DNA from: Vulcanimicrobiota bacterium
Lineage (GTDB): Bacteria; Vulcanimicrobiota; Vulcanimicrobiia; Vulcanimicrobiales; Vulcanimicrobiaceae
NCBI GenBank assembly: GCA_003151115.1
Contig: PLWS01000002.1
Coordinates: 124,001-188,000, forward strand
Length of the DNA stretch: 64,000 nt
Reading direction: 5' to 3'
A program made the translations under genes and the position numbers. Shown piece by piece: positions 1 to 64,000 of this stretch (its first letter is position 1; every line of letters starts with the position of its first letter). The notes beneath the pieces were generated by a model that saw only the letters and a program-made list of their open reading frames with translations, was not told where the DNA came from and searched no databases.

Positions 1-1236
1 GTCGGCGATCTCATCGACGCGCCGGTGCGCACGTACTCCTCCGGCATGATGATGCGCCTTGCGTTTGCGGCGGCCATCAGCGTGGATCCGGACGTGTTGC
101 TGCTCGACGAGGTCCTGGCCGTCGGAGACGCGCCGTTCGCAGAGAAGTGCCTGCGCTGCATCGATGACTTCCGCGCGCGGGGCAAAACGATCGTGCTGGT
201 TACGCACAGCATGGAGATGGTCCGGGAGCGCTGCGACCTCGTCATGTGGCTCGATCAGGGGAAAATTATGGCCTTCGGCGAGCCGGACATGGTGCTCGAC
301 GCCTATCGCAAAGCCATGGCAGCGACCAAGGAACTCGAACGCCCAGCTAAACGACCGGCTCTGCGGACGGCAATCGTCTATGGAAATTGTCAAGCCGAGG
401 CCCTTTCGAACATTCTGAAAAAGGACGAGCTCTTCGGGTCGTTGTTCCGAGTCGTGTACTGCCACAATTACGATGCTCCGGGCCAGGACCGCAATCTGCC
501 GGCATCGGAGGACCTCAGCGCGTGTGCGCTGCTGTTCTCACAGCATGGTCCCGAGCCGTTTGCATTTGCCGACCGTTTGCCAAAAGAATGCTTGACGGTG
601 CGCTTTCCGTCGGTAGATTTCAATCTTCTATGGCCGTTCCACTGTATCAATCCGTACAACAAACCGCAACTGCCGGAACTCCCGTGGGGGCCATTCCCGT
701 ACGGCGATCGCATTATTTTGGATTGCATTGAAAAGGGCATGGCGCCGGACGACATCCTGGAGTATTACTTGAACGGTTGGGCGCAATACAAGGTCGATCT
801 CAAACATATCACCCGCTTGGACCAGGCGCGTCTTGAGGCACGCGATGGCCACTGCGACATCGAGATGACATCGTGGGTGATGGAGAGATTTCGCAGCCAG
901 AGATTGTTCTGGACGATAAATCATCCGACACAGACGGTGCTGCGTGAAGTGGTCCAGCGCCTACTCAATGCCTCGGTAAGTGTTGAACCGGCGCTGCTGG
1001 AAGTGGACATAGAAAAGACTCAGGGAGTACTCTTTCCGAACTGGGAGCAGCTGGGAATGATCAACATTCCAATCCATCCGAACGTTGCCGAAGAGTTACG
1101 GCTGACCTGGTACGATATCAATCGCCCATTTAGCTCGTGCGGCAGAACCTATTCATACGAACAGTATTTTCGCGAGATGATCGATTACTGCGTGAGCGAA
1201 CGCGCTGCCGGCGCGCCGGTGGCGGCGTCAGCCTAA
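1..1236 (+). CDS. ABC export ATPase (3' part) fused to WcbI-type domain, 5' truncated by window
   Basis: The frame is open from base 1, so the start lies outside the window; 411 residues are visible. The first ~110 are the end of an ABC ATPase: signature YSSGM (12-16), Walker B LLLDEVLAVGD (33-43) and switch His in VTHS (67-70), closest in style to the Wzt/TagH polysaccharide exporters. From residue ~122 (AIVYGNCQAE) the protein becomes a WcbI-type domain, a family tied to capsule biosynthesis and annotated as putative acetyltransferase. Wzt proteins often carry a C-terminal glycan-binding domain; here a WcbI-like domain takes that place. The ATPase would energise glycan export at the inner membrane. 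The role of the WcbI part is inferred. It converges with the ACP gene with a 4-base overlap. Confidence 0.85.
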   Translation, partial: VGDLIDAPVRTYSSGMMMRLAFAAAISVDPDVLLLDEVLAVGDAPFAEKCLRCIDDFRARGKTIVLVTHSMEMVRERCDLVMWLDQGKIMAFGEPDMVLDAYRKAMAATKELERPAKRPALRTAIVYGNCQAEALSNILKKDELFGSLFRVVYCHNYDAPGQDRNLPASEDLSACALLFSQHGPEPFAFADRLPKECLTVRFPSVDFNLLWPFHCINPYNKPQLPELPWGPFPYGDRIILDCIEKGMAPDDILEYYLNGWAQYKVDLKHITRLDQARLEARDGHCDIEMTSWVMERFRSQRLFWTINHPTQTVLREVVQRLLNASVSVEPALLEVDIEKTQGVLFPNWEQLGMINIPIHPNVAEELRLTWYDINRPFSSCGRTYSYEQYFREMIDYCVSERAAGAPVAASA

Positions 1237-1493
1237 GGTACGGCGGCGTTCAAGCGGTCGATCAAGTCCACCAGCGCACCGACGTCTGCCAACGCATAGA
1301 CCTCTCCAAGGGGCAGTTCCATGCCGAACTCCTCCTCGACGCCCATGATCAGCATGGAGTGCGACAGCGAGTCCCACCCCTGGACGTCTGAACTGACCGT
1401 TTCGCGTGTTACCGACTTCGCCTGGAGGGTCGGAAACGTGCGTACCATGACTTTGACGACACGTGCGAGCGTGTTAGAGCTTTCCGGCAACAT
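1233..1493 (-). CDS. Acyl carrier protein
   Basis: 86 residues, the usual ACP length. The 4'-phosphopantetheine attachment serine is S42 in GWDSLSH, followed by the acidic helix II (GVEEEFGMEL). It overlaps the end of the acyl-AMP ligase gene by about 20 bases, so the two are very likely co-translated. The likely role is to receive an acyl or aminoacyl group activated by that ligase and present it to an acyltransferase, possibly the WcbI domain next door. The substrate cannot be read from the sequence. Confidence 0.88.
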   Translation of the reverse strand: MLPESSNTLARVVKVMVRTFPTLQAKSVTRETVSSDVQGWDSLSHSMLIMGVEEEFGMELPLGEVYALADVGALVDLIDRLNAAVP

Positions 1494-3132
1494 ATAACTC
1501 CCTGTTCTTGCTACGGCTGATTTTGCCGCTGGTCGTTTTCACGAGACGCCCCGAAGATAGCGGCACGAATGCGTGAATAGCAAGACCGAGCTTTTCGACA
1601 ACCTCTCGGCGTAACGCTCGGCCGATCTTCTCTGAGTCGGTGCCCGCGACGCACTCCGCCAGCACGACCACCGCTGTTGCGTCCGTCAACGAGTCCTCGA
1701 CGCCGATCGCAACATTACGGCCTGGAACGACCTGCGGGATCGTATTTGCGATCGCTTCGATCTCGTGGGCGTAGTAGTTTCGCCCAGCGACGATGATCAT
1801 GTCATCCTTTCGGCCCGTGACGAAGAGCTCTCCGCCAAATAGGAAACCCATATCGCCCGTATAGTACCAGCCGCCCCGCAGTTTTTCGGCTGTTTTTTCC
1901 GGAAGTTTGTAGTATCCCGAAAACAGAAACGGGCCGCGCACGCAGATCTCTCCGATGTGTCCGTCGGGAATGCAATTTCCGGATTCGTCGCGGATTTCTA
2001 CCTCGACCCCGGCTATGGGCGGTCCGCAAGACATCAGCCGGATGCCGTCGCCATCCGCCGGCACGACTTCTCCGAACGAAAAGGCGTTCGCTTCGGCGGC
2101 GACTTCATTGACGCGCAGGCCGAGCGGGGTTTGCGTGACGCCGAAAACGTTTTCCGCCATAGCATAGCAAATTTGCAACTTCTCGGCGGTGATTCCGCTC
2201 TCTGCAAAGCGCTCTACAAACCGATCGAATGTCTTGCCTTTGCAAGGCTCGGAGCAATTGATGAAGGCGCGAATCGAGGACAAGTCCCAACGTTCTGCCG
2301 CCGGCACCGCGTTGGCAATATGCGAAAACGCAAAATTCGGCAGCCAGCAGAACGTCGAGCGATACCGTTGTATCGCATCGAGCAAAGTACGCGGGCGCAT
2401 GACCCACTCGAACGGGTCCAATGCAACCAAATGCGTTCCCGAGAGCAGTGACCCCATGAAACATGCGATGAAGCCCATGTCATGATACAGCGGAAGCCAG
2501 GACGCGATGCTGTCGCTCTCCCCAAAACCGATGGACTCGTTATAGGCGTTGACGTGGTCGAGAATCATGCGGTGTGTCAGCATGACGCCTTTTTTCAAGC
2601 TCGTCGTTCCCGAGCTGTGCTGAAGGCATGCGATATCGTCGGCGGAGCGCGCAAATCCCGGGAACGTATCGGAGCCTGAAGGCCGACCCTCAAGGATATC
2701 GTCCCCGGCGATCAGCGCCGGGATAGTGAAATCCGGCAGCGTTTGGGTTGCCGCCGTGAGGTTTTCCTCATATGTGACGAGCATGCGCGGCTGAATGCGT
2801 TTGAAAAGGATGTCGTGATCTTCCCAATACAAGTCCGCGCGCTGCTTTGGGGATGGGAACGGAAGGTAGGACGGAATCGCGCCGGCGATCATTGCGCCGA
2901 GGTAAGCATAAAACAGGTGTGGCGTGTGCTTGAGAATGATCAGAATCAGATCGTTGGGTTGAATGCCCAGGCCGGCATAATGCTGCGCGTAAGCGCAACT
3001 GCGTCTGTACAACTGATCAAACGTAATGTGCTCCACCTCTGGGCCGGAGATGAAGGTGCAGAAGGAAGCAGACGGCTTGGCGCTCGCCAGCCGGCGCAGG
3101 CATCCCGAAACCGTAGATTCAGCGCCGGTCAA
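1474..3132 (-). CDS. Acyl-AMP ligase / acyl-CoA synthetase-like adenylating enzyme
   Basis: 552 residues of the ANL superfamily. The ATP-binding A3 motif HSSGTTSLKKGVMLTH is at 172-187, the TGD motif is in YTGDMGF, the hinge region is in TGRKDDMIIVAGRNY, and the C-terminal catalytic lysine is in TTSGKISR. The N-terminal architecture and final SGKISR resemble fatty-acyl-AMP ligases that load carrier proteins. Start chosen at 3132, overlapping the upstream membrane-protein gene by 14 bases. With the ACP it forms an activation-and-loading pair. The acid used is unknown. Confidence 0.85.
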   Translation of the reverse strand: MTGAESTVSGCLRRLASAKPSASFCTFISGPEVEHITFDQLYRRSCAYAQHYAGLGIQPNDLILIILKHTPHLFYAYLGAMIAGAIPSYLPFPSPKQRADLYWEDHDILFKRIQPRMLVTYEENLTAATQTLPDFTIPALIAGDDILEGRPSGSDTFPGFARSADDIACLQHSSGTTSLKKGVMLTHRMILDHVNAYNESIGFGESDSIASWLPLYHDMGFIACFMGSLLSGTHLVALDPFEWVMRPRTLLDAIQRYRSTFCWLPNFAFSHIANAVPAAERWDLSSIRAFINCSEPCKGKTFDRFVERFAESGITAEKLQICYAMAENVFGVTQTPLGLRVNEVAAEANAFSFGEVVPADGDGIRLMSCGPPIAGVEVEIRDESGNCIPDGHIGEICVRGPFLFSGYYKLPEKTAEKLRGGWYYTGDMGFLFGGELFVTGRKDDMIIVAGRNYYAHEIEAIANTIPQVVPGRNVAIGVEDSLTDATAVVVLAECVAGTDSEKIGRALRREVVEKLGLAIHAFVPLSSGRLVKTTSGKISRSKNRELYVAGKL

Positions 3133-4882
3133 AGCTCACACCGCCGAACTGCGCCCACGTTCCAATACCTCGGCCGCTTGGCGCGCTAACGCTGAACGTT
3201 AGCGAGCGACAGTGGATCGCTGCTATAGGAACAGTATAGAAGCGCCAGTCGGGATTCTGTATTCCGTGCGTGGCAGGGAGGTCGCGCGAGAACAGAAGTT
3301 CCTGGCGCCGTCCGGTATCCAGCAGAATTGAAAAGCGCGTAACGTCGGTGCTGGGAATCCCGGTGAGCGGGTTTGCGGCTGCGAATGACAGCACGCCGGG
3401 GTCCTTCAGCTGCACGCAATGGAATGTGTACGAAAAAGGTGCAACTACCGTAAAGGCCGGGAGGGGGCCTAGCGGAGTCTGTAGCGTCGACGCGAAGGCG
3501 CCGTGCCCGCCGGGCAGTGCCGTACGCCGGTTTGGAGAGACCGTGCCGTTTTGCCGCGCAAGCACGTACCGCGAACGGCTCGCCGCACGCGCCGCCTGCG
3601 CCAATGCGAAGCTCATCTCAGCCGGCCGCGGATAACCGATCGCAAGGATGTGCGATCCGGTCGGCGCAGACGAAAGGCAGGCGTTGACGGTCGGTGGAGT
3701 CTGTAGCTGCGATGCCGGCAGATGATACATTCGAATGAATGCGCCGTCGTCGAGCACTGCGGCGCGGGCGCGTTGATCGCCTAGAACGCATACCACGGTG
3801 CGCGAGGCTTCCGCCGAGCGCAAACCGCTCCACAGATCGGAGCTTTCACGCGAGATCGCCGCGCCGGGAAATGCTGCAGCTGCGCGCGGGTATTCGTACG
3901 CTTGAAACACGATTGCTATGACGCCCAAGACTGCACCGGCCGACCGTGCCCGGAGTGCGGCGCCGTCGCGAACGGCAGCTGCAAAACCAAGGATCAGGGA
4001 GATTTCCCCCGCGAGCCAGTACGAACTCGGATCGCCGTCGCTCGAGGATATCATCGCCGACGCAGTGACGATGGCGCCCAAAACAACCGGCAAGAAGAAA
4101 TTCATCCGCCCAAACCCGGCGCCGCGATCGATGTCTTGCCGAAGAAGCCAAAGCGCGAATGGAAGCACTCCGAAAAGCGCGATGCCAATCAGGACGATCG
4201 TCGGTGGAGCAGCCCACGCGTCAAACGCCGGGTGCGACAGCCCCCAAACCGTGGGCGATCCGGTTGCGATGCGCACGCCGAACGTCAGAGCGATCGCCGC
4301 GGCCGACCAGCCTTTCAGCGCGATCCGGCTGCGGTCGATCATCGTGTAGCCAAACGCGGCCGGGAAATAGAGAGGGTCCTGCAATACGAGCGCGGCAACC
4401 ATCAGCAAACGAATTACCGGCGGGGGATTCCATAGCCGCGCCGCCATCGCAGCAATTCCAGCAAACAGAGCCAGCGTCGCGAACGTTTCTGCTCCGAGTG
4501 CGCTGAGCACTATGCTTGCTGCAAGAGGCGACGTCGCAAGAATTGTGCCGCCGAGCCCTGCCGCGAAGATCGGGCGCGCCTTGATGCCGTATCCCGCGAG
4601 ATATGCGACGAGCGCGCAAAGAACGGCAAAGGCTACGACGTTCCAGGTACCGATGCAATGGGTCGAAAGTGAGCAGCTCTGCGCGATCGCGTGCCATATT
4701 CCGCGAGTCAGTAAGTGCGGATCCGTCTGTGAGCCGTTGAGCAAGGATAATCCGGCGCCACTAAACACGGGCGCGGACAGCGCGACCAGTAGTCCGATGA
4801 GGGCGGCGATACCTGCGGCGATTCCGGCGCCGATCAGAGCAGGCATCTTACTCAAAATATGCGCTCGTAAGGACGACGCCAT
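3119..4882 (-). CDS. Polytopic membrane protein with C-terminal extracytoplasmic beta domain
   Basis: 587 residues, family not recognised. The first ~330 contain about nine or ten hydrophobic segments with the loop spacing of GT-C-like or O-antigen-modifying membrane proteins. Residues ~340-587 are soluble and beta-rich, ending in alternating hydrophobic strands (RFSILLDTGRRQELL, WRFYTVPI, SLTFSVSAPSG) reminiscent of NPCBM-like carbohydrate-binding folds. It overlaps the lipoprotein gene by 35 bases upstream and the ligase by 14 bases downstream, so it is an integral member of this operon. Function unknown; handling of an acyl-modified glycan at the membrane is a guess. Confidence 0.7.
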   Translation of the reverse strand: MASSLRAHILSKMPALIGAGIAAGIAALIGLLVALSAPVFSGAGLSLLNGSQTDPHLLTRGIWHAIAQSCSLSTHCIGTWNVVAFAVLCALVAYLAGYGIKARPIFAAGLGGTILATSPLAASIVLSALGAETFATLALFAGIAAMAARLWNPPPVIRLLMVAALVLQDPLYFPAAFGYTMIDRSRIALKGWSAAAIALTFGVRIATGSPTVWGLSHPAFDAWAAPPTIVLIGIALFGVLPFALWLLRQDIDRGAGFGRMNFFLPVVLGAIVTASAMISSSDGDPSSYWLAGEISLILGFAAAVRDGAALRARSAGAVLGVIAIVFQAYEYPRAAAAFPGAAISRESSDLWSGLRSAEASRTVVCVLGDQRARAAVLDDGAFIRMYHLPASQLQTPPTVNACLSSAPTGSHILAIGYPRPAEMSFALAQAARAASRSRYVLARQNGTVSPNRRTALPGGHGAFASTLQTPLGPLPAFTVVAPFSYTFHCVQLKDPGVLSFAAANPLTGIPSTDVTRFSILLDTGRRQELLFSRDLPATHGIQNPDWRFYTVPIAAIHCRSLTFSVSAPSGRGIGTWAQFGGVSFDRR

Positions 4883-5381
4883 ACCGTTGCCCGGAAACCA
4901 GCAAAGGGGTTGTGCACTCCAGTTGCACGGGCACCAGTCCGGTTGCGCGCTTGAGAAACTTGGGAACGCGAATCGATATCGAGTTGAACCCTATACTCAG
5001 TTTGGAAATGTGACGCGTTCCCTCGAATTGCGGAAATATGACGATTAATCGTTGCGGATGTTTATGGTACAGCGGAAGGTCGGGCACATAGCTCGTGAGA
5101 ATCAAGGCTCGCGCAGCGGCGTTTTTTTTTATTCGGATTCGCGCGCGGCTTGCGATCCAACAGCACATCCCCGGATAGTTGCTGCTGGCCTTTACCGGGT
5201 ACAGGCCGTCGACGGAGCCTCCGGCCGCAAAGGGTTTGGCAGAAAGAACGATTTCCGGCGGTACCATGATGCCCGTGGGGTGGAAGTGGACGGGATCAAA
5301 GGCTCGATCGCGCACGCCGCACGCGCTTAGAAGAGTAGTGAACGCGAGCAACAAGCCGGTTCGATAATGGACAGGCTTCAT
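4848..5381 (-). CDS. Lipoprotein with a CCW-motif beta domain
   Basis: I chose the ATG at 5381 because it gives a proper lipoprotein signal: basic start MKPVHYR, hydrophobic core and lipobox LLSAC with acylated C21. A longer frame to 5453 would bury the signal. 177 residues. The mature domain has a central GMCCWIASRARI (CCW at 73-75) and then alternating strands. The same pattern, in the same order, occurs in the N-terminal ~130 residues of the O-antigen-ligase-like protein at 45555-47393 (GCCWLAPSARF), so the two share a domain. It is divergent from the gene at 5409 with only 27 bases between them, so promoters must overlap coding sequence. Function unknown. Confidence 0.72.
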   Translation of the reverse strand: MKPVHYRTGLLLAFTTLLSACGVRDRAFDPVHFHPTGIMVPPEIVLSAKPFAAGGSVDGLYPVKASSNYPGMCCWIASRARIRIKKNAAARALILTSYVPDLPLYHKHPQRLIVIFPQFEGTRHISKLSIGFNSISIRVPKFLKRATGLVPVQLECTTPLLVSGQRYGVVLTSAYFE

Positions 5382-5408
5382 CGGACGCCCGGGTAGAAAG
5401 AAGTAGTC

Positions 5409-7349
5409 GTGTTTGCCATCATACGTTTCGTGGAAGGACTTCTGTTCGCGCATGCGTTCCTGCTAGCCTCGTACATCCTCGGCGCGAGCATTCTGTGGCC
5501 GCGCGAGCGCGCCGATTCTTCCGCGACTGCGATGATGCGCGTCGTCTGCACGATGGCGTTCGGCATCTCATCGTATGGCTTAATGCTTTTCGTACTTGGG
5601 CTCGCCGGATTCTTTACACTCCCGTTCATGGCTGTTTCGTTCGTCGCGATCGTAATTGCCGGCGGCTTAGTGCGCAAGCAGTCACCTTTCCGTTTGCAGT
5701 ACTGGCGTGTACGGTGCGCAGATCTTGCGCAGTGCTGGGACCTGCCGTTCCTTTTTGCATATTACTGCATGCTCGGTTTGGCGGTGGTGGCAGTCCTTCC
5801 CGATCCGGGTAGCGATGCGGTCCTCTATCACTTGGCGTACGCTGAGGATTGGGCGCGGGCGGGGAAGCTCGTCGTCGATCCCTTCCTCCGCTATCCTTTT
5901 TATGCGAGCAATTACACGCTCTTTTTTGCGGCATTGCTCGCCGGTCACGGCGGTTCGTTTGTGAACTTCCTGACATGGGTGGGCGCATTTTTGACGGGAT
6001 TCGGAGTCTGCGCTTCAGCGCGCGCGTTCCTGCAAACGACTCTGGGCTACCGGTGGGCCGCCGTCGCCGCACTGGCTTTGATGTTTTCCGTAGTGCTTTC
6101 ACCGGCGTTCGTGCATTGGCTTGCCAGCGCGTTTATAGACGTGCCTCTCGGCGCTTTTGCTTTGTGTTCCGTGCTCTGCCTGCAATTGGCGCTCATCGAA
6201 CGAGATCGGCGCTGGCTCTGGGCATTTGCGGTTACGGCCGGATTCCTGGTTGGTATGAAAGCGGCGTTTTTGGCGTTGCTGCCGGTTTTTGTGGTGGCAG
6301 CGTTTGCGGCGGCTCGGACTCTCCGGACCGGCACGCGTCAGGTTCTTGGCGTGTTGGGCTTGCTTTGTGTTTGCGCAATGCCCTGGTACGCGCGCAATCT
6401 CATCCTCGCCGGCGATCCGTTTCCACCCATCGGCAATATCGCGTTGTATGGGGACGACGCTTTCATGCGCAAGACCGAGTGGGACATTATTCAGCAGGAT
6501 CTACTGACATCGCGCTCTGCACAGGCTTTTGTCACACTGCCGGTGCGCGCGTTCATGCAGGCAACCTCGCATGCCGACTTTCGTGATTACGGAACGAGCG
6601 CTTTAATTATGCTGCTCTTCGTGCCAATCGTTATCGTGCTTTTGGAGTGGTTTTTCCTGGGGAGGTATCGCGCTGACGCTGCCGCCGTTTCGGCACTGAT
6701 TTTGGCCGGGTTTATCGGGTATTGGTTCGGAACGTCAACGTTTTTGCGTTACGGCCTGCTCCTGACGCCCACGTTAGCGGTCTGCCTCGCTGCGAGTGTC
6801 GCTCCGCTGTTGCGAAACGTTCCTGTGCGAGCTCTTACGGTTCTATTCGCATTGGCAACGATCGTGCCCACCCCCGGTTCGGGCGTATATCTTCAGCAAA
6901 CGTATGATCGCTACAAAGCTTTGCCGGATTATTATACGAACGAGGATGCGTTTCTACGCGTTTTTGAACCCGGATATGTGGAGGAAGAGTTCACCGCCGC
7001 CGTGTTGAGAAAATACGGAATACGTGGGCGCGTCTACGCGTTCGGAGGCGGCAACTTTGGAGCTTCGTACTACTTTCGGCGAAACGGCCTCGTCAATATC
7101 GGAGATTGGGTCGGCTCGGGATCCTATTTTCGGTTAGCGATGGCTATTGATACGCATCAGGCGATTCAGTACTTCAACGACCTTCATGTCGGGGCAGTGG
7201 AGATCGACAACGACGCTTTGGGCGGTCTGGGCGTACCTTTAAAAGAACAACTGCTTGCGGCCGGATTCTGTGCGCTGCGCGTGCCGGGCACGCAGTCACA
7301 GCTGTTGGTGCGATTTCGCGGCCCGTGCCGCGACTTAGCGGCTCCTTAG
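5409..7349 (+). CDS. GT-C-fold-like polytopic membrane protein, probable lipid-linked sugar transferase
   Basis: 646 residues from a GTG start. About twelve hydrophobic helices. The first long external loop carries PDPGSDAVLYHLAYAEDWARAG, where an acidic pair just after an early helix is typical of GT-C enzymes (ArnT/PMT type) that use polyprenyl-phosphate sugars. A soluble C-terminal part of ~150 residues follows. The GtrA-family gene starts 1 base after its stop, a common pairing: GtrA proteins are thought to move or support polyprenyl-linked sugars and GT-C proteins transfer them. Specific family and acceptor unresolved. Confidence 0.68.
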   Translation: MFAIIRFVEGLLFAHAFLLASYILGASILWPRERADSSATAMMRVVCTMAFGISSYGLMLFVLGLAGFFTLPFMAVSFVAIVIAGGLVRKQSPFRLQYWRVRCADLAQCWDLPFLFAYYCMLGLAVVAVLPDPGSDAVLYHLAYAEDWARAGKLVVDPFLRYPFYASNYTLFFAALLAGHGGSFVNFLTWVGAFLTGFGVCASARAFLQTTLGYRWAAVAALALMFSVVLSPAFVHWLASAFIDVPLGAFALCSVLCLQLALIERDRRWLWAFAVTAGFLVGMKAAFLALLPVFVVAAFAAARTLRTGTRQVLGVLGLLCVCAMPWYARNLILAGDPFPPIGNIALYGDDAFMRKTEWDIIQQDLLTSRSAQAFVTLPVRAFMQATSHADFRDYGTSALIMLLFVPIVIVLLEWFFLGRYRADAAAVSALILAGFIGYWFGTSTFLRYGLLLTPTLAVCLAASVAPLLRNVPVRALTVLFALATIVPTPGSGVYLQQTYDRYKALPDYYTNEDAFLRVFEPGYVEEEFTAAVLRKYGIRGRVYAFGGGNFGASYYFRRNGLVNIGDWVGSGSYFRLAMAIDTHQAIQYFNDLHVGAVEIDNDALGGLGVPLKEQLLAAGFCALRVPGTQSQLLVRFRGPCRDLAAP

Positions 7350-7350
7350 A

Positions 7351-7749
7351 GTGGCCTTACGATCGCGCGAAACCGTGCGGACGTTCTCGATGTACGTTTT
7401 TATCGGTGTCTTCGGCGTGCTCTTATATATGGGCTTGCTGTGGTGCTTCGTGCGCGCCGGAATGCCGCCGATTCCCGCGTTCACGCTTTCGTACGTGATC
7501 GCCGTGAGCGTCACGTTCTTGTTGAACAGGTACTTGAATTTTAAATCGTTCGAGCGCGCGATTCACAAACAGGCCGGCGTCTACGTCGTCATTACCGTAC
7601 TCAACTATCTAATTATGATCGCGGTCGAAGCCGTCGGCATCGGCCCGCTGCGTTTGTCGCCGATGATGGCCTACATGTTGTCGATTCCCGTCAATCTTCC
7701 GGTCGCATACTTCGCGCACCGGTTCCTCACATTCGGCCCGGCTCGCTAA
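7351..7749 (+). CDS. GtrA-family membrane protein
   Basis: 132 residues, GTG start one base after the preceding stop. Four transmembrane helices and the family hallmarks: YVFIGVFGVLLYMGL at the start, FLLNRYLNFKSF after helix two, and the C-terminal AYFAHRFLTFGP. GtrA proteins are small inner-membrane partners in prophage O-antigen glucosylation and in cell-wall arabinogalactan synthesis, probably acting on polyprenyl-phosphate sugars. A second, broken GtrA gene lies at 56524. Confidence 0.88.
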   Translation: MALRSRETVRTFSMYVFIGVFGVLLYMGLLWCFVRAGMPPIPAFTLSYVIAVSVTFLLNRYLNFKSFERAIHKQAGVYVVITVLNYLIMIAVEAVGIGPLRLSPMMAYMLSIPVNLPVAYFAHRFLTFGPAR

Positions 7750-8615
7750 ACTGCGCTCCGGGCGGCGCGCTCGATAGCTTGTCCCGGCGTTCGCGGATTG
7801 ACACCGAACGTGCTAAAGGGAGTCGCGGCGCATATCGCAGCGGCGCGAATTCCGAGGAGATTATCGCGGTCGACCGGCAGCGGAATTCGCAATGCCTCGG
7901 CGACGCGCAGGCCGGTATCGAAGATCCAAAACGGCAGTGAGATAAACCGAACGCGCACACGCATGCTGCCGGCCATGAGGCGGTAAAACTGCTCGTACGT
8001 CGTGCCGGGATAATCGGCGATCGTAAATAGCCCGGTCAGGTCCTGTTCGGCAATTTTGAGAATGCAGCAGCTCAAATCATCCACGTCCACCGTCTGTACC
8101 GGCTGCTGCCCGCCGTCGATAAGTGGAACGAGCGATCGCCGCCGGAGGTAGGCTTGCATGCGTGCAAAAAGGCCGCCGTTTCCCAACACGAGGCCGGCGC
8201 GCACGACGGTGTCCGCGTTTGGGTCGAGCATCTGCTCGATCCTGAACTTCTGACGGCCGTACTCGGAAGGCGCGTCACCGCCTGCCGCTAGGCTCGAAAC
8301 GAATATCAGCTGTTTTGTGCCGGCTCCACGTGCCGCATCGAAGAGCATCTTCGCTGCGTGCACGTTTGTTGCGAAGGCATCGGCCCCGGGACGCCGGCGC
8401 GCATATGCGCAATGCACCAACACATCCACGCCGGCCAAGAGGCCGGCCGGCGCGCAATCGTCGAGCAAGTCGTAACGGCGCCATTCGACCGGCGGATCGG
8501 CGATGGGACGCCGCGTCAATGCGATGACGCGCCAGCCGGCGTCTGCAAATGTTTGCAGAAGAGCGCTTCCCACGAAGCCGTTCGCCCCTGTTATGGCGAC
8601 CGTGCGTTCGGCCAT
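7746..8615 (-). CDS. NAD-dependent epimerase/dehydratase (extended SDR)
   Basis: 289 residues. N-terminal Rossmann motif VAITGANGFVGSALL (TGxxGxxG) and a YxxxK-type active site in SEYGRQKF, preceded by the serine stretch FVSSLAA. The family acts on nucleotide-linked sugars. It is the last gene of a minus-strand operon 11599-7746; its ATG shares one base with the TAA of the GMC oxidoreductase (TAATG coupling). Substrate unknown. It converges on the GtrA gene with a 4-base overlap. Confidence 0.82.
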   Translation of the reverse strand: MAERTVAITGANGFVGSALLQTFADAGWRVIALTRRPIADPPVEWRRYDLLDDCAPAGLLAGVDVLVHCAYARRRPGADAFATNVHAAKMLFDAARGAGTKQLIFVSSLAAGGDAPSEYGRQKFRIEQMLDPNADTVVRAGLVLGNGGLFARMQAYLRRRSLVPLIDGGQQPVQTVDVDDLSCCILKIAEQDLTGLFTIADYPGTTYEQFYRLMAGSMRVRVRFISLPFWIFDTGLRVAEALRIPLPVDRDNLLGIRAAAICAATPFSTFGVNPRTPGQAIERAARSAV

Positions 8616-10231
8616 TACGCGGTCGTCTTTAGAACGCCCGCAGCTACGCGGTGCGCGTTAGCCATCAGCGACAAGGTCAGCCCTTTGGCCGGCAGATACG
8701 CAAAGCCGGAGCCGTCGGCGACAAAAATTTTGTTCGTGCCCCAAACTCTCCCGTCCGGCGAAAGCGTGTACGGCTTTTCCATGTCGCTGAAAGGGAGCGT
8801 GCCGGCGTAGTGGATGCTCGAACCATGCCCCGGATACAATCGCCGCAGCGGCCACGCCCCCAGACGCCGCATCGCGCGCAGGTAGAGTTTTTCTCGCCAC
8901 CCCACGCGCGCGTTCTCGTCGCGGGTCAACTCGTAGTTGACGTGCAGGCGGTCGCGCGTCGGCGTCGCGGCGTCGGGCTCGAGCCGCAGGTATTTCCCGG
9001 CAGAACGGCTTTCCGGATACTGCACCGCCATAATCAGTAAGCCCGACATCAGCGCGCGCATCAGCGGACGCGCATCCTGCAGATCGATCGGAGTTTCACG
9101 CAGTAATCTGAAGAGCATGAGCGAGCGATACGAATAGATCGATGCCATCGCCACGTCGTCGTTCCGTTGACCGGGGTCGTGGAAGAGCTCGAGTTGCGCG
9201 AGGCCGGTGTTTCGCTCCGGCATCGACCTGCCGGCGCGCGCCGGCACCAGGCACGGTATGTAGGCAAACGGGTTGCACAATAATGGAAGCGACGCGGCGG
9301 GCCGGCGCTGCGAGCGCAGAACGATGCGCGCCGTTCCCAGCGTGCCCGAGGCGAGAATCAGCCGGCGGCACCTGTACGTTCGTTCCTCGAGATCGCCCAT
9401 GGCCAGCGTGACGACGCTCACCTCGCCCTCGCGTTCTTCGAAACGCGTGACGAAGCGGTCGCCGGCGTACTGAAAGCGTTCGTGTTTGCGCAGAGTTTCG
9501 ATCGTTATCCACGGGCGCCAAGCGGCGCGTTCCGCGTCGGAATAAAAATCCATATCGCGAAGCTGTGTAGCGTTCCGCCCGTCGCGCGATTCGGTCAAGA
9601 GCGCAAGCGCCGGGCGTCCCATGTAAAATCCGTCGCCGTGCATGCGGTTCCGGTGCCGCGCGTAGTTCTTATACACAACGGCCGCGGTCGGGTCGAGCGG
9701 AATACTCGGCTGGATTCCGTCCAAGTAGGAAAACGTGTAAGGCTGCGCGTCGTCGCGCTCGCCGCTAATACCGATTCGCGCGGCGACGACATCGTAGGCT
9801 GCCTTCATGCCGGCAACGGGCAATCGCGCGGCTTTTAATTCCGCCCCGGAGAAAACGCAGCATCCCAAACCCCAAGCGCTGCCCAGCCCTCCCAGCGCAA
9901 GGCTTTCCATCGGAAAAAAATTAGGCGAAGAGATCGGGAGGAACCGGTCGACGTCTGCGACGACGTGCCGCCGCGGCGGCGTCAGTTGCGCGCCCGTCGA
10001 GCTGCTGCTCGCCAGCACGCTTTCGAAGCTCTCGCCGAGCAGATAGCGGTGCTGCTCCGGGTCGGTGCGCCGAATCTCGAGATAGTCTTGCTCCGGGAGC
10101 AGGCCGGCGTAGTGCCGGTCGGTGCGTCCCACGTCCAGCATGAGCACGCTGCCGCCGCCTTCGATAATCGTTTGGGCCGCCATCGATCCGGTTGCGCCCG
10201 AACCGACGACGATAACATCGCTGTCGATCAT
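8615..10231 (-). CDS. GMC-family FAD-dependent oxidoreductase
   Basis: 538 residues from the ATG at 10231, which directly precedes the dinucleotide-binding motif VIVVGSGATGSMAAQ. The frame stays open ~100 residues further upstream, but that stretch is low-complexity Arg-rich shadow. The C-terminal GMC domain is clear: SSIHYAGTLPF near the catalytic His and then NKIFVADGSGFAYLPAKG and a conserved final helix. GMC enzymes oxidise alcohol groups of sugars and polyols. It overlaps the preceding small gene by ATGA. In this operon the job may be oxidation of a glycan sugar or lipid-linked intermediate; that is inference. Confidence 0.85.
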   Translation of the reverse strand: MIDSDVIVVGSGATGSMAAQTIIEGGGSVLMLDVGRTDRHYAGLLPEQDYLEIRRTDPEQHRYLLGESFESVLASSSSTGAQLTPPRRHVVADVDRFLPISSPNFFPMESLALGGLGSAWGLGCCVFSGAELKAARLPVAGMKAAYDVVAARIGISGERDDAQPYTFSYLDGIQPSIPLDPTAAVVYKNYARHRNRMHGDGFYMGRPALALLTESRDGRNATQLRDMDFYSDAERAAWRPWITIETLRKHERFQYAGDRFVTRFEEREGEVSVVTLAMGDLEERTYRCRRLILASGTLGTARIVLRSQRRPAASLPLLCNPFAYIPCLVPARAGRSMPERNTGLAQLELFHDPGQRNDDVAMASIYSYRSLMLFRLLRETPIDLQDARPLMRALMSGLLIMAVQYPESRSAGKYLRLEPDAATPTRDRLHVNYELTRDENARVGWREKLYLRAMRRLGAWPLRRLYPGHGSSIHYAGTLPFSDMEKPYTLSPDGRVWGTNKIFVADGSGFAYLPAKGLTLSLMANAHRVAAGVLKTTA

Positions 10232-10623
10232 GCGATCACGCCCAGCAGCGCGAATCCGGCAATCGCTCGCGCTACGGTTCTGCCGGCGTAATACAGGAGA
10301 GCGGCTCGTTCCATCCCGGAGTGATCGGCCGGCAGAAACTTTTCGCTGAATTCGGGGCGCGCTTCGAGGATCGCCGACATCAGGAGCAACTTCGCGCGCA
10401 GGATCGACTTGGGGCGGCGAAGAGCCGAGATTGCATCTAACGGGCCGAGCGCCCAAACGTGGCGCAAGGCGAACGCGAGAATCTTGCGATCCCTTACGTC
10501 CTGTCCTGACCCCAGTTCGCCGGCGGCCCGGGCGTACAGCTGCGCGCACGTATCATCGATGTCGCGGCCGATGAGATATTTGGCGAAGACGCGCGCTTCG
10601 CCCTCAGCCGAGGGTTCGTACAT
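10228..10623 (-). CDS. Small conserved-looking protein before GMC oxidoreductase, function unknown
   Basis: 131 residues, helical, with one hydrophobic C-terminal stretch (TVARAIAGFALLGVIA). It sits between the GT2 and GMC genes with overlaps of 20 and 4 bases, so it is very likely translated. GMC dehydrogenases such as gluconate 2-dehydrogenase can have a small helical partner, so a partner-subunit role is possible, but no Tat signal and no family motif is visible. No function assigned. Confidence 0.65.
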   Translation of the reverse strand: MYEPSAEGEARVFAKYLIGRDIDDTCAQLYARAAGELGSGQDVRDRKILAFALRHVWALGPLDAISALRRPKSILRAKLLLMSAILEARPEFSEKFLPADHSGMERAALLYYAGRTVARAIAGFALLGVIA

Positions 10624-11599
10624 CGGCTGTGTTGCGAACTTCTTTGGCGCGCGTACCCAGCTCCCGTGCCGTTTTCGGCGAGAACTGCACGTCGTACATC
10701 AACGCATTCAACAGCAGCTGCGCGCCGATCAAAAGGGGCAACGCGACCAGCATGATGGTGCCTGCCGAACGAGGCTGATGGGTGATATCGGTTTGAATCC
10801 ACTCGGCTGTGCCCAGCCCGATGCCGCTAAGCACCAGAATCGCTCCCCAGAAAAGATAGATCGATCCAAGGTTTACGTCGAAAAGAAAGTACTGCAGCAG
10901 CATCCTCCGCAAAAACAGCCGCAGAATCTTTCCGGGAAATTCCCAGAGCGCCCACCGGATGGAAAGCGAGCTGCGTTCGTTGCCATAGAGCGGCGCCATC
11001 TCGATCTCACCGATCGGTAATTGCCGCAAACCGAGTTCGCCCAGAACGCTTATCTCGAAGAAATAGCTGTCGGCAAAATTCTGCCAGCCAAGGTCGGGGA
11101 GCATGCGCCCGTTGAACGCAACATAACCGTTCGTCGGATCGAGCAAGTTCCAATAGCCGGAAGCGAACTTCACCAGCAGGGAGAGTACGGCGTTCCCGAA
11201 GAGCCGAATTTTCGGCATCGTGCGCAAAATCAACGGGTTGACGAATCGATTGCCCTTTACGTATGCCAGCGACGGATCGGCGTCGAAGCAAGCGATGATC
11301 GACGGCACGTAGGATGGATCCATCTGCCCGTCGGCATCGATCTTTATCACCACCGACGGATCCAGTTCCAGACATTTGGCAAGCCCTGTTTTGACTGCCG
11401 CCCCGACTCCGCCGTTCGTTGCGCGATGGATGACGAGGACCCGTGGGTTCCCGGAGAACTCCTTGCTGACAGCTTCGCCGGACCTCTCCGGGCAGGCATC
11501 ATCGACGACGATGACGATATCCACGAAGGCAAGTGTCGAACGCACGACGCCGCAAATAGAAGAGCTGGCCTTGTAAGCCGGGATAACGCAGCATGTCAT
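10604..11599 (-). CDS. Family 2 glycosyltransferase with C-terminal membrane helices (DPMS/GtrB-like)
   Basis: 331 residues from the ATG at 11599 (MTCCVIPAYKASSSI). The frame is open upstream to 11968, but that stretch has no GT2 character. Motifs: IVVDDACPERSGEA, catalytic metal region KIDADGQMDP, acceptor region TNGYVAFNGRM. Two C-terminal transmembrane helices (~245-315) match polyprenyl-phosphate glycosyltransferases of the GtrB/DPM type, which make undecaprenyl-phosphate-linked sugars. It heads the minus-strand operon with the small protein, GMC and SDR genes. Confidence 0.84.
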   Translation of the reverse strand: MTCCVIPAYKASSSICGVVRSTLAFVDIVIVVDDACPERSGEAVSKEFSGNPRVLVIHRATNGGVGAAVKTGLAKCLELDPSVVIKIDADGQMDPSYVPSIIACFDADPSLAYVKGNRFVNPLILRTMPKIRLFGNAVLSLLVKFASGYWNLLDPTNGYVAFNGRMLPDLGWQNFADSYFFEISVLGELGLRQLPIGEIEMAPLYGNERSSLSIRWALWEFPGKILRLFLRRMLLQYFLFDVNLGSIYLFWGAILVLSGIGLGTAEWIQTDITHQPRSAGTIMLVALPLLIGAQLLLNALMYDVQFSPKTARELGTRAKEVRNTADVRTLG

Positions 11600-11652
11600 G
11601 TCTTGTGGGGATTGGCGCCCGCTCGCATTTTTACTGCAATTGCTGGAGTGTT

Positions 11653-11657
11653 GGAGG
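11653..11657 (+). promoter_or_regulatory. Shine-Dalgarno site fixing the start of the LamG-like lipoprotein
   Basis: GGAGG lies nine bases before the ATG at 11667. It decides between this start, which gives a perfect lipoprotein signal, and the upstream ATG at 11598, which overlaps the divergent GT2 start. Confidence 0.65.
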
Positions 11658-11666
11658 ACGAAGAAC

Positions 11667-12434
11667 ATGAGAACTTTTCGCGCAATTGTCGGATCAGCGC
11701 TCGCGCTGGCCACTGCCGTAGCGGTTGCCGCTTGCGGTGGCGGTACGAATACGAATAACAATGGGCGCAAAATCAAGCCCGTCCCGTCGTTATCCTGCCT
11801 CGACCGTGCGCGAACGATACTTCTAACTGGGCGGGCGGTCAAGCTGGGAAGCCAGGCGGCGAACTTCGGCACGATCCTGCTCGATCCAAAGACCGGAATG
11901 TGGCTCATTCCGGGTGGCACCGAGATTTGCGGCAGCCAGGTTCCGCTGAAAATGAGCCCCGTCGGCAAGAGCGAGACATTTCAGGCGACTTTCAAACCGG
12001 CAAGCGGCAAAATCACGCTGCACGGCTACGGACTCGCGCTCTTCACCGATGCCGTCGCCGGTGGCACGTCCTACAACAACGGCTATATTGCTATGTTCGA
12101 AGCTCCGAGCAAGATCGCCATTTACCGCCGGGAGTCCGGCAATTTTCAAGACATCAGCGACTCGTATCCGAATCCCGTCCCGATGACGGACGGCCGTTGG
12201 CACACGCTGCGCGTGGTCGTTAAACACACCAGCAATTCGCGGATCGATTTCGCCGGATACGTCGATAACGTGCCGGCTTTTATAGGACACGATTCGACGA
12301 GGCTCTTTACCAGGGGCATCTGGGGTCCGGTCAATCGAAGCTTTTACTCGAACGCGACCGTCAATCCCAAGTCGTTTTTAGTGACGCCGGGGGCGGCGCC
12401 CTTGGGTACGGCGCCTTCGAGCAGTCCGACCTAA
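11667..12434 (+). CDS. Lipoprotein with LamG/concanavalin-like lectin domain
   Basis: 255 residues. Signal: basic MRTFR start, alanine-rich core and lipobox ending VAAC with C23. The mature part has strand pairs and the sequence DGRWHTLRVVVK (~172-183), typical of the laminin-G/ConA-like jelly roll, followed by IDFAGYVDNVPAF. Expected outcome: anchored in the envelope, binding or shaping an exported glycan. It lies in front of the flippase gene (12-base gap) and divergent from the GT2 gene. Binding specificity unknown. Confidence 0.75.
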   Translation: MRTFRAIVGSALALATAVAVAACGGGTNTNNNGRKIKPVPSLSCLDRARTILLTGRAVKLGSQAANFGTILLDPKTGMWLIPGGTEICGSQVPLKMSPVGKSETFQATFKPASGKITLHGYGLALFTDAVAGGTSYNNGYIAMFEAPSKIAIYRRESGNFQDISDSYPNPVPMTDGRWHTLRVVVKHTSNSRIDFAGYVDNVPAFIGHDSTRLFTRGIWGPVNRSFYSNATVNPKSFLVTPGAAPLGTAPSSSPT

Positions 12435-12446
12435 TGTCTAGCTAAG

Positions 12447-13733
12447 TTGTTGCGCCGTCGGTGGACGACGATCCGATCTGGCGGGCTAACGGACCTGAGC
12501 TTCGTCAAGTACGGCCTGATCGTATTCATCGCTCAAAGTACCGTCAACGTCCTGAATTTTGCGTTTCACGCCGTCGTCAGCCGGCGAATCGGCGTGGACG
12601 CATACGGGAGCTTAAACGCGCTTTCGTCCGGCTTCACGATAGCGCAAGCTCCCGCCGTCATTCTCACGACCGTGCTGATCAAACTGACGGCCGAGTTTCA
12701 CGCCGCCAACGACGAAGCGCATTTGCGAGCTTTGGCGCGCACGGTGACGGCATATCTGCTGCTGATCGCGGCGGCCATTCTTGCGCTCGGCGCATTGTGC
12801 GCGCCGGCGATCGCCGACTACTTGCACATCCCCGACGTCATGCCGGTGTTGCTGATGCTGGCAATTCTGGCGGCGAACGTCGTTCTGCCCATTCGCGGTA
12901 TCTTGCAAGGCGTCGAAGATTTCGTCGGGTTTGCGTTTTCGCTGGTCTTCGAGGGCGCCGGAAAATTCGGTCTCGCCGTGGCGTTCACCGGCATCGGGTG
13001 GGCATTGAGGGGAGCATTGGGAGGCTGGACGATCGGCGTGATGCTGTCGCTCGCCTTCACGTGGGTTCTGATCTCCCGGAAATTCCGGCGGGCGCCTCGC
13101 GTGCCGTTTCACACCGATTCGCGGCACGTGATCGGCATGAGCGTCAACATCGCTATCGCGACGCTGGCTATAACGAGCCTCGGTTTCAGTGACGTCGTGA
13201 TCGTGAAGCACCTCTTCGATCCGAAGAGCGCGGGACTCTACAGCGCCGCGTCGTTGGCGGGCAGGATGCTCTTTTTCTTGGTAGCCTTCGTGCCGGCCGT
13301 TTTGCTGCCGCACGCCTCGAATCTCTTGCTGAAGGGCTTACCGACCGCGTCTACATTGCGTCAGGCCGTGGCCGCCGTGCTGCTGCTGGCGGCCGGCGGT
13401 TTGGTGCTCTTCGCTGTGTTTCCGGGACAGATTCTGGGAGCGCTCGTCGGTCACGCTTTTGCGAGCGCGGCTCCGTTGTTGCTGCCGTACGGAATAGCGA
13501 TGGCGATCCTCGTCGTGACAAACACGTTTGTCTCTTACCGGATCGCTATGACCCGTTTTGAGTTCGTACCGTTGCTGGCCGTTATCGCGGCCTTAGAAAT
13601 TCCGGCGTTCTTCGTTTTCCACGCTTCGGTGCTGCAGATCATTACGATTTTGATCGTGATGAACAGCTTGGCGCTGTGTTCGGTACTCTATCCGTTCGCG
13701 GGCCGCCGCGCTCAGGGATTGGCCAGCTCGTAG
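12447..13733 (+). CDS. Wzx/MATE-like polysaccharide flippase
   Basis: 428 residues from a TTG start; about twelve hydrophobic helices spread over the whole length. The N-terminus FVKYGLIVFIAQSTVNVLNFAFHAVVSRRIGVDAYGSL matches the start of oligosaccharide flippases of the MOP superfamily, including the helix-2 loop RRIGVDAYG. Such proteins move undecaprenyl-linked repeat units to the periplasm. Its presence alongside an ABC export ATPase (1-1236) suggests two glycan export routes or a mixed locus. Converges on the methyltransferase gene with 22 bases of overlap. Confidence 0.82.
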   Translation: MLRRRWTTIRSGGLTDLSFVKYGLIVFIAQSTVNVLNFAFHAVVSRRIGVDAYGSLNALSSGFTIAQAPAVILTTVLIKLTAEFHAANDEAHLRALARTVTAYLLLIAAAILALGALCAPAIADYLHIPDVMPVLLMLAILAANVVLPIRGILQGVEDFVGFAFSLVFEGAGKFGLAVAFTGIGWALRGALGGWTIGVMLSLAFTWVLISRKFRRAPRVPFHTDSRHVIGMSVNIAIATLAITSLGFSDVVIVKHLFDPKSAGLYSAASLAGRMLFFLVAFVPAVLLPHASNLLLKGLPTASTLRQAVAAVLLLAAGGLVLFAVFPGQILGALVGHAFASAAPLLLPYGIAMAILVVTNTFVSYRIAMTRFEFVPLLAVIAALEIPAFFVFHASVLQIITILIVMNSLALCSVLYPFAGRRAQGLASS

Positions 13734-14353
13734 ACGCCGAAGCGCGCGTCCTTCGGCAGCGGCAGCGATGTCTGTCCCATCATGACTTGTCTTTCGGAGC
13801 GAACGTGCAGGCCGGCGCGATCGAATAATTCTTTCATCTGATCGTTCGTCCGCACGTGCTCGCCTTTTTCCAAGTACTTGAGCCACAACCGGTTGAAACC
13901 GCGGTCGCGCGCATCGAACAACGGCTCGATCACCGCGAGCGTTCCTTGACCGTCGACCAGTGAGGTCGATGCTCGCAGCAGTTCGATTCCGAGCGCGTCG
14001 TCAACGTGATGAAGAATACCGGCGAAAAGAACGAGATCGTAACCGTGCTTCCGTTCCGTAAACGAGCGAAGATCTTCGCAAACGAAATCAAAGTTCGGCC
14101 GTTTGCGAAATTTCTTTTTCGCGTAACCGATGACGGACGAATCGATGTCTATTCCGGTGTACCTGATGCCGGGGAGCTTTTGAAACGCGGAGGCGGTGAT
14201 GCCGGTCGAACAGCCGATCTCGAGCACCGTCGTTCGCCCTTGCGCAAGCGAGCGATAAAGGCTGGTTTTGTCCTTGTGCGAGCCCAGCAACAACTGGAAC
14301 ACCTCCCACAAAAAGGGAGCATGTGTTTGACTGAGCCAAGCGGGCGTTTTCAC
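13712..14353 (-). CDS. Class I SAM-dependent methyltransferase
   Basis: 213 residues. Motif I VLEIGCSTGITASAF, post-I acidic residue in YTGIDIDSSV, motif II DLVLFAGILHHVDD and motif III in GQGTLAVIEPLF. The HHVDD stretch is typical of small-molecule methyltransferases of the Methyltransf_11 type. It stands alone on the minus strand between two plus-strand units, divergent from gmhA across 77 bases. The substrate, perhaps a sugar or a lipid carrier, is not readable. Confidence 0.83.
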   Translation of the reverse strand: MKTPAWLSQTHAPFLWEVFQLLLGSHKDKTSLYRSLAQGRTTVLEIGCSTGITASAFQKLPGIRYTGIDIDSSVIGYAKKKFRKRPNFDFVCEDLRSFTERKHGYDLVLFAGILHHVDDALGIELLRASTSLVDGQGTLAVIEPLFDARDRGFNRLWLKYLEKGEHVRTNDQMKELFDRAGLHVRSERQVMMGQTSLPLPKDARFGVYELANP

Positions 14354-14430
14354 TCTACGTGTGTCCTGCGGCAGCCTGCCGCGGCCCTGCGGGAAAGAAA
14401 ATCAGCGCTCCCGCCGAAAACATCCGCATC

Positions 14431-15015
14431 ATGAAAGAGGCCATTCTCACTGACCGCATCTCGTCCTATTTGGACGAAGTCGAAGCGGTCGTCAAATCGA
14501 TTTCGCGCGCCGATGTCCGCGCCGTCGTGGATCGTCTCTTTGAGGCTTGGCAACAACGGCGCACGACCTACATCGTCGGCAACGGCGGCAGCGCCTCGAC
14601 CGCGTCTCACATGATGAACGACCTCAACAAAATGTCGACGGTCGACGGCTTGCCGAGATTTCGAGCCATCGCGCTGACGGACAACGTTCCGTACATGACT
14701 GCGATAGGCAACGACATCGACTATGCCGACATCTTCGTCGAGCAGTTGCGAAATTTGCTCCTGCCCAACGATGTCCTGATCGCGCTATCCGGGTCGGGCA
14801 ATTCGGAGAACGTGATCCGCGCTGTGAAATATGCGCGTGAAACGGGTGCGGTTTCGATTGGACTCTGCGGCAATGCCGGCAGCCGCTTGTGTGAAGCCGC
14901 GGATACGGTGGTTACGGTCTCGTCAAAAAACATTTGCCAGCAAGAGGACGTGCATCTGATTCTCAATCACGCGGTTGCTCTTGCGCTGCGCGATCGCATC
15001 GGCTCGACACGGTGA
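14431..15015 (+). CDS. gmhA: Sedoheptulose-7-phosphate isomerase (SIS domain)
   Basis: 194 residues from ATG 14431, the length of GmhA. A single SIS domain with GNGGSAS (50-56), the phosphate loop ALSGSGNSENV, and the Glu/His pair of the active site in QQEDVHLILNH. GmhA converts sedoheptulose 7-phosphate to D-glycero-D-manno-heptose 7-phosphate, the first step to ADP- or GDP-heptose. It opens a coupled operon that continues with an SDR and an HldE-like kinase/nucleotidyltransferase; the transketolase pair at 25981-27782 could supply the substrate. The frame upstream to 14359 overlaps the divergent promoter region and was not used. Confidence 0.86.
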   Translation: MKEAILTDRISSYLDEVEAVVKSISRADVRAVVDRLFEAWQQRRTTYIVGNGGSASTASHMMNDLNKMSTVDGLPRFRAIALTDNVPYMTAIGNDIDYADIFVEQLRNLLLPNDVLIALSGSGNSENVIRAVKYARETGAVSIGLCGNAGSRLCEAADTVVTVSSKNICQQEDVHLILNHAVALALRDRIGSTR

Positions 15016-16016
15016 GTGAAATCCAGCGCGCTGCGGTAACCGGCGGCGCCGGTTTCATCGGAAGCCATGTAGCCGACGCGCTCGTGGCGTCGGGCATCCA
15101 GACAGTCGTCGTCGACAACTTCGCGACGGGACGCGAGGAGAACTTGAAGCAGCTCGCCGGACGCGTGCGCGTCGAGCGCTGCGACGTCAACGAAATCGAA
15201 CGCCTAGAAAAAGTTTTCGAAGGCGTCGACTGTGTTTTCCACTTGGCCGCGCTGGCCGATATCGTTCCGTCGATCGAACGCCCGATGGAGTATTTCCGGG
15301 CCAACGTCGATGGGACCGCAAGCGTGATGGAAGCGGCGCGCAACGCGCGGGTGCGCCGTGTCGTCTATGCGGCATCCTCATCGTGTTACGGCATTCCCGA
15401 CCGCTACCCGACTGCCGAAACTGCCGAGGCGCGGCCGCAATACCCTTACGCGCTGACAAAATATCTCGGCGAGCAAATTGCGCTGCACTGGGGAAAAGTC
15501 TATCGCATCCCGACCGTCGCGCTGAGGCTGTTCAACGTCTTCGGCGTCCGCTCGCGCACTTCTGGTGCCTACGGCAGTGTCTTCGGCGTTTTTCTGGCGC
15601 AGAAATTGGCGTCGCGCCCGTTTACGGTTGTCGGCGACGGAACCCAGTCGCGCGATTTTACCTATGTGACGGACGTTGCGCGCGCATTCGTGACTGCGGC
15701 TCGATCGGACGTTACCGGAGAAGCGATCAACATCGGGTCCGGCCGGCCCCAGACGGTGAACCGGCTCGTCGAACTTCTCGGCGGCGACGTCGTGAACGTG
15801 CCCAAGCGTCCGGGCGAACCCGACTGCACGCATGCCGACACGGCGAAGGCCAAAGCGCTGCTCGATTGGGAGACCAAGATCCCCTTTGAAGAAGGTGTCG
15901 GACTCGTGCTCGATCAGATCGACTATTGGCGCGCCGCTCCGGTTTGGGATGAAAATTCGATCGCGCGCGCGACCAAAACGTGGTTCGATCAACTCGGCGA
16001 ATTGGCGAGCACGTGA
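15012..16016 (+). CDS. NAD-dependent nucleotide-sugar epimerase/dehydratase (extended SDR)
   Basis: 334 residues from GTG 15012, overlapping the gmhA stop (GTGA). Motif AAVTGGAGFIGSHVA, serine stretch YAASSSCYGIP, and YALTK as the YxxxK active site (PYALTKYLGEQ). The pattern, with RLFNVFGVRSR and later VTDVARAF, is that of UDP-glucose 4-epimerase-like enzymes. Between gmhA and the HldE-like gene it may act on a nucleotide-heptose, but an epimerase of ordinary hexoses is equally possible. Confidence 0.84.
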   Translation: MSEIQRAAVTGGAGFIGSHVADALVASGIQTVVVDNFATGREENLKQLAGRVRVERCDVNEIERLEKVFEGVDCVFHLAALADIVPSIERPMEYFRANVDGTASVMEAARNARVRRVVYAASSSCYGIPDRYPTAETAEARPQYPYALTKYLGEQIALHWGKVYRIPTVALRLFNVFGVRSRTSGAYGSVFGVFLAQKLASRPFTVVGDGTQSRDFTYVTDVARAFVTAARSDVTGEAINIGSGRPQTVNRLVELLGGDVVNVPKRPGEPDCTHADTAKAKALLDWETKIPFEEGVGLVLDQIDYWRAAPVWDENSIARATKTWFDQLGELAST

Positions 16017-17557
16017 ATACCGTGGAACGTTCACAAGCTGCGAGCAAGGTCGTCGACCTCGATCTGCTCGCGCAGCGCGTTGCGGAGATGAAGGCCGCGG
16101 GGAAGAAAGTCGTGCTGTGTCACGGCGTCTTCGATCTGCTCCACTATGGGCACATCAAGCATTTTGAGGAAGCGCGCCGGCAGGGCAATGCGCTGGTCGT
16201 CACCATTACGCCGGACATCTATGTCGCCAAAGGCTTGAACCGGCCGGCATTCACCGAATCGTACCGGGCGCAAATGCTTGCTTCTCTGGAGCTCGTCGAT
16301 TACGTCGCCGTCAACCGCTGGCCGAACGCCGTCGAAATGCTGGCGGTCGTGGCGCCATCGGTCTATGCCAAAGGCCCCGACTACAAGAATCACGACGCCG
16401 ATCTCACCGGCAAGATCTCGGCCGAAGAAGCCGCCGTGCTCGATGCCGGCGGCAGCATGTATTACACCGAAGACGTAACCTTTTCGAGCTCGGCGCTCAT
16501 CAATCGCCACCTCTCGTCGTTTTCGAGCGAGGTCAACGCGTATTTGACCGAGATGCGATCGACGTACTCGGTCTCGGAGATTCACGCTGCGCTGGATAGC
16601 CTTCGCAAGATGCGGGTCCTGGTCGTCGGCGAAGCGATCATCGACGAATACGTGTACGTCGACCAAATGGGGAAATCGTCGAAGGAACCCGTCTTGGCGA
16701 TGCGCTACGTTTCGAAGGAGCAGTTTGCCGGCGGCGCGCTGGCGATTGCCAATCACATGGCTGCGCTGATCGACGACGTTTCGGTCGTTTCTTTTCTCGG
16801 CGCGCAGGACACCAGCGAAGAGTTCGTCCGCAGCTGCCTGGCGCCCAACATCAAAGCGAAATTTCTCTACAAAAAAGATTCGCCGACGATCGTCAAGCGG
16901 CGCTACGTCGAAAGCTACCTGCTCTCGAAATTATTCGAAGTCTATGTTTTCAACGACGAATTCCTCGAGGAGAAAGACGAAATCTCGTTTTGTTCCGAGC
17001 TCCAAAAGGCTACACAGGAGTATGACTTGGTGGTCGTAGCCGATTTCGGACACGGGATCATGACGCAAAACGCTATCGACACGCTGCAGGACGAGGCAAA
17101 GTTTTTGGCCGTGAACACGCAGCAGAATGCCGCAAACATCGGCTATCATACGATTTCGAGATACTCGCGCGCGGACTTCGTCTGCACCAACGAGCGCGAG
17201 TTGCGCTCGGATGCGCGCACGAGGGTCGGCGCGATCGAACCGCTGGTCCTCTCGGCCGTCGGACGATTGCGAGCGGGCAACATGCTCGTCACGCGGGGAA
17301 AATCAGGAGCCTTGTTCTACAGCATGCGAGAGGGATGGTCGAGCGGGCCGGCCTTCACGAGCAGCGTTATCGATCGCGTCGGTTCGGGCGACGCGGTCTT
17401 AGCGTGGACGGCGCCGATGGCCGCGGCTGGATTGCCGGGCAAGATGATCGCGTTCGTCTCGAACATCATCGGCGCGCAGGCCACGCAGATCGTCGGCAAT
17501 CGCAACGCCGTCGATCGTGTCGCAACGTATAGATTCATCGACTCACTCCTGAAATGA
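16013..17557 (+). CDS. HldE-like fusion, nucleotidyltransferase before PfkB sugar kinase (swapped order)
   Basis: 514 residues from GTG 16013 (GTGA overlap); a GTG at 16022 is an alternative. Residues ~30-160 are a cytidylyltransferase-fold domain with CHGVFDLLHYGHIKH (HxGH at 44-47). Residues ~195-514 are a ribokinase/PfkB domain: RVLVVGEAIIDEYVYV, FAGGALAIANHMA and the catalytic-Asp/anion-hole segment DRVGSGDAVLAW near 453-464. E. coli HldE has the kinase first and the nucleotidyltransferase second; here the order is reversed. Together with GmhA it should phosphorylate and activate a heptose phosphate, giving ADP- or another NDP-heptose. No GmhB-type gene adjoins; the HAD gene at 24316 is a candidate. 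Confidence 0.83.
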   Translation: MNTVERSQAASKVVDLDLLAQRVAEMKAAGKKVVLCHGVFDLLHYGHIKHFEEARRQGNALVVTITPDIYVAKGLNRPAFTESYRAQMLASLELVDYVAVNRWPNAVEMLAVVAPSVYAKGPDYKNHDADLTGKISAEEAAVLDAGGSMYYTEDVTFSSSALINRHLSSFSSEVNAYLTEMRSTYSVSEIHAALDSLRKMRVLVVGEAIIDEYVYVDQMGKSSKEPVLAMRYVSKEQFAGGALAIANHMAALIDDVSVVSFLGAQDTSEEFVRSCLAPNIKAKFLYKKDSPTIVKRRYVESYLLSKLFEVYVFNDEFLEEKDEISFCSELQKATQEYDLVVVADFGHGIMTQNAIDTLQDEAKFLAVNTQQNAANIGYHTISRYSRADFVCTNERELRSDARTRVGAIEPLVLSAVGRLRAGNMLVTRGKSGALFYSMREGWSSGPAFTSSVIDRVGSGDAVLAWTAPMAAAGLPGKMIAFVSNIIGAQATQIVGNRNAVDRVATYRFIDSLLK

Positions 17558-18543
17558 AAAACATTCTCGTCACCGGCGGCGCGGGCTACGTCGGCAGCCG
17601 GCTCGTCCCCAAACTCCTGGATGCAGGCCACGCGGCGCGCGTCTTCGATCTCTACCTGTACGGCGATGAAGCGCTGGCCGGCGCGCGCGGCCGCGAGGGC
17701 TTTAGCGAAGTGCGCGGCGACCTTCGCGATCGCGTCGCGCTGCAACACGCGATGCGCGGAATAGACACGGTCATTCACCTTGCGTGCATCTCGAACGATC
17801 CGAGCTTCGAGCTCGATCCCGATCTTGGAAGATCGATTAACTTCGACTGTTTCCCCGGGTTGATCGAATCGGCCAAGGAGGCGGGCGTCACGCGCTTCAT
17901 CTACGCGTCGTCGTCCAGCGTCTACGGCGTCAAACAGGAGGAGCGCGTTACCGAAAACCTCGTTCTGGAGCCGCTGACCGACTATTCGAAGTTCAAGGCG
18001 ATGTGCGAAGAAGTGCTGATGGATGCGCGCGAGCCGGGATTCGAAACGTTGATCCTGCGGCCCGCCACGGTCTGCGGCTACGCGCCGCGTTTGCGGCTCG
18101 ACCTGTCGGTCAACATCTTGACCAATCACGCCATCACCAACCGGCTCATTCGCGTTTTCGGCGGAGACCAAGTCCGGCCGAACATCCACATCGAAGACAT
18201 GACCGATCTCTACGTGCAAACCGTTACCGCGCCCGGGAAGCTCATCGACGGAAAGATCTATAATGCCGGCTACTATAATGAAACGATTGGCGCAATCGCT
18301 CAAACCGTTCGGGACGTCGTCGGCCCGGACGTTGGAATTGCGGTCGAGCCGACCAACGATCACCGCTCGTACCGTATAGACTCCGGCTTGATTAAGCGCG
18401 AACTCGGCTTTGAAGCGCGGCGCGACATAGCGACGGCGGTCAAAGATCTCCGCGCCGCGTTCGATGCGGGCCTCGTTCCGGATTCGATGAACGATCCGCG
18501 CTACTTCAATATCAAGATGATGCAACTCGTCGGTTTGAAATAG
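17554..18543 (+). CDS. NAD-dependent epimerase/dehydratase (extended SDR)
   Basis: 329 residues, ATGA overlap with the HldE-like gene. Motifs ILVTGGAGYVGSRLV, ASSSSVYG and YSKFK (LTDYSKFKAMCEE) as YxxxK. The acceptor region LRPATVCGYAPRLRLDLSVN and NIHIEDMTDLY resembles SDRs found beside heptose genes that modify GDP- or ADP-heptose or 6-deoxyheptose. Exact reaction unknown. Confidence 0.84.
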   Translation: MKNILVTGGAGYVGSRLVPKLLDAGHAARVFDLYLYGDEALAGARGREGFSEVRGDLRDRVALQHAMRGIDTVIHLACISNDPSFELDPDLGRSINFDCFPGLIESAKEAGVTRFIYASSSSVYGVKQEERVTENLVLEPLTDYSKFKAMCEEVLMDAREPGFETLILRPATVCGYAPRLRLDLSVNILTNHAITNRLIRVFGGDQVRPNIHIEDMTDLYVQTVTAPGKLIDGKIYNAGYYNETIGAIAQTVRDVVGPDVGIAVEPTNDHRSYRIDSGLIKRELGFEARRDIATAVKDLRAAFDAGLVPDSMNDPRYFNIKMMQLVGLK

Positions 18544-18546
18544 ACG

Positions 18547-19299
18547 TTGCCCTTCAAGCGCGCGCTGCCGGTCGTTTGGGTGGTGGGGGGCTCAGGCGAA
18601 CTCGGCCGGGCGGTCGCGCGCCAGTTAGAGCCGGCGTATAACATTGTCAACCTGAGCAGGCGCAGCGCGGGCTCGAACTCCGGGCGCTTGCAAAACGTGC
18701 GGATCGATCTCAGCGTTATCGGACGCGTTCGCGCCGCCGTAGGCGCGCTGCTTCAGGAAGATATGCCGCGCGGCGTCGTCTTTTGCCAGCGCTACCGTCC
18801 CAGCTCGAAAGCACGCGATGCCGGCATCCTTGCGGCCATCACCACCGAGGTGCTCTCGTCCCAAGCGATCATCGAACAGATCTTAGCATCGAGAAAGACG
18901 CCGGCCGGTCGCCGCCCGCCCGTTTCGGTCGTCGTCGTGTCGTCGGTGAACGCGAACTTGATAAGCGAAGATCTGCCGTTTTGGTACCACTGGTTAAAGG
19001 CGTCGCAGCTCCAGTTGACGAGGTACTATTCCGCGTTGAGTAGCAGGCACGGCAGGCTGAACGTCAACTGCATTGCCGCGGGGACGTTTCTCAAACGTCC
19101 GCTTTCTTCATACACGAAATCGCGGCAGGCGCTCTTGAAACGGCTGGCTCGCAGAACCGCCGCGCAGCGCGTCGCCGGCGTGCAAGATATTGCGCGGCTC
19201 GTACAATGGCTGATCTCCGACGATGCGGCGGTTCTCAACGGTCAAGTACTGACCCTGGATGGCGGCTTATCGAATATTTTGCAGGAAACGTTGATTTAA
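18547..19299 (+). CDS. Classical SDR oxidoreductase
   Basis: 250 residues from TTG 18547, three bases after the preceding stop. Motif VVWVVGGSGELGRAVA is a slightly unusual GxxxGxG. Catalytic Ser in VVVSSVNANL, then Tyr and Lys as YHWLK, and the C-terminal GQVLTLDGGLS typical of FabG-like reductases. A sugar or carrier-bound ketone reductase role fits the operon. The N-terminal half is shorter in cofactor-motif spacing than FabG, so some functional drift is likely. Confidence 0.78.
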   Translation: MPFKRALPVVWVVGGSGELGRAVARQLEPAYNIVNLSRRSAGSNSGRLQNVRIDLSVIGRVRAAVGALLQEDMPRGVVFCQRYRPSSKARDAGILAAITTEVLSSQAIIEQILASRKTPAGRRPPVSVVVVSSVNANLISEDLPFWYHWLKASQLQLTRYYSALSSRHGRLNVNCIAAGTFLKRPLSSYTKSRQALLKRLARRTAAQRVAGVQDIARLVQWLISDDAAVLNGQVLTLDGGLSNILQETLI

Positions 19300-19312
19300 A
19301 ACGTCCAAAGGG

Positions 19313-20587
19313 ATGCCGAGAAAGCCCATGATGTACACGCGCACTACCTGCAGGCTCTGCGAGTCGGATGCCCTGACGCTGATCTATAAAATGCCGGCGA
19401 CTCCGCCGGTTGATAATTTTCGTCTGCCTGGCGAACCGGAGATCTCGCTGCCAAGTTTTCCGATGGATCTTTATATGTGCGATGCGTGCGGCCACGCGCA
19501 GTTGCTGGCGGTAGTCGATCCGCAGCTTCTTTATGGAAATTACATCTATACGTCGAGCAGCTCGACGGATCTCGACAACCATTTCAGCGCTTATGCCGAC
19601 CGCGTCAGCGCGTATCTGCAGCTGCCGCCGGATGCCTCCATTCTCGACGTCGGAAGCAACGACGGTTTACTGTTGTCGAAATTTAAAGCGCGCGGCTTTC
19701 GAGTTTTAGGGATCGACCCCTCGGCTTATGTCGCCGCTGAAGCAGAAGCACGGGGCATCAAAACGCTGGTCTCGTTCTTCGATAGCGCGGCAACCGAGAC
19801 GGTGCTACGCGCGGGTGGCCCGTTCGACCTCGTGACCGCGAACAACGTCTTCTCGCACGCTGACAACCTGCGCGAATTCGCGACGTCCGTCAGAGAAGTG
19901 CTCGCCGAGAACGGCACGTTCGTCTTCGAGGTATCCTATCTCAAGGATCTCGTCGAGCACGTCGTCATCGACTACGTCTATCACGAGCATCTCTGCCAGC
20001 ATAGCGTCAAGCCGCTCAAGCAATTCATGGCAGCATGCGGATTACAGCTCATCAACGTGGAACGAATTCCGACCAAGGGTGGAAGCATTCGCTGTTACGC
20101 CAAGAAAGCGGGAGATCCCACGAAGCCCGAGCCGGTTGTGGAGAGCATGATCGCGGACGAAATCGATTTTGGTTTATACCAAAAATCAACATACGATCGG
20201 CTCAAGGCGCGAGTTGACGCCATCGCCGCCAGGCTCACCGGCATGCTGGACGAAACGCTCGCCCGCGGTGGCTCGGTAGCGAGCTACGGAGCTTCGGCCA
20301 CCACGACGGTCTTAAACGCGCTGCTGGGAATAGTCGGGAAACTGTCGTTTATCGTCGACGACAACCCGCTGCGGCAGAACCGGTTAGGGCCCGGGTTCTT
20401 CGTGCCGGTCCGTTCCTCGGCGGCGCTCGCCGATTTTCGTCCGGATATCGTCGTCCTGTCAGCGTGGCGGTTTGCCGATCAGATCGTAGCGAAGAATCAA
20501 GAATACTTGTCGCGAGGGGGATGCTTTATCGTTCCTCTTCCGGATATCCAGGTCGTGAAACATGAGTACAGTCGAACCGCAATATAA
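19313..20587 (+). CDS. Sugar C-methyltransferase (NovU/TylCIII type)
   Basis: 424 residues. Three parts typical of the family: N-terminal zinc-binding domain with CRLCES and MCDACGHAQL, a central SAM domain with ILDVGSNDGLLLSKF and LVTANNVFSHADN, and a C-terminal domain with VASYGASATTTVLNALLG and FIVDDNPLRQ. The catalytic His/Tyr segment YVYHEHLCQHS is intact. These enzymes add a methyl group to C-3 of a 4-keto nucleotide sugar, so the locus probably makes a branched deoxysugar. Alternative ATGs at 19328 and 19331 exist. Confidence 0.88.
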   Translation: MPRKPMMYTRTTCRLCESDALTLIYKMPATPPVDNFRLPGEPEISLPSFPMDLYMCDACGHAQLLAVVDPQLLYGNYIYTSSSSTDLDNHFSAYADRVSAYLQLPPDASILDVGSNDGLLLSKFKARGFRVLGIDPSAYVAAEAEARGIKTLVSFFDSAATETVLRAGGPFDLVTANNVFSHADNLREFATSVREVLAENGTFVFEVSYLKDLVEHVVIDYVYHEHLCQHSVKPLKQFMAACGLQLINVERIPTKGGSIRCYAKKAGDPTKPEPVVESMIADEIDFGLYQKSTYDRLKARVDAIAARLTGMLDETLARGGSVASYGASATTTVLNALLGIVGKLSFIVDDNPLRQNRLGPGFFVPVRSSAALADFRPDIVVLSAWRFADQIVAKNQEYLSRGGCFIVPLPDIQVVKHEYSRTAI

Positions 20588-21236
20588 CCACTGCGTCGAG
20601 GTCGACAAAGTATTTGGCCGCACCCGGTTTGGCCTAATGAGCAATCAAGTCTGGCACGATGACCCCAAGCGGCTGCTCTTCGTGTTGGCGCGCTACAAGT
20701 TCGTTTCGCGGATGATGGCGGGCAAGAAGAGCGTGCTGGAGATCGGGTGCGCCGACGCGTTCGGCACGCGATTGGTCCGGCAGACGGTTCCCAACGTCAC
20801 GGCCACCGATATCGATCCGCTGTTTATCGAGGACTGTTTGAGCCGCGAGCGTGACAGCGCGTGGCCCGTGACATACAAAGTGCACGACATGGTTGCGGGC
20901 GCTTTCGGCGAGCGTTTTGACGGCGTCTACGCGCTCGATGTCTTCGAGCACATCCCGGCGGATGTCGAGCATCAATTCATCCGGAATGCCAAAGAGTCGC
21001 TGGCGGACGATGGAATCTTGATCATCGGCTCTCCCTCATTAGAATCGCAACAGTATGCATCCGAAGGATCCAAGGAAGGCCATGTCAACTGCAAAAGCGG
21101 CGACGACATGCGCCAAACGTTCCGGCAGCATTTCGACAACGTTCTGCTGTTCTCGATGAACGACGAGATCGTTCACACGGGGTTCGAGAAAATGGCCCAC
21201 TATCTCTTCGCTGTCTGTATTGGAAAGAAAAGTTGA
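20562..21236 (+). CDS. Class I SAM-dependent methyltransferase
   Basis: 224 residues, overlapping the C-methyltransferase gene by 26 bases. Motif I VLEIGCADAFGTRLV, acidic post-I in VTATDIDPLF, and ALDVFEHIPADVE as the motif-II region. It is a small sugar-type methyltransferase, plausibly O-methylation of the same sugar. Acceptor not readable. Confidence 0.82.
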   Translation: MSTVEPQYNHCVEVDKVFGRTRFGLMSNQVWHDDPKRLLFVLARYKFVSRMMAGKKSVLEIGCADAFGTRLVRQTVPNVTATDIDPLFIEDCLSRERDSAWPVTYKVHDMVAGAFGERFDGVYALDVFEHIPADVEHQFIRNAKESLADDGILIIGSPSLESQQYASEGSKEGHVNCKSGDDMRQTFRQHFDNVLLFSMNDEIVHTGFEKMAHYLFAVCIGKKS

Positions 21237-22300
21237 CGAAAACCAGCACCGCGCTCCTGAGTCCCGGCGTGTGGCAAAGCGCCGATCGATTTCCGCGATT
21301 TTCCGAGACCGACGTTCAATTCTGCCTCGCCGAAGTGGCGGGATCGCCGACGAAGCGCTCGCGCGTCTGCATGCATCCCGTCCCGGCGGATCGCATGCAG
21401 GAAATGTTTATCGCTTTCGACGGCAAGACGTACGTGCGTCCCAGCTTTCATCGGGACCGGGACGAATCGTTCCACATGATCGACGGCTTCGGCAAATACG
21501 TCTTCTTTGACGATGAGGGCGCCGTTACGGGCGACGTTCGCCTCGGGCCGTACGAAAGCGACTTGCCGTTTTATTGCAGGATTCCCGGAAATTTGGCACA
21601 CTCGCTGATCGTTTTCTCCGAACATGCCGTGGCGCACGAGATTGCGATCGGCCCGTTCGATAGAGCCAATACGTGCTTCCCCGGCTGGTCGCCCGATTAT
21701 CAACTCGATGCGGAAAAGGAAGCCTTCAGGCTCAGGTATGCATCCGAACCGGTCCATCCGCTGATGGGATGTCAGTACGAACGTCTCACCGAGGAGATGT
21801 GCCGCGCCAAGCCGGGCGTGGTCTCGGTCCGCCGCAGCGACTTGGAGTATCTCAAATCCGAAGTCCATCGTACGACCAGGAAACGCATCCGGTTATGCGT
21901 TCATCAAACCGACGAAGCGGTGCTGCACGAGATGTTCGTGGTGTACACGGGCATGACGTACGTTCGTCCCAACGTCCATATGGGCAAGGACGAATCTTTG
22001 CATATCTTGGAAGGCGAAGCCGATTTCGTATTTTTTGACGACGACGGCGCCGTGCTCGACGTAATTGCGCTTGGCGATCAAAAATCCGGCAAGAATTTTT
22101 TCGTGCGCGTGCCGCAGGGGATCTATCACACGATCATCATGCGCTCCGACTATATGATCATCCACGAGGCGACGCCCGGACCGTTCGACAGAAAAGATAC
22201 GCTCTGGGCCCCGTGGGCGCCGCCGGATTCGGACGGAGCGGCCGTTGCGAAGTATCAGAACGAGATGGAAAGCGCGATCGGACAGATCTCAAAGAAATAG
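21233..22300 (+). CDS. Tandem duplicated WbuC-type cupin protein
   Basis: 355 residues from TTG 21233 overlapping the previous stop (TTGA). Two similar halves: residues ~40-160 with EMFIAFDGKTYVRPSFH, DESFHMI and KYVFFDDEGAVTG, and ~215-325 with EMFVVYTGMTYVRPNVH, DESLHIL and DFVFFDDDGAVLD. WbuC is a small cupin-fold metalloprotein seen in O-antigen loci; normal members have one domain of ~130-160 residues. The His/Glu positions for metal appear in both halves. Molecular function of the family is not established; sugar isomerisation or methyl-sugar processing is a guess. Confidence 0.78.
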   Translation: MTKTSTALLSPGVWQSADRFPRFSETDVQFCLAEVAGSPTKRSRVCMHPVPADRMQEMFIAFDGKTYVRPSFHRDRDESFHMIDGFGKYVFFDDEGAVTGDVRLGPYESDLPFYCRIPGNLAHSLIVFSEHAVAHEIAIGPFDRANTCFPGWSPDYQLDAEKEAFRLRYASEPVHPLMGCQYERLTEEMCRAKPGVVSVRRSDLEYLKSEVHRTTRKRIRLCVHQTDEAVLHEMFVVYTGMTYVRPNVHMGKDESLHILEGEADFVFFDDDGAVLDVIALGDQKSGKNFFVRVPQGIYHTIIMRSDYMIIHEATPGPFDRKDTLWAPWAPPDSDGAAVAKYQNEMESAIGQISKK

Positions 22301-22316
22301 ATCTCGACGAAGGCGT

Positions 22317-23312
22317 CTATGGTTGGTGGATGTATTCGAGCGGTTCCCGGCGGATCGCATCCCAGTTGGCTTCGATCCAGTCGACGACTTGCGCGAGTCC
22401 GGTTTCCAGTGCGATCTCAGGGCGCCAGCCGAACGCTTTTCGCGCCTTTTCTGAATCGATGACGTAGGCCGCGTCCTGGCCGGGACGTTCGCCGACGACT
22501 TCGACCGAGTCTTCGTAGCGCGCGCCCAGGAGTTCGCAGATCGTGCGGACGACATCGGCGACGGCGATGCCTTCGTCTGGCGAAAGATGGTAGCGCTCGC
22601 CGGGATTGCCGCGTTTGAGCATCGCGAGCCCGCCGCGTGAAACGTCGCGGATATGAATGTAGGATTTCACCGCGACGCCGCCGCCGTGCAGCGGAATGCG
22701 CTTTCCCATCTTGAGCGCGATGACCGTGCGCGGAATAATCTTGAACAGCTGCTGATGCGGTCCGTAGACGTTCGTCGCCCGGACGGTGACGACCGGGAAG
22801 CGGTACTGCTTGTGATAGACCGAGAGCAGCATATCGGCGGCAGCTTTCGACGCGGCATAAGGCGTCGACGGATTATCCGGCGCCTCTTCGGTTACTCTGC
22901 CGACACAATTTCCGTACGCCTCCGGCGAAGAGACGTGAAGGTAGCGTTTGATGAAGTCTTTTCCAGTGAGATTCTTGACGAGCTTGGCGAGCGCGACCGT
23001 ATTCGTCTCGAACCACTCTTCGGGATGGATCCAGGACGGCGCGACCTCGCTCTGCGCTGCGAAGTTCACGATATATTCCGGGCGCTCGGCATCGATCAGC
23101 GCAAGCAGCTTATCGACGTCGTGGTTGAGATCGATCTGTTCGAAACGAAAGCGCGAGAGATCGGAACGCCCGCGATACGCCAGCATGAAGGCCGGTTTTT
23201 CAGAAGAACGCGAGACGCCGAGAACGTGCATCGCCGGGTCGTCGAGCAGCAAGTCGATGAAGTCGCCCCCCGAGAACGAATTGCTTCCGATGACCAAGAC
23301 CGTCTCAGGCAT
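22317..23312 (-). CDS. RmlB/Gmd-like nucleotide-sugar 4,6-dehydratase (extended SDR)
   Basis: 331 residues. Motif VLVIGSNSFSGGDFI is a divergent nucleotide-binding loop; IVNFAAQSEVAPSW, VSSPEAYG and PYAASKAAADM (YxxxK) are as in dTDP-glucose and GDP-mannose 4,6-dehydratases. VRATNVYGPHQQLFKIIPRTV with the G...Y..R pattern and SYIHIRDVSRG also match RmlB. It ends a six-gene minus-strand operon; its ATG lies two bases after the kinase stop... that is, it follows the kinase gene downstream. A 4-keto-6-deoxy nucleotide sugar is the probable product. Confidence 0.84.
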   Translation of the reverse strand: MPETVLVIGSNSFSGGDFIDLLLDDPAMHVLGVSRSSEKPAFMLAYRGRSDLSRFRFEQIDLNHDVDKLLALIDAERPEYIVNFAAQSEVAPSWIHPEEWFETNTVALAKLVKNLTGKDFIKRYLHVSSPEAYGNCVGRVTEEAPDNPSTPYAASKAAADMLLSVYHKQYRFPVVTVRATNVYGPHQQLFKIIPRTVIALKMGKRIPLHGGGVAVKSYIHIRDVSRGGLAMLKRGNPGERYHLSPDEGIAVADVVRTICELLGARYEDSVEVVGERPGQDAAYVIDSEKARKAFGWRPEIALETGLAQVVDWIEANWDAIRREPLEYIHQP

Positions 23313-23314
23313 GC

Positions 23315-24319
23315 TTAGAGCCTCTTAAAGAGCAGGTGCGATTTGTTCAATTGGTCGCGCTTGCGCGTATCGGCGCCCGAATCGGCAAATTCGCGGCGCT
23401 GCCGCCCGATCGGCCGGAACTCGTTGAGCAGAATGCAGCACCACTTCACCGTGTAAGCCGGAAGCAAGAGGGCTGCGCGCGCCGGAATCTCTCCCGAATC
23501 GTCGCCGACGGCCGCCGCAACCTCGCCGGCAAAGGTGTCGAACAAGTCCAGCGGAACGGGCAGCGCGACCTGCGAGAAAAAGTCGGCGATCAGCTTCGCC
23601 GGATCGTCCCAGCCGGCGTACTCGAAATCGATAAACTTCAAAACGCCTTCAGGTGTCCGGATGGCGTTGTGAAAACCAAAGTCCGACGGAGAGATGCAGC
23701 GCAAAGCCGGATCGAGGGCCGCGTCCACACCGCTTCCCGCTGCGGCCGTGATTCCGGAGCGAATATCTTCCCAAGCCGGAAGGAGTGCCGCGCGCACGAA
23801 CGTTCGCGCGTCGGCGTCTTCGGGCTCGCGTTCCTCGATGCGCGCCAGTTCTTCCAAGCGACGGTCGATCGTGCGCAGATGTTCTGCGATCGAGAAACTC
23901 GCTTCGGCCGCGTCTCTTAGATTGCGCGCGGATTCGCGGTGCCGGTTCAGCGCCGAGAAGAAGGCCGATGCCTGCGCGACGGCGCCGGCGTCGACTTCAT
24001 TTGGTTCGAGCTGCCGGCCGTCGACGTATCCGTAGAGCGCCAGTCCGTGTGCGCTGTCCTCAGCGACCGGTTCGGGAAGCGCGCGCAACTCGATACCCCA
24101 TGCGAAACGGACGAACTCCCATTCCGCTTGCATGCGGTTCCAGCCGTCCGCGGCGTGCAGAAAATACGATTTGAGAACCAGGCTGCGCTCCGGGGCGCGC
24201 ACGAGATAGACGCGATTGTTTGCGCCGCCCGCCAGCGGCTCGAGCTGCGCCGATGCGGAAACTTCGGCGAGCTCCAGCAGCGAGCGCACCGCGGCGTCGC
24301 GATCGGCGGCCGAGATCAA
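23315..24319 (-). CDS. APH-fold small-molecule kinase
   Basis: 334 residues from TTG 24319, which overlaps the HAD stop (TTGA); the frame is open far upstream only as a shadow of the HAD gene. N-lobe LAGGANNRVYLVRAPERSLVLK with the conserved Lys, catalytic loop SPSDFGFHNAI (replacing the usual HxDxxxxN with SDFGFHN) and FIDFEYAGWDDPAKL as the metal-binding IDFEYA motif. APH-like enzymes phosphorylate sugars, choline and homoserine. With the HAD phosphatase just upstream, a sugar or polyol phosphate cycle is likely. Substrate unknown. Confidence 0.78.
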   Translation of the reverse strand: MISAADRDAAVRSLLELAEVSASAQLEPLAGGANNRVYLVRAPERSLVLKSYFLHAADGWNRMQAEWEFVRFAWGIELRALPEPVAEDSAHGLALYGYVDGRQLEPNEVDAGAVAQASAFFSALNRHRESARNLRDAAEASFSIAEHLRTIDRRLEELARIEEREPEDADARTFVRAALLPAWEDIRSGITAAAGSGVDAALDPALRCISPSDFGFHNAIRTPEGVLKFIDFEYAGWDDPAKLIADFFSQVALPVPLDLFDTFAGEVAAAVGDDSGEIPARAALLLPAYTVKWCCILLNEFRPIGRQRREFADSGADTRKRDQLNKSHLLFKRL

Positions 24320-24936
24320 CGCGGCGATCCCAACAGCATCAGCGCGGCCTCTTCCCAGGAGCGGACCGGTTCCAATCCGGGCGGGCTTGTGCCGTCGCCG
24401 GCCGGATCGAAGAGCAGACGCCGCACTCCGGGAGGGAAAGCGGGCTCCGTCAGCAGCTCGGGCAGATCGTCGATGAAAACCGTGCATTGCTCGGATGCGA
24501 TGCGCGCGAGTTTTGCATCTTTGGTCAACTCGAAGAAGACGCGCTCGCGCGGCAGGCCGATGCGGCTGAAGACTCCCTGATCGCGAAGCCATTTCTCAGC
24601 GGCGGCATGCAAATCGATTTCGGCTCCGAGATAAGGAAGCCGCGTCTTATGACTGATGATGCAGAGGTCGACGCCGTTCCGCGCGCAGCGCTCCAAAAAA
24701 TCGAACGCACCAGGGAATGGCTGTGCCAGATGCATGCCGCTGCCGTAGATGTAGCCCTGTAACTCGGTCCATTCGTCTTCCCGATGCTCCAAGCGCAGAT
24801 AATCGCGAATGGCCCGCTTCGAGTGCGCGCTTTCAGCCGGAATCAGCGAACGTTCGATCGCTGCCGCATAAAAGGCGTCGTCGTAACAGATCAGCGTGTT
24901 ATCAAAATCGATCCCGATGCGCATCTCTTCCGTCAC
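24316..24936 (-). CDS. HAD-superfamily hydrolase
   Basis: 206 residues. Nucleophile motif IGIDFDNTL (DxDxT), motif II in DLCIISHKTR and motif III/IV in CTVFIDDLPELL. ATGA overlap with the dehydrogenase gene. Small HADs of this size dephosphorylate sugar phosphates; a GmhB-like role (heptose bisphosphate phosphatase) for the GmhA/HldE-like pathway 8 kb away is possible but unproven, since the typical GmhB zinc-loop cysteines are not seen. Confidence 0.78.
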   Translation of the reverse strand: MTEEMRIGIDFDNTLICYDDAFYAAAIERSLIPAESAHSKRAIRDYLRLEHREDEWTELQGYIYGSGMHLAQPFPGAFDFLERCARNGVDLCIISHKTRLPYLGAEIDLHAAAEKWLRDQGVFSRIGLPRERVFFELTKDAKLARIASEQCTVFIDDLPELLTEPAFPPGVRRLLFDPAGDGTSPPGLEPVRSWEEAALMLLGSPR

Positions 24937-25973
24937 GCGAGCGAGAGGTCCAAGAACGGACGGCCGACGCGTCCGGATTCGAGGTCGGAGAGTGCCTCAT
25001 TGATCTGCCGGAGCGCAACCGGCGGCGAAAGCAGCGGCTGCACGTCGACGCGCCCCGTTGCGATCAGATCGGCGAAGCGAGGCAGGTCGCGGCTCGGAAC
25101 GGTGTCGCCTCCCCAGCACCCGAGAAGACGCTTGCCGTCGTTGAAGGCACGCGGATCGAGCACGAGTTGTTCGCCGCGGCGCGCGTTGCCGATGATGACC
25201 GCGCGGCCGCCGCGCGGACGCACCGCATCGAGCGCTTGAGCCATGACCGACGGAATGCCGGTCGCTTCGATGGCGATATCGGCTCGCGGTGGGATCAGCT
25301 CCGCAATCGCCGCGACCGGGTCGGTTTGCGTGGGATCGATCGTGTGCGTCGCGCCGGCGGCGGAGGCGAGTTCCCGCCTGCGCGGGTTGGGATCCACGGC
25401 CACGATCGGCGCGCATTCCATCGCGACGGCTCCGAGGATCGCGCACAGGCCAACGCCGCCCGCTCCAAAGATCGCGATGCTCTCGCTCGCCGTTGCGGCG
25501 GCGGTGTTCACGACTGCGCCCATGCCGGTGGGCAGTGCGCATCCAAGCAAGACGGCGGTCTTCATGCCGAGCTCTTGCGGCAGCGGCGTCAGCCGGTTCT
25601 CGCTCACGACCGCGTGACGCTGAAAGGTCGTGATCGCGCCCGCGTTCACGTCGCGTTCTCCCCAGCGGTACACGCTCCCAGGGATGTCGGCGCCGGTATC
25701 TTTGATCCAGGAGAGCACGACCTGATCGCCGGTCTTGACCTTGACGACGCCGGGACCGATCTCAAGGACGCTTCCGGTCGCCTCGTGGCCGAGACAGTGC
25801 GGCAAGAACGGATCGGCGCCGCGCTCGCCGCGCGCCTCCGAGAGTTGGGTGTGACAGATGCCGGCAAAAGCGATCTCGACGAGCACTTGGCCTGCTCGCA
25901 GCGCCGGGACCTCGAGCTCCGCAATCTCGAGCGGTTTACCCAGCTCGACGAGGATAGCAGCGGCCGTCTTCAT
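24933..25973 (-). CDS. Zinc-type medium-chain alcohol dehydrogenase lacking the structural-zinc lobe
   Basis: 346 residues from ATG 25973, seven bases after the transketolase C-subunit stop. Catalytic zinc ligands: Cys in AFAGICHTQ, and CLGHEATG. The coenzyme domain has AIFGAGGVGLCAILGA and an acidic residue in IVAVDPNPRRRELA suited to NAD. The region that normally holds four cysteines for structural zinc (after VVLSWIKDTG) is replaced by GADIPGSVYRWGERDVNAG without cysteines. Probable polyol or sugar dehydrogenase in this operon. Confidence 0.82.
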   Translation of the reverse strand: MKTAAAILVELGKPLEIAELEVPALRAGQVLVEIAFAGICHTQLSEARGERGADPFLPHCLGHEATGSVLEIGPGVVKVKTGDQVVLSWIKDTGADIPGSVYRWGERDVNAGAITTFQRHAVVSENRLTPLPQELGMKTAVLLGCALPTGMGAVVNTAAATASESIAIFGAGGVGLCAILGAVAMECAPIVAVDPNPRRRELASAAGATHTIDPTQTDPVAAIAELIPPRADIAIEATGIPSVMAQALDAVRPRGGRAVIIGNARRGEQLVLDPRAFNDGKRLLGCWGGDTVPSRDLPRFADLIATGRVDVQPLLSPPVALRQINEALSDLESGRVGRPFLDLSLA

Positions 25974-25980
25974 TTGATAA

Positions 25981-26931
25981 CTATGCAAGCCGTACGTGCG
26001 CCGGGCGCGCAAGGAGCCGCCGTTCAATACGCCGCGCTATCGCTTCGGCGGAGATGCCGTAGTGCTCTTGCGCATATTCGGTCTCGCCCGCCTCGTGCAT
26101 GAACGCGTCCGCAGTTCCGATGCGCAGAAGGCGTCCGGCTGCCGGCGTCTCGCGATCCGCGTACCACTCCGCGATCGCCGCGCCGAAGCCGCCGATGAGA
26201 CCGTGTTCTTCGATCGAAACGACGAGCGGAAAGGTGCTGAACGCTTCTTCAAGCAGATCCGTCCCCAGCGGCTTCACCGTCGGCACGCTCACGACGCGCG
26301 CGGCGATGCCGGCGTTCTCCAGCAGCTTGGCGGCTTCGAGCGCGTTCGCCGCCGCGACGCCGGTCGCCAGCAAGCACACGTCTCCGCCGTTGCGCAAGAT
26401 GAAGTGGCGGCCGATAGCGTGCTCAACGGGCTCGGCATGCAGCGCGGGTTCGCCTTTCTTGCCGATGCGCATGTACACCGGGCCGTCGAGGCGCAGCGCG
26501 TCGCGCAGGCACGCGCGCAGCTCGGCGCTGTCCGCCGGCGCCAACACGGTCATCCCGGGAAGCGTGCGCAGCATAGCCATTTCTTCGAGCGAATGGTGCG
26601 TGGCTCCGAGCGAGGCGTAACGCAAACCCGAACCCGTGCCGACCAGGATCACGGGGACATGGTGATAGCAGAGGTCGTCGCGAATCTGTTCGATGACGCG
26701 ATACGTGATGAAAGGAGTGATCGTATAGACGACGGGGCGAAGACCGCACATCGCCATCCCGGCGGCCATGCCGACCATGTTCGCTTCGGCCACGCCGCAA
26801 TTGTAAAAACGATCGGGTGCCGCAAGCTTGAATTCGTCGAACAGCCGGTTTCCGATGTCCCCGGCGAGCAGGACGATCGATGGATCGCGTTTTCCTTGCT
26901 CGGTTACCTCATCGGCGAATGCATTTCTCAC
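25981..26931 (-). CDS. Transketolase C-terminal subunit
   Basis: 316 residues from GTG 26931 (GTGA overlap with the N-subunit stop). It holds the pyrimidine-binding and C-terminal transketolase domains: catalytic Glu in RFYNCGVAEANMVGMAAGMA, YTITPFITYRVIEQIRDDL, and the C-domain IEEHGLIGGFGAAIAEW. Two-subunit transketolases of ~290 + ~315 residues occur in archaea and many bacteria. Here both are at the head of a six-gene sugar operon. Confidence 0.87.
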   Translation of the reverse strand: MRNAFADEVTEQGKRDPSIVLLAGDIGNRLFDEFKLAAPDRFYNCGVAEANMVGMAAGMAMCGLRPVVYTITPFITYRVIEQIRDDLCYHHVPVILVGTGSGLRYASLGATHHSLEEMAMLRTLPGMTVLAPADSAELRACLRDALRLDGPVYMRIGKKGEPALHAEPVEHAIGRHFILRNGGDVCLLATGVAAANALEAAKLLENAGIAARVVSVPTVKPLGTDLLEEAFSTFPLVVSIEEHGLIGGFGAAIAEWYADRETPAAGRLLRIGTADAFMHEAGETEYAQEHYGISAEAIARRIERRLLARPAHVRLA

Positions 26932-27782
26932 GGCATATCCAACTCGGCTTTGGCAAGCGCTAATTCTTCCGCATTCGGAATGCGGTAATGCCAGTTGTTG
27001 TCGTCCTGCATGAAGGAGATGCCGCGCCCTTTGATCGTGTGCGCGATAATCGCCGTCGGTTTGCCGCTGGCGGACGGCACGCGATCCATGTGTTCGCAGA
27101 GCGCTTCGAGATCGTGTCCGTCGATTTCGTGCGCGTCCCATCCGAAGGCCGCCCATTTTTCACCCAGCGGTTCAAGCGACATCGTTTCGTTGGAGCGCGC
27201 AGTGGCTTGCCACTTGTTGTAATCCACCACGATGCACAAGCGGTCTAAGTGCTGAGCCGCCGCAAAGAGCGCCGCTTCCCATACGGCGCCTTCGTTGCAC
27301 TCGCCGTCTGAAAGCAGCGCGTACACGCGATAATCGTATCCGCCGATGCGGCCGGCTAAGGCTTCTCCAACGCCGATCGAAAGACCGTGACCGAGCGAAC
27401 CGGTCGCCGCTTCGATGCCGGGCGCGCAGCGCGGTCCCGGGTGTTCGGCCAGCGCTCCGCCATCGGTATGATACGAATCGAGGGTCGACTGCGGAAAGAA
27501 ACCACGCGCCGCCAGTGTGGCGTACAGCGCAGTTGCCGCGTGCCCTTTGGACAGAATAAAACGATCGCGGTTCGGCGCATCGGGTTGCGCCGGATCCAGG
27601 CGCAGCACGTGCCAGTAGGCGGCGGTCAGGATGTCGATACATGAAAGCGCCGAGGCAAGGTGCGGCGTGCCGGCCCTATGCGACATCGCCACGACTTCGG
27701 CGCGCAGGCGCGCTGCAATACGCCGCAGGTCATGCGAATTGCGAAGCGAGGCGATGGAATTCACAATGGTATCTTTGGCCAA
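26928..27782 (-). CDS. Transketolase N-terminal (TPP-binding) subunit
   Basis: 284 residues from a TTG at 27782; a GTG at 27764 is an equally good start. TPP motif GDG is present as SDGECNEGAVWEAALFAA, followed by CIVVDYNKWQATA and IAHTIKGRGISFM; conserved His in SKGHAATALY and GSLGHGLSIGVG. It makes the thiamine-diphosphate half of a transketolase with the next gene. It may supply sedoheptulose 7-phosphate to GmhA, or transfer a two-carbon ketol group to a keto sugar. Divergent from the gene at 27816 across 33 bases. Confidence 0.87.
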   Translation of the reverse strand: MAKDTIVNSIASLRNSHDLRRIAARLRAEVVAMSHRAGTPHLASALSCIDILTAAYWHVLRLDPAQPDAPNRDRFILSKGHAATALYATLAARGFFPQSTLDSYHTDGGALAEHPGPRCAPGIEAATGSLGHGLSIGVGEALAGRIGGYDYRVYALLSDGECNEGAVWEAALFAAAQHLDRLCIVVDYNKWQATARSNETMSLEPLGEKWAAFGWDAHEIDGHDLEALCEHMDRVPSASGKPTAIIAHTIKGRGISFMQDDNNWHYRIPNAEELALAKAELDMP

Positions 27783-27815
27783 GGGACGTTCAAGTCCGCC
27801 ACGAAGGCCGCCCCG

Positions 27816-28328
27816 ATGACCGTCTTGCTCGCCGGCGCCGGACTATTTGCGTGTTCTTTCATTCTGCAAGCCGTGCTCTGGCGCATATGGCTGCCGCGGC
27901 GGCAAATGCCGGCATTATTCCTTTTGTACGCGCTTGTCCCACCGGCCGCGCTGGCGGTCGCCGCGCTCACCGGGCATATGCCCGCGTTTTCTCCAGCCGA
28001 GGCAGTCCGCGCCGCTATCTTGTATCTCTCGCTAATGCTGGCTTACATTACTCTCTACTCCGCGATCGAGATGCAAAGCCCGACGCTGGCCATTATCTCC
28101 TTCGTCGCGAAAGCGGGAAGCCCAGGTTGCAGCGATGATGAATTAGCCGCGCGATTCGGCATCGATACGGAATTGGCGCAGCGTTTGACGCTGATGGATC
28201 AAGCAGGCTGGATCCGGTGCGCGGGCGATACGTTGCGGCTGACGGGGAAGGGACGATTCTACGCTCAGATGTTCGAAAACATCGCGCGCGTCTTCGGTAT
28301 CACCCGCGGTGTTTCAGCCGCCGGATGA
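27816..28328 (+). CDS. Membrane protein with C-terminal winged helix
   Basis: 170 residues from ATG 27816. Three hydrophobic helices (1-25, ~37-55, ~65-85), then a cytosolic domain ISFVAKAGSPGCSDDELAARFGIDTELAQRLTLMDQAGWI that reads as a winged helix: helix, turn, recognition helix and wing LRLTGKGRFYAQM. It is followed, with ATGA overlap, by a second protein with the same plan. Possibly a membrane-bound regulator or a structural subunit; no family recognised. Confidence 0.68.
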   Translation: MTVLLAGAGLFACSFILQAVLWRIWLPRRQMPALFLLYALVPPAALAVAALTGHMPAFSPAEAVRAAILYLSLMLAYITLYSAIEMQSPTLAIISFVAKAGSPGCSDDELAARFGIDTELAQRLTLMDQAGWIRCAGDTLRLTGKGRFYAQMFENIARVFGITRGVSAAG

Positions 28329-28849
28329 GCTCACAATGGCTTCTCACGATCGCGCCGCTCGCCGGGCTGGCGGCGGACGTGGCCGTTCAGCTTGCGATCG
28401 CGCACATCGTGCGGCTCGTCGGCGTATCGATCGTAACAGGAACTCTTAGCGGGCTTGCCGTCACCGCTGCGTGCACGGCGTTGGCCACGGCCGGCCTGGC
28501 GCCGCCCGACGTGATCGCGGCCTGGATCACCGCAATTGCGACATACGTCGCGTTGGCCTTTGGGTATTGGGCGTTCCTGAACGTCAACATTTCGGGATTG
28601 CGGGTTCGCACGTTGCGCGAGGTCCTGCACTCGCCCGGCGGCATTTCACGCACCGAGCTCATGGAAAGGTATTCTTCCAAGGAGTACTTGAGCCGCCGTC
28701 TGGAGCGGCTGCAACGGGGAAACCAGCTGAGTTACCGCGACGGGCATTGGAGGCTGGAGAAGAAAACGCTGCTCGTCGTTGCGCGTCTGATGGAAGCGGC
28801 GCGTGCGCTCGCGCTGCCTGCCCGAGCTCATCCGGGCCGGCGCGCGTAG
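28325..28849 (+). CDS. Second membrane/winged-helix protein, partner of the preceding one
   Basis: 174 residues from ATG 28325. Three or four hydrophobic helices (~1-95) then REVLHSPGGISRTELMERYSSKEYLSRRLERLQRGNQLSYRDGHWRLE, a winged-helix-like stretch of about the same size and position as in the upstream protein. The tail (LPARAHPGRRA) is basic. The pair is translationally coupled and lies between the transketolase operon and a methyltransferase gene. Function unknown. Confidence 0.68.
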   Translation: MSSQWLLTIAPLAGLAADVAVQLAIAHIVRLVGVSIVTGTLSGLAVTAACTALATAGLAPPDVIAAWITAIATYVALAFGYWAFLNVNISGLRVRTLREVLHSPGGISRTELMERYSSKEYLSRRLERLQRGNQLSYRDGHWRLEKKTLLVVARLMEAARALALPARAHPGRRA

Positions 28850-28889
28850 ACTGAAGGCCACGTTCCCGTTTCGTTGAAATCCGCGGAAA

Positions 28890-29573
28890 ATGAAGGTAGC
28901 AGACGCGCTCGGCGAGCGCATCGATTTCGTCCAAGCGCTCCACTCTTCGACCAAACGTGATTATGTCGCGCGCGTAACGGAGTTCGATAAACCGGAGTGC
29001 GCCGAAGTCGCATCCAAATTCGATCGCGAGTATTGGGACGGCGAACGGCAATACGGATACGGTGGATACCGGTACGATGGGCGCTGGCGGCCCATTGCCG
29101 AACGAATGGCCAAGCACTACGGCTTGAAGCCCGGCATGCGCGTGCTCGATGTCGGCTGTGGAAAAGGCTTTTTGCTCTACGAGTTCACCCAAGCCGTCCC
29201 CGGCATTTCGGTTGCGGGAATCGATGTGTCGCCGTACGCGATTGAAAACGCGAAAGAAGAAGTCCGCGCCGGCCTGAAAGTCGGGACCGCCGCGGACCTT
29301 CCATTCGAGGACAAGTCCTTCGATTTGGTCGTGACGCTCGCCACCCTGCACAACCTTGGGCTCGGCGATCTTTGGTCCGCAGTCAGCGAGATCGAACGTG
29401 TGGGGCGCGGCGGCAAATACATCATGGTCGAGTCCTACCGGGACCAGCGCGAAAAAGCCAATCTGCTCTACTGGCAGTTGACATGCAAGAGCTTTTACTC
29501 CACCGGTGATTGGGAGTGGCTCTTCCGCAAAGCCGGCTACAGCGGCGACTACGGCTTCATCTTTTTTGAATAA
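28890..29573 (+). CDS. Class I SAM-dependent methyltransferase
   Basis: 227 residues. Motif I VLDVGCGKGFLLYEF, VAGIDVSPYAI, and DLPFEDKSFDLVVTLATLHNL. The N-terminal 60 residues include a Gly/Tyr-rich segment YGYGGYRYDGRW. It starts a plus-strand series running to 35298. Acceptor probably a sugar or glycan end; not readable. Confidence 0.84.
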   Translation: MKVADALGERIDFVQALHSSTKRDYVARVTEFDKPECAEVASKFDREYWDGERQYGYGGYRYDGRWRPIAERMAKHYGLKPGMRVLDVGCGKGFLLYEFTQAVPGISVAGIDVSPYAIENAKEEVRAGLKVGTAADLPFEDKSFDLVVTLATLHNLGLGDLWSAVSEIERVGRGGKYIMVESYRDQREKANLLYWQLTCKSFYSTGDWEWLFRKAGYSGDYGFIFFE

Positions 29574-29607
29574 CGCAGGGCGGTCGTTCTGGCAGGCGCC
29601 GGTCGTG

Positions 29608-30387
29608 ATGAGCGAGGCGGCGGCCAAGCTGCACGATGAGGCCTCGATTACGAATCCTTATGACGAGGCGAAGATCGATCTCACGCTCTTCGTTTCTTGC
29701 TACAACGAGGCCGGAATCATCGTCGAGACGCTCGACACCGTGAGCGAAGCCGCAAAAGAAGTCGGTCTCAGTTTTGAGCTGATCGTCATCGATGACGGCT
29801 CGACCGACAATTCCTTGCAGGTCGTGCGCGACTATATCGCGTCGCATCCCGATGATAACATCGTGCTCCGCGTCAACCAGAAAAATCGCGGACTGGCGCA
29901 GAATTACGTCGACGGCGCTTTCCTTGGAAAAGGAAAGTATTACCGTCTGATCTGCGGTGACGGAGCGGAGCCGAAAGAGAGCATCGTCGAGATCTTCAAG
30001 GCGATCGGCCAGGCCGATTGCGTGGTGCCCTATCATCGCTTGACCATCGGGCGCAGTCGCGGGCGGGCGATGCTATCGAAGATCTATACCTTCACGATCA
30101 ATTCCATCACCGGAAACCGGATCAAATATTATAACGGCTTGGCGGTTCATCTGCGTCACAACATCATGCGCTGGCACACGAATACGAAAGGCTTCGGCTT
30201 TCAGGCCGAGATCTTGTGCTTGCTGCTCGATCTGGGTTTCACATATAAGGAAGTCTCGGTCATTACCGATGAGAAGCGCGTTGGAAAGTCTAATGCGCTG
30301 ACGCTGCGCAACCTGCTTTCGGTGGCGCACACGATCGTCGAGATAACAAATCGCCGGATCTCGAGCCTCATGTACCCCTCGCGCTGA
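29608..30387 (+). CDS. Family 2 glycosyltransferase
   Basis: 259 residues from ATG 29608. LTLFVSCYNEAGIIVETLDTV start, FELIVIDDGSTDNSL for nucleotide binding, then YRLICGDGAEPKE in place of the usual DxD and the acceptor strand GFGFQAEILCLLLD. The replaced DxD (GDGAE) still offers one acid for metal. No transmembrane helices, so cytosolic. Start codons upstream (GTG 29605) are possible. Confidence 0.83.
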   Translation: MSEAAAKLHDEASITNPYDEAKIDLTLFVSCYNEAGIIVETLDTVSEAAKEVGLSFELIVIDDGSTDNSLQVVRDYIASHPDDNIVLRVNQKNRGLAQNYVDGAFLGKGKYYRLICGDGAEPKESIVEIFKAIGQADCVVPYHRLTIGRSRGRAMLSKIYTFTINSITGNRIKYYNGLAVHLRHNIMRWHTNTKGFGFQAEILCLLLDLGFTYKEVSVITDEKRVGKSNALTLRNLLSVAHTIVEITNRRISSLMYPSR

Positions 30388-30391
30388 TGGC

Positions 30392-32104
30392 GTGAGTCTT
30401 GTGCACCGCGTACGGCGGAAGGTGCATCGATATGCCGCGGCTAACCGCACGTTTTCCATGAATCGGCTCGGAAACGCTTGGGATAATACCCGCCGGTCAT
30501 TTCTGCGCCTTGCGACGCAGCGCGAGGCGTTGGTCGCGATCGTTATTTTCGTCCTCTTGTGCGCGCTGGTAACGACCGTAAAAATGTATCGTCTCGACGG
30601 GCTCGAGGGCGACACGGCGACCTCGCTGCAGGCGACCGAAAACATCGCGCACCGGGGAGTGGCCACCAGCCAGGTTGCGGCGAACTCGCTGGCATTCATT
30701 TACGATAGCGGTCTAGGACGCATGACGGCCGGCCAAATTGCCAAGGATCCACTGACGCCGCCGCCCGCCACAAAAGAAGCGAACATCATGGCCTACCACA
30801 CGTACTACATACTCTACCTGGTCGCGCCGCTCGTCTGGGTTTTTCCGGTCAAGTTCGTGCTCTTTGCGTTGTGGACGCTATCGTTCTTCGGCGTGGTGGC
30901 GCTGGCATATCTTGGATTGCGTCAAAGAAACCTACCGGTAGTTGGAGCGAGTCTATTCTGTCTGCTGATCGTCTCGCATCCGGCTTGGTCGGAGAGCCTG
31001 CTCGACGGCCAATTCTACGTCGACAGGTTTTTCGTCTTCACCGGCTTTCTGTTGATGTACCTGGCTTCGCGGCAAAACGTCTCGCGAGCATGGCTCGTGG
31101 TTGCCGGCGTGCTGTGTTTGCTCGTCAACGAACGCGGAGCGCTCACCGCAGGCGCCTTTTTGCTGCTCTACGTGCTGCTGTACTGGACGCGTCCGGGAAT
31201 CGATCGGATATTCAAGCTTGGTTTCAGCTTCGTGCTGCTCGCGTACGGCGCAATTGCGCTCAAGCTCGTGCTCACCAACTCCTTCTATTCGAGCTTCATG
31301 CCGACGAGCATCGCGCAGATCATGGCGAACTTTCAGCAGCCGGTTTTTGCCCATGACGCCGAACTTTTGATCTTCGTAAACCTTCCGCTCATTTTGCTCG
31401 CGCTGTTCGAATGGCGGGCCGCGGTCATCGGAATTGTGCTGCTGTCGCCGAACGTTTTGGGCAGTATCGGGGGAGCCGAAAAAATCGCCTGGACCACCCA
31501 TTATCATTCATACTATTTCCCGGTGCTCGTGTGGGCGGCTATGCTGGGCTATGCGGCGGCGTACCGGAAAGCGGCTGCGGTAACCCGCGTGCGGCCGATC
31601 TATGCCGTGGCAGCGGTCTGTGCCATGCCGGTCGTGCTCGCCCTGTACTTGAGCATGCTCGATCCGTACACCGCGCCCGGTCCGAATCTGAGCTCGGACA
31701 CTACCAGCAATCAATTCTTTTTCAAACTCAATCGCCTATCCGCCAATTATTTGGGTGCCGGCTCGCTCGGCGCAACGCAGCAAGCGGCCGGGGACCGGCT
31801 GCGCAAGGCGGTTCCACCGGGGTCCGTCGTCACCGCGCCCGAAGGCGCGATGACGCCGCTGTACGAGCATCGCACGATCCGGTTTTTCCCGATGGGTCTC
31901 GATACGGCCGACTATGCCGTGCTCGCTTTTACGCCCACGCCGCAGGGAATTACGTATAGCGGAGACGTCAGCTATGTCGGTCCCGACGAAGCAAAAAAAA
32001 TCGACGCCGTCATTGTCCAAAGAATGAAAAAAGATCACTATGATTTCCGTCACGAGATCCTCATTCCGGAGATCAGCCTCGCCATTGTAAAACGACTGAA
32101 GTGA
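30392..32104 (+). CDS. DUF2079-like polytopic membrane protein
   Basis: 570 residues from GTG 30392. N-terminal cytosolic segment, first helix FVLLCALVTTVKMYRL, then about ten to twelve helices. The motif WTTHYHSYYFPVLVWAAMLGYAAAY and the external loop after helix one resemble DUF2079 proteins, GT-C-like membrane proteins of unknown activity. GTGA overlap with the carbamoyltransferase gene. A role in adding a sugar from a lipid carrier is plausible but unproven. Confidence 0.72.
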   Translation: MSLVHRVRRKVHRYAAANRTFSMNRLGNAWDNTRRSFLRLATQREALVAIVIFVLLCALVTTVKMYRLDGLEGDTATSLQATENIAHRGVATSQVAANSLAFIYDSGLGRMTAGQIAKDPLTPPPATKEANIMAYHTYYILYLVAPLVWVFPVKFVLFALWTLSFFGVVALAYLGLRQRNLPVVGASLFCLLIVSHPAWSESLLDGQFYVDRFFVFTGFLLMYLASRQNVSRAWLVVAGVLCLLVNERGALTAGAFLLLYVLLYWTRPGIDRIFKLGFSFVLLAYGAIALKLVLTNSFYSSFMPTSIAQIMANFQQPVFAHDAELLIFVNLPLILLALFEWRAAVIGIVLLSPNVLGSIGGAEKIAWTTHYHSYYFPVLVWAAMLGYAAAYRKAAAVTRVRPIYAVAAVCAMPVVLALYLSMLDPYTAPGPNLSSDTTSNQFFFKLNRLSANYLGAGSLGATQQAAGDRLRKAVPPGSVVTAPEGAMTPLYEHRTIRFFPMGLDTADYAVLAFTPTPQGITYSGDVSYVGPDEAKKIDAVIVQRMKKDHYDFRHEILIPEISLAIVKRLK

Positions 32105-33855
32105 ATATTTTAGGTTTCAACTGTTTCGGCCACGACTCGGCCGCCACGCTCGTCGTTGACGACGAAGTGGTGTTTGCCGTTGAAGAAGAGCGGCTCAACC
32201 GGAAGAAGCATTACGGCGGGCTGCCTCAGCGGGCGATTGCGGCGTGCCTCGATCATGCGGGCATGAGCCTTTCCGATATCGACCACGTAACGTTTTTCTG
32301 GAAACCCTCGATCTCATACGCGAAGATCCCCGTCTTCTTGATGAAGTTTTGGGACAAGGTGCCGACGCTGATGCGCGAGCAGCGCTCTTTTTCGATGGAA
32401 GAGAATCTGGGCATGCTCAATTATCTTGGCGACATGAAGAAGGCGCCGCAGACGCTCGAAACGCTTTTTCCGACGTCGAAAAAACCGAAGTTCGGCTTTC
32501 ATCTGCTCGAGCATCATTATTGTCACGCGGCCAGCGCGTTCTTCCCGACGCCCTATGAGGAAGCGGCGATCCTCACGATTGACGGCGCGGGCGAATGGAA
32601 GACCGCGATGCTTGCCCATGGCCAGGATAATACGATCACGCGCTTGAGCGCCGTTGAAACGCCTCATTCGCTTGGCGCGTTCTATCAAGCTATCTCGCGG
32701 CATCTCGGGTTCAGTTTGATCGAGGGCCCGGGCAAACTGATGGGACTGGCGTCGTACGGAGATCCCGATACGGACGTCTATCGAAGAATGCGTGAGATCG
32801 TGCGGCTGACCGACGATGGCGGTTTCAGGTTCGATATGTCGTACCTCAGTTATCACTACACGCGCAAGATTCCGTTCACCAAGAAATTCACCGATATCTT
32901 TGGACCGTCGAAAGCGCAAGCCGGCGATTGGAGCGAGCACGAGCTCAACGTTGCCGCCGCAGCGCAACATATCGTCGAAGACGTGATCTTGCACATGGTG
33001 CGAACACTCAAGAAGAGGACCAAGTCGAAGAATCTCTGCATGGCGGGCGGCGTTGCGCTGAACAGTGTAACGAATGGGTTGATCGCCAAAGAGGGATTGT
33101 TTGAGAACATCTTCATTCAACCCGCGGCGGGCGACTCGGGGACCTCGCTCGGCGCGGCGATGCTCTATAACCATCTCGTGCTCAAACGTCCGCGGAAATG
33201 GGTCATGGATACCGCATTTCTCGGTCCGAGTTATTCATCGGAAGAGTACGAAGCCGCACTTCGCAAGCACAATCTGCCCTACCGCCGTACGAAAGACTAC
33301 GGCAAGTTTGCCGCCAAGATGCTGGCGGCCGACAAGATCGTGGGCTGGTTCCAGGGGCGAATGGAGTTCGGTCCGCGGGCGCTGGGCAACCGCAGCATCA
33401 TGGCGTCGCCGCTTCACCCCGACATGAAAGCGATCCTGAACGCGCGCGTAAAATTTCGCGAAGCGTTCCGTCCTTTCGCGGCGGTCGTTCTCGAGGAAGA
33501 TTGCGGCAAGTATTTTGACAGCAGCTACCCCAACCCGTACATGCTCCTGGTCTACAGCACGCGCGAGGAATACCGCAGCAAGCTGCCGGCGATTACGCAT
33601 GTGGATAATACGGTGCGCATTCAGACGGTGAACCGCTCGGAGAATCCGGAGATGCGGGCTCTGCTCGAAGCGTTCCGCGCCGAAACGGGCTATTCGGTCC
33701 TGCTGAATACGTCGTTCAATATCAAAGGTGAGCCGATCGTGGCCAGTCCGGAAGACGCTGTCTACAGCTTCGCGCGCGCCGACATGGATTACCTGGTCAT
33801 GGGAGATTTCATCGTGGCAAAACCTGGCGACGAACGGAGTTTAGAAGCAGTATAA
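32101..33855 (+). CDS. Carbamoyltransferase (NodU/CmcH family)
   Basis: 584 residues from GTG 32101. N-terminal kinase-like fold: FNCFGHDSAATLVVDDEVVFAVEEERLNRKKH; central EHHYCHAASAFFPTPYEEA with the metal His pair; GEGPGKLMGLASYG; C-terminal GRMEFGPRALGNRSIMASP for carbamoyl-phosphate binding. The family carbamoylates sugar or antibiotic hydroxyls using carbamoyl phosphate and ATP. It sits between DUF2079 and methyltransferase genes, so the glycan probably carries a carbamoyl group. Confidence 0.9.
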   Translation: MNILGFNCFGHDSAATLVVDDEVVFAVEEERLNRKKHYGGLPQRAIAACLDHAGMSLSDIDHVTFFWKPSISYAKIPVFLMKFWDKVPTLMREQRSFSMEENLGMLNYLGDMKKAPQTLETLFPTSKKPKFGFHLLEHHYCHAASAFFPTPYEEAAILTIDGAGEWKTAMLAHGQDNTITRLSAVETPHSLGAFYQAISRHLGFSLIEGPGKLMGLASYGDPDTDVYRRMREIVRLTDDGGFRFDMSYLSYHYTRKIPFTKKFTDIFGPSKAQAGDWSEHELNVAAAAQHIVEDVILHMVRTLKKRTKSKNLCMAGGVALNSVTNGLIAKEGLFENIFIQPAAGDSGTSLGAAMLYNHLVLKRPRKWVMDTAFLGPSYSSEEYEAALRKHNLPYRRTKDYGKFAAKMLAADKIVGWFQGRMEFGPRALGNRSIMASPLHPDMKAILNARVKFREAFRPFAAVVLEEDCGKYFDSSYPNPYMLLVYSTREEYRSKLPAITHVDNTVRIQTVNRSENPEMRALLEAFRAETGYSVLLNTSFNIKGEPIVASPEDAVYSFARADMDYLVMGDFIVAKPGDERSLEAV

Positions 33856-35298
33856 GTGGCCGTAATAGTCCAAGAACATTCCGTGCAGTCCTCGAAAAAC
33901 GACGTTGTCTCGGAATTCTTCCTGACGGAAGATCAGTGCAATTTTGCGATCATGGGCGGCGCACCGCGCTGGGTCGATATTGCCCTTGGCGACGTACCGG
34001 CCTTAGGCCTGGCGTTGCCGGCCGAGCAAACACTGGTCTCGCCCGAGCTGCGTTTGGGAAAGGACACGGCGCTGCTCTGCGAGCTGACTTCAGGCCGGGC
34101 GCACATCTCGTTTCGGATGGACGGCGAGGACGAAGAACTGCTTGCGCTCCGCGCGGGAGGTGCGGTTACCCTTGATCTGCGTGCTCTGGAAGGCCGCAGC
34201 GGGCGCGTTTCCGTGCGCGCTGAGGAAGACGTCGTCCTAACCAAACTCCTAATCGGCCGGCTGGATCGCTTGGGATTACTTTCCGCCCGCACTCATCACG
34301 CGCGGCGCGTGGCCAACGAGAAGCGGCACTTTGCGACCGTGTACGATCATCCGATGTATGATATTCGCGGTCCGCGAGGTGGAGCCGGCACGTTCGAAGC
34401 GCCGCCGCGCCGCGGCAGAATCCAAGCCCTGCCGCAGCTGACCGTGGAAGAGCTCGAAAAGCTTCCATGCTCGGCTCCGCGTCAAGGCGACGATGCATAT
34501 CATTACGCGCACCACGTACTCGGTGAGATTATCGGAGTTTCGGCGCCCAACTTCGCAGAACGGCTAGGCTCCATCTACAAGAAACGGCCCGTGCGAATGC
34601 TATCGCTGTGCTCGGGTACCGCAGGGATCGAGCGTGGAATTCTCGAGGCCGCCGGAGTTCCCATCGAGATCACGCTCTTTGACATCAACGAAAATTTGTT
34701 GGCTCAGGCGGCTGACGTGGTCGCGCCATATGCGCGCGCCTTCGGCGTCGCAGGCGACGTCAACACGGTATCAACGGCGCAGTTTGCGACGAGATTCGAT
34801 GTCGTGGCCTTCGTTTCAGGTCTTCATCACGTTGTGGAACTCGAGCATGTTCTGCAGACGGTTTCCAGTCTGCTGGAAGAGCAGGGTGAGTTCTGGCTGA
34901 TTGGCGAGCAGATCGGACGCAATGGCAATCGTTTGTGGCCGGAGTCTCGCGAGGTCGTGGACCGGTTGTTCGCTACTTTGCCCGAGCCTTTTCGCCGCAA
35001 TGCCCACAGCGGGGCCATTGACAATACAATGCCGGACAGCGATTTCTCTTCCGTGACGTTTGAGGGCATTCGATCGTCGGAGATCGAGCCGATGTTGTTG
35101 CGGTACTTTGAACCCGTGCAGATCTATCGCCGAAACTGCTTCTTGTGGAGGATGGTCGAACCAACGTACATCGACAACTATGATGTATCGAACGAGGAGC
35201 ACCGACGGACGATTTTGCGCATTGTAGCGGCCGAATACAACCTTTGGAGGGACGGAGGGCGTTCCACCGAGATGCACGCTGTCTATCGCCGCCGCTGA
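33856..35298 (+). CDS. Two-domain methyltransferase with an N-terminal beta domain
   Basis: 480 residues from GTG 33856, directly after the carbamoyltransferase stop. Residues ~1-145 form an unfamiliar, strand-rich domain (ALLCELTSGRAHISFRM, GAVTLDLRAL, GRVSVRAEEDVVLTKLLI). Residues ~200-480 are a class I SAM domain with LSLCSGTAGIERGIL, ITLFDINENLLAQA and DVVAFVSGLHHVVELEHVL. The beta domain may bind a glycan or partner. No family name offered for it. Confidence 0.78.
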   Translation: MAVIVQEHSVQSSKNDVVSEFFLTEDQCNFAIMGGAPRWVDIALGDVPALGLALPAEQTLVSPELRLGKDTALLCELTSGRAHISFRMDGEDEELLALRAGGAVTLDLRALEGRSGRVSVRAEEDVVLTKLLIGRLDRLGLLSARTHHARRVANEKRHFATVYDHPMYDIRGPRGGAGTFEAPPRRGRIQALPQLTVEELEKLPCSAPRQGDDAYHYAHHVLGEIIGVSAPNFAERLGSIYKKRPVRMLSLCSGTAGIERGILEAAGVPIEITLFDINENLLAQAADVVAPYARAFGVAGDVNTVSTAQFATRFDVVAFVSGLHHVVELEHVLQTVSSLLEEQGEFWLIGEQIGRNGNRLWPESREVVDRLFATLPEPFRRNAHSGAIDNTMPDSDFSSVTFEGIRSSEIEPMLLRYFEPVQIYRRNCFLWRMVEPTYIDNYDVSNEEHRRTILRIVAAEYNLWRDGGRSTEMHAVYRRR

Positions 35299-35301
35299 CG
35301 C

Positions 35302-36381
35302 TTAAACGAAGCGCTCGACCGTCAGGCTTTGCTTGTTCGGATTGAGCGAGCAGCCGTGGCATATCTTCGGATCGGCATTAATGAAATCGCTGACCCAGCC
35401 GGTGACGCGCGGATCGTTCCGGATCGCGTCCCAGTTGCGCTCGTCGTCCGCACGGAGATGTCCGTAATGCGATGGGCTCACGGCGTTGCAGCACGGCGTA
35501 AGGCTGCCATCGACGGTGAAGAACGGGTTGAGAAACGGCCTCACGCAGCGTTTTTCGTTTGCGCCGAAAGACGGCGTGTTGGCGTTGAAGTAGACCGAAA
35601 AGTTGGGGTAATCGCGCCGGACTGACTCCATGCGTTCGGCCAGCCACGTTTCGTCCTCGGGCCGCAACACGACCGAGATGTCGTCGGATATCACGGGGGT
35701 TATTTGGACGGGCACTTTGCCGAGCGCCGCGATCCTTCGCAGCGTCGTCTCGATGTCGAGCAGGTTGAGCCGGCTGGCAACGAGTGCCACGATGAACCAC
35801 GTAAACGTATTCCGGAAGAGTTCCAGCCGGTGCCAGAGCAGATCGGCGTCGGTTCCGGAGCGGCAGCGTTCCGCGATAACCGGATCGAGCGAGTCGACCG
35901 AGAGCGCGATAGTGATGCCGTGAAAACCGGCCAACGATTCCCAATAGGCGTCGTCATGAGTATGGGCGTTCGTGTTGAAATGGATTGAATTAAATTTTCC
36001 GGAGTCCGACGCAAAGCGCAGCATCTCGACGAAGTTCGGATGCATCGACGGCTCGCCGATGCCCTGTAAATAGATCATTCCCGTAGGGGGCAGCTTCTGA
36101 ATGATCGTGCGGAATCGCTCGAACGGAATGTGAACGTTCTGCCAGGCATTGGCCGCGATTTTTTTGGTGCGCGAACACTCCCGGCAGGCAAAATTGCAAA
36201 ACGTCGTGATCTCGATCTGCGCGGAGTCGAGCCGCGTCATCGGGGGCATGAGATTCGCGGCGACCTCCGTTGCCGGCGCTAATCCGGAACCGAAAGCCGA
36301 CCGCACGAGGGCCGGATAGTTGTCGGGGTTATTCAGACCGCGCCAGTCGAAGCCCGCGATCGAAACGACGTCGTCTTGCAT
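35302..36381 (-). CDS. Radical SAM/SPASM enzyme
   Basis: 359 residues. The radical SAM cluster is CNFACREC (C62, C66, C69), followed by GIGEPSMHPNF. SPASM-type cysteines lie at CVRPFLNPFF, GSLTPCCNAV and KICHGCSLN for auxiliary iron-sulfur clusters. Start ATG overlaps the TGA of the GT2-GT1 gene by one base. SPASM enzymes in glycan loci can dehydrogenate, epimerise or deoxygenate sugars; the reaction here is unknown. Confidence 0.85.
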   Translation of the reverse strand: MQDDVVSIAGFDWRGLNNPDNYPALVRSAFGSGLAPATEVAANLMPPMTRLDSAQIEITTFCNFACRECSRTKKIAANAWQNVHIPFERFRTIIQKLPPTGMIYLQGIGEPSMHPNFVEMLRFASDSGKFNSIHFNTNAHTHDDAYWESLAGFHGITIALSVDSLDPVIAERCRSGTDADLLWHRLELFRNTFTWFIVALVASRLNLLDIETTLRRIAALGKVPVQITPVISDDISVVLRPEDETWLAERMESVRRDYPNFSVYFNANTPSFGANEKRCVRPFLNPFFTVDGSLTPCCNAVSPSHYGHLRADDERNWDAIRNDPRVTGWVSDFINADPKICHGCSLNPNKQSLTVERFV

Positions 36382-38618
36382 CAGCGGCTGTACGCCACTC
36401 CTCTGGACTCCGAGTTGCAGAGCTCTTCGAGCGAGCGCAACAAGCTCGGAGCGACGGCGCTGCGCCCGAACCGTCCGAGCACTTCGTCTGCGGAGCGCGA
36501 GAGCTTCGTCCAGAGTTGCTCGTCATCGTAGAGCCGCGCGACAGCCTCCGCGAAACTTTTGGCATCGTTGGCGATCAGACAGTTGCGGCCGTCGGTCAAG
36601 CCGAACCCGTCGGCGGCCATTTCGGTCAGCACGACCGGCAACCGGTAGGAGAGCGCGTGTCCGACTTTGCCGTTCATGCCCGCGCCATAGCGCAGCGGTG
36701 CGACGAAGATTCGCGCGCCCAGGAAATACGGACGCACGTCCGCGACGAATCCCGGAATGCGCACGCGCTCCGACTCCATCGCGAGAACCGAATCCGGAGG
36801 GTTGCTGCCCAGCAGCGTCAGGACGATGTTCGGATTGCGCTTCCAGAGCAGCGGCATGATTTCGTCGTGCAGCCAGCGGGCGGCGTCGATGTTGGGCGGG
36901 TGGTTGTAGCCGCCGATGAAGAGTATGCCCGAAGTTTCGGAGAAGCTGCGCTCCCCCTCGACCTCAATCTCGTGGATGGTCGGCACGACGAAGACGTTTT
37001 CGACGCCGCGCTCGCGCAGGATCTTTCTTTCCGATTCCGTGACCACGACCGTCGCGTCGGCCCGCTTCGCGGCGTCCATCTCGAGCCTCTCGATTTCCTT
37101 CGAGTCATTCGGATCGCCGCCATGCACCTCGATCTCACGCAGCTTGCGCATGAAATGCAAGTCGATCGTGTCGTAGATCACGCGCGTCGCTCGATTGTGA
37201 CGAATGAGCGGTTCGTACTTGGCGAAGAGATCCGGCCGGCAAACCCACGCGAGATCCAAAACCGGCAAGACTGAGTTGAGCGACGCCTGCCACGGTATGC
37301 CGTCTTGGATGTGGTGCAGAACTTCGACCCCCAGGTCTTGAAGCTCCGTTGTATACGGCTGAAGCGGCGCGTAATTGTCGGGCAGGAAGATCACGTGGAA
37401 GCGCGCCGCGCGCAACATTCGAACGATGCGCATCAAGCGGTTCGATCCCGCGTCACGGTCGTACATCGGAACGTATGAATCCACGACCAGGATGGTCGGG
37501 CCCCCGCGCCCGCGCCGCGCGGCCGCCGGAACCGCCGCGGGGTCGCCTTCGTATTGATCCTCCAGCGCCGCGGCCCATCTGCGGCGGAATTTCGGGCGGT
37601 TGACTTCCTGAAACCGTTTCGTCCCCGACGAAAGATCCGTGCCGGAGGTAAGACCTTCGTAATGCACGACCTCGGAATGCGGCTGATAGACGACGCGAAA
37701 TCCGAGCGACCGTATCCCGAAGCAGAGGTCGGCGTCTTCGTAGTACGCCGGCACGTACTCTTCGGAAAAACCGCCGAGCTGTTCGAACAGCGCGCGGCGA
37801 ACGAGCAGAGCGGCGCCCGAACAGTAGTCCACCTCGCGCACATAGTTGTAGCGCGGGTCTTCCGGATTTTCGCCGCGGCCGTAATTCCAGCCCGTGCCGT
37901 CGCGCCAGATGATGTTGCCTGCTTCTTGCAGCTTGCCGTCCGGATAAACGAGCTTGGAGCCGGCGGCGCCTATCGTCGAATCGTTTTCAAGCGTCGTAAC
38001 CAATTGATCGAGCCAGGCGTCGCGCACGACGGTGTCGTTGTTGAGAAAACAGATGTACGTTCCGCGCGCGACGCCGGCACCGCGGTTGCACGCGCGCACG
38101 AAGCCGTAATTGCCGCCGAGTCGAACGTAATCCAAACCCGGCAGCGACGCGATTAACTCCGGAGTCGAGTCGGTCGAGCCGTCGTCTACAACGATGATTT
38201 GAACCTGCATGCTGGCAAACCACGTGTCTGCGATCGACTGCAGGCAGCGCGCCGTTACGTCGACCTTATTGTAGACGGGTATGATGACGCTCACGATCGG
38301 TTTTTCCGCGTTGAGCGGATGCTGATCCATGCGCTTCTTCCAACTCGCTTGCAAGTGATCGGGCGACCGCGGTAGCGGTCTCTCCGCAAGAACTCGCGGC
38401 GCAACTTCGCCGACCGAGAGCGCCATGCCGGGACTCCACACTGCATAACGGTCGCGCGCCACCGGCAGACCGAGCATTGCTTTGAGGGAAAACCAGAACA
38501 TCCGCAGCGCGTGAAAGCGGCTGCGCATGATGTGCGCATAGTCGGTCCGCAGACTCTCCAATCGGCGCCGCTCTTCGACGAGACGGCGCATGGCAGCGTC
38601 TAAACTCTCCTGGTCCAT
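36381..38618 (-). CDS. GT2-GT1 fusion glycosyltransferase
   Basis: 745 residues from ATG 38618; a GTG at 38714 gives 777 and is possible. First GT2 domain: VSVIIPVYNKVDVTARCL, IIVVDDGSTDSTPEL, CFLNNDTVV and a C-terminal ED in YEDADLCFG. From residue ~385 a GT1/GT4-like part: DSYVPMYDRDAGSNRLMRIVRMLR, IFIGGYNHPPNIDAARWLH, VAPLRYGAGMNGKVGHALSYRLPVV. Such fusions extend long glycans, adding alternating sugars. The gene at 41657 is a related, weaker copy on the other side of the coiled-coil protein. Confidence 0.84.
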   Translation of the reverse strand: MDQESLDAAMRRLVEERRRLESLRTDYAHIMRSRFHALRMFWFSLKAMLGLPVARDRYAVWSPGMALSVGEVAPRVLAERPLPRSPDHLQASWKKRMDQHPLNAEKPIVSVIIPVYNKVDVTARCLQSIADTWFASMQVQIIVVDDGSTDSTPELIASLPGLDYVRLGGNYGFVRACNRGAGVARGTYICFLNNDTVVRDAWLDQLVTTLENDSTIGAAGSKLVYPDGKLQEAGNIIWRDGTGWNYGRGENPEDPRYNYVREVDYCSGAALLVRRALFEQLGGFSEEYVPAYYEDADLCFGIRSLGFRVVYQPHSEVVHYEGLTSGTDLSSGTKRFQEVNRPKFRRRWAAALEDQYEGDPAAVPAAARRGRGGPTILVVDSYVPMYDRDAGSNRLMRIVRMLRAARFHVIFLPDNYAPLQPYTTELQDLGVEVLHHIQDGIPWQASLNSVLPVLDLAWVCRPDLFAKYEPLIRHNRATRVIYDTIDLHFMRKLREIEVHGGDPNDSKEIERLEMDAAKRADATVVVTESERKILRERGVENVFVVPTIHEIEVEGERSFSETSGILFIGGYNHPPNIDAARWLHDEIMPLLWKRNPNIVLTLLGSNPPDSVLAMESERVRIPGFVADVRPYFLGARIFVAPLRYGAGMNGKVGHALSYRLPVVLTEMAADGFGLTDGRNCLIANDAKSFAEAVARLYDDEQLWTKLSRSADEVLGRFGRSAVAPSLLRSLEELCNSESRGVAYSR

Positions 38619-38766
38619 AAGTCCATTTCGGCGGCGAAGCGATTCCGTTGCCTGTTCTACGATGCGGACAAATGGCCCCCCGGATTCGCGCTTGCACAGG
38701 GCTCGCCCCCGCACGGTTCGAAAGCGAGAGACTCACCGTTCCAGCAGTTGCAGCAAGGGGTAATTC
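38619..38766. other. Divergent intergenic region between two glycan genes
   Basis: 148 bases between the GT2-GT1 gene (minus) and the methyltransferase/coiled-coil gene (plus), so it must contain promoters for both unless transcription starts elsewhere. A TTGCAC near 38692 could be a -35 element on the plus strand, but no matching -10 is convincing. AAGGGG at 38755-38760 is a good ribosome site for the plus gene. Confidence 0.4.
38755..38760 (+). promoter_or_regulatory. Ribosome binding site of the coiled-coil methyltransferase gene
   Basis: AAGGGG six bases before the GTG at 38767, the only well-placed site, and it decides the start. Confidence 0.6.
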
Positions 38767-41634
38767 GTGCATGTAGTGGACGCGTCAAAAAAAGATTACC
38801 CGGTTCATTCCGACCCGCAGAGTACGCTGCTCGAGAACGAGACGGCGATCGGAAAGATTGCCAAACTGATTGCCCCAGGCTCGGCGGTGCTCGACGTCGG
38901 ATGCGCGACCGGATACCTGGCCGAACTGCTGCGGCCGAAGAACTGCGTTGTGACGGGAATCGACAGCAACGCCGCGGCCGCCAAAACAGCTCGCAAGCAT
39001 TGCGCCGAGGTAATCGTCGCCGACCTGGAAGCGCAAAGCCTGCCGGCGCTCTTCAAACGCAAGAAATTCGACGTCATCGTTTTTGCGGACGTCTTGGAAC
39101 ATTTGCGGGCTCCCGGCGACGTGCTGCAAGCGGCGCACCGCATCCTCAAGCCCAGCGGTCAAGTCATTGCTTCGATACCGAACATCGCGCACGGCGCGAT
39201 CCGTCTCGCATTGCTCGCCGGCAACTTCGACTACACCGAGCTCGGAATCTTGGACGACACGCATCTGCGGTTCTTCACAGCCAAGACGCTCGAAGAAATG
39301 TTCCTAGCCACCGGCTATCACATCGAACAAGTCGATCGCACGACCGTTCCGCTCTTCGGCACGTCCGATCTGGTGCCGCAGCTCAGCGAGGCGGATTTTT
39401 CTCCCGCCGTCGTCGACGAGGTGCGGCGCGATGCCGAACACGAGACGCTGCAGTTCATCGTTCGCGCAGCGCCGCTCGCGCCGGCGGCGCGCAACCGGCA
39501 ACTGGCCAAGCGATTTCTTCAGGCCAACACGGAACTGGCCAGAGTTACCGCGGCCTTGCGCCGCCGTGAGACCGATCTCGTGCAGATCGAAAACCAACGC
39601 GCTGAACTCGCAGCGGCCGCAGATGCGGCGCATCGCGAGATGCTCAAGGCGCAGACCGAATTCCAAAACCGCAACGCGGAACTCGAACGCGCCAACGCGC
39701 GCATCACCGACCTCGAGCGGGAACTCGTCGAGGTGTCCTCCGCGCCGCGCGCAGGCGACGCCGCTCGCGTCGAAGAGATCGAACGTCAATGCAGCGTGCT
39801 GACCGACGCGGGGCGTGAAGCGCAGCGCGAGCTGCTGGAATTGCGGGGTGCGCTGCAGCACCGCGACGCTGAAGTGGAGAACGCGAGCGCCCACATCGTT
39901 CAGCTGCAAGGGCAGCATGCGGAAAGCGTGTCGGCCATGCAAGCGGCTCAGCAGGAGCTGGTCAAGAGCGAAGCCGTGCTGCGGGTGCGCGACGCCGAGG
40001 TCGAACGCGCAGCCGCCCGCATTGCCGATCTCGAGAAGGAGCAGGCGCGCATCACCGCGGCGGTGCGCGATGCGCAGCTCGAAATGGAGAAGGCGCATGC
40101 GGCCTTGCGAAGCCGCGATGCCGAGGTGGAACGCGCCGCCGTCCACATTGGCGAACTGGAAGCGGAGCTGGCTAACGTTCGAACTGCGCTGCAAACCCGC
40201 GATGCCGAGGTCGAACGCGCGGCGGCCCACATCCACGAACTGGAAAACCAGCGCGCTGACACGACTCGGGCGATGCAAGATGCGCAGAGCGAGCTGCTCA
40301 AGAGCCAAGCTGCGCTGCAAAGCCGCGATGCCGAGGTCGAGCGCGCCACCGCCTATATCAGGCAGTTGGAAACGCAACGCGACGAAACGACGCGCGCGAT
40401 GCAAAACGCTCAGTTCGAAATGCTCAAGAGCCAAGCTGCGCTGCAAAGCCGCGATGCCGAGGTCGAGCGCGCCACCGCTCACATCGCGCAGTTAGAGAGC
40501 CAGCGTGCCGACACGATTCGGGCGATGCAAGCCGCTCAGCAGGAGCTGTTCAAGAGCCAAGCTGCGCTGCAAAGCCGCGATGCAGAAGTCGAGCGGGCGA
40601 CAGCGTATATCGGCGAGCTCGAGTCGCAACGCGATCAAATGACGCTTGCGGGACGGCAAGCGCAGCAGGAGCTGCTGGAGACGCGCGCCGCGCTGGAAAG
40701 GCGTGACGAGGATATAGAACGCGCTAGCGCAAGCATTCTGCAGCTGGAAAGACAGCGAGCCGAACTGGTCGATGCAGCAGACACAGCGCATCGCGAGATG
40801 GTCGGAGCCCAGCGGGAGCTCGAGAACCGCGATCTAGATATTCAGCGCGCCGCTGCCCACATCGCCGAGTTGGAGACCCAGCGCGCGGATGCGCTCGCGG
40901 CGATGCAAGACGCTCAGGCCGAGCTCTCCAAGAGCCAAGCCGCCCTGCAAAGCCGCGACGCCGAGATCGAACGCGCAACCGCCTACATCAAGCAATTGGA
41001 AACGCAACGCGACGAAACGACGCGCGCGATGCAAAACGCTCAGTTTGAAATGCTCAAGAGCCAAGCTGCGCTGCAAGCCCGCGATGCCGAGGTCGAACGC
41101 GCAACCGCGCAGATCGTTAAGCTCGAGTCGCAACGCGATCGTCTGATTCTGGCAGAACGCGAAACGAACCAAGCCGTGATAGGAATGCGCCGGGCGCTGC
41201 AAGACCGAGACCAGAAGATCGATCGTGCAACGGCTCTTATCGCCGATCTCGAGAACGATCGCAAGCGCGCAGCCGCGCGTATCACCGAACTCGAGTCAGA
41301 TATGACCGACGTGCGGGCCGCGCTGCAAAAACGCGATGGGGAAGTCGACGGTGCGGTGGCCCGTATGCAAGAGCTCGAAACAACGATTGCGCAGCTGAGA
41401 GAATTGCACGCCGGGGTCGAGCAAGAACTTTCGTCGGCGAAAGGAGCCATGAACGAGTTGCACTCCCGGTTCGATGAAACGCGCCGTCAGTTGTTCGAGC
41501 AAACCAATTTGTTCCTGGCGGTAACGCAAGCCGAGAACGAGCGTTTGGCACTCTTGATCGATACCGTGCAATCGAGCCGTTTCTGGCAGCTCAAACGAGT
41601 ATTGGGGAGGGTTCGGCGGGCTTTTACCGCTTGA
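38767..41634 (+). CDS. Methyltransferase with long repeat-built coiled coil; possible WbdD-like chain-length ruler
   Basis: 955 residues from GTG 38767. N-terminal SAM domain (~1-235): VLDVGCATGYLAELL, VTGIDSNAAA, DVIVFADVLEHLRAP. Residues ~245-930 are one long predicted coiled coil, built of about fourteen copies of a 42-residue unit (six heptads) with the core RDAEVERATAHIxxLE...QR; see the repeat entry. The tail SSRFWQLKRVLGRVRRAF is basic-aromatic and could bind membrane or a partner. WbdD of E. coli O9a (capping kinase/methyltransferase joined to a coiled coil that sets O-antigen length) has the same architecture, without known sequence similarity claimed here. Flanked by two GT2-GT1 fusions, so a chain-terminator and length-ruler role is inferred. 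Confidence 0.8.
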   Translation: MHVVDASKKDYPVHSDPQSTLLENETAIGKIAKLIAPGSAVLDVGCATGYLAELLRPKNCVVTGIDSNAAAAKTARKHCAEVIVADLEAQSLPALFKRKKFDVIVFADVLEHLRAPGDVLQAAHRILKPSGQVIASIPNIAHGAIRLALLAGNFDYTELGILDDTHLRFFTAKTLEEMFLATGYHIEQVDRTTVPLFGTSDLVPQLSEADFSPAVVDEVRRDAEHETLQFIVRAAPLAPAARNRQLAKRFLQANTELARVTAALRRRETDLVQIENQRAELAAAADAAHREMLKAQTEFQNRNAELERANARITDLERELVEVSSAPRAGDAARVEEIERQCSVLTDAGREAQRELLELRGALQHRDAEVENASAHIVQLQGQHAESVSAMQAAQQELVKSEAVLRVRDAEVERAAARIADLEKEQARITAAVRDAQLEMEKAHAALRSRDAEVERAAVHIGELEAELANVRTALQTRDAEVERAAAHIHELENQRADTTRAMQDAQSELLKSQAALQSRDAEVERATAYIRQLETQRDETTRAMQNAQFEMLKSQAALQSRDAEVERATAHIAQLESQRADTIRAMQAAQQELFKSQAALQSRDAEVERATAYIGELESQRDQMTLAGRQAQQELLETRAALERRDEDIERASASILQLERQRAELVDAADTAHREMVGAQRELENRDLDIQRAAAHIAELETQRADALAAMQDAQAELSKSQAALQSRDAEIERATAYIKQLETQRDETTRAMQNAQFEMLKSQAALQARDAEVERATAQIVKLESQRDRLILAERETNQAVIGMRRALQDRDQKIDRATALIADLENDRKRAAARITELESDMTDVRAALQKRDGEVDGAVARMQELETTIAQLRELHAGVEQELSSAKGAMNELHSRFDETRRQLFEQTNLFLAVTQAENERLALLIDTVQSSRFWQLKRVLGRVRRAFTA
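39660..41380 (+). repeat. Array of ~14 direct 126-base repeats coding for 42-residue coiled-coil units
   Basis: Core recurring peptide RDAEVERA at ~14 positions, mostly 42 residues (126 bases) apart; one spacing (near 40120-40210) is 28 residues, so two heptads were lost there. Copies near 40361-40470 and 40991-41100 match at all but a few bases over ~105 bases and lie exactly 630 bases, five units, apart. This points to recent duplication or gene conversion. All spacings are whole heptads, so expansion keeps the coiled-coil register. Confidence 0.85.
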
Positions 41635-41656
41635 CGTTTCGACGGCCCCGCCGGCC

Positions 41657-43627
41657 ATGAGGCGCATTGTTGAGATTGCGCGCAGCCACGGGATCGGGAC
41701 GGTCTTTGCAAGGGGAACGTCGCGGGCGATTGGGCTGTGGCGCGATTCATGGCGGCTGCTCGGCGAGCGGCTGACCGCGCGGCGAGCGCTGGCGCTTCCG
41801 CACCATCCCGAAGGGCTGAAGTTCGAGCCGGTGGATCCTCTTGTGAGCGTCGCTGTCGCAGGCGGCGGCGATTGGAGATTCGTCAACCGCTGCTTGCGCG
41901 CTCTGCACAACGCGGAAACCGAACGGCCGCTGGAGGTTCTGGTTTTTCACGATCGTTCGATCGCGCCGGAGATGACAATGCACGCGGGTGTGCAGCTCGT
42001 GCCGGTTTCAAGCGCGATACCGTTCACAGAGCTCCTCAAGCAGATCATCGAGCGTGCGCGCGCTCCGTATGTCTACGTCTTGGATGCGCGCGCAGTCGCA
42101 CTCCCCGGCGCGGTCGCCGCGCTGGCGGCAACTTTGGAAAATGACCCTGCGATTGCCGCGGCCTGCTCGAAAATCTGCGGCGCCGGCGGCCGTCTGCGCG
42201 AGGCCGGCCGCGCCGTTACGGACGACGGCAACATCCAGCTCTGCGGTGCCGGCAGTTCGCCGACCGACTCGCGTTTTGAGTTTTTGCGCGACGTAGATGC
42301 CGTCTCGCCGGCAGCGTTTATGATTCGAGCCGGGTCGCTGCGCTCCGCACTCAGTGGTGCGACAACGTTCACAAGCGCCGCATGGGCGACCGTCGATCTT
42401 TGTTTTGAACTGCGTTCGCGCGGATTTCGCAGCGTCTGCCAGTCGTTTTCGCTGGTATTCTGCGACGTCGATCCGGCTGAGTCCGCCGTTGCGAGCGATG
42501 CGCGAGCCTTCGCCGGCAAATGGCTGCGCGGCGAGCCGGCGGGGCGCCGCGACGACGCCGGTTCGATTTTGTTCGTGGAAGAACACGTACCATTTACGGA
42601 TCGCGATGCGGGCTCGCAGCGCATGATGTCGCTGGTGCGTCGCGCTCGCGCAAACGGCTGGTTGGTCGTTTTCGGATCGCTCGACAAGCGCGCATACCAG
42701 CCATATTGTGACGAGCTGAAACAAGCGGGCGCGGAAGTGTTATTGGGCTTCGGCGAGGAGACGTTGAGCAGCCTGAAAGCGCGCGGATCGCGCTTCGGTT
42801 TTGTCTGGCTCTCGCGACCCGCGATTGCTTCGCAGTTTATCGCGGACGTTCGCTCCAGCCAGCCTCAGGCGCGAATTGTCTACGACACCGTCGATCTTCA
42901 CCATCTGCGCCTCGCCAGGCAAGCTGACGTTCTGGGAGAACCGGCGGGTTCGGGAGAGATGGAGCAACTCGAGTTGAACGCGGCGCGCGCGAGCGACGTT
43001 ACCGTCGTCACGAGTGCGCACGAGGCCGGCATTCTGCGCGGCCGTGGCATACGCGACGTGGCCATTGTCGGGCTGGCCGAAACACCCGTGGAGCGCGTTC
43101 CGGGTGCAGAGAATCGCGCGGGCGTCTTGTTTGTCGGAAACTACGCTCATGCGCCGAACGTGGACGCGGCCGTTCGGTTGGCCGGCGAGATCATGCCGCT
43201 CGTTTGGAAGCGCATTCCGGGGGTGGTGCTGACGTTAGCGGGCGCCGATCCGACGCCCGACGTTAAGAAACTTTCCGGTAAACTGGTGCGCGTGCCCGGG
43301 TTCGTGCGCGATCTCACACCGCTTTTTGCCGGCCATCGCGTTTTCGGCGCACCGGTTCGATTCGGCGCGGGACTCAAAGGAAAGATCGTTCGGGCGATGG
43401 CGGCGGGGATTCCGGTCGTGACCACAAGTGTGGGCGCTGAGGGCCTGCAGCTCGAGCCGGAAGAGATGATCGTTGCGAACGATGCGCAGTCGTTCGCAGA
43501 TGCCATAATCCGGCTATCCGAAAATACCGAAGAATGGGATCGTTACTCCGTCGGAGCTCGCAGAGGCGCTTTGCGTTTCTCTCCGGAGATTCAGGCCCGC
43601 CAATTCGACGCGGTGCTCTCGGCGTGA
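41657..43627 (+). CDS. Diverged GT2-GT1 fusion paralogue, GT2 half probably inactive
   Basis: 656 residues. Same plan as the gene at 36381-38618. In the N-terminal part, the nucleotide-binding VVDDGSTD has become LVFHDRSIA and the metal NND motif has become VYVLDARAVALPG, so catalysis is doubtful. The C-terminal GT1 part is well kept: FTDRDAGSQRMMSLVRRA, IVYDTVDLHHLRLA, LFVGNYAHAPNVDAA and GAPVRFGAGLKGKIVRAMAAG. It likely retains one transferase activity and may use the first half for binding. It starts 22 bases after the coiled-coil gene and overlaps the next by GTGA. Confidence 0.8.
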   Translation: MRRIVEIARSHGIGTVFARGTSRAIGLWRDSWRLLGERLTARRALALPHHPEGLKFEPVDPLVSVAVAGGGDWRFVNRCLRALHNAETERPLEVLVFHDRSIAPEMTMHAGVQLVPVSSAIPFTELLKQIIERARAPYVYVLDARAVALPGAVAALAATLENDPAIAAACSKICGAGGRLREAGRAVTDDGNIQLCGAGSSPTDSRFEFLRDVDAVSPAAFMIRAGSLRSALSGATTFTSAAWATVDLCFELRSRGFRSVCQSFSLVFCDVDPAESAVASDARAFAGKWLRGEPAGRRDDAGSILFVEEHVPFTDRDAGSQRMMSLVRRARANGWLVVFGSLDKRAYQPYCDELKQAGAEVLLGFGEETLSSLKARGSRFGFVWLSRPAIASQFIADVRSSQPQARIVYDTVDLHHLRLARQADVLGEPAGSGEMEQLELNAARASDVTVVTSAHEAGILRGRGIRDVAIVGLAETPVERVPGAENRAGVLFVGNYAHAPNVDAAVRLAGEIMPLVWKRIPGVVLTLAGADPTPDVKKLSGKLVRVPGFVRDLTPLFAGHRVFGAPVRFGAGLKGKIVRAMAAGIPVVTTSVGAEGLQLEPEEMIVANDAQSFADAIIRLSENTEEWDRYSVGARRGALRFSPEIQARQFDAVLSA

Positions 43628-44430
43628 AAGACAGCGCGCGTGACGAGAGGGTCAGCGCGATTCGAAAGCTCATCGATGAGCGTCAGCTGGCTCAAGCCGA
43701 AATACAATCCGTGAAGTTGGCACAATCTGGAGAGACGGCAGCCGCGTCGGAGCTCCTTCGTGCGATCGGCCGGGCTTCGAGGGACCGCGTGAACTTGGAG
43801 GTTCCCGAAGCATATCACCGATGGTACTACGATAACCTTATCTGGAGGCAACGCACCTGGGCTGGTGTGACGATTCACAAATCTCCGCTCGACCTTTGGA
43901 ACTACCAGGAAATCATTTCGCAGCTACGTCCGCAACTCATCATCGAGTTCGGAGCCGCTGCGGGCGGCTCGGCGCTCTATTTCGCAGATCTCTTGAACGC
44001 GCTGCGCATCGAAAGCGGAAAGGTCGTCTCGGTCGACATCGATCTCGCGCCGGTCGATCCGCGCGCCAAGGCCCACCCGAGCATCTTCTTTATCGAAGCT
44101 TCGTCCACCGATCCGTTCGTCGGCGACGTGTTACGCGACGAGCGGCCTACGGTCAGCCGGGCGTTTGCGATACTCGATAGCGATCATAGCAAGGCGCACG
44201 TCTATAACGAGATGGTCACACTCCGAGAGGTCCTGCAGCCCGGCGATTATCTCGTTGTGGAAGATGGCAATATCAATGGCCACCCCGTGCTCCCGGGCTG
44301 GGGAGACGGACCGTTTGAAGCAATAGCAAGGTATGTTTCGGAATACCCGGACGATTACGAATACGATCGGGAGCGCGAAATGACGTTCGGATGGACGTTT
44401 TCGCCGCACGGATTTCTCATCCGCAGATGA
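43624..44430 (+). CDS. CmcI/cephalosporin-hydroxylase-like sugar methyltransferase
   Basis: 268 residues from GTG 43624 (GTGA). Family pattern (PF04989): WYYDNLIWRQRTWAGVTIHKSPLDLWNYQEII, then IIEFGAAAGGSALYFADLL for SAM and VVSVDIDLAPVDPRA, and LDSDHSKAHVYNEM for metal. CmcI and rhamnosyl O-methyltransferases of mycobacteria belong here. Coupled to the GT gene, it should O-methylate the glycan chain or an intermediate. Confidence 0.85.
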   Translation: MKDSARDERVSAIRKLIDERQLAQAEIQSVKLAQSGETAAASELLRAIGRASRDRVNLEVPEAYHRWYYDNLIWRQRTWAGVTIHKSPLDLWNYQEIISQLRPQLIIEFGAAAGGSALYFADLLNALRIESGKVVSVDIDLAPVDPRAKAHPSIFFIEASSTDPFVGDVLRDERPTVSRAFAILDSDHSKAHVYNEMVTLREVLQPGDYLVVEDGNINGHPVLPGWGDGPFEAIARYVSEYPDDYEYDREREMTFGWTFSPHGFLIRR

Positions 44431-44434
44431 GCGG

Positions 44435-45532
44435 CTATCTGCGCGGGTTGTGAATTGGGAGCCGCTTGGAGTTGCGATTAGCCAGCAGCTGCTCTTCGGT
44501 GTGCGCGCGGCCGCGGACGCCGGTGAAGAAATCTCCGAAGGCGCACAACACGATCCATAGCCGCCGGAACTGCAGGCGGGCAACTTTGGGCGCGATTGAG
44601 CGGAATGCGATCATCACCAGAGCAGAGGCGAACGTGTTGCTGTGATGTGTCCGCAGAAGAAACAGCATGTTGCGAACCGAGTAATAGTCATGCAGCATGC
44701 TCTTGTAGCCGATCGACGCGCCTTGCTTGTGCCATACTTCGGCGGTCGGGCAACAGACAAGCTTCCAGTCTGCGCGGCGCATTTTTAAGCACCAGTCGGT
44801 CTCTTCGCGATAGAGAAAGTAGCTTTCGTCCATCAGCCCAACCGATTGTATCGCTGCCGCCCGCACAAAGAGGCTCGCGCCGATAACGTGTTCGAGTTCG
44901 ATGGGAGCGGACGAGGCGATCGAACCGTCGAGCCCGGCGCCGATCTGCGAATCCAAGCCTAATGCCGGCACGACATGTCCGCCGCCCAGCGCTTGCATTT
45001 TCGAGGGCTCTTGGTACCTTAGCAGCTTTGCTCCGACGATGCCGGTTTGCGGATTGCTCTCGGCGACGACGAGTTTTCTGTCGAGCGCATGTCTCTCGAC
45101 CACGGTGTCATTGTTCAGAATCCACACGTAGTCTGCGCCAAAGCGCTCGAGTGCGCAGCGAATGCCGACGTTATTCCCGCCCGCGTATCCGAGGTTTTCG
45201 CCGACACGCACGATGACCAGCGACGTCTCCGATGCGCCCGAGCCGGCCAGAGCCTGCTCCGGAGATTCGAAGAGGGCGTACGTCAACGGTTTGGGGGCGG
45301 GCGAATAGGACCAACCGTCCGCGATGGAAGACAGGTGCTCGGGTACGAGCAATCCTTCGGCCCATTCGCAGATCCGCTCGACCGAATCGTCTGTCGAGCC
45401 GTTGTCGACGATCACGATTTGATTCGGAAGGCGTGCGGACCGCAGTAAGCTCTCGACGCATTCGACGGTATCGAGCCAGCCATTCCAATTGAGAACAATC
45501 GCGACGACCTTTGGAGAGGTCGCGATCGGCAT
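44435..45532 (-). CDS. Family 2 glycosyltransferase (rhamnosyltransferase-like)
   Basis: 365 residues from ATG 45532, giving MPIATSPKVVAIVLNWNGW; an ATG at 45565 would overlap the divergent ligase start. Motifs: QIVIVDNGSTDDSV, GENLGYAGGNNVGI, VWILNNDTV and the ED of REETDWCLKMRRA. The pattern GGNNxGI plus NNDT is that of WbbL-like rhamnosyl/fucosyl transferases. No membrane helices. Gene converges on the CmcI-like gene. Confidence 0.85.
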   Translation of the reverse strand: MPIATSPKVVAIVLNWNGWLDTVECVESLLRSARLPNQIVIVDNGSTDDSVERICEWAEGLLVPEHLSSIADGWSYSPAPKPLTYALFESPEQALAGSGASETSLVIVRVGENLGYAGGNNVGIRCALERFGADYVWILNNDTVVERHALDRKLVVAESNPQTGIVGAKLLRYQEPSKMQALGGGHVVPALGLDSQIGAGLDGSIASSAPIELEHVIGASLFVRAAAIQSVGLMDESYFLYREETDWCLKMRRADWKLVCCPTAEVWHKQGASIGYKSMLHDYYSVRNMLFLLRTHHSNTFASALVMIAFRSIAPKVARLQFRRLWIVLCAFGDFFTGVRGRAHTEEQLLANRNSKRLPIHNPRR

Positions 45533-45554
45533 TGGTATGGAAATCGTTTCGGGA

Positions 45555-47393
45555 ATGTTCAGCACCGGATGGAAACGGTTACGTCATCGGTCAAAGTTTC
45601 CTTTTGGCCCAGCCCTGGCTATCGTTTGCATGCTTGTCGGCGGCAGCGCGCAGGCGGCTCGGGCAAGCTCGGTTTTGCCGGCGGGGGTTCTGCAGCCGCT
45701 GAGCGGCGTCTATGCGGCCGAGGACGAGGCAGGGTGTTGCTGGCTGGCGCCTTCGGCGCGATTCACCATCGACCGCCCTTCGCATACCGATGTCATCACG
45801 CTCGATTTCGTCATTCCGCCTTATGCCGCCGCGCGGAAGAAGACCGGCCTGATCATTTCGTCCGGCGGCGCCTCGCGTAGGTTCTGCTGTTTTGGTGCCG
45901 GCGAACATTCCGCGTCGCTTCATCTGAAGGGGCGATCCGGCCCGGCCGTCCTCGAGGTCTCGGTGGTGTCGACGACTCGCTTCGTTCCGGCGGAGCTGGG
46001 ACTCAACCAAGATCGCCGTGAGCTGTCCGTGCTCCTCAAGCACGTCTCGACAACGGACAGCTCCACCGGTGAGATCTACATGGGCGCAACGCCGATGAGC
46101 TCGAATATGCTCTTGCCGCGCTGGCGCGTTATCGCCGACGCGATCTGCCTGGCGATCGCCGCAGTCTTGTTGCCGTTCTTGTTTCGCCGGCCGAAATACG
46201 CGTGGGTCGCAATTCTGATCGCAGCGCCGTTCCTCTTTCCCGTTCCCGTCGGCGGCACGACGATCAGTCTCGAGAAAGTCGTACTGGTCCTGGCTGCTGC
46301 GATCATGATGTTTCACGCCAAGTTTCGCGCCGCGATCTTCGGCGGACCGGGAATCTGGATATTGGGCGCGTTGCTGCTCTTTGCGGCCGATATGCTGCTT
46401 TCGTCGACAGCTGCGACCTTCCCAGGCGCCGCGCTTCGCGAAACGTTGAAGGCTGCCGAATATGCGCTTGTGTTTGCGGTGGTCTACGGTGCGTACCGTA
46501 CCGACCCCGACGAGTCGCTGCTGCGCTCGACGGTCGCCTGGGTGATCTGCATCGTCTCGATACTTGCGCTGCTGCAGCCGTTCGTCGAACCCGTTCAGCG
46601 CACCATCCTCATGGGAGAGATCGTCCCGCGTTTGGCAGGGCCGCTGGAAGGGCCAAACCAGCTGGCCGCATTCCTGGGAATCATGATGGTGGCGCTGATC
46701 GCGCTTTCGCCGCGGTTGTCGCCCGCAACAATTTTCGCTCTAGTGCTGGGGACGCTGGCGCTCGTGCTGACGATCTCTCGCGCGGGCTTCGTTGCGTTCG
46801 TTTTGGGCGCGGCAACGGTGTTGGCGGTGAAGCTCTGGCCGCGCCATCGGAAGAGTATACTGCTGAGCGCAGCGGTAATCTGCGCCGCGGTGCTCATCGT
46901 TACGGCCATCGCTGCGGTGACGTTTCCAAATGCCCACCTCGATCGTCTCTTCGGCGTATCCGATGCTTACAATGGCGGCCTCGGTTCGCGCGCGGGGCTA
47001 TGGCACGCCGCGATCGTGCTGTGGCATGGCCATCCGTTGCTCGGCGTCGGCCCCGGGAACTACGAACTGCAAGTCGGCAGCATACTGCCGGGAGTCAGAA
47101 CGCACCCGAACGGATATTTCTTTCAAGTCTTGGCCGAGCAGGGAATAGCGGGGCTCGTCATTTTAGCGGCCGTCATTCTGGTGCCGGCGTTCGTGTTCGC
47201 GCGAAACCTCGAGAGCCGCTTCGCCGCCGCGGGCATCGGCGTCATCTTGACGTTAAACTTTCACCAGCTCGTGGACGGACTCGTCCTCTATCCGAAGGTT
47301 GGCCTCGAGTATTGGGCGCTGGTCGCACTCGCAGCCGCTGCGGTAACGCGCAAAGCTGCGAACCGAACTGCGCCGGTAACCGCCGATGGATAA
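45555..47393 (+). CDS. O-antigen ligase/polymerase-like membrane protein with N-terminal CCW domain
   Basis: 612 residues if starting at ATG 45555 (ATG 45537 also possible). First hydrophobic signal-like helix, then ~130 periplasmic residues with GCCWLAPSARF (CCW at 61-63), similar in order to the lipoprotein at 4848-5381. About ten helices follow. The Wzy_C/WaaL pattern is clear: EGPNQLAAFLGIMMVAL, LTISRAGFVAFVLG, GSRAGLWHAAIVLWHGHPLLGVGPGNYE and a large loop with EQGIAGLVIL. It would join glycan to lipid A-core or protein, or polymerise it. Overlaps rmlD by eight bases. Confidence 0.82.
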   Translation: MFSTGWKRLRHRSKFPFGPALAIVCMLVGGSAQAARASSVLPAGVLQPLSGVYAAEDEAGCCWLAPSARFTIDRPSHTDVITLDFVIPPYAAARKKTGLIISSGGASRRFCCFGAGEHSASLHLKGRSGPAVLEVSVVSTTRFVPAELGLNQDRRELSVLLKHVSTTDSSTGEIYMGATPMSSNMLLPRWRVIADAICLAIAAVLLPFLFRRPKYAWVAILIAAPFLFPVPVGGTTISLEKVVLVLAAAIMMFHAKFRAAIFGGPGIWILGALLLFAADMLLSSTAATFPGAALRETLKAAEYALVFAVVYGAYRTDPDESLLRSTVAWVICIVSILALLQPFVEPVQRTILMGEIVPRLAGPLEGPNQLAAFLGIMMVALIALSPRLSPATIFALVLGTLALVLTISRAGFVAFVLGAATVLAVKLWPRHRKSILLSAAVICAAVLIVTAIAAVTFPNAHLDRLFGVSDAYNGGLGSRAGLWHAAIVLWHGHPLLGVGPGNYELQVGSILPGVRTHPNGYFFQVLAEQGIAGLVILAAVILVPAFVFARNLESRFAAAGIGVILTLNFHQLVDGLVLYPKVGLEYWALVALAAAAVTRKAANRTAPVTADG

Positions 47394-48276
47394 ATCGAAA
47401 AAAATACTGCTTTTCGGCGGTTCGGGTCAGCTCGGTTCGCAGATGTGCAGGCTTTGGAGTGACCTGCACGTTACCGCGCCGTCTCGCTCTGAGATCGATG
47501 TCGAAGATCGCGCCGCGGTCGAACGAGCCGTAGCGGCTGCCGATCCCGACGTCGTTATCAATTGCACGGCATACAACGACGTTGTGCGGGCGGAAAGCGA
47601 ACCCGAGCGCGCGTTTGCGGTCAACGCGTTCGCGGTTGATTCGCTGAGCCGGATATGCGCCGGGCGCGACTGCACGTTTGTCACGTTCAGCACGGATTAT
47701 GTCTTTGACGGGACGCAGCGGCGGCCATACGTTGAAGGTGACGCGCCCAATCCTGCAACCGGCTATGGAATATCTAAGCTCGCCGGCGAACTCCTGACCT
47801 TGCGGCGGGCATCGCCGGCATTTGTCATTCGAACCTGCGGCGTCTACGGAACGCGCGTCAGTTCGTCCAAAGGGTACACGTTTATCGATCGGATTATCGC
47901 GCAGGCCAAGGCCGGCGAACCGGTGCGCATCGTCGACGATCAGGTCGTCTCGCCGACCTACGCCGGCGATCTGGCCGTCGCCGTCCGTGCGCTGCTGGAA
48001 GCAAATCCTGAGCCCGGCATCTATCACGCGGTCAACGAAGGCGCCGTCAGTTGGTACGAGTTCGCTTGTGAGACGCTGCGCCAAGCCGGCATCGAGGCGG
48101 CGGTCACACGGATCTCGAGCCGGGAGTTTGGTTCAGCCGTGCGGCGGCCGGCATACTCGGCTCTGGAGAACGCGAAACTCAACGCGATCGGATTGAGCCT
48201 TCCTGATTGGCGATCCGGGATCGCGGCCTATTTGCGCGACCGGCGTGAAATTGAAAAAGGTGCGTCGCGACCGTAA
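47386..48276 (+). CDS. rmlD: dTDP-4-dehydrorhamnose reductase
   Basis: 296 residues. Motif LLFGGSGQLGSQM, VVINCTAYNDVVRAESEP, FSTDYVFDG and GYGISKLAGE (YxxxK), all typical of RmlD. VVSPTYAGDLA is also conserved. It reduces dTDP-4-keto-L-rhamnose to dTDP-L-rhamnose using NADPH or NADH. RmlA, RmlB and RmlC are not adjacent in the window, though the SDR at 22317 is RmlB-like. Confidence 0.86.
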   Translation: MDKSKKILLFGGSGQLGSQMCRLWSDLHVTAPSRSEIDVEDRAAVERAVAAADPDVVINCTAYNDVVRAESEPERAFAVNAFAVDSLSRICAGRDCTFVTFSTDYVFDGTQRRPYVEGDAPNPATGYGISKLAGELLTLRRASPAFVIRTCGVYGTRVSSSKGYTFIDRIIAQAKAGEPVRIVDDQVVSPTYAGDLAVAVRALLEANPEPGIYHAVNEGAVSWYEFACETLRQAGIEAAVTRISSREFGSAVRRPAYSALENAKLNAIGLSLPDWRSGIAAYLRDRREIEKGASRP

Positions 48277-48314
48277 GTTGCCATTCGATGTGACTACTGA
48301 AATCGGCTCGGGGC

Positions 48315-49142
48315 TCACGCGCCAGGGCCGTCCCGTTCCCTCTTTCCTATCCCTGCATAACGCACGAGCGCCGTGACGTAGTCGACGCCGAACTGCGTCT
48401 CCAACCGCGGAAGCTTGTCGAGGCCGTCGCTCAACAGGTGGGATTGATCGCGAGTGTTGCCCTGATTCAATCGTTCGGGTACGGCGAAATCTTCCAAAGT
48501 AAACGCAGGCCCTCCCGCGCGCAACAACCCGATGAAGTCATCGAGCAGACTAAGCGAGTCGTCAAGATATCTTCGGGCGAGGATGTTTTCTGTACCGAAC
48601 ACGCCCGAAAATGCAGCCAGCAAACGATTATAAGAGAATTGGTAGTGCAATTCGCCGAACGCAAACTCTCCGTTTTGCAAAATAGATTGCAGATAGTCAC
48701 TGAACGTCTCGCTCAAAGCATGTTTCTGCAATTCCAAATACAATGATTTTGCGTACGCGATTTGCGGCCGTAGGTAGGCGATGATTTTGACGGTCCATCC
48801 GATACCGTTCAGCTCGGTGCGTACGTGCCGAAGCGCCCGGAGCTGAGAATAGAGATGCTGAAATAATTCCGAGCTGAGGACGGCTACCGGTTGCTGAGCG
48901 GCATCGAGCTCTGCGATGAGTTCCGCAAGAGAGCCATCGGCCGAATCGAAGCGTCGATCTGCCAAGAGTTCATAGGCAAGATTGTGATGCCCGGCATACG
49001 AGTCGCCGCGGTTGGTAGCGCGCCCTGTTTCGGGCACGTACACTCCGCGAGCGAGAAGTTGAGACCGGTTCACCGATAGGAACGCCTGAATCGAAGTCGT
49101 TCCCGTGCGGTGCGTCCCGATGTGTATGAAGCACGTCCTCAT
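48315..49142 (-). CDS. P-loop sulfotransferase-like protein
   Basis: 275 residues from ATG 49142 (MRTCFIHIGTHRTGTTS); the upstream open frame to 49289 is a shadow. The P-loop-like GTHRTGTTSIQAFL at 9-22 matches the 5'-phosphosulfate loop of PAPS-dependent sulfotransferases. The second motif is less obvious: VKIIAYLRPQIAYAKSLYLE holds the RxxxxxxS pattern for 3'-phosphate binding. It is divergent from cysD across 74 bases. Sulfation of the glycan is the likely role. Confidence 0.74.
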   Translation of the reverse strand: MRTCFIHIGTHRTGTTSIQAFLSVNRSQLLARGVYVPETGRATNRGDSYAGHHNLAYELLADRRFDSADGSLAELIAELDAAQQPVAVLSSELFQHLYSQLRALRHVRTELNGIGWTVKIIAYLRPQIAYAKSLYLELQKHALSETFSDYLQSILQNGEFAFGELHYQFSYNRLLAAFSGVFGTENILARRYLDDSLSLLDDFIGLLRAGGPAFTLEDFAVPERLNQGNTRDQSHLLSDGLDKLPRLETQFGVDYVTALVRYAGIGKRERDGPGA

Positions 49143-49216
49143 CCCCCGCGAGTTCAACGCAGGCAAGCGGACCGCTTCTACGAGGAAGATCGCCCGCACG
49201 CGCGCAAGCCGCAGGC

Positions 49217-50023
49217 ATGGCGGGTGCCTTATCCTACCTCGATGAGCTCGAGGCGCAGACGGTGTACATTCTGCGCGAGGCCTTCGCATGCGCTACGCCG
49301 CTCTGCGCCTTGTGGTCCGTCGGTAAAGACAGCACGGCACTGTTGTGGCTCATGCGCAAAGCGCTTCTCGGACACGTTCCGTTTCCGATCATTCAGCTCG
49401 ATACGGAGATGGAGCTTCCCGAAGTCTACGAATTCCGCGACCGGATCGCCAAAGAGTGGGATCTCGATCTGCGGGTGGAACTTTGTCCGCCCGAATCGAG
49501 CGTGGATCAAACGCTGCCGCCCGGCGCCCGCGCCGCTGCGCGCAAGACCGAGGGTCTCAAGCATTTGCTGCGCCGCGACGGATACCGCGGTGTGATCTTG
49601 GGAATCCGGCGCGACGAGCAGGCGACGCGCGCCAAAGAACGCATTTTCAGCCCGAGGTCTTTCGGCGGCGATTGGGACGTACGCCACCAGCCTGCCGAGT
49701 TTTGGAATCACTACGCCACCGACGTCGCGGAAGGCATGCATCTGCGGATTCATCCGCTGCTGCATTGGACGGAAGTTGATATTTGGCGGTATCATCTGCG
49801 TGAAGGCATTCCGTACGTGCCGCTCTATCTCGCCAAAGATGGCAAACGGTACCGTTCGCTCGGCGAAAAGAATATCACCGTACCGATAGAGAGCAACGCC
49901 TCGACGCTCGAAGACATCATTGCCGAGCTTGAAGCGACGCGGGAACCCGAACGCGCCGGTCGCCTTATGGATCACGAACAGGAAGATGCCTTCGAACGGC
50001 TGCGCACGTCGGGCTACATGTAA
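49217..50023 (+). CDS. cysD: Sulfate adenylyltransferase subunit 2
   Basis: 268 residues. PP-loop WSVGKDSTALLWLMRKAL (34-40 for SVGKDST), TEMELPEVYEFRD, and the nucleotide motif RRDEQATRAKERIFSPR. The C-terminal EVDIWRYHLREGIPYVPLY is conserved. CysD makes adenosine 5'-phosphosulfate from ATP and sulfate, driven by the CysN GTPase. Its stop is followed directly by the ATG of cysNC. Together with the sulfotransferase gene it marks sulfate activation for surface modification rather than assimilation, as no reductase genes are near. Confidence 0.92.
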   Translation: MAGALSYLDELEAQTVYILREAFACATPLCALWSVGKDSTALLWLMRKALLGHVPFPIIQLDTEMELPEVYEFRDRIAKEWDLDLRVELCPPESSVDQTLPPGARAAARKTEGLKHLLRRDGYRGVILGIRRDEQATRAKERIFSPRSFGGDWDVRHQPAEFWNHYATDVAEGMHLRIHPLLHWTEVDIWRYHLREGIPYVPLYLAKDGKRYRSLGEKNITVPIESNASTLEDIIAELEATREPERAGRLMDHEQEDAFERLRTSGYM

Positions 50024-51877
50024 ATGACGCACACGCTGAAGATCGTCATCGGCGGTCACGTGGATCATGGAAAGTCTACCTTGATCGGACGGCTCCTGCA
50101 CGACACCGGCAGCTTGCCGCTGGGAAAAGCGGCGAAGCTGGAAGCGCTAAGCAGTAAACGGGGCGTGCCGCTGGAGTGGTCTTTCGTTCTGGACGCCTTA
50201 CAAACGGAGCGCGATCAAGCCATTACGATCGACACGACGCGCGTGTGGTTTACGTGGAACGATCGCAGGTACGCGATCATCGACACGCCCGGCCACCGCG
50301 AGTTCGTACGCAACATGCTGAGCGGAGCGTCGGAAGCGGATGCGGCGGTGCTCGTCGTCGATGTCTTGGAAGGAGTGAGCGAACAAACCAAACGGCACGC
50401 GCAATTACTGCAAATGCTCGGCATAGGACAACTGGCCGTCGCCGTCAACAAGATGGATGCCGCCGGCTACGATCGTTCGCGTTTTGAAGAAGTCTCGTGC
50501 GACGTGCATGCGCTGCTCTCGGCGCTCGAGCTGCGTCCACATTCACTGATTCCGATCTCCGCGCGCAACGGTGAAAATCTGCTCAACCGTTCGGAGAACA
50601 TGCCGTGGTATCAAGGGCCGACGCTGTTGGAAGCGCTCAGCGATTTCAAACCGGTCCACGCGATCGCGGACGCGCCGCTGCGCTTGCGCGTGCAAGACGT
50701 CTACCGTGTCGGGGGCAGCCGCGTGGCAGTGGGGCGCGTCGAATCGGGAAGCGTCGCGCGCGGCGATACGGTGCTGCTCTCGCCCATGAACACCAAAGCC
50801 ACGGTGCGCAGCATCGAGCGATGGAACGCGCCGGACGGGCAGCCGGCGGCGGCGGGAGAATCGATCGGCATAACGTTTAACGAGCCGGTCTTCATCAACC
50901 GCGGCGACGTCGTCAGTCACGTCGATCGCGCGCCTTTCCTGGACTATGCGTTTCGCGCCATTTGCTTCTGGCTCGATGAGTCGCCGCCGGAACTCGGGGA
51001 GCAAGTGACGGTGCAGTTCGGCCCGACGACCGCGCGCGCGGTTATCGCCGCCGTGGACGCTGTGATGGACTCCGCAACGCTGCAGCAGCTTTCATCCGAA
51101 CATATTCCGCGGTATGCGGTCGTGCAGCTCCGATTGCGATCGCCGGCGCTGCTTCCGCTCGACGAACAGCAAGCGATGCCGGCTTCGGCGCGCATGGTCA
51201 TCCTGCGCGGCCGCGACGTCGTGGCGGGCGGCATCGTCAGCAGCGTGATGACCGGCAACATGCCGGCGAATATTTTTCATTCCGACCATCTCGTATCGGC
51301 TGCAGAGCGCGAGCGGCGCAATGGGCATAGGGGCGCGGTGATTTGGCTCACGGGGCTTCCGGGCGCCGGAAAATCGACGCTGGCGATGGCCTTGGAGAGC
51401 GCGCTCTTTAGAAGAGGCGCGGCGGTGTACGTGCTCGACGGCGACAACGTGCGCGCGGGGCTGAACAGCGATCTCGGCTTCTCCATCGCCGATCGCGCCG
51501 AGAATATCCGGCGCATAGGCGAAGTGGCGGCGCTTTTTGCGGATGCCGGTCTGATCGTCATCACCGCGTTCATCTCGCCGATGCAGCGCGACCGCGCTAT
51601 CGCGCGCCAAGCTGCCGGTGGTCGCTTTCACGAGATCTATGTGCGCGCGGACCTGCTGACCTGCGAAGCGCGCGATACCAAGGGGCTTTACAAACGCGCG
51701 CGCGCCGGGGAGCTTTCCGATTTTACAGGCATCTCGGCTCCGTACGAGGCACCGGACTCACCTGAACTGACGATAGATACCGGCAGCTCGAGCGTCGACC
51801 GCTGCGTCGGCGAGCTCCTGGAGTACGTTGTCGCTGCAACCGGTTTGGAAGCGCACGCGCCCGTACCCCAGCGCTAA
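50024..51877 (+). CDS. cysNC: Bifunctional sulfate adenylyltransferase subunit 1 / APS kinase
   Basis: 617 residues. GTPase part: G1 [11 protein letters not shown] (10-20), G3 DTPGHREF (~86-93) and G4 NKMD (~145). Domain II/III follow. From ~440 the APS kinase: [34 protein letters not shown] and [13 protein letters not shown]. The fusion gives both APS and PAPS. It is immediately downstream of cysD without a gap. PAPS would feed the sulfotransferase-like protein at 48315. Confidence 0.93.
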
Positions 51878-51888
51878 CCGTTGACTTC

Positions 51889-52374
51889 TTAGCTCTTGGG
51901 AGACTCGAACGTCTTGACGTTGCGTAATCCGGCATCGCGAAACGTTTGCTCCACGCCCGGAGCTTCGTCGCCGCTGGCTTTGTATGTGACGACGCTGCGC
52001 CCCGCCTCAATCGCGTCGTTGTAATTTTGCACCTGGTCTTCCGGGATCGGCCAGTCGGCAAGGTGATCGATGATGTGCGGCTCGGCGAAGAAGCCGATGT
52101 AGCGGTTATCGGAGCTGATATTCGGCACGTTCGGGTCCATGCTCGTGAGGATGCCCGTGGTGCCGGTGATGACGTCGTGTGCCGTGTCGGTCGTCGTGTG
52201 CCCTTGGCCGACGTGCATGAACGTCACCATCGATTCCTCATGCTCGGTCGTGGGCGCATCCTTCGTGATGACCGCCAGTTTGTCGCAGTTCACGTTGGGG
52301 GTGCTGCACAGAGCGTCTTCAAGTTGATCCGGACTCGACGATTGCGCGATTCCCGCTACTAATTTCTCAGCCAT
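51889..52374 (-). CDS. Small protein with general-stress (17M/YflT-like) domain
   Basis: 161 residues. The C-terminal half YIGFFAEPHIIDHLADWPIPEDQVQNYNDAIEAGRSVVTYKA and the ending FRDAGLRNVKTFE match the pattern of the small YflT/GSP17M stress domain. The N-terminal half is Thr/His-rich with no known motif. Unknown function, cytosolic, single gene between cysNC and an aminotransferase. Confidence 0.55.
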   Translation of the reverse strand: MAEKLVAGIAQSSSPDQLEDALCSTPNVNCDKLAVITKDAPTTEHEESMVTFMHVGQGHTTTDTAHDVITGTTGILTSMDPNVPNISSDNRYIGFFAEPHIIDHLADWPIPEDQVQNYNDAIEAGRSVVTYKASGDEAPGVEQTFRDAGLRNVKTFESPKS

Positions 52375-52386
52375 AGTGCCCCTTCA

Positions 52387-53595
52387 TTACGACGACATTT
52401 CCTTGACCGCCTTCGCCAGGCGCCCGATGCCTTCGCGGATCTTTTCCGGGGATGCGTTGGAGAAATTCAGCCGCATGCCGTCGGTGACGTCGCAATGCGG
52501 ATAGAACGAGACGCCCGGGACGAACACGACGCCGTCCTTGGCGGAAACCTGCAACAGATCCGTGGTGTCCACGCCTCGTGCGCGAGCCCACAAGAACATG
52601 CCGCCTTGCGGACGGTTGAACGAGACGGTCTCCGGCATGTCTTCGGTGAGGGCGTCGTACATTACGTCGCGACGCTCGTGGTAGACGCGCCGGATCGTTT
52701 TAACGTGCTGTTCGAAATCTTGCGCGCGCGCAACGACGCGCGCGAAAAGATATTGCGTGAGCGTTCCGCTCTGTAAGTCCGCGCCTTGTTTGGCGAGCAC
52801 CAGCTTCTCGTGCACCTCGGGGTCGCGCACGGCCAGCCACGCGACACGCATACCCGGTGCCAGAATCTTGCTGCCCGTGCCGCTGTAGATGACCGTTCCG
52901 CTCGTCGGATAACTGACGAGCGCGGGCAGATCCTCGCCTTCGAATCGCAGCTCACCGTAGGGATCGTCTTCGACGATCGGGACACCGAAGTGCTCGCAGA
53001 TGCGCACGATCCGTTCGCGGCGGTCGCGCGAGAGCGTCCGCCCGGTCGGATTTTGAAAATTCGCAACCAAATAAACGAATTTCGGCGGAGGCTCGGCGTG
53101 CGCCAGCACATGCTCGAGCGATTCGGGCACGATGCCGTCCTCGTCGGTGTCGACCGCAAGATAACGCGCTTGATAGGCGTCGAACGCGTGAATCGCTCCC
53201 AAATACGACGGGTTTTCCAATACGATGTGATCGCCCGGGTCGACCAAGATCTTCGCAATCAGATCGAGTCCCTGTTGCGAGCCGTTCACGATGATGATCT
53301 GATGCGCATCGAACGGCGTACCGAGCCGCCGCGTGAGGCGCTGCGCCACCCATTCGCGCATCTCCGGAATGCCGTCGGTCACCGTATACTGGAGCGCGCG
53401 CGCGCCATACTCTTCCATGATCTCGCGCGTGCATTGAGCGATCGCCTCAGTCGGAAAGAGTTCGGGCGCGGGCAGGCCGCCGCCGAACGAAATGACGTCG
53501 GGCTGGAGGGTGACTTTCAGCATCTCGCGGATAGTGGAGGCGCGCATGTGCGCGGTCCGCGCTGCAAAGCGCACGGTGCGCGGGACGGTAGCCAT
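52387..53595 (-). CDS. PLP-dependent class I/II aminotransferase (2-aminoadipate type)
   Basis: 402 residues from ATG 53595. PLP lysine in YSGTGSKILAPGMRVAWL; VANFQNPTGRTLS for the aspartate and ring-stack region; substrate Arg in MRLNFSNAS near the end. The GGLPAPELFP start and ALQYTVTDGIPEMREWVA segment are typical of LysN/KAT-like enzymes. It could act on lysine-type amino acids, which is interesting with the KamDE genes 7 kb away, but this is only a possibility. Confidence 0.85.
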   Translation of the reverse strand: MATVPRTVRFAARTAHMRASTIREMLKVTLQPDVISFGGGLPAPELFPTEAIAQCTREIMEEYGARALQYTVTDGIPEMREWVAQRLTRRLGTPFDAHQIIIVNGSQQGLDLIAKILVDPGDHIVLENPSYLGAIHAFDAYQARYLAVDTDEDGIVPESLEHVLAHAEPPPKFVYLVANFQNPTGRTLSRDRRERIVRICEHFGVPIVEDDPYGELRFEGEDLPALVSYPTSGTVIYSGTGSKILAPGMRVAWLAVRDPEVHEKLVLAKQGADLQSGTLTQYLFARVVARAQDFEQHVKTIRRVYHERRDVMYDALTEDMPETVSFNRPQGGMFLWARARGVDTTDLLQVSAKDGVVFVPGVSFYPHCDVTDGMRLNFSNASPEKIREGIGRLAKAVKEMSS

Positions 53596-53632
53596 ACGCC
53601 AGCCGTATTCCCTGAAAACGGGGCTCCGCCCG

Positions 53633-54481
53633 CTAGGCCGGCATCGGAGGACCGCTGGGCGGCGGCGCCGGGCTCGCGACATGCGTTCCGCTAAACGTCG
53701 TTTCCCGGATGAAGGCCAAAATGGCCGAGCCGAGCCCTATGGTCCAGACGAGCGCGACGACGAAAAATCCGACGACCGGCAAGATTTCGGCCGCGCATAG
53801 GACGACCAGCCCGAGGATGAGCGCGCCCAGCGGCGACGGCGTCGTGTGCGGCGAGACCAGCTCGAAGAGCCGGCGGCCGACCAATAAACCGAGCGCGGAT
53901 TGACCGATCAAAACGCCCGCGATAATGGCAACGAACTCCAACGGGATAAGCGGCCAGCCGATAAAGCTGATGAAGAGCAAGACCGCGATCGGCAAGCTCG
54001 CGATGAGCGCGACCACGCCGGTTGCCGCGGATAATCCGGGATGTTTTTCGATCCGGTCGAGCGCGGTGCGCACGCGCACGGGGAAGATGAGGAAGATCAG
54101 CACCACAACGAAGCTGTATGCGATCAGTGTCGTAATCTTCGCGCTGTCGGCCGCAATGCTTGAAACGCCCGCGGCCCACGGCACGATCGAACTTAACGCG
54201 CCGGCATAGACTTGCTGGTGGCCGGTGATGACAGAGCCGGGCGCAGCCTCGATCGTTCCGCCGAAGACCGTGACGTCGCCGTCAACTTCACCTTCCACGA
54301 TCGCGTTGCCGCCGAAAACGGTGACGTCGCCCTGCACGACTTGCTCGGGCGACACGACGACGTCTTCTCCGAAATAACTGCCGCCGTGGTCGATCATCAA
54401 CGTTTTCGCCGATGCCGTCGCGCTACAGAGCGCGACCGCCGCCAGCACGAACGCGAGAAAAGGTCCCCAGCGGTATGTCAT
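53633..54481 (-). CDS. Exported polymer-forming (bactofilin-like) protein with membrane helices
   Basis: 282 residues. Signal peptide, then short beta-helix turns GDVTVFGGNAIVEGEVDGDVTVFGGTI resembling the bactofilin/polymer-forming repeat, then about four transmembrane helices and a proline-rich tail SPAPPPSGPPMPA. ATGA overlap with the anti-sigma gene, so it belongs to the sigma module. A role as stress-induced envelope scaffold is suggested by the repeat; not a canonical bactofilin, which has no membrane part. Confidence 0.72.
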   Translation of the reverse strand: MTYRWGPFLAFVLAAVALCSATASAKTLMIDHGGSYFGEDVVVSPEQVVQGDVTVFGGNAIVEGEVDGDVTVFGGTIEAAPGSVITGHQQVYAGALSSIVPWAAGVSSIAADSAKITTLIAYSFVVVLIFLIFPVRVRTALDRIEKHPGLSAATGVVALIASLPIAVLLFISFIGWPLIPLEFVAIIAGVLIGQSALGLLVGRRLFELVSPHTTPSPLGALILGLVVLCAAEILPVVGFFVVALVWTIGLGSAILAFIRETTFSGTHVASPAPPPSGPPMPA

Positions 54482-55023
54482 TGAGCCTCCGAAACCGATG
54501 CGAGGTGCGCCGCCAAGCGCGGACGGATCAGAAAGTAGACCGTCGCGGCTATTGCCGCCAGCGCGAGATCAACCGCGAGCACACCGACGCTGAAGGTTGC
54601 TAGCGCCGGTGCGCCCTGAGCGATGCCGGACGCACCGCCGGAAAACGACTGCGCCAGACCGCCGAAGCCTGCTGCAATCGCCGCGCCGATTTTCGTGAGG
54701 CTTGCTCCCGACGTAACAAATAGTGCGAGCGCCGCGATCCAGGCCGCCGTCAGATAGAGCGTGACGAAGCTCCAGACACGGTGCTGAAGCGGTTTCGGAG
54801 CTGGCAGCGATCGCGTCTCCGCCATGACGGCAAACGTAAAGTTGTTAGGCAGCTCCGGAGTGTCCGTGGTGAAAAGGAGCGCGTCGACGACCTTGACTTC
54901 CTCGATCAAACGCGCGCAGGCGGCGCAAGAGCCGATGTGCGCCGCAGTATCGATCATTTGGCGTGGCGTCAGCGTGCCCTCGAGATAGCGGTCGAGCAGC
55001 GGTTCACACGAGGAGCAGCGCAC
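54478..55023 (-). CDS. Zinc-finger anti-sigma factor
   Basis: 181 residues from GTG 55023, preceded by GAGAGG five bases away; a TTG at 55050 lies inside the repeat and is less likely. The N-terminus RCSSCEPLLDRYLEGTL and HIGSCAACARLIEEV make the HxxxCxxC zf-HC2 fold of anti-ECF proteins. Two hydrophobic segments follow (~85-105, 135-165), so it is a membrane-anchored sensor. It overlaps the sigma gene by 20 bases. Confidence 0.84.
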   Translation of the reverse strand: MRCSSCEPLLDRYLEGTLTPRQMIDTAAHIGSCAACARLIEEVKVVDALLFTTDTPELPNNFTFAVMAETRSLPAPKPLQHRVWSFVTLYLTAAWIAALALFVTSGASLTKIGAAIAAGFGGLAQSFSGGASGIAQGAPALATFSVGVLAVDLALAAIAATVYFLIRPRLAAHLASVSEAQ

Positions 55024-55651
55024 GTTTGCCTCTCTCTCGTCCTTCGACAAGCTCAGGATGACAATTCATGGCGCTGCGTTCACGCTCGAGCATCTTTTGC
55101 GCAAGGGCAATTTTGCCGCGGTGGATCAGCGTCTTCACGTTTCCCAGCGAGAGCCCCAGCGTGCTTGCAATCGTGTGATACTCCATATTGTTGTAGTAAC
55201 GCAACGTCAGCACCGTGCGCGTTCGCTCGGGCAGCTCGGCAAGCGCGGCGCGCAACTCGCGCTCCGCTTCCGCGCGTACGACGCCCGCTTCGGGGTCGCC
55301 GTCGCGCGAGAGATCGGGAATCGCGTTTTCAAGCGTTTGATCTTCGGGGAGGTCCGACGTCGGGACGCGGCGCTGCGATTTTCCCAAGTGCGTTCGGACG
55401 ACGTTGCGAGCGATCTGATACATCCAAGTCGAGAACTTTCCGAGCGCCGGATTGAACGTGTCCAAATGCGCGTAAGCGCGTAGGAAAGTCTCCTGCGAAA
55501 GGTCGGCCACGTCGGCCTGAGTGCGCACCGCGGCGCCGATGAAGCTTGCGATTCCACGTTTATAGCGGTCGACCAAAACCGAGAAGACCTCGCGCTCGCC
55601 GCTGCGGACCCGCCGCACCAGAGCTTCGTCGCTCTGCCCCTCGATGGTCAT
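55004..55651 (-). CDS. ECF sigma factor (RNA polymerase sigma-70 family)
   Basis: 215 residues. Region 2: VDRYKRGIASFIGAAVRTQADVADLSQETFLRAYAHL and FSTWMYQIARNVVRTHL. Region 4: LPERTRTVLTLRYYNNMEYHTIASTLGLSLGNVKTLIHRGKIALAQ with a good helix-turn-helix. The end (MNCHPELVEGRERGKR) is produced by a dispersed repeat and is not part of the fold. Upstream of the anti-sigma factor and the polymer-forming protein, so it probably controls that set. Confidence 0.88.
   Translation of the reverse strand: MTIEGQSDEALVRRVRSGEREVFSVLVDRYKRGIASFIGAAVRTQADVADLSQETFLRAYAHLDTFNPALGKFSTWMYQIARNVVRTHLGKSQRRVPTSDLPEDQTLENAIPDLSRDGDPEAGVVRAEAERELRAALAELPERTRTVLTLRYYNNMEYHTIASTLGLSLGNVKTLIHRGKIALAQKMLERERSAMNCHPELVEGRERGKRALLLV
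55029..55034 (-). promoter_or_regulatory. Ribosome binding site for the anti-sigma factor
   Basis: GAGAGG read on the minus strand, five bases before the GTG at 55023; supports that start over the TTG at 55050. Confidence 0.55.
55039..55063. repeat. Palindrome-type dispersed repeat inside the sigma factor 3' end
   Basis: Plus-strand core CTTCGACAAGCTCAGGATGA. Read on the minus strand it adds the peptide CHPELVEG to the sigma factor. This is the well-known type of short intergenic repeat of many bacterial genomes (GTCATCCTGAGC...GTCGAAGGA). A relative occurs at 60045-60072. Its presence in a coding end is unusual. Confidence 0.7.
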
Positions 55652-55828
55652 GCCCCCTTGCTTTCGGGTATTTGTGGAGTTCTACCGCCGCTCGTCCCGA
55701 TGGTTACAGGTGAGCGCTGCCGCCGAGAGGTGTGGCCGGGCCGCTTCCCCCGGAAGAGTCGTAGGAAGCCCGCGAGCATCGCGCACCGAAAGGCTTAAGA
55801 GTGACTACCGGCGCGAAAAAGACGCTAA
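55652..55828. other. 177-base intergenic region, divergent
   Basis: Lies between the sigma factor (minus) and the decayed methyltransferase (plus) and must hold the sigma gene promoter. It has GC-rich inverted sequence around 55735-55755 (GGCCGGGCCGC...CCCCCGG) that may fold, but no riboswitch, tRNA or ECF-type promoter could be called with confidence. Confidence 0.35.
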
Positions 55829-56527
55829 GTGCCGAGCTACACGTTCGATAACTGCCTCGCTCAGCGCACCGACCGCTATCCTCAGGCAAAGCGCGAACTG
55901 ACGCGGCGGTGGCTCATTCCCTACGCGCGGCCGGGCATGACGCTGATCAGCATCGGCTGCGGGGCGGGCGACTTCAACGCGGTGGCCCACGCGATGGTTT
56001 GAAGGTCATCGCTTGCGAGCCCGATCCGGCGCCTTTCGAAGTCGCGCGCACAGAGGCTCCGCCCGGCTGCGAGGTCTACAGCTGTGACCTCGGCGGCCTC
56101 GCGCAGCTCGGCGTGAAGGGCGACTTCGTGGTGATGCACGACGTGCTCGAGCATATTGAAGATGACGCCGGCGCCGTAGATATGCTTCGCAATCTGCTCA
56201 ATCCCGGCGGCCATGCTTTCGTGAGTGCCCCGGCGCTGCAGTAGCTCTTCGGCCGGCACGACGAAGAGTTGGGGCATTTCCGCCGTTACACCAAGGGCAC
56301 GCTGGATGCAGTGCTTTCACGGCGCTTCGAGATCGTGCGCATGCGGTATTACGGTGCGCTCTCCATCCCGCTGGTGCTCGTCTTTTCGAAACTGCTGCGG
56401 CGGGAATATCCCCGTAAGGCGGGCCGCGAAGGATCGATCGGACGGATCTATGGCGCACTGTGCGACTTCGAGGTAGGTCACGTTTCCGACGGGAACCTCC
56501 GTAATGGCCGACGTGGTCGCGAAATGA
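55829..56527 (+). pseudogene. Decayed SAM-dependent methyltransferase (two frameshifts, one stop)
   Basis: Coding sequence can be followed across three segments. Frame 2: GTG 55829, with ISIGCGAGDFNAVAHA (SAM motif I). A frameshift at about 55985-55998 leads to frame 1: LKVIACEPDPAPFEVA, DFVVMHDVLEHIEDD, then a TAG at 56242, followed in frame by LFGRHDEELGHFRRYTKG, where related proteins have Trp. A second shift near 56470-56480 returns to frame 2 with the natural-looking end FPTGTSVMADVVAK and TGA 56525-56527. Its last bases overlap the GtrA ATG. Three lesions suggest inactivation; a poor assembly is the alternative. Confidence 0.72.
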
Positions 56528-56967
56528 ACGCCCTGTTCGCGAAGCTCATGCACAGCCGGACCGCGCTCGCACAATTTGTCCGCTAAGTCGTCATCGGCTC
56601 GACGGTTTTTTGCATCGACGTCGGCTCGTTCCAGTGGATGGTGCAGTCGCGCGCTCTTTTGTGGGCTGCAGTGATCGTCTCGTACCTGCTCGGCGTCATC
56701 GTGCATTTCTCGCTGAACAAGTACTGGAACTTTCGCGATTATCAGCGCACGGTCGTGCAGCAAGCCCGCACTTACGCGCTCATTGCGGCCGGCCAGCTGA
56801 TCACGACCCTGGCGATCGTTGAAGCCGGCGTGCATCTGGCGAAAATTTCACCGCTCGAATCAAAGATACTGGCGGTTTTTATCAACGTTCCGCTCTTTTT
56901 CTTCGCGCACAAACACATGACGTTCGGTCCCGGCATTCGCAGTAGGCTGCGCGGAGTGCACCGGTGA
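56524..56967 (+). pseudogene. GtrA-family gene broken by an early stop
   Basis: From ATG 56524 (ATGA overlap with the methyltransferase) the frame reads MNALFAKLMHSRTALAQFVR, then TAA at 56584, then VVIGSTVFCIDVG, which is the normal helix 1 of a GtrA protein, and on through FSLNKYWNFRDY and FFFAHKHMTFGPG to 56967. A Tyr codon TAC to TAA change explains the lesion. Translation might restart at ATG 56638 (109 residues), but helix 1 would be lost. Confidence 0.72.
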
Positions 56968-57758
56968 GCGAACTCGACCTCAGCATCGTCGTCCCCGCGT
57001 TTAAAGAAGCACACAAAATTGCGGCGGACGTTGCGGCGGCCGATGAGTTCCTGGCCCGATCGGGACTTAACGGCGAAATTGTCTTGGTGAACGACGGCTC
57101 GACCGACGCGACGCTGGAGACAGCGCGATCGCTGCAGGCGCAGTATCCGCGGCTGACAGTTCTTTCCTATGATAAGAATCGCGACAAAGGCCACGCGCTC
57201 AAACATGGCATGAGTTATGCGAGCGGGCGTTTCTTAATGTTCGCTGACGCCGGTTTGTGCGTCCCGTACGACATCACGCGCATCGCGCTCACGATGCTCG
57301 AGCTCGACATGTGCGATATCGCGCACGGCTCGCGTCGTATGCGCGGCAGCATCAAGCGTGAGCAGCCGCTGTACCGCCGCCTCGGCGCGCGCGCCTTTGC
57401 GTTGCTCATTCACACGGCGGTCGGCGTGCCGGGTTCTATCTCCGACACGCAGTGCGGGTTCAAGCTTTATCGCCGCGCAGTTGCCAAGCGGTTGTACTCG
57501 GAAATCGTGACGGACGGATTTATGTTCGACGTCGAAATCATCTTGCGGGCCCTCCGTGACGGTTGCCGGATTCTCGAGTTTCCGGTGCTGTGGACTAACG
57601 ACGCGGACACGCGCATGAATCCGATGACAGATTCGGGAAAATTTCTGCGGGATCTCGCCGCTATGCGTATCGCGCTCATGCGCGGAACGCGCGCGAAACC
57701 GCCCGAAACGGTCAAGATTTATAGCGCGACGGGTTTGCCGGATCCGGCCGAAGCATAG
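56964..57758 (+). CDS. DPM1-like family 2 glycosyltransferase (dolichol/polyprenyl-phosphate)
   Basis: 264 residues from GTG 56964 (GTGA). LSIVVPAFKEAHKIA, VLVNDGSTDATLE, FADAGLCVPYDI, DTQCGFKLYRRAVAKRLY and DVEIILRALRDG. These are typical of dolichyl-phosphate glucosyl/mannosyl transferases. No membrane helix. It is the intact end of an operon whose first two genes are broken, so its lipid-sugar product may lack partners here, unless the GtrA protein at 7351 serves. Confidence 0.86.
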   Translation: MSELDLSIVVPAFKEAHKIAADVAAADEFLARSGLNGEIVLVNDGSTDATLETARSLQAQYPRLTVLSYDKNRDKGHALKHGMSYASGRFLMFADAGLCVPYDITRIALTMLELDMCDIAHGSRRMRGSIKREQPLYRRLGARAFALLIHTAVGVPGSISDTQCGFKLYRRAVAKRLYSEIVTDGFMFDVEIILRALRDGCRILEFPVLWTNDADTRMNPMTDSGKFLRDLAAMRIALMRGTRAKPPETVKIYSATGLPDPAEA

Positions 57759-58732
57759 AGCGCGTCGACGACCTCCATCACCGCCAGTCCGTCCGCCGGC
57801 GTGCCCCAATACGGCTTCCCGTCGAGCACTGCGCCCATGAAATCTTGCCACTCCAGCTCCCACGACCGGTCGCTGCCTTCGAACGCAATCTCCTCGACCT
57901 CCGGAACTCCGCCGTCCGGATTGCGCTTGGTGACCGTCAGCCGCTCGGGGCCGTAGCTGCCGCCGAGCCCGTCGACCACCAGCGATCCGCCGGTTCCGAA
58001 GATCTCGAACGAAAAGAGATTCTTCCACTGCGTCCAGCTCGCGTGCAAGCTCGCGACGGGACCGCCGTTAAATCGCAGCAGCGCAAACGCGTTGTCTTCG
58101 AGCGGCGAGATCGGCCAGACGGCAGTCTGCGTGTAGGCGAACGCTTCGCGCGGTTTTCCGGCGAGCCACAAAATGAGGTCGATCAGATGGGCGCCCTGGT
58201 CGGTGAGCTCGCCTCCGCCCGCGAGCGCGGGATCGCCGCGCCATTCGTGCTCGTAACCGGGACGCGCGCCGTGTCCGTAACGCGCGCGGATATTAACGAG
58301 CGCACCGGCGGCCCCGGCCGCGAAAAGTTCGCGCGCCTTCATTAAAGCGCCGTGGTAGCGGTGGTTGAAGCCGACCTTCAAGATTTTTCCCGACGCCTGC
58401 GCCGCCGCGGCAATGGCGGCCGCATCGGCGGCATCTTTGCCCATCGGTTTTTCGACGAGCACGTGTTTGCCGGCGCCGAGCGCGGCGACCGCCACCTCAC
58501 GCAAGAACGCGTTCGGGGTTGACGCCACGACGATCCCTATCGAGCTGTCTTCAATTACCGCACGCCAGTCTGCAGCTGATCGCGTGGCGTATTTTTGCGC
58601 GAGCGAACCGGCGGCTTCCGCGTTCGTATCGACGACCAGCCGCAATTCACAGCGCGGGTCGGCGGCTGCCGTGGCCGCACGCCGGCTCTCGATCAGGCCG
58701 CAGCCGACGACGGCGACTCCGATCTTAGACAT
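57719..58732 (-). CDS. Gfo/Idh/MocA-family oxidoreductase
   Basis: 337 residues from ATG 58732. Rossmann motif IGVAVVGCGLIESRRA, VASTPNAFLREVAVAA, EKPMGKDAADA with the family EKP, and the catalytic region GGGELTDQGAHLIDLILWLAG with His. NAD(P)-linked sugar or inositol dehydrogenase. Its end overlaps the convergent GT2 by 40 bases, and its start overlaps the propeller gene by eight bases on the same strand. Confidence 0.87.
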   Translation of the reverse strand: MSKIGVAVVGCGLIESRRAATAAADPRCELRLVVDTNAEAAGSLAQKYATRSAADWRAVIEDSSIGIVVASTPNAFLREVAVAALGAGKHVLVEKPMGKDAADAAAIAAAAQASGKILKVGFNHRYHGALMKARELFAAGAAGALVNIRARYGHGARPGYEHEWRGDPALAGGGELTDQGAHLIDLILWLAGKPREAFAYTQTAVWPISPLEDNAFALLRFNGGPVASLHASWTQWKNLFSFEIFGTGGSLVVDGLGGSYGPERLTVTKRNPDGGVPEVEEIAFEGSDRSWELEWQDFMGAVLDGKPYWGTPADGLAVMEVVDALYASAGSGKPVAL

Positions 58733-59999
58733 GGTCGAGAGGCATCGCGAGCACGATCGATCCGATCGCATTGAAGATCGTGTCGCCCGCGATGAGCGGC
58801 GGCGCGGAGGAGAAGGGCTGCAAGAACGAGCTCGTGTGAATCACGTTGCCGTTGCGTTCGTCGACCGCGTACAGAACGCCGCCGGTGTCGCCGAAGTAGA
58901 CGCGCCCCTTTTTGACGACGGGACTCATCTTGACGTTTGCCCACGTGCGCAGGTTCCACAGAATCTTTCCGGTTTGCGCGTCGAAGGCGATGAAGCGGCT
59001 CGCGTTTCCGATCGGCTGAAAGAGTGCGCCGTCCGCGACCGTGCCGGCGATCTGCCGCTCATTCGTGGCGGGGAATGTGTACGGTCCCGGTTCGCCTTCA
59101 TAAGTCCAGCGTGTCTTGCCGGTGCGTTCGTCGATCGCGGCAACGATATCCGTTCCGCCCGTATGATAGTGGGATTCGTCGTTGCGGTTGCTGTTGACGA
59201 AGACCAGCCCGTCCGCAACTGCGGGCGAACAATCGCTGCCGCCGTTCGGATTGGTCCAAACCGTGCGTCCGTCGCGCACGTCGAGCGCGCGCGTTTCGCA
59301 ATAATACGGCGCGTTATGGCACGAGCTGATGAAGGCGACGCCGTTGTCGATCGCCGTCGAGGCCATCGTGACCGCCCCCGCCAGCGGCACCTGCCATTTG
59401 AGCTTGCCCGTCGTGAGATCGAGCGCATATGCATGCGCGTCGCCATTTCCGAAAACGACCGTGTCGCCGTCGATCGCGGGCGTCGGCATATCCTCGCCGT
59501 CCGTATGGAATTTCCACAGCGGCTTGCCGGCGAACGAATACGCGAAGACGTTGTCTCCTTCGGGCCGTCCCCACGTTTGTGAAACCGGATCATCAGGCTT
59601 CATGAAACCGTTGTGTCCGCTGCCGATGATCAGAACGCCCTTGGCGTAGACCGGCGTCGACATGAGGATGTCGTCGGTCAGCAGACTCCAGAGGATCTTT
59701 CCCGATGCCGCGTCGATTGCGTAGAGCTTGTGGTCGAAGCTGACCGCGTACAGCGTCGTTCCTTCGAGGGCGAAACCGCCGTTAATACGATCGCCGAGTC
59801 CGGTTTGCCAATCGGCGTGCAAAACGGGCTCGTCGAAGACTGCGTTGTGCGTCGCACCGTACTGATACATCGGCCACGTCCCGCTCGCGCGCGCCGGCGG
59901 CGATTGCGCGATCGAACCGCGCTGGCCGAACACGCATCCGGCCGCCGTCAGCACCGCAATGCCGGCCGCGATCACCGCCGTTCGTTGTACCACGCTCAT
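58725..59999 (-). CDS. PQQ-type beta-propeller lipoprotein
   Basis: 424 residues from ATG 59999 with lipobox LTAAGC (C22). Repeating blades with the tryptophan-docking pattern: LYAIDAASGKILW, YALDLTTGKLKWQV, RALDVRDGRTVW, AAIDERTGKTRWTY, IAFDAQTGKILWNL and LYAVDERNGNVIH, about seven blades. PQQ residues are not certain, so it could be an enzyme or a BamB-like scaffold. Envelope-located. Confidence 0.82.
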   Translation of the reverse strand: MSVVQRTAVIAAGIAVLTAAGCVFGQRGSIAQSPPARASGTWPMYQYGATHNAVFDEPVLHADWQTGLGDRINGGFALEGTTLYAVSFDHKLYAIDAASGKILWSLLTDDILMSTPVYAKGVLIIGSGHNGFMKPDDPVSQTWGRPEGDNVFAYSFAGKPLWKFHTDGEDMPTPAIDGDTVVFGNGDAHAYALDLTTGKLKWQVPLAGAVTMASTAIDNGVAFISSCHNAPYYCETRALDVRDGRTVWTNPNGGSDCSPAVADGLVFVNSNRNDESHYHTGGTDIVAAIDERTGKTRWTYEGEPGPYTFPATNERQIAGTVADGALFQPIGNASRFIAFDAQTGKILWNLRTWANVKMSPVVKKGRVYFGDTGGVLYAVDERNGNVIHTSSFLQPFSSAPPLIAGDTIFNAIGSIVLAMPLDHV

Positions 60000-60120
60000 T
60001 CCGCCCCTTTTGCCCACGGCGCCTTATTGTCATGGTGCGCCCTGTTGTCATGGTGAGCGAAGTCGAACCACCCCGAGCAGCGTCCAAGGGACGCGTGACG
60101 AGGGGCCGTACAAGGAAGAC
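60000..60120. other. 121-base divergent region with dispersed repeats
   Basis: Between the propeller lipoprotein (minus) and kamD (plus). Holds the repeat at 60027-60072 and a good AAGGA at 60112-60116 before kamD. No promoter hexamers or cobalamin riboswitch signature could be recognised, although the enzyme encoded next depends on B12. Confidence 0.4.
60027..60072. repeat. Dispersed short repeat, partly duplicated
   Basis: TTGTCATGGTG occurs at 60027-60037 and again at 60045-60055, the second copy continuing as AGCGAAGTCGAACCACC. It is a relative of the common GTCATCCTGAGCGAAGTCGAA repeat class, like the element at 55039-55063. It sits just upstream of kamD. Confidence 0.55.
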
Positions 60121-61652
60121 ATGGAGTTGCAGATCGACCGGAACGCGGTGGCGCGCTGCCGCAAGTCGGCGGCGGCGATAGCCGATCCGGTCCAGGCGTT
60201 CATCGAGCGGCACTCGACCGTTTCGGTCGAGCGATCGATTCTGCGGTTGCTCGGCGTGGACGGCGTCGGTCCAGGCGATACGCCTGTTCCCAATATGATC
60301 GTGGAATCGCTCGACGCCAGCGAACTCCCCAACGGAATCGCGATTCCGTTCGGACGCGCGCTCGTGCAGACGGGGTTAGAGCCGCGCGCGCTCGGCGAAC
60401 GTCTAGCAAGCGGCGGCGCGCGCCTTGCGCAGTTCGGCGACGTTCCGAACGAAGCGGCGCGCGGCGCGATCGTTGCTGCCGCGCGAGCGGCCTTCGATCG
60501 CGTCCTCGCACGCCGCGCGGAGCGAAACGATCTCATGCAGCAGCTGCCGCAACTGCCGCCGCCCCTGCTCTATATGATCGTTGCGTCGGGAAACATTTAC
60601 GAGGATCGCACTGCGGCGGTGGCGGCCGCCGAAGCCGGCGCGCAGATTATCGCGGTGATCCGTTCCACCGGACAATCGCTGCTGGATTTCGTTCCGTACG
60701 GGCCGACGACCGAAGGCTTCGGCGGCACATACGCGACGCAAGCCAACTTCGCGATCGTACGCGAAGCGTTGGACGAAGCATCGCGCCGTTTAGGCCGATA
60801 CGTGATGCTGACGAATTACGCCAGCGGGTTGTGCATGCCGGAAATCGCGGCGATGGCGGCGCTCGAGCGGCTCGACATGCTGCTCAACGATTCGATGTAC
60901 GGCATACTCTTTCGCGACATTAACATGAAGCGCACCTTCGTCGATCAGCATTTTAGCCGTATGCTCAACGCCGCGTCCGGCATCATCATCAACACGGGCG
61001 AGGACAACTATCTCACGACGGCCGATGCGGTCGAACAGGCGCCGGCGGTGCTGGCTTCGCAGTTCATCAACGAAGAGCTCGCGCGCCGCGCCGGCATGCC
61101 CGACCGGCAGATCGGCTTGGGTGACGCTTACGAAATCGATCCGAACTTGGAAGACGGCTTTTTGTTCGAGGTCGCGCAGGCGCAGCTCGCGCGCCAGATC
61201 TTCCCCGATTCGCCGCTCAAATATATGCCGCCGACCAAACACATGACCGGCGACATCTTCAAAGGCCATCTGATCGACGCCATGTTCAATCTGACGTCGG
61301 TCATGACGGGGCAGACGATTCATCTCTGCGGCATTCTAACCGAGGCAATACACACGCCCTTCCTGGGTGACCGCGCACTCTCGCTGGAAAACGCGCGCTA
61401 CATCATGCGAACGGCGCGGCACTTCGGCGACGACGTCGTTCCCAAGCCGGGCGGGCGCATCGAACGGCGCGCCGCCGATGTCTTGAGCGAATGTGAGATC
61501 TTACTCGAACGCGTGGCGGCGCGGGGATTGATGCAGTCGATCGAAGCCGGCGTTTTTGCCGACGTCAAGCGATCGCCTGAGGGCGGCCGAGGTTTTGAGG
61601 GCGTCTTCGAACGCGCGCCTGACTACTGGAATCCGTTCGAAGAGTTGCTCTC

Positions 61653-61656
<4 letters not shown>
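60121..61656 (+). CDS. kamD: Lysine 5,6-aminomutase alpha subunit
   Basis: 511 residues from ATG 60121, preceded by AAGGA. Sequence matches KamD: MIVASGNIYEDRTAAVAAAEAGAQIIAVIRSTGQSLLDFVPYG, EGFGGTYATQANF, LTNYASGLCMPEIA and NDSMYGILFRDINMKRTF. The subunit forms the TIM-barrel part for substrate and adenosylcobalamin chemistry, moving the epsilon-amino group of lysine to C5 with the beta subunit. The gene overlaps kamE by ATGA. No other lysine fermentation genes adjoin. Confidence 0.92.
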
Positions 61657-63379
<1,723 letters not shown>

Positions 63380-63383
63380 AACC

Positions 63384-64000
63384 TTGCGCGCCCTGGTAAC
63401 CGGCGCCGATGGGTTCGTCGGCAAATATCTTATCCGCGCGCTGCAAGAGCGCGGCATGGAAGTTGCGGCAGCCGGAGGGCCGTCATCGGCCGGCGAGCTA
63501 CGCATCGACGTTCTCGATATAGAAACGATCCGGCACGCGGTCGAAGTAGCGAAGCCTGACGTCATCTTTCATCTTGCCGGTCAGGCGTTCGTTCCACGCG
63601 CGGTAGAGCGGCCGCTGGAAGCTTTTGAGATCAACGCCATGGGGACGGTTCGCTTATTGGAGGTCGTGCGGACGACGCGTGCCGGCAATTTTCCGCGCAT
63701 CGTGCTGGCAGGCTCAGCCTCTGTCTACGGACGCGTATCGGAATCGAAAAATCCGCTGCACGAAGATTACCCGCTCGCGCCGGCCGATCCGTACGGCGCG
63801 AGCAAAGCCGCGGCGGCCTTTGCGGCCATGGCGTCGTGGTGTTCGTATAAGATTCCGGTCTTGATCGCGCGCTCGTTCAATCACGTCGGCCCGGGGCAGA
63901 GTGAAGATTTCGTCGTACCGTCGTTTGCGGCGCAACTGGCGCGAATCAAAGCCGGCGCGGAGAAGCCGGTCATGTACGTGGGTGACCTCACGACCGAACG
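63384..64000 (+). CDS. GDP-4-keto-6-deoxymannose reductase-like SDR, 3' truncated by window
   Basis: From TTG 63384 the frame stays open to the window end (205 codons). Motif LRALVTGADGFVGKYL, VIFHLAGQAFVPRAVERP, LAGSASVYG, DPYGASKAAA (YxxxK) and ARSFNHVGPGQ. It is most like Rmd, which makes GDP-D-rhamnose with Gmd; a fucose synthase role is less likely as the sequence lacks GMER-like start. TTG four bases after gmd stop. Confidence 0.8.
   Translation, partial: MRALVTGADGFVGKYLIRALQERGMEVAAAGGPSSAGELRIDVLDIETIRHAVEVAKPDVIFHLAGQAFVPRAVERPLEAFEINAMGTVRLLEVVRTTRAGNFPRIVLAGSASVYGRVSESKNPLHEDYPLAPADPYGASKAAAAFAAMASWCSYKIPVLIARSFNHVGPGQSEDFVVPSFAAQLARIKAGAEKPVMYVGDLTTE

Follow-up and report, generated by a model that had tools for sequence, protein, structure and literature searches.

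That coiled coils can act as rulers of glycan length is established for a small number of Enterobacteria, in most cases through artificial changes in coil length. Does a methyltransferase from a distant phylum, joined to a rod perhaps five times as long as that of WbdD, terminate and measure a glycan in the same way? The question is raised by a gene in the window, the 64,000-nucleotide stretch of a Vulcanimicrobiota genome (contig PLWS01000002.1, positions 124,001 to 188,000) that was analyzed here. The family to which the gene belongs keeps its ends constant while its coils vary in nature, and its exporters are without the usual cap-reading domain, so that two matters become testable through the family: up to what length a ruler of this kind can work, and whether recognition of the cap by the exporter is dispensable. 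We lean towards the reading that the protein is a methyltransferase which terminates the chains of an O-antigen-like glycan exported by an ABC transporter, with the coiled coil as its spacer, as in WbdD or the Klebsiella O7 protein ORF6. The parts of the gene are as follows.

38767..41634, plus strand: methyltransferase-coiled-coil gene, 955 aa, GTG start
38767..39480, plus strand: methyltransferase domain, residues 1-238 (Pfam, SAM motif VLDVGCATGYL, AF2)
39481..41571, plus strand: coiled coil, residues 239-935 (heptad analysis, AF2)
39751..41481, plus strand: single unbroken heptad register, about residues 329-905 (heptad analysis)
39808..41445, plus strand: ~13 degenerate blocks of 42 residues (126 bp), nine of them in phase (repeat analyses)
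41524..41631, plus strand: conserved basic-aromatic tail, last 36 residues, a putative docking element (homologue alignment, dN/dS)

The preliminary description of this DNA had recognized a SAM methyltransferase, ~680 coiled-coil residues and a basic-aromatic tail, and this composition was borne out by Pfam, heptad analysis and AF2, with ~690 helical residues. The start codon is backed by the homologue alignment, in which alignments run from the first residues. Methyltransf_23 matches residues 31-188 of the window protein (Pfam, E 1.6e-24), and residues 1-268 were modelled well by AF2 (mean pLDDT 88). The helix of the coil begins at residue 239, directly after the methyltransferase and with no intervening domain in the AF2 model; Pfam gave no match to a kinase domain in the window protein.

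In the window coil, the heptad power at period 3.50 reached 6.36, whereas shuffled sequences gave 1.25 at most, and one register extends over ~575 residues (about 329-905), with a lone phase step near residues 315-330. The AF2 monomer is helical over residues 239-935, interrupted briefly at four places (326-330, 343-346, 507-512 and 856-859), and its confidence is low in the middle of the coil (pLDDT ~40-60 at residues 490-770, pTM 0.41). The continuous coil whose prediction had been proposed as a check was thus recovered as a nearly continuous predicted helix, most of it in one register, but with these breaks and with the low mid-coil confidence. Self-identity at a lag of 42 residues is ~40% over the coil, a value reached by none of 400 heptad-block shuffles, and Tandem Repeats Finder reported 7.4 copies of a 126 bp unit at 40184-41115. 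The repeats had been described as exact and as ~14 in number; the unit size of 42 residues holds, but the units are degenerate (the best pair is 93% identical in DNA, most pairs 62-81%), the count is corrected to ~13, and only nine of the blocks, over residues 474-851, share one phase. The three blocks preceding these are shifted by 28 residues, i.e., by whole heptads. Agreement between units peaks at the core of the coil, being 0.76 at position a and 0.80 at position d versus 0.50-0.59 at b, c and f. Since the unit is itself made of whole heptads, the earlier proposal that 42-residue units can be gained or lost without breaking the register stands. If straight, the rod would measure ~85 nm over the unbroken register and ~100 nm as a whole, by arithmetic at 0.15 nm per residue. 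An antisense open reading frame (39304-40482, minus strand) was rejected as a gene, since it only mirrors the repeats.

In E. coli WbdD, a trimeric coil keeps the catalytic domains at a distance of ~20 nm from the membrane (PMC5082667), and altering this coil alters the length of the O-antigen (PMC5082667, PMC6286764). Like the window protein, WbdD of E. coli O9/O9a is built of an N-terminal methyltransferase, a coiled coil and a tail; the tail is membrane-proximal, with an SRSW motif at the end of the coil, which resembles the layout seen here, and the wbdD cluster contains a two-domain glycosyltransferase polymerase together with Wzm/Wzt, as does that of the window, where the two-domain enzyme is a candidate polymerase. 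Unlike in the window protein, the methyltransferase of WbdD from O9/O9a is separated from the coil by a kinase (APH/Pkinase matches), its coil of ~20 nm is without repeats of the 42-residue type, and its Wzt has the Wzt_C domain. When the two sequences were compared, in a single BLASTP comparison with WbdD of E. coli HS (L135:17967-20093), no more than 26 residues of the SAM motif aligned (E 1e-4), and WbdD was not among the top PDB sequence and fold matches listed for the window protein. With no kinase, and with similarity confined to these 26 residues, orthology with WbdD was rejected. The WbdD-like architecture that the preliminary description had claimed is therefore retained for the order methyltransferase-coil-tail, the neighbouring glycosyltransferase and the ABC exporter, and given up for the kinase, for sequence similarity, which is nearly nil, and for Wzt_C.

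Other terminators resemble the window protein in other respects. WbdD of E. coli O8 and of K. pneumoniae O5 is a kinase-less methyl terminator with a coil (PMC3482155, PMC11231755), as the window protein would be, a likeness drawn from published descriptions, and in E. coli O8 this methyltransferase-only homologue suffices (PMC3482155); in these systems, unlike in the window, the CBM of the exporter reads the cap. ORF6 of Klebsiella O7 consists of a methyltransferase-kinase, a coil and two glycosyltransferases (PMC11231755), so that terminator and coil are joined to glycosyltransferase modules as in the cyanobacterial protein L034 described below; 7pd7, its nearest methyltransferase structure, is also among the PDB matches of the window protein. 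The O7 protein differs in having a kinase and a CBM-like domain, and in that its glycosyltransferase modules belong to the one polypeptide; the window encodes its glycosyltransferases in genes of their own. In WbbB of K. pneumoniae O12 and Raoultella, length is controlled by a single unit made up of terminator, coil and polymerase (PMC11231755); in WbbB, unlike in the window protein, the terminator is a Kdo transferase and all modules lie in one chain. Coil-bearing terminators have been described as widespread in ABC-exported glycans (PMC11231755), and the general architecture is already known. What sets the present case apart is the length of the coil, its build from repeats, the lack of a kinase, the near absence of similarity to WbdD and, above all, the absence of Wzt_C. 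In our view the window protein probably acts in the manner of a WbdD-type terminator, but we do not assign it to the WbdD/Wzt-CBM system.

Close homologues are patchy, being present at E<=1e-50 in 16 of the 117 genomes of the class, and in the first aligned homologue set the methyltransferase is 47-64% identical to that of the window. On named contigs outside Cyanobacteria, the best close homologue came from a Candidatus Eremiobacterota MAG (L035). Protein lengths are 391 residues in G035, 402 and 412 in G007, 440 in G003, 683 in G016, 704 in G012, 764 in G088 and at least 701 in G006, where the gene lies at a contig end. Among the class homologues the methyltransferase is kept and the tail mostly so (G007a departs from the other relatives at its end), and the coil varies from ~98 to 662 residues; within the genus of the window itself, it has 147 residues in G003 versus 662 in the window. 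A gene of G015 (L029:8633-10138) with a similar tail and coil and a divergent N-terminus was excluded from the family set. In L037:1910-4054, L042:4971-6944 and L039, a domain of ~300-400 aa is inserted between methyltransferase and coil tail, for which Pfam gave no name at a useful score.

The sisters G088 and G012 are 83.5% identical, and their coils differ by a net 49 residues (seven heptads) and by 11. Between them, dN/dS is 0.054 for the methyltransferase, 0.155 for the coil and 0.036 for the tail, and within the coil the core positions a and d are better conserved than the others (p=0.02). The ends are under strong purifying selection and the coil is less strictly constrained, as befits a functional spacer that is free to change in length from one lineage to another; by itself, this pattern falls short of showing that the length of the coil is measured. 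The coil might instead be a tether and not a ruler, in which case the enzyme would cap or decorate the glycan, the coil would serve only to oligomerize it and dock it to the membrane and to glycosyltransferases, and coil length would be near-neutral, drifting by repeat recombination. The ~seven-fold spread of coil length among homologues, extending even to the same-genus pair, and the looser constraint on the coil than on either end speak for this account, but the register is maintained, core positions are preferentially conserved, and in WbdD, which has the same layout, the length of the coil does set that of the chain (PMC5082667, PMC6286764). We consider it rather unlikely that the coil is such a tether.

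A lag of 42 residues is exceptional (0 of 400 heptad-block shuffles) in the coils of G000, G016, G012, G088, G006 and G103, and in five of these six it ranks first of all lags that are multiples of seven, with G012 and G088, as sisters, counting as non-independent cases of the period. A profile of the 42-residue unit of the window matched the coil of the same-genus G003 only, and for this reason a single ancestral unit common to all relatives was rejected. The recurrence of 42 is unexplained: either erosion has made the units unrecognizable, or there is some advantage in the number 42 as such.

The features around the gene that bear on a glycan function are as follows.

36381..38714, minus strand: GT2-GT1 fusion, divergent neighbour, candidate polymerase (Pfam, synteny)
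38466..38522, minus strand: motif SRFHALRMFWFSLKAMLGL near the N-terminus of the GT2-GT1 fusion, resembling the tails of cyanobacterial methyltransferase-coil proteins
41657..43627, plus strand: glycosyltransferase, GT1 detected, N-terminal half resembling a degenerate GT2 (Pfam, further comparison)
1..1233, plus strand: 3' part of the Wzt ATPase of the cluster, WcbI-fused; the gene starts 428 bases before the window

Two GT2-GT1 fusions had been said to flank the gene. The upstream one is clear from Pfam, but in the downstream one Pfam detects the GT1 half only. The Wzt-type ATPase that had been placed in the locus does belong to the cluster but lies far off, ~37.5 kb from the methyltransferase-coil gene; in full it occupies G000:C6:123572-125233 (L030:5572-7233), with Wzm just upstream. 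In G003, G016 and G012, the methyltransferase-coil gene sits between Wzt, with Wzm beyond it, and the GT2-GT1 fusion. In the window the GT2-GT1 neighbour is retained, but the opposite side has no Wzm/Wzt; the pair of the cluster is found upstream, at the cluster edge. We further analyzed 80 homologues from other genomes, in which a coil was called by a simple composition rule: Wzm and Wzt are found within 5 kb of 19 of the 43 coil-bearing homologues versus 1 of the 37 coil-less ones (p=1.3e-5), and of 10/28 versus 1/29 (p=0.0024) once lineages, labelled by hand from record titles, are collapsed. In the sample of relatives, the methyltransferase-coil gene also co-occurs with the Wzt type of the cluster (p=3e-6, by a hand tally that ignores kinship). 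A role outside glycan synthesis, in which the enzyme would, for example, methylate a small molecule or a lipid and the coil would form a scaffold of cytoskeletal type, could be argued from the generic methyltransferase fold and from the best PDB match of the window protein, 3cc8, which is uncharacterized; given that glycosyltransferases and Wzm/Wzt are conserved as neighbours, and given the fusions to GT2 modules described below, we hold it to be very improbable.

The exporter itself is where the locus departs from expectation. According to the literature, every terminated O-antigen system studied has Wzt_C. No Wzt_C (PF14524) was found in the class genomes searched (0 of 8). On the Wzt of the window its place is occupied by a WcbI domain (PF18588, E 2.1e-34), which relatives carry as a separate gene, often several, within the same cluster, and Pfam showed no extra domain on the Wzt of G003, G016 or G012. 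It is possible that a diverged cap-reading module was overlooked by Pfam, only where Wzt has extra sequence. Because the exporters of the class are without the cap-reading Wzt_C, the full WbdD-Wzt scheme fails to carry over. Outside the class, exporters with Wzt_C accompany the methyltransferase-coil family in all eight relatives tested, so that the lineage of the window may have lost the module or exchanged it for another. The lack of Wzt_C would also be expected if export were independent of a cap, with the enzyme methylating side groups along or within the glycan and leaving its growth unstopped. Length would then follow from the ratio of polymerase to exporter, the stoichiometric control described for unterminated ABC-exported O-antigens (PMC6286764). 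Yet the same eight relatives place the family beside cap-reading exporters, side-group methylation needs no long coil, and the methyltransferase-coil-GT2 fusions resemble ORF6 of Klebsiella O7, a shown terminator; side-group methylation thus strikes us as improbable. LpxC is present in 4/4 genomes tested, which makes lipid A in the envelope likely, and the cultured member of the Eremiobacterota has a Gram-negative envelope (PMC9758169).

The cyanobacterial tails of L033 and L034 are more similar to the N-terminal end of the GT2-GT1 fusion in the window than shuffled sequences are; the similarity of the window's own tail to the N-terminus of its fusion was within the shuffle range. In a cyanobacterial Oculatellaceae MAG (L034:4992-8210), a single protein has the order methyltransferase-coil-tail-GT2-GT2-coil-tail, and in a Dormibacterota MAG (L107:4980-6795) a single protein reads methyltransferase-GT2-coil-tail. 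The 1082 aa of L034 were rejected as a case of a longer coil, their length being due to the glycosyltransferase fusion. With a profile of 24 tails, the best match outside the family was the coil end of WbdD from E. coli HS (E 1.2e-5), largely a coil signal, and the tail motif alone gave E 1.2 against the same protein, which is not significant. As proof of homology to WbdD the motif was judged too weak alone; the coil of SerS scores with the full tail profile too. We infer that the tail may serve in docking, by recruiting both the terminator and the polymerase to the membrane.

If the protein is a terminator with a coiled-coil spacer, as we favour, the tail would dock it at the inner membrane next to the polymerase, a role that probably falls to the neighbouring GT2-GT1 fusion, and the coil would oligomerize and so keep the methyltransferase away from the membrane, by ~85-100 nm if straight. 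The lipid-linked glycan, the presumed substrate, would be O-methylated, and hence stopped, only once its free end reached the methyltransferase; since capping would have to await this contact, the coil would impose a minimum chain length. Whole heptad blocks gained or lost would then shift the length of the spacer and leave the register intact. Against such a capping ruler stand the large variation in length between close relatives, which would fit a neutral tether too, the class genomes without Wzt_C, the position of the window's gene away from Wzm/Wzt, the low mid-coil confidence of an AF2 model that is a monomer, and the other possible end-group enzymes and Wzy-type route of the cluster, to which we come below. 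A bolder version would do without an exporter checkpoint for the cap: the rod alone would set the length, evolving by six-heptad units (42 residues, ~6 nm). That the same 42-residue period is found in several relatives whose units have no detectable similarity in sequence hints at a preferred ruler step, and if this version were true, the related genomes would amount to a natural series of ruler lengths; we regard it as rather doubtful.

Further genes of the cluster may act on the same glycan or on another. An RmnT/CmcI-type methyltransferase and a carbamoyltransferase are other candidate end-group enzymes, the region 32101-33855 encodes a NodU-like carbamoyltransferase, and at 49217-51877 a PAPS-reductase-family gene is followed by a GTPase, a pair resembling CysD/CysN of sulfate activation. 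Judging by these genes, the glycan may additionally be carbamoylated or sulfated. A Wzx-type flippase and a Wzy_C protein are also present, making a Wzy-type route possible for this or another glycan. Just past the glycan cluster, 59959-61656 strongly matches the TIM-barrel domain of the D-lysine 5,6-aminomutase alpha subunit (PF09043, E 1.2e-232).
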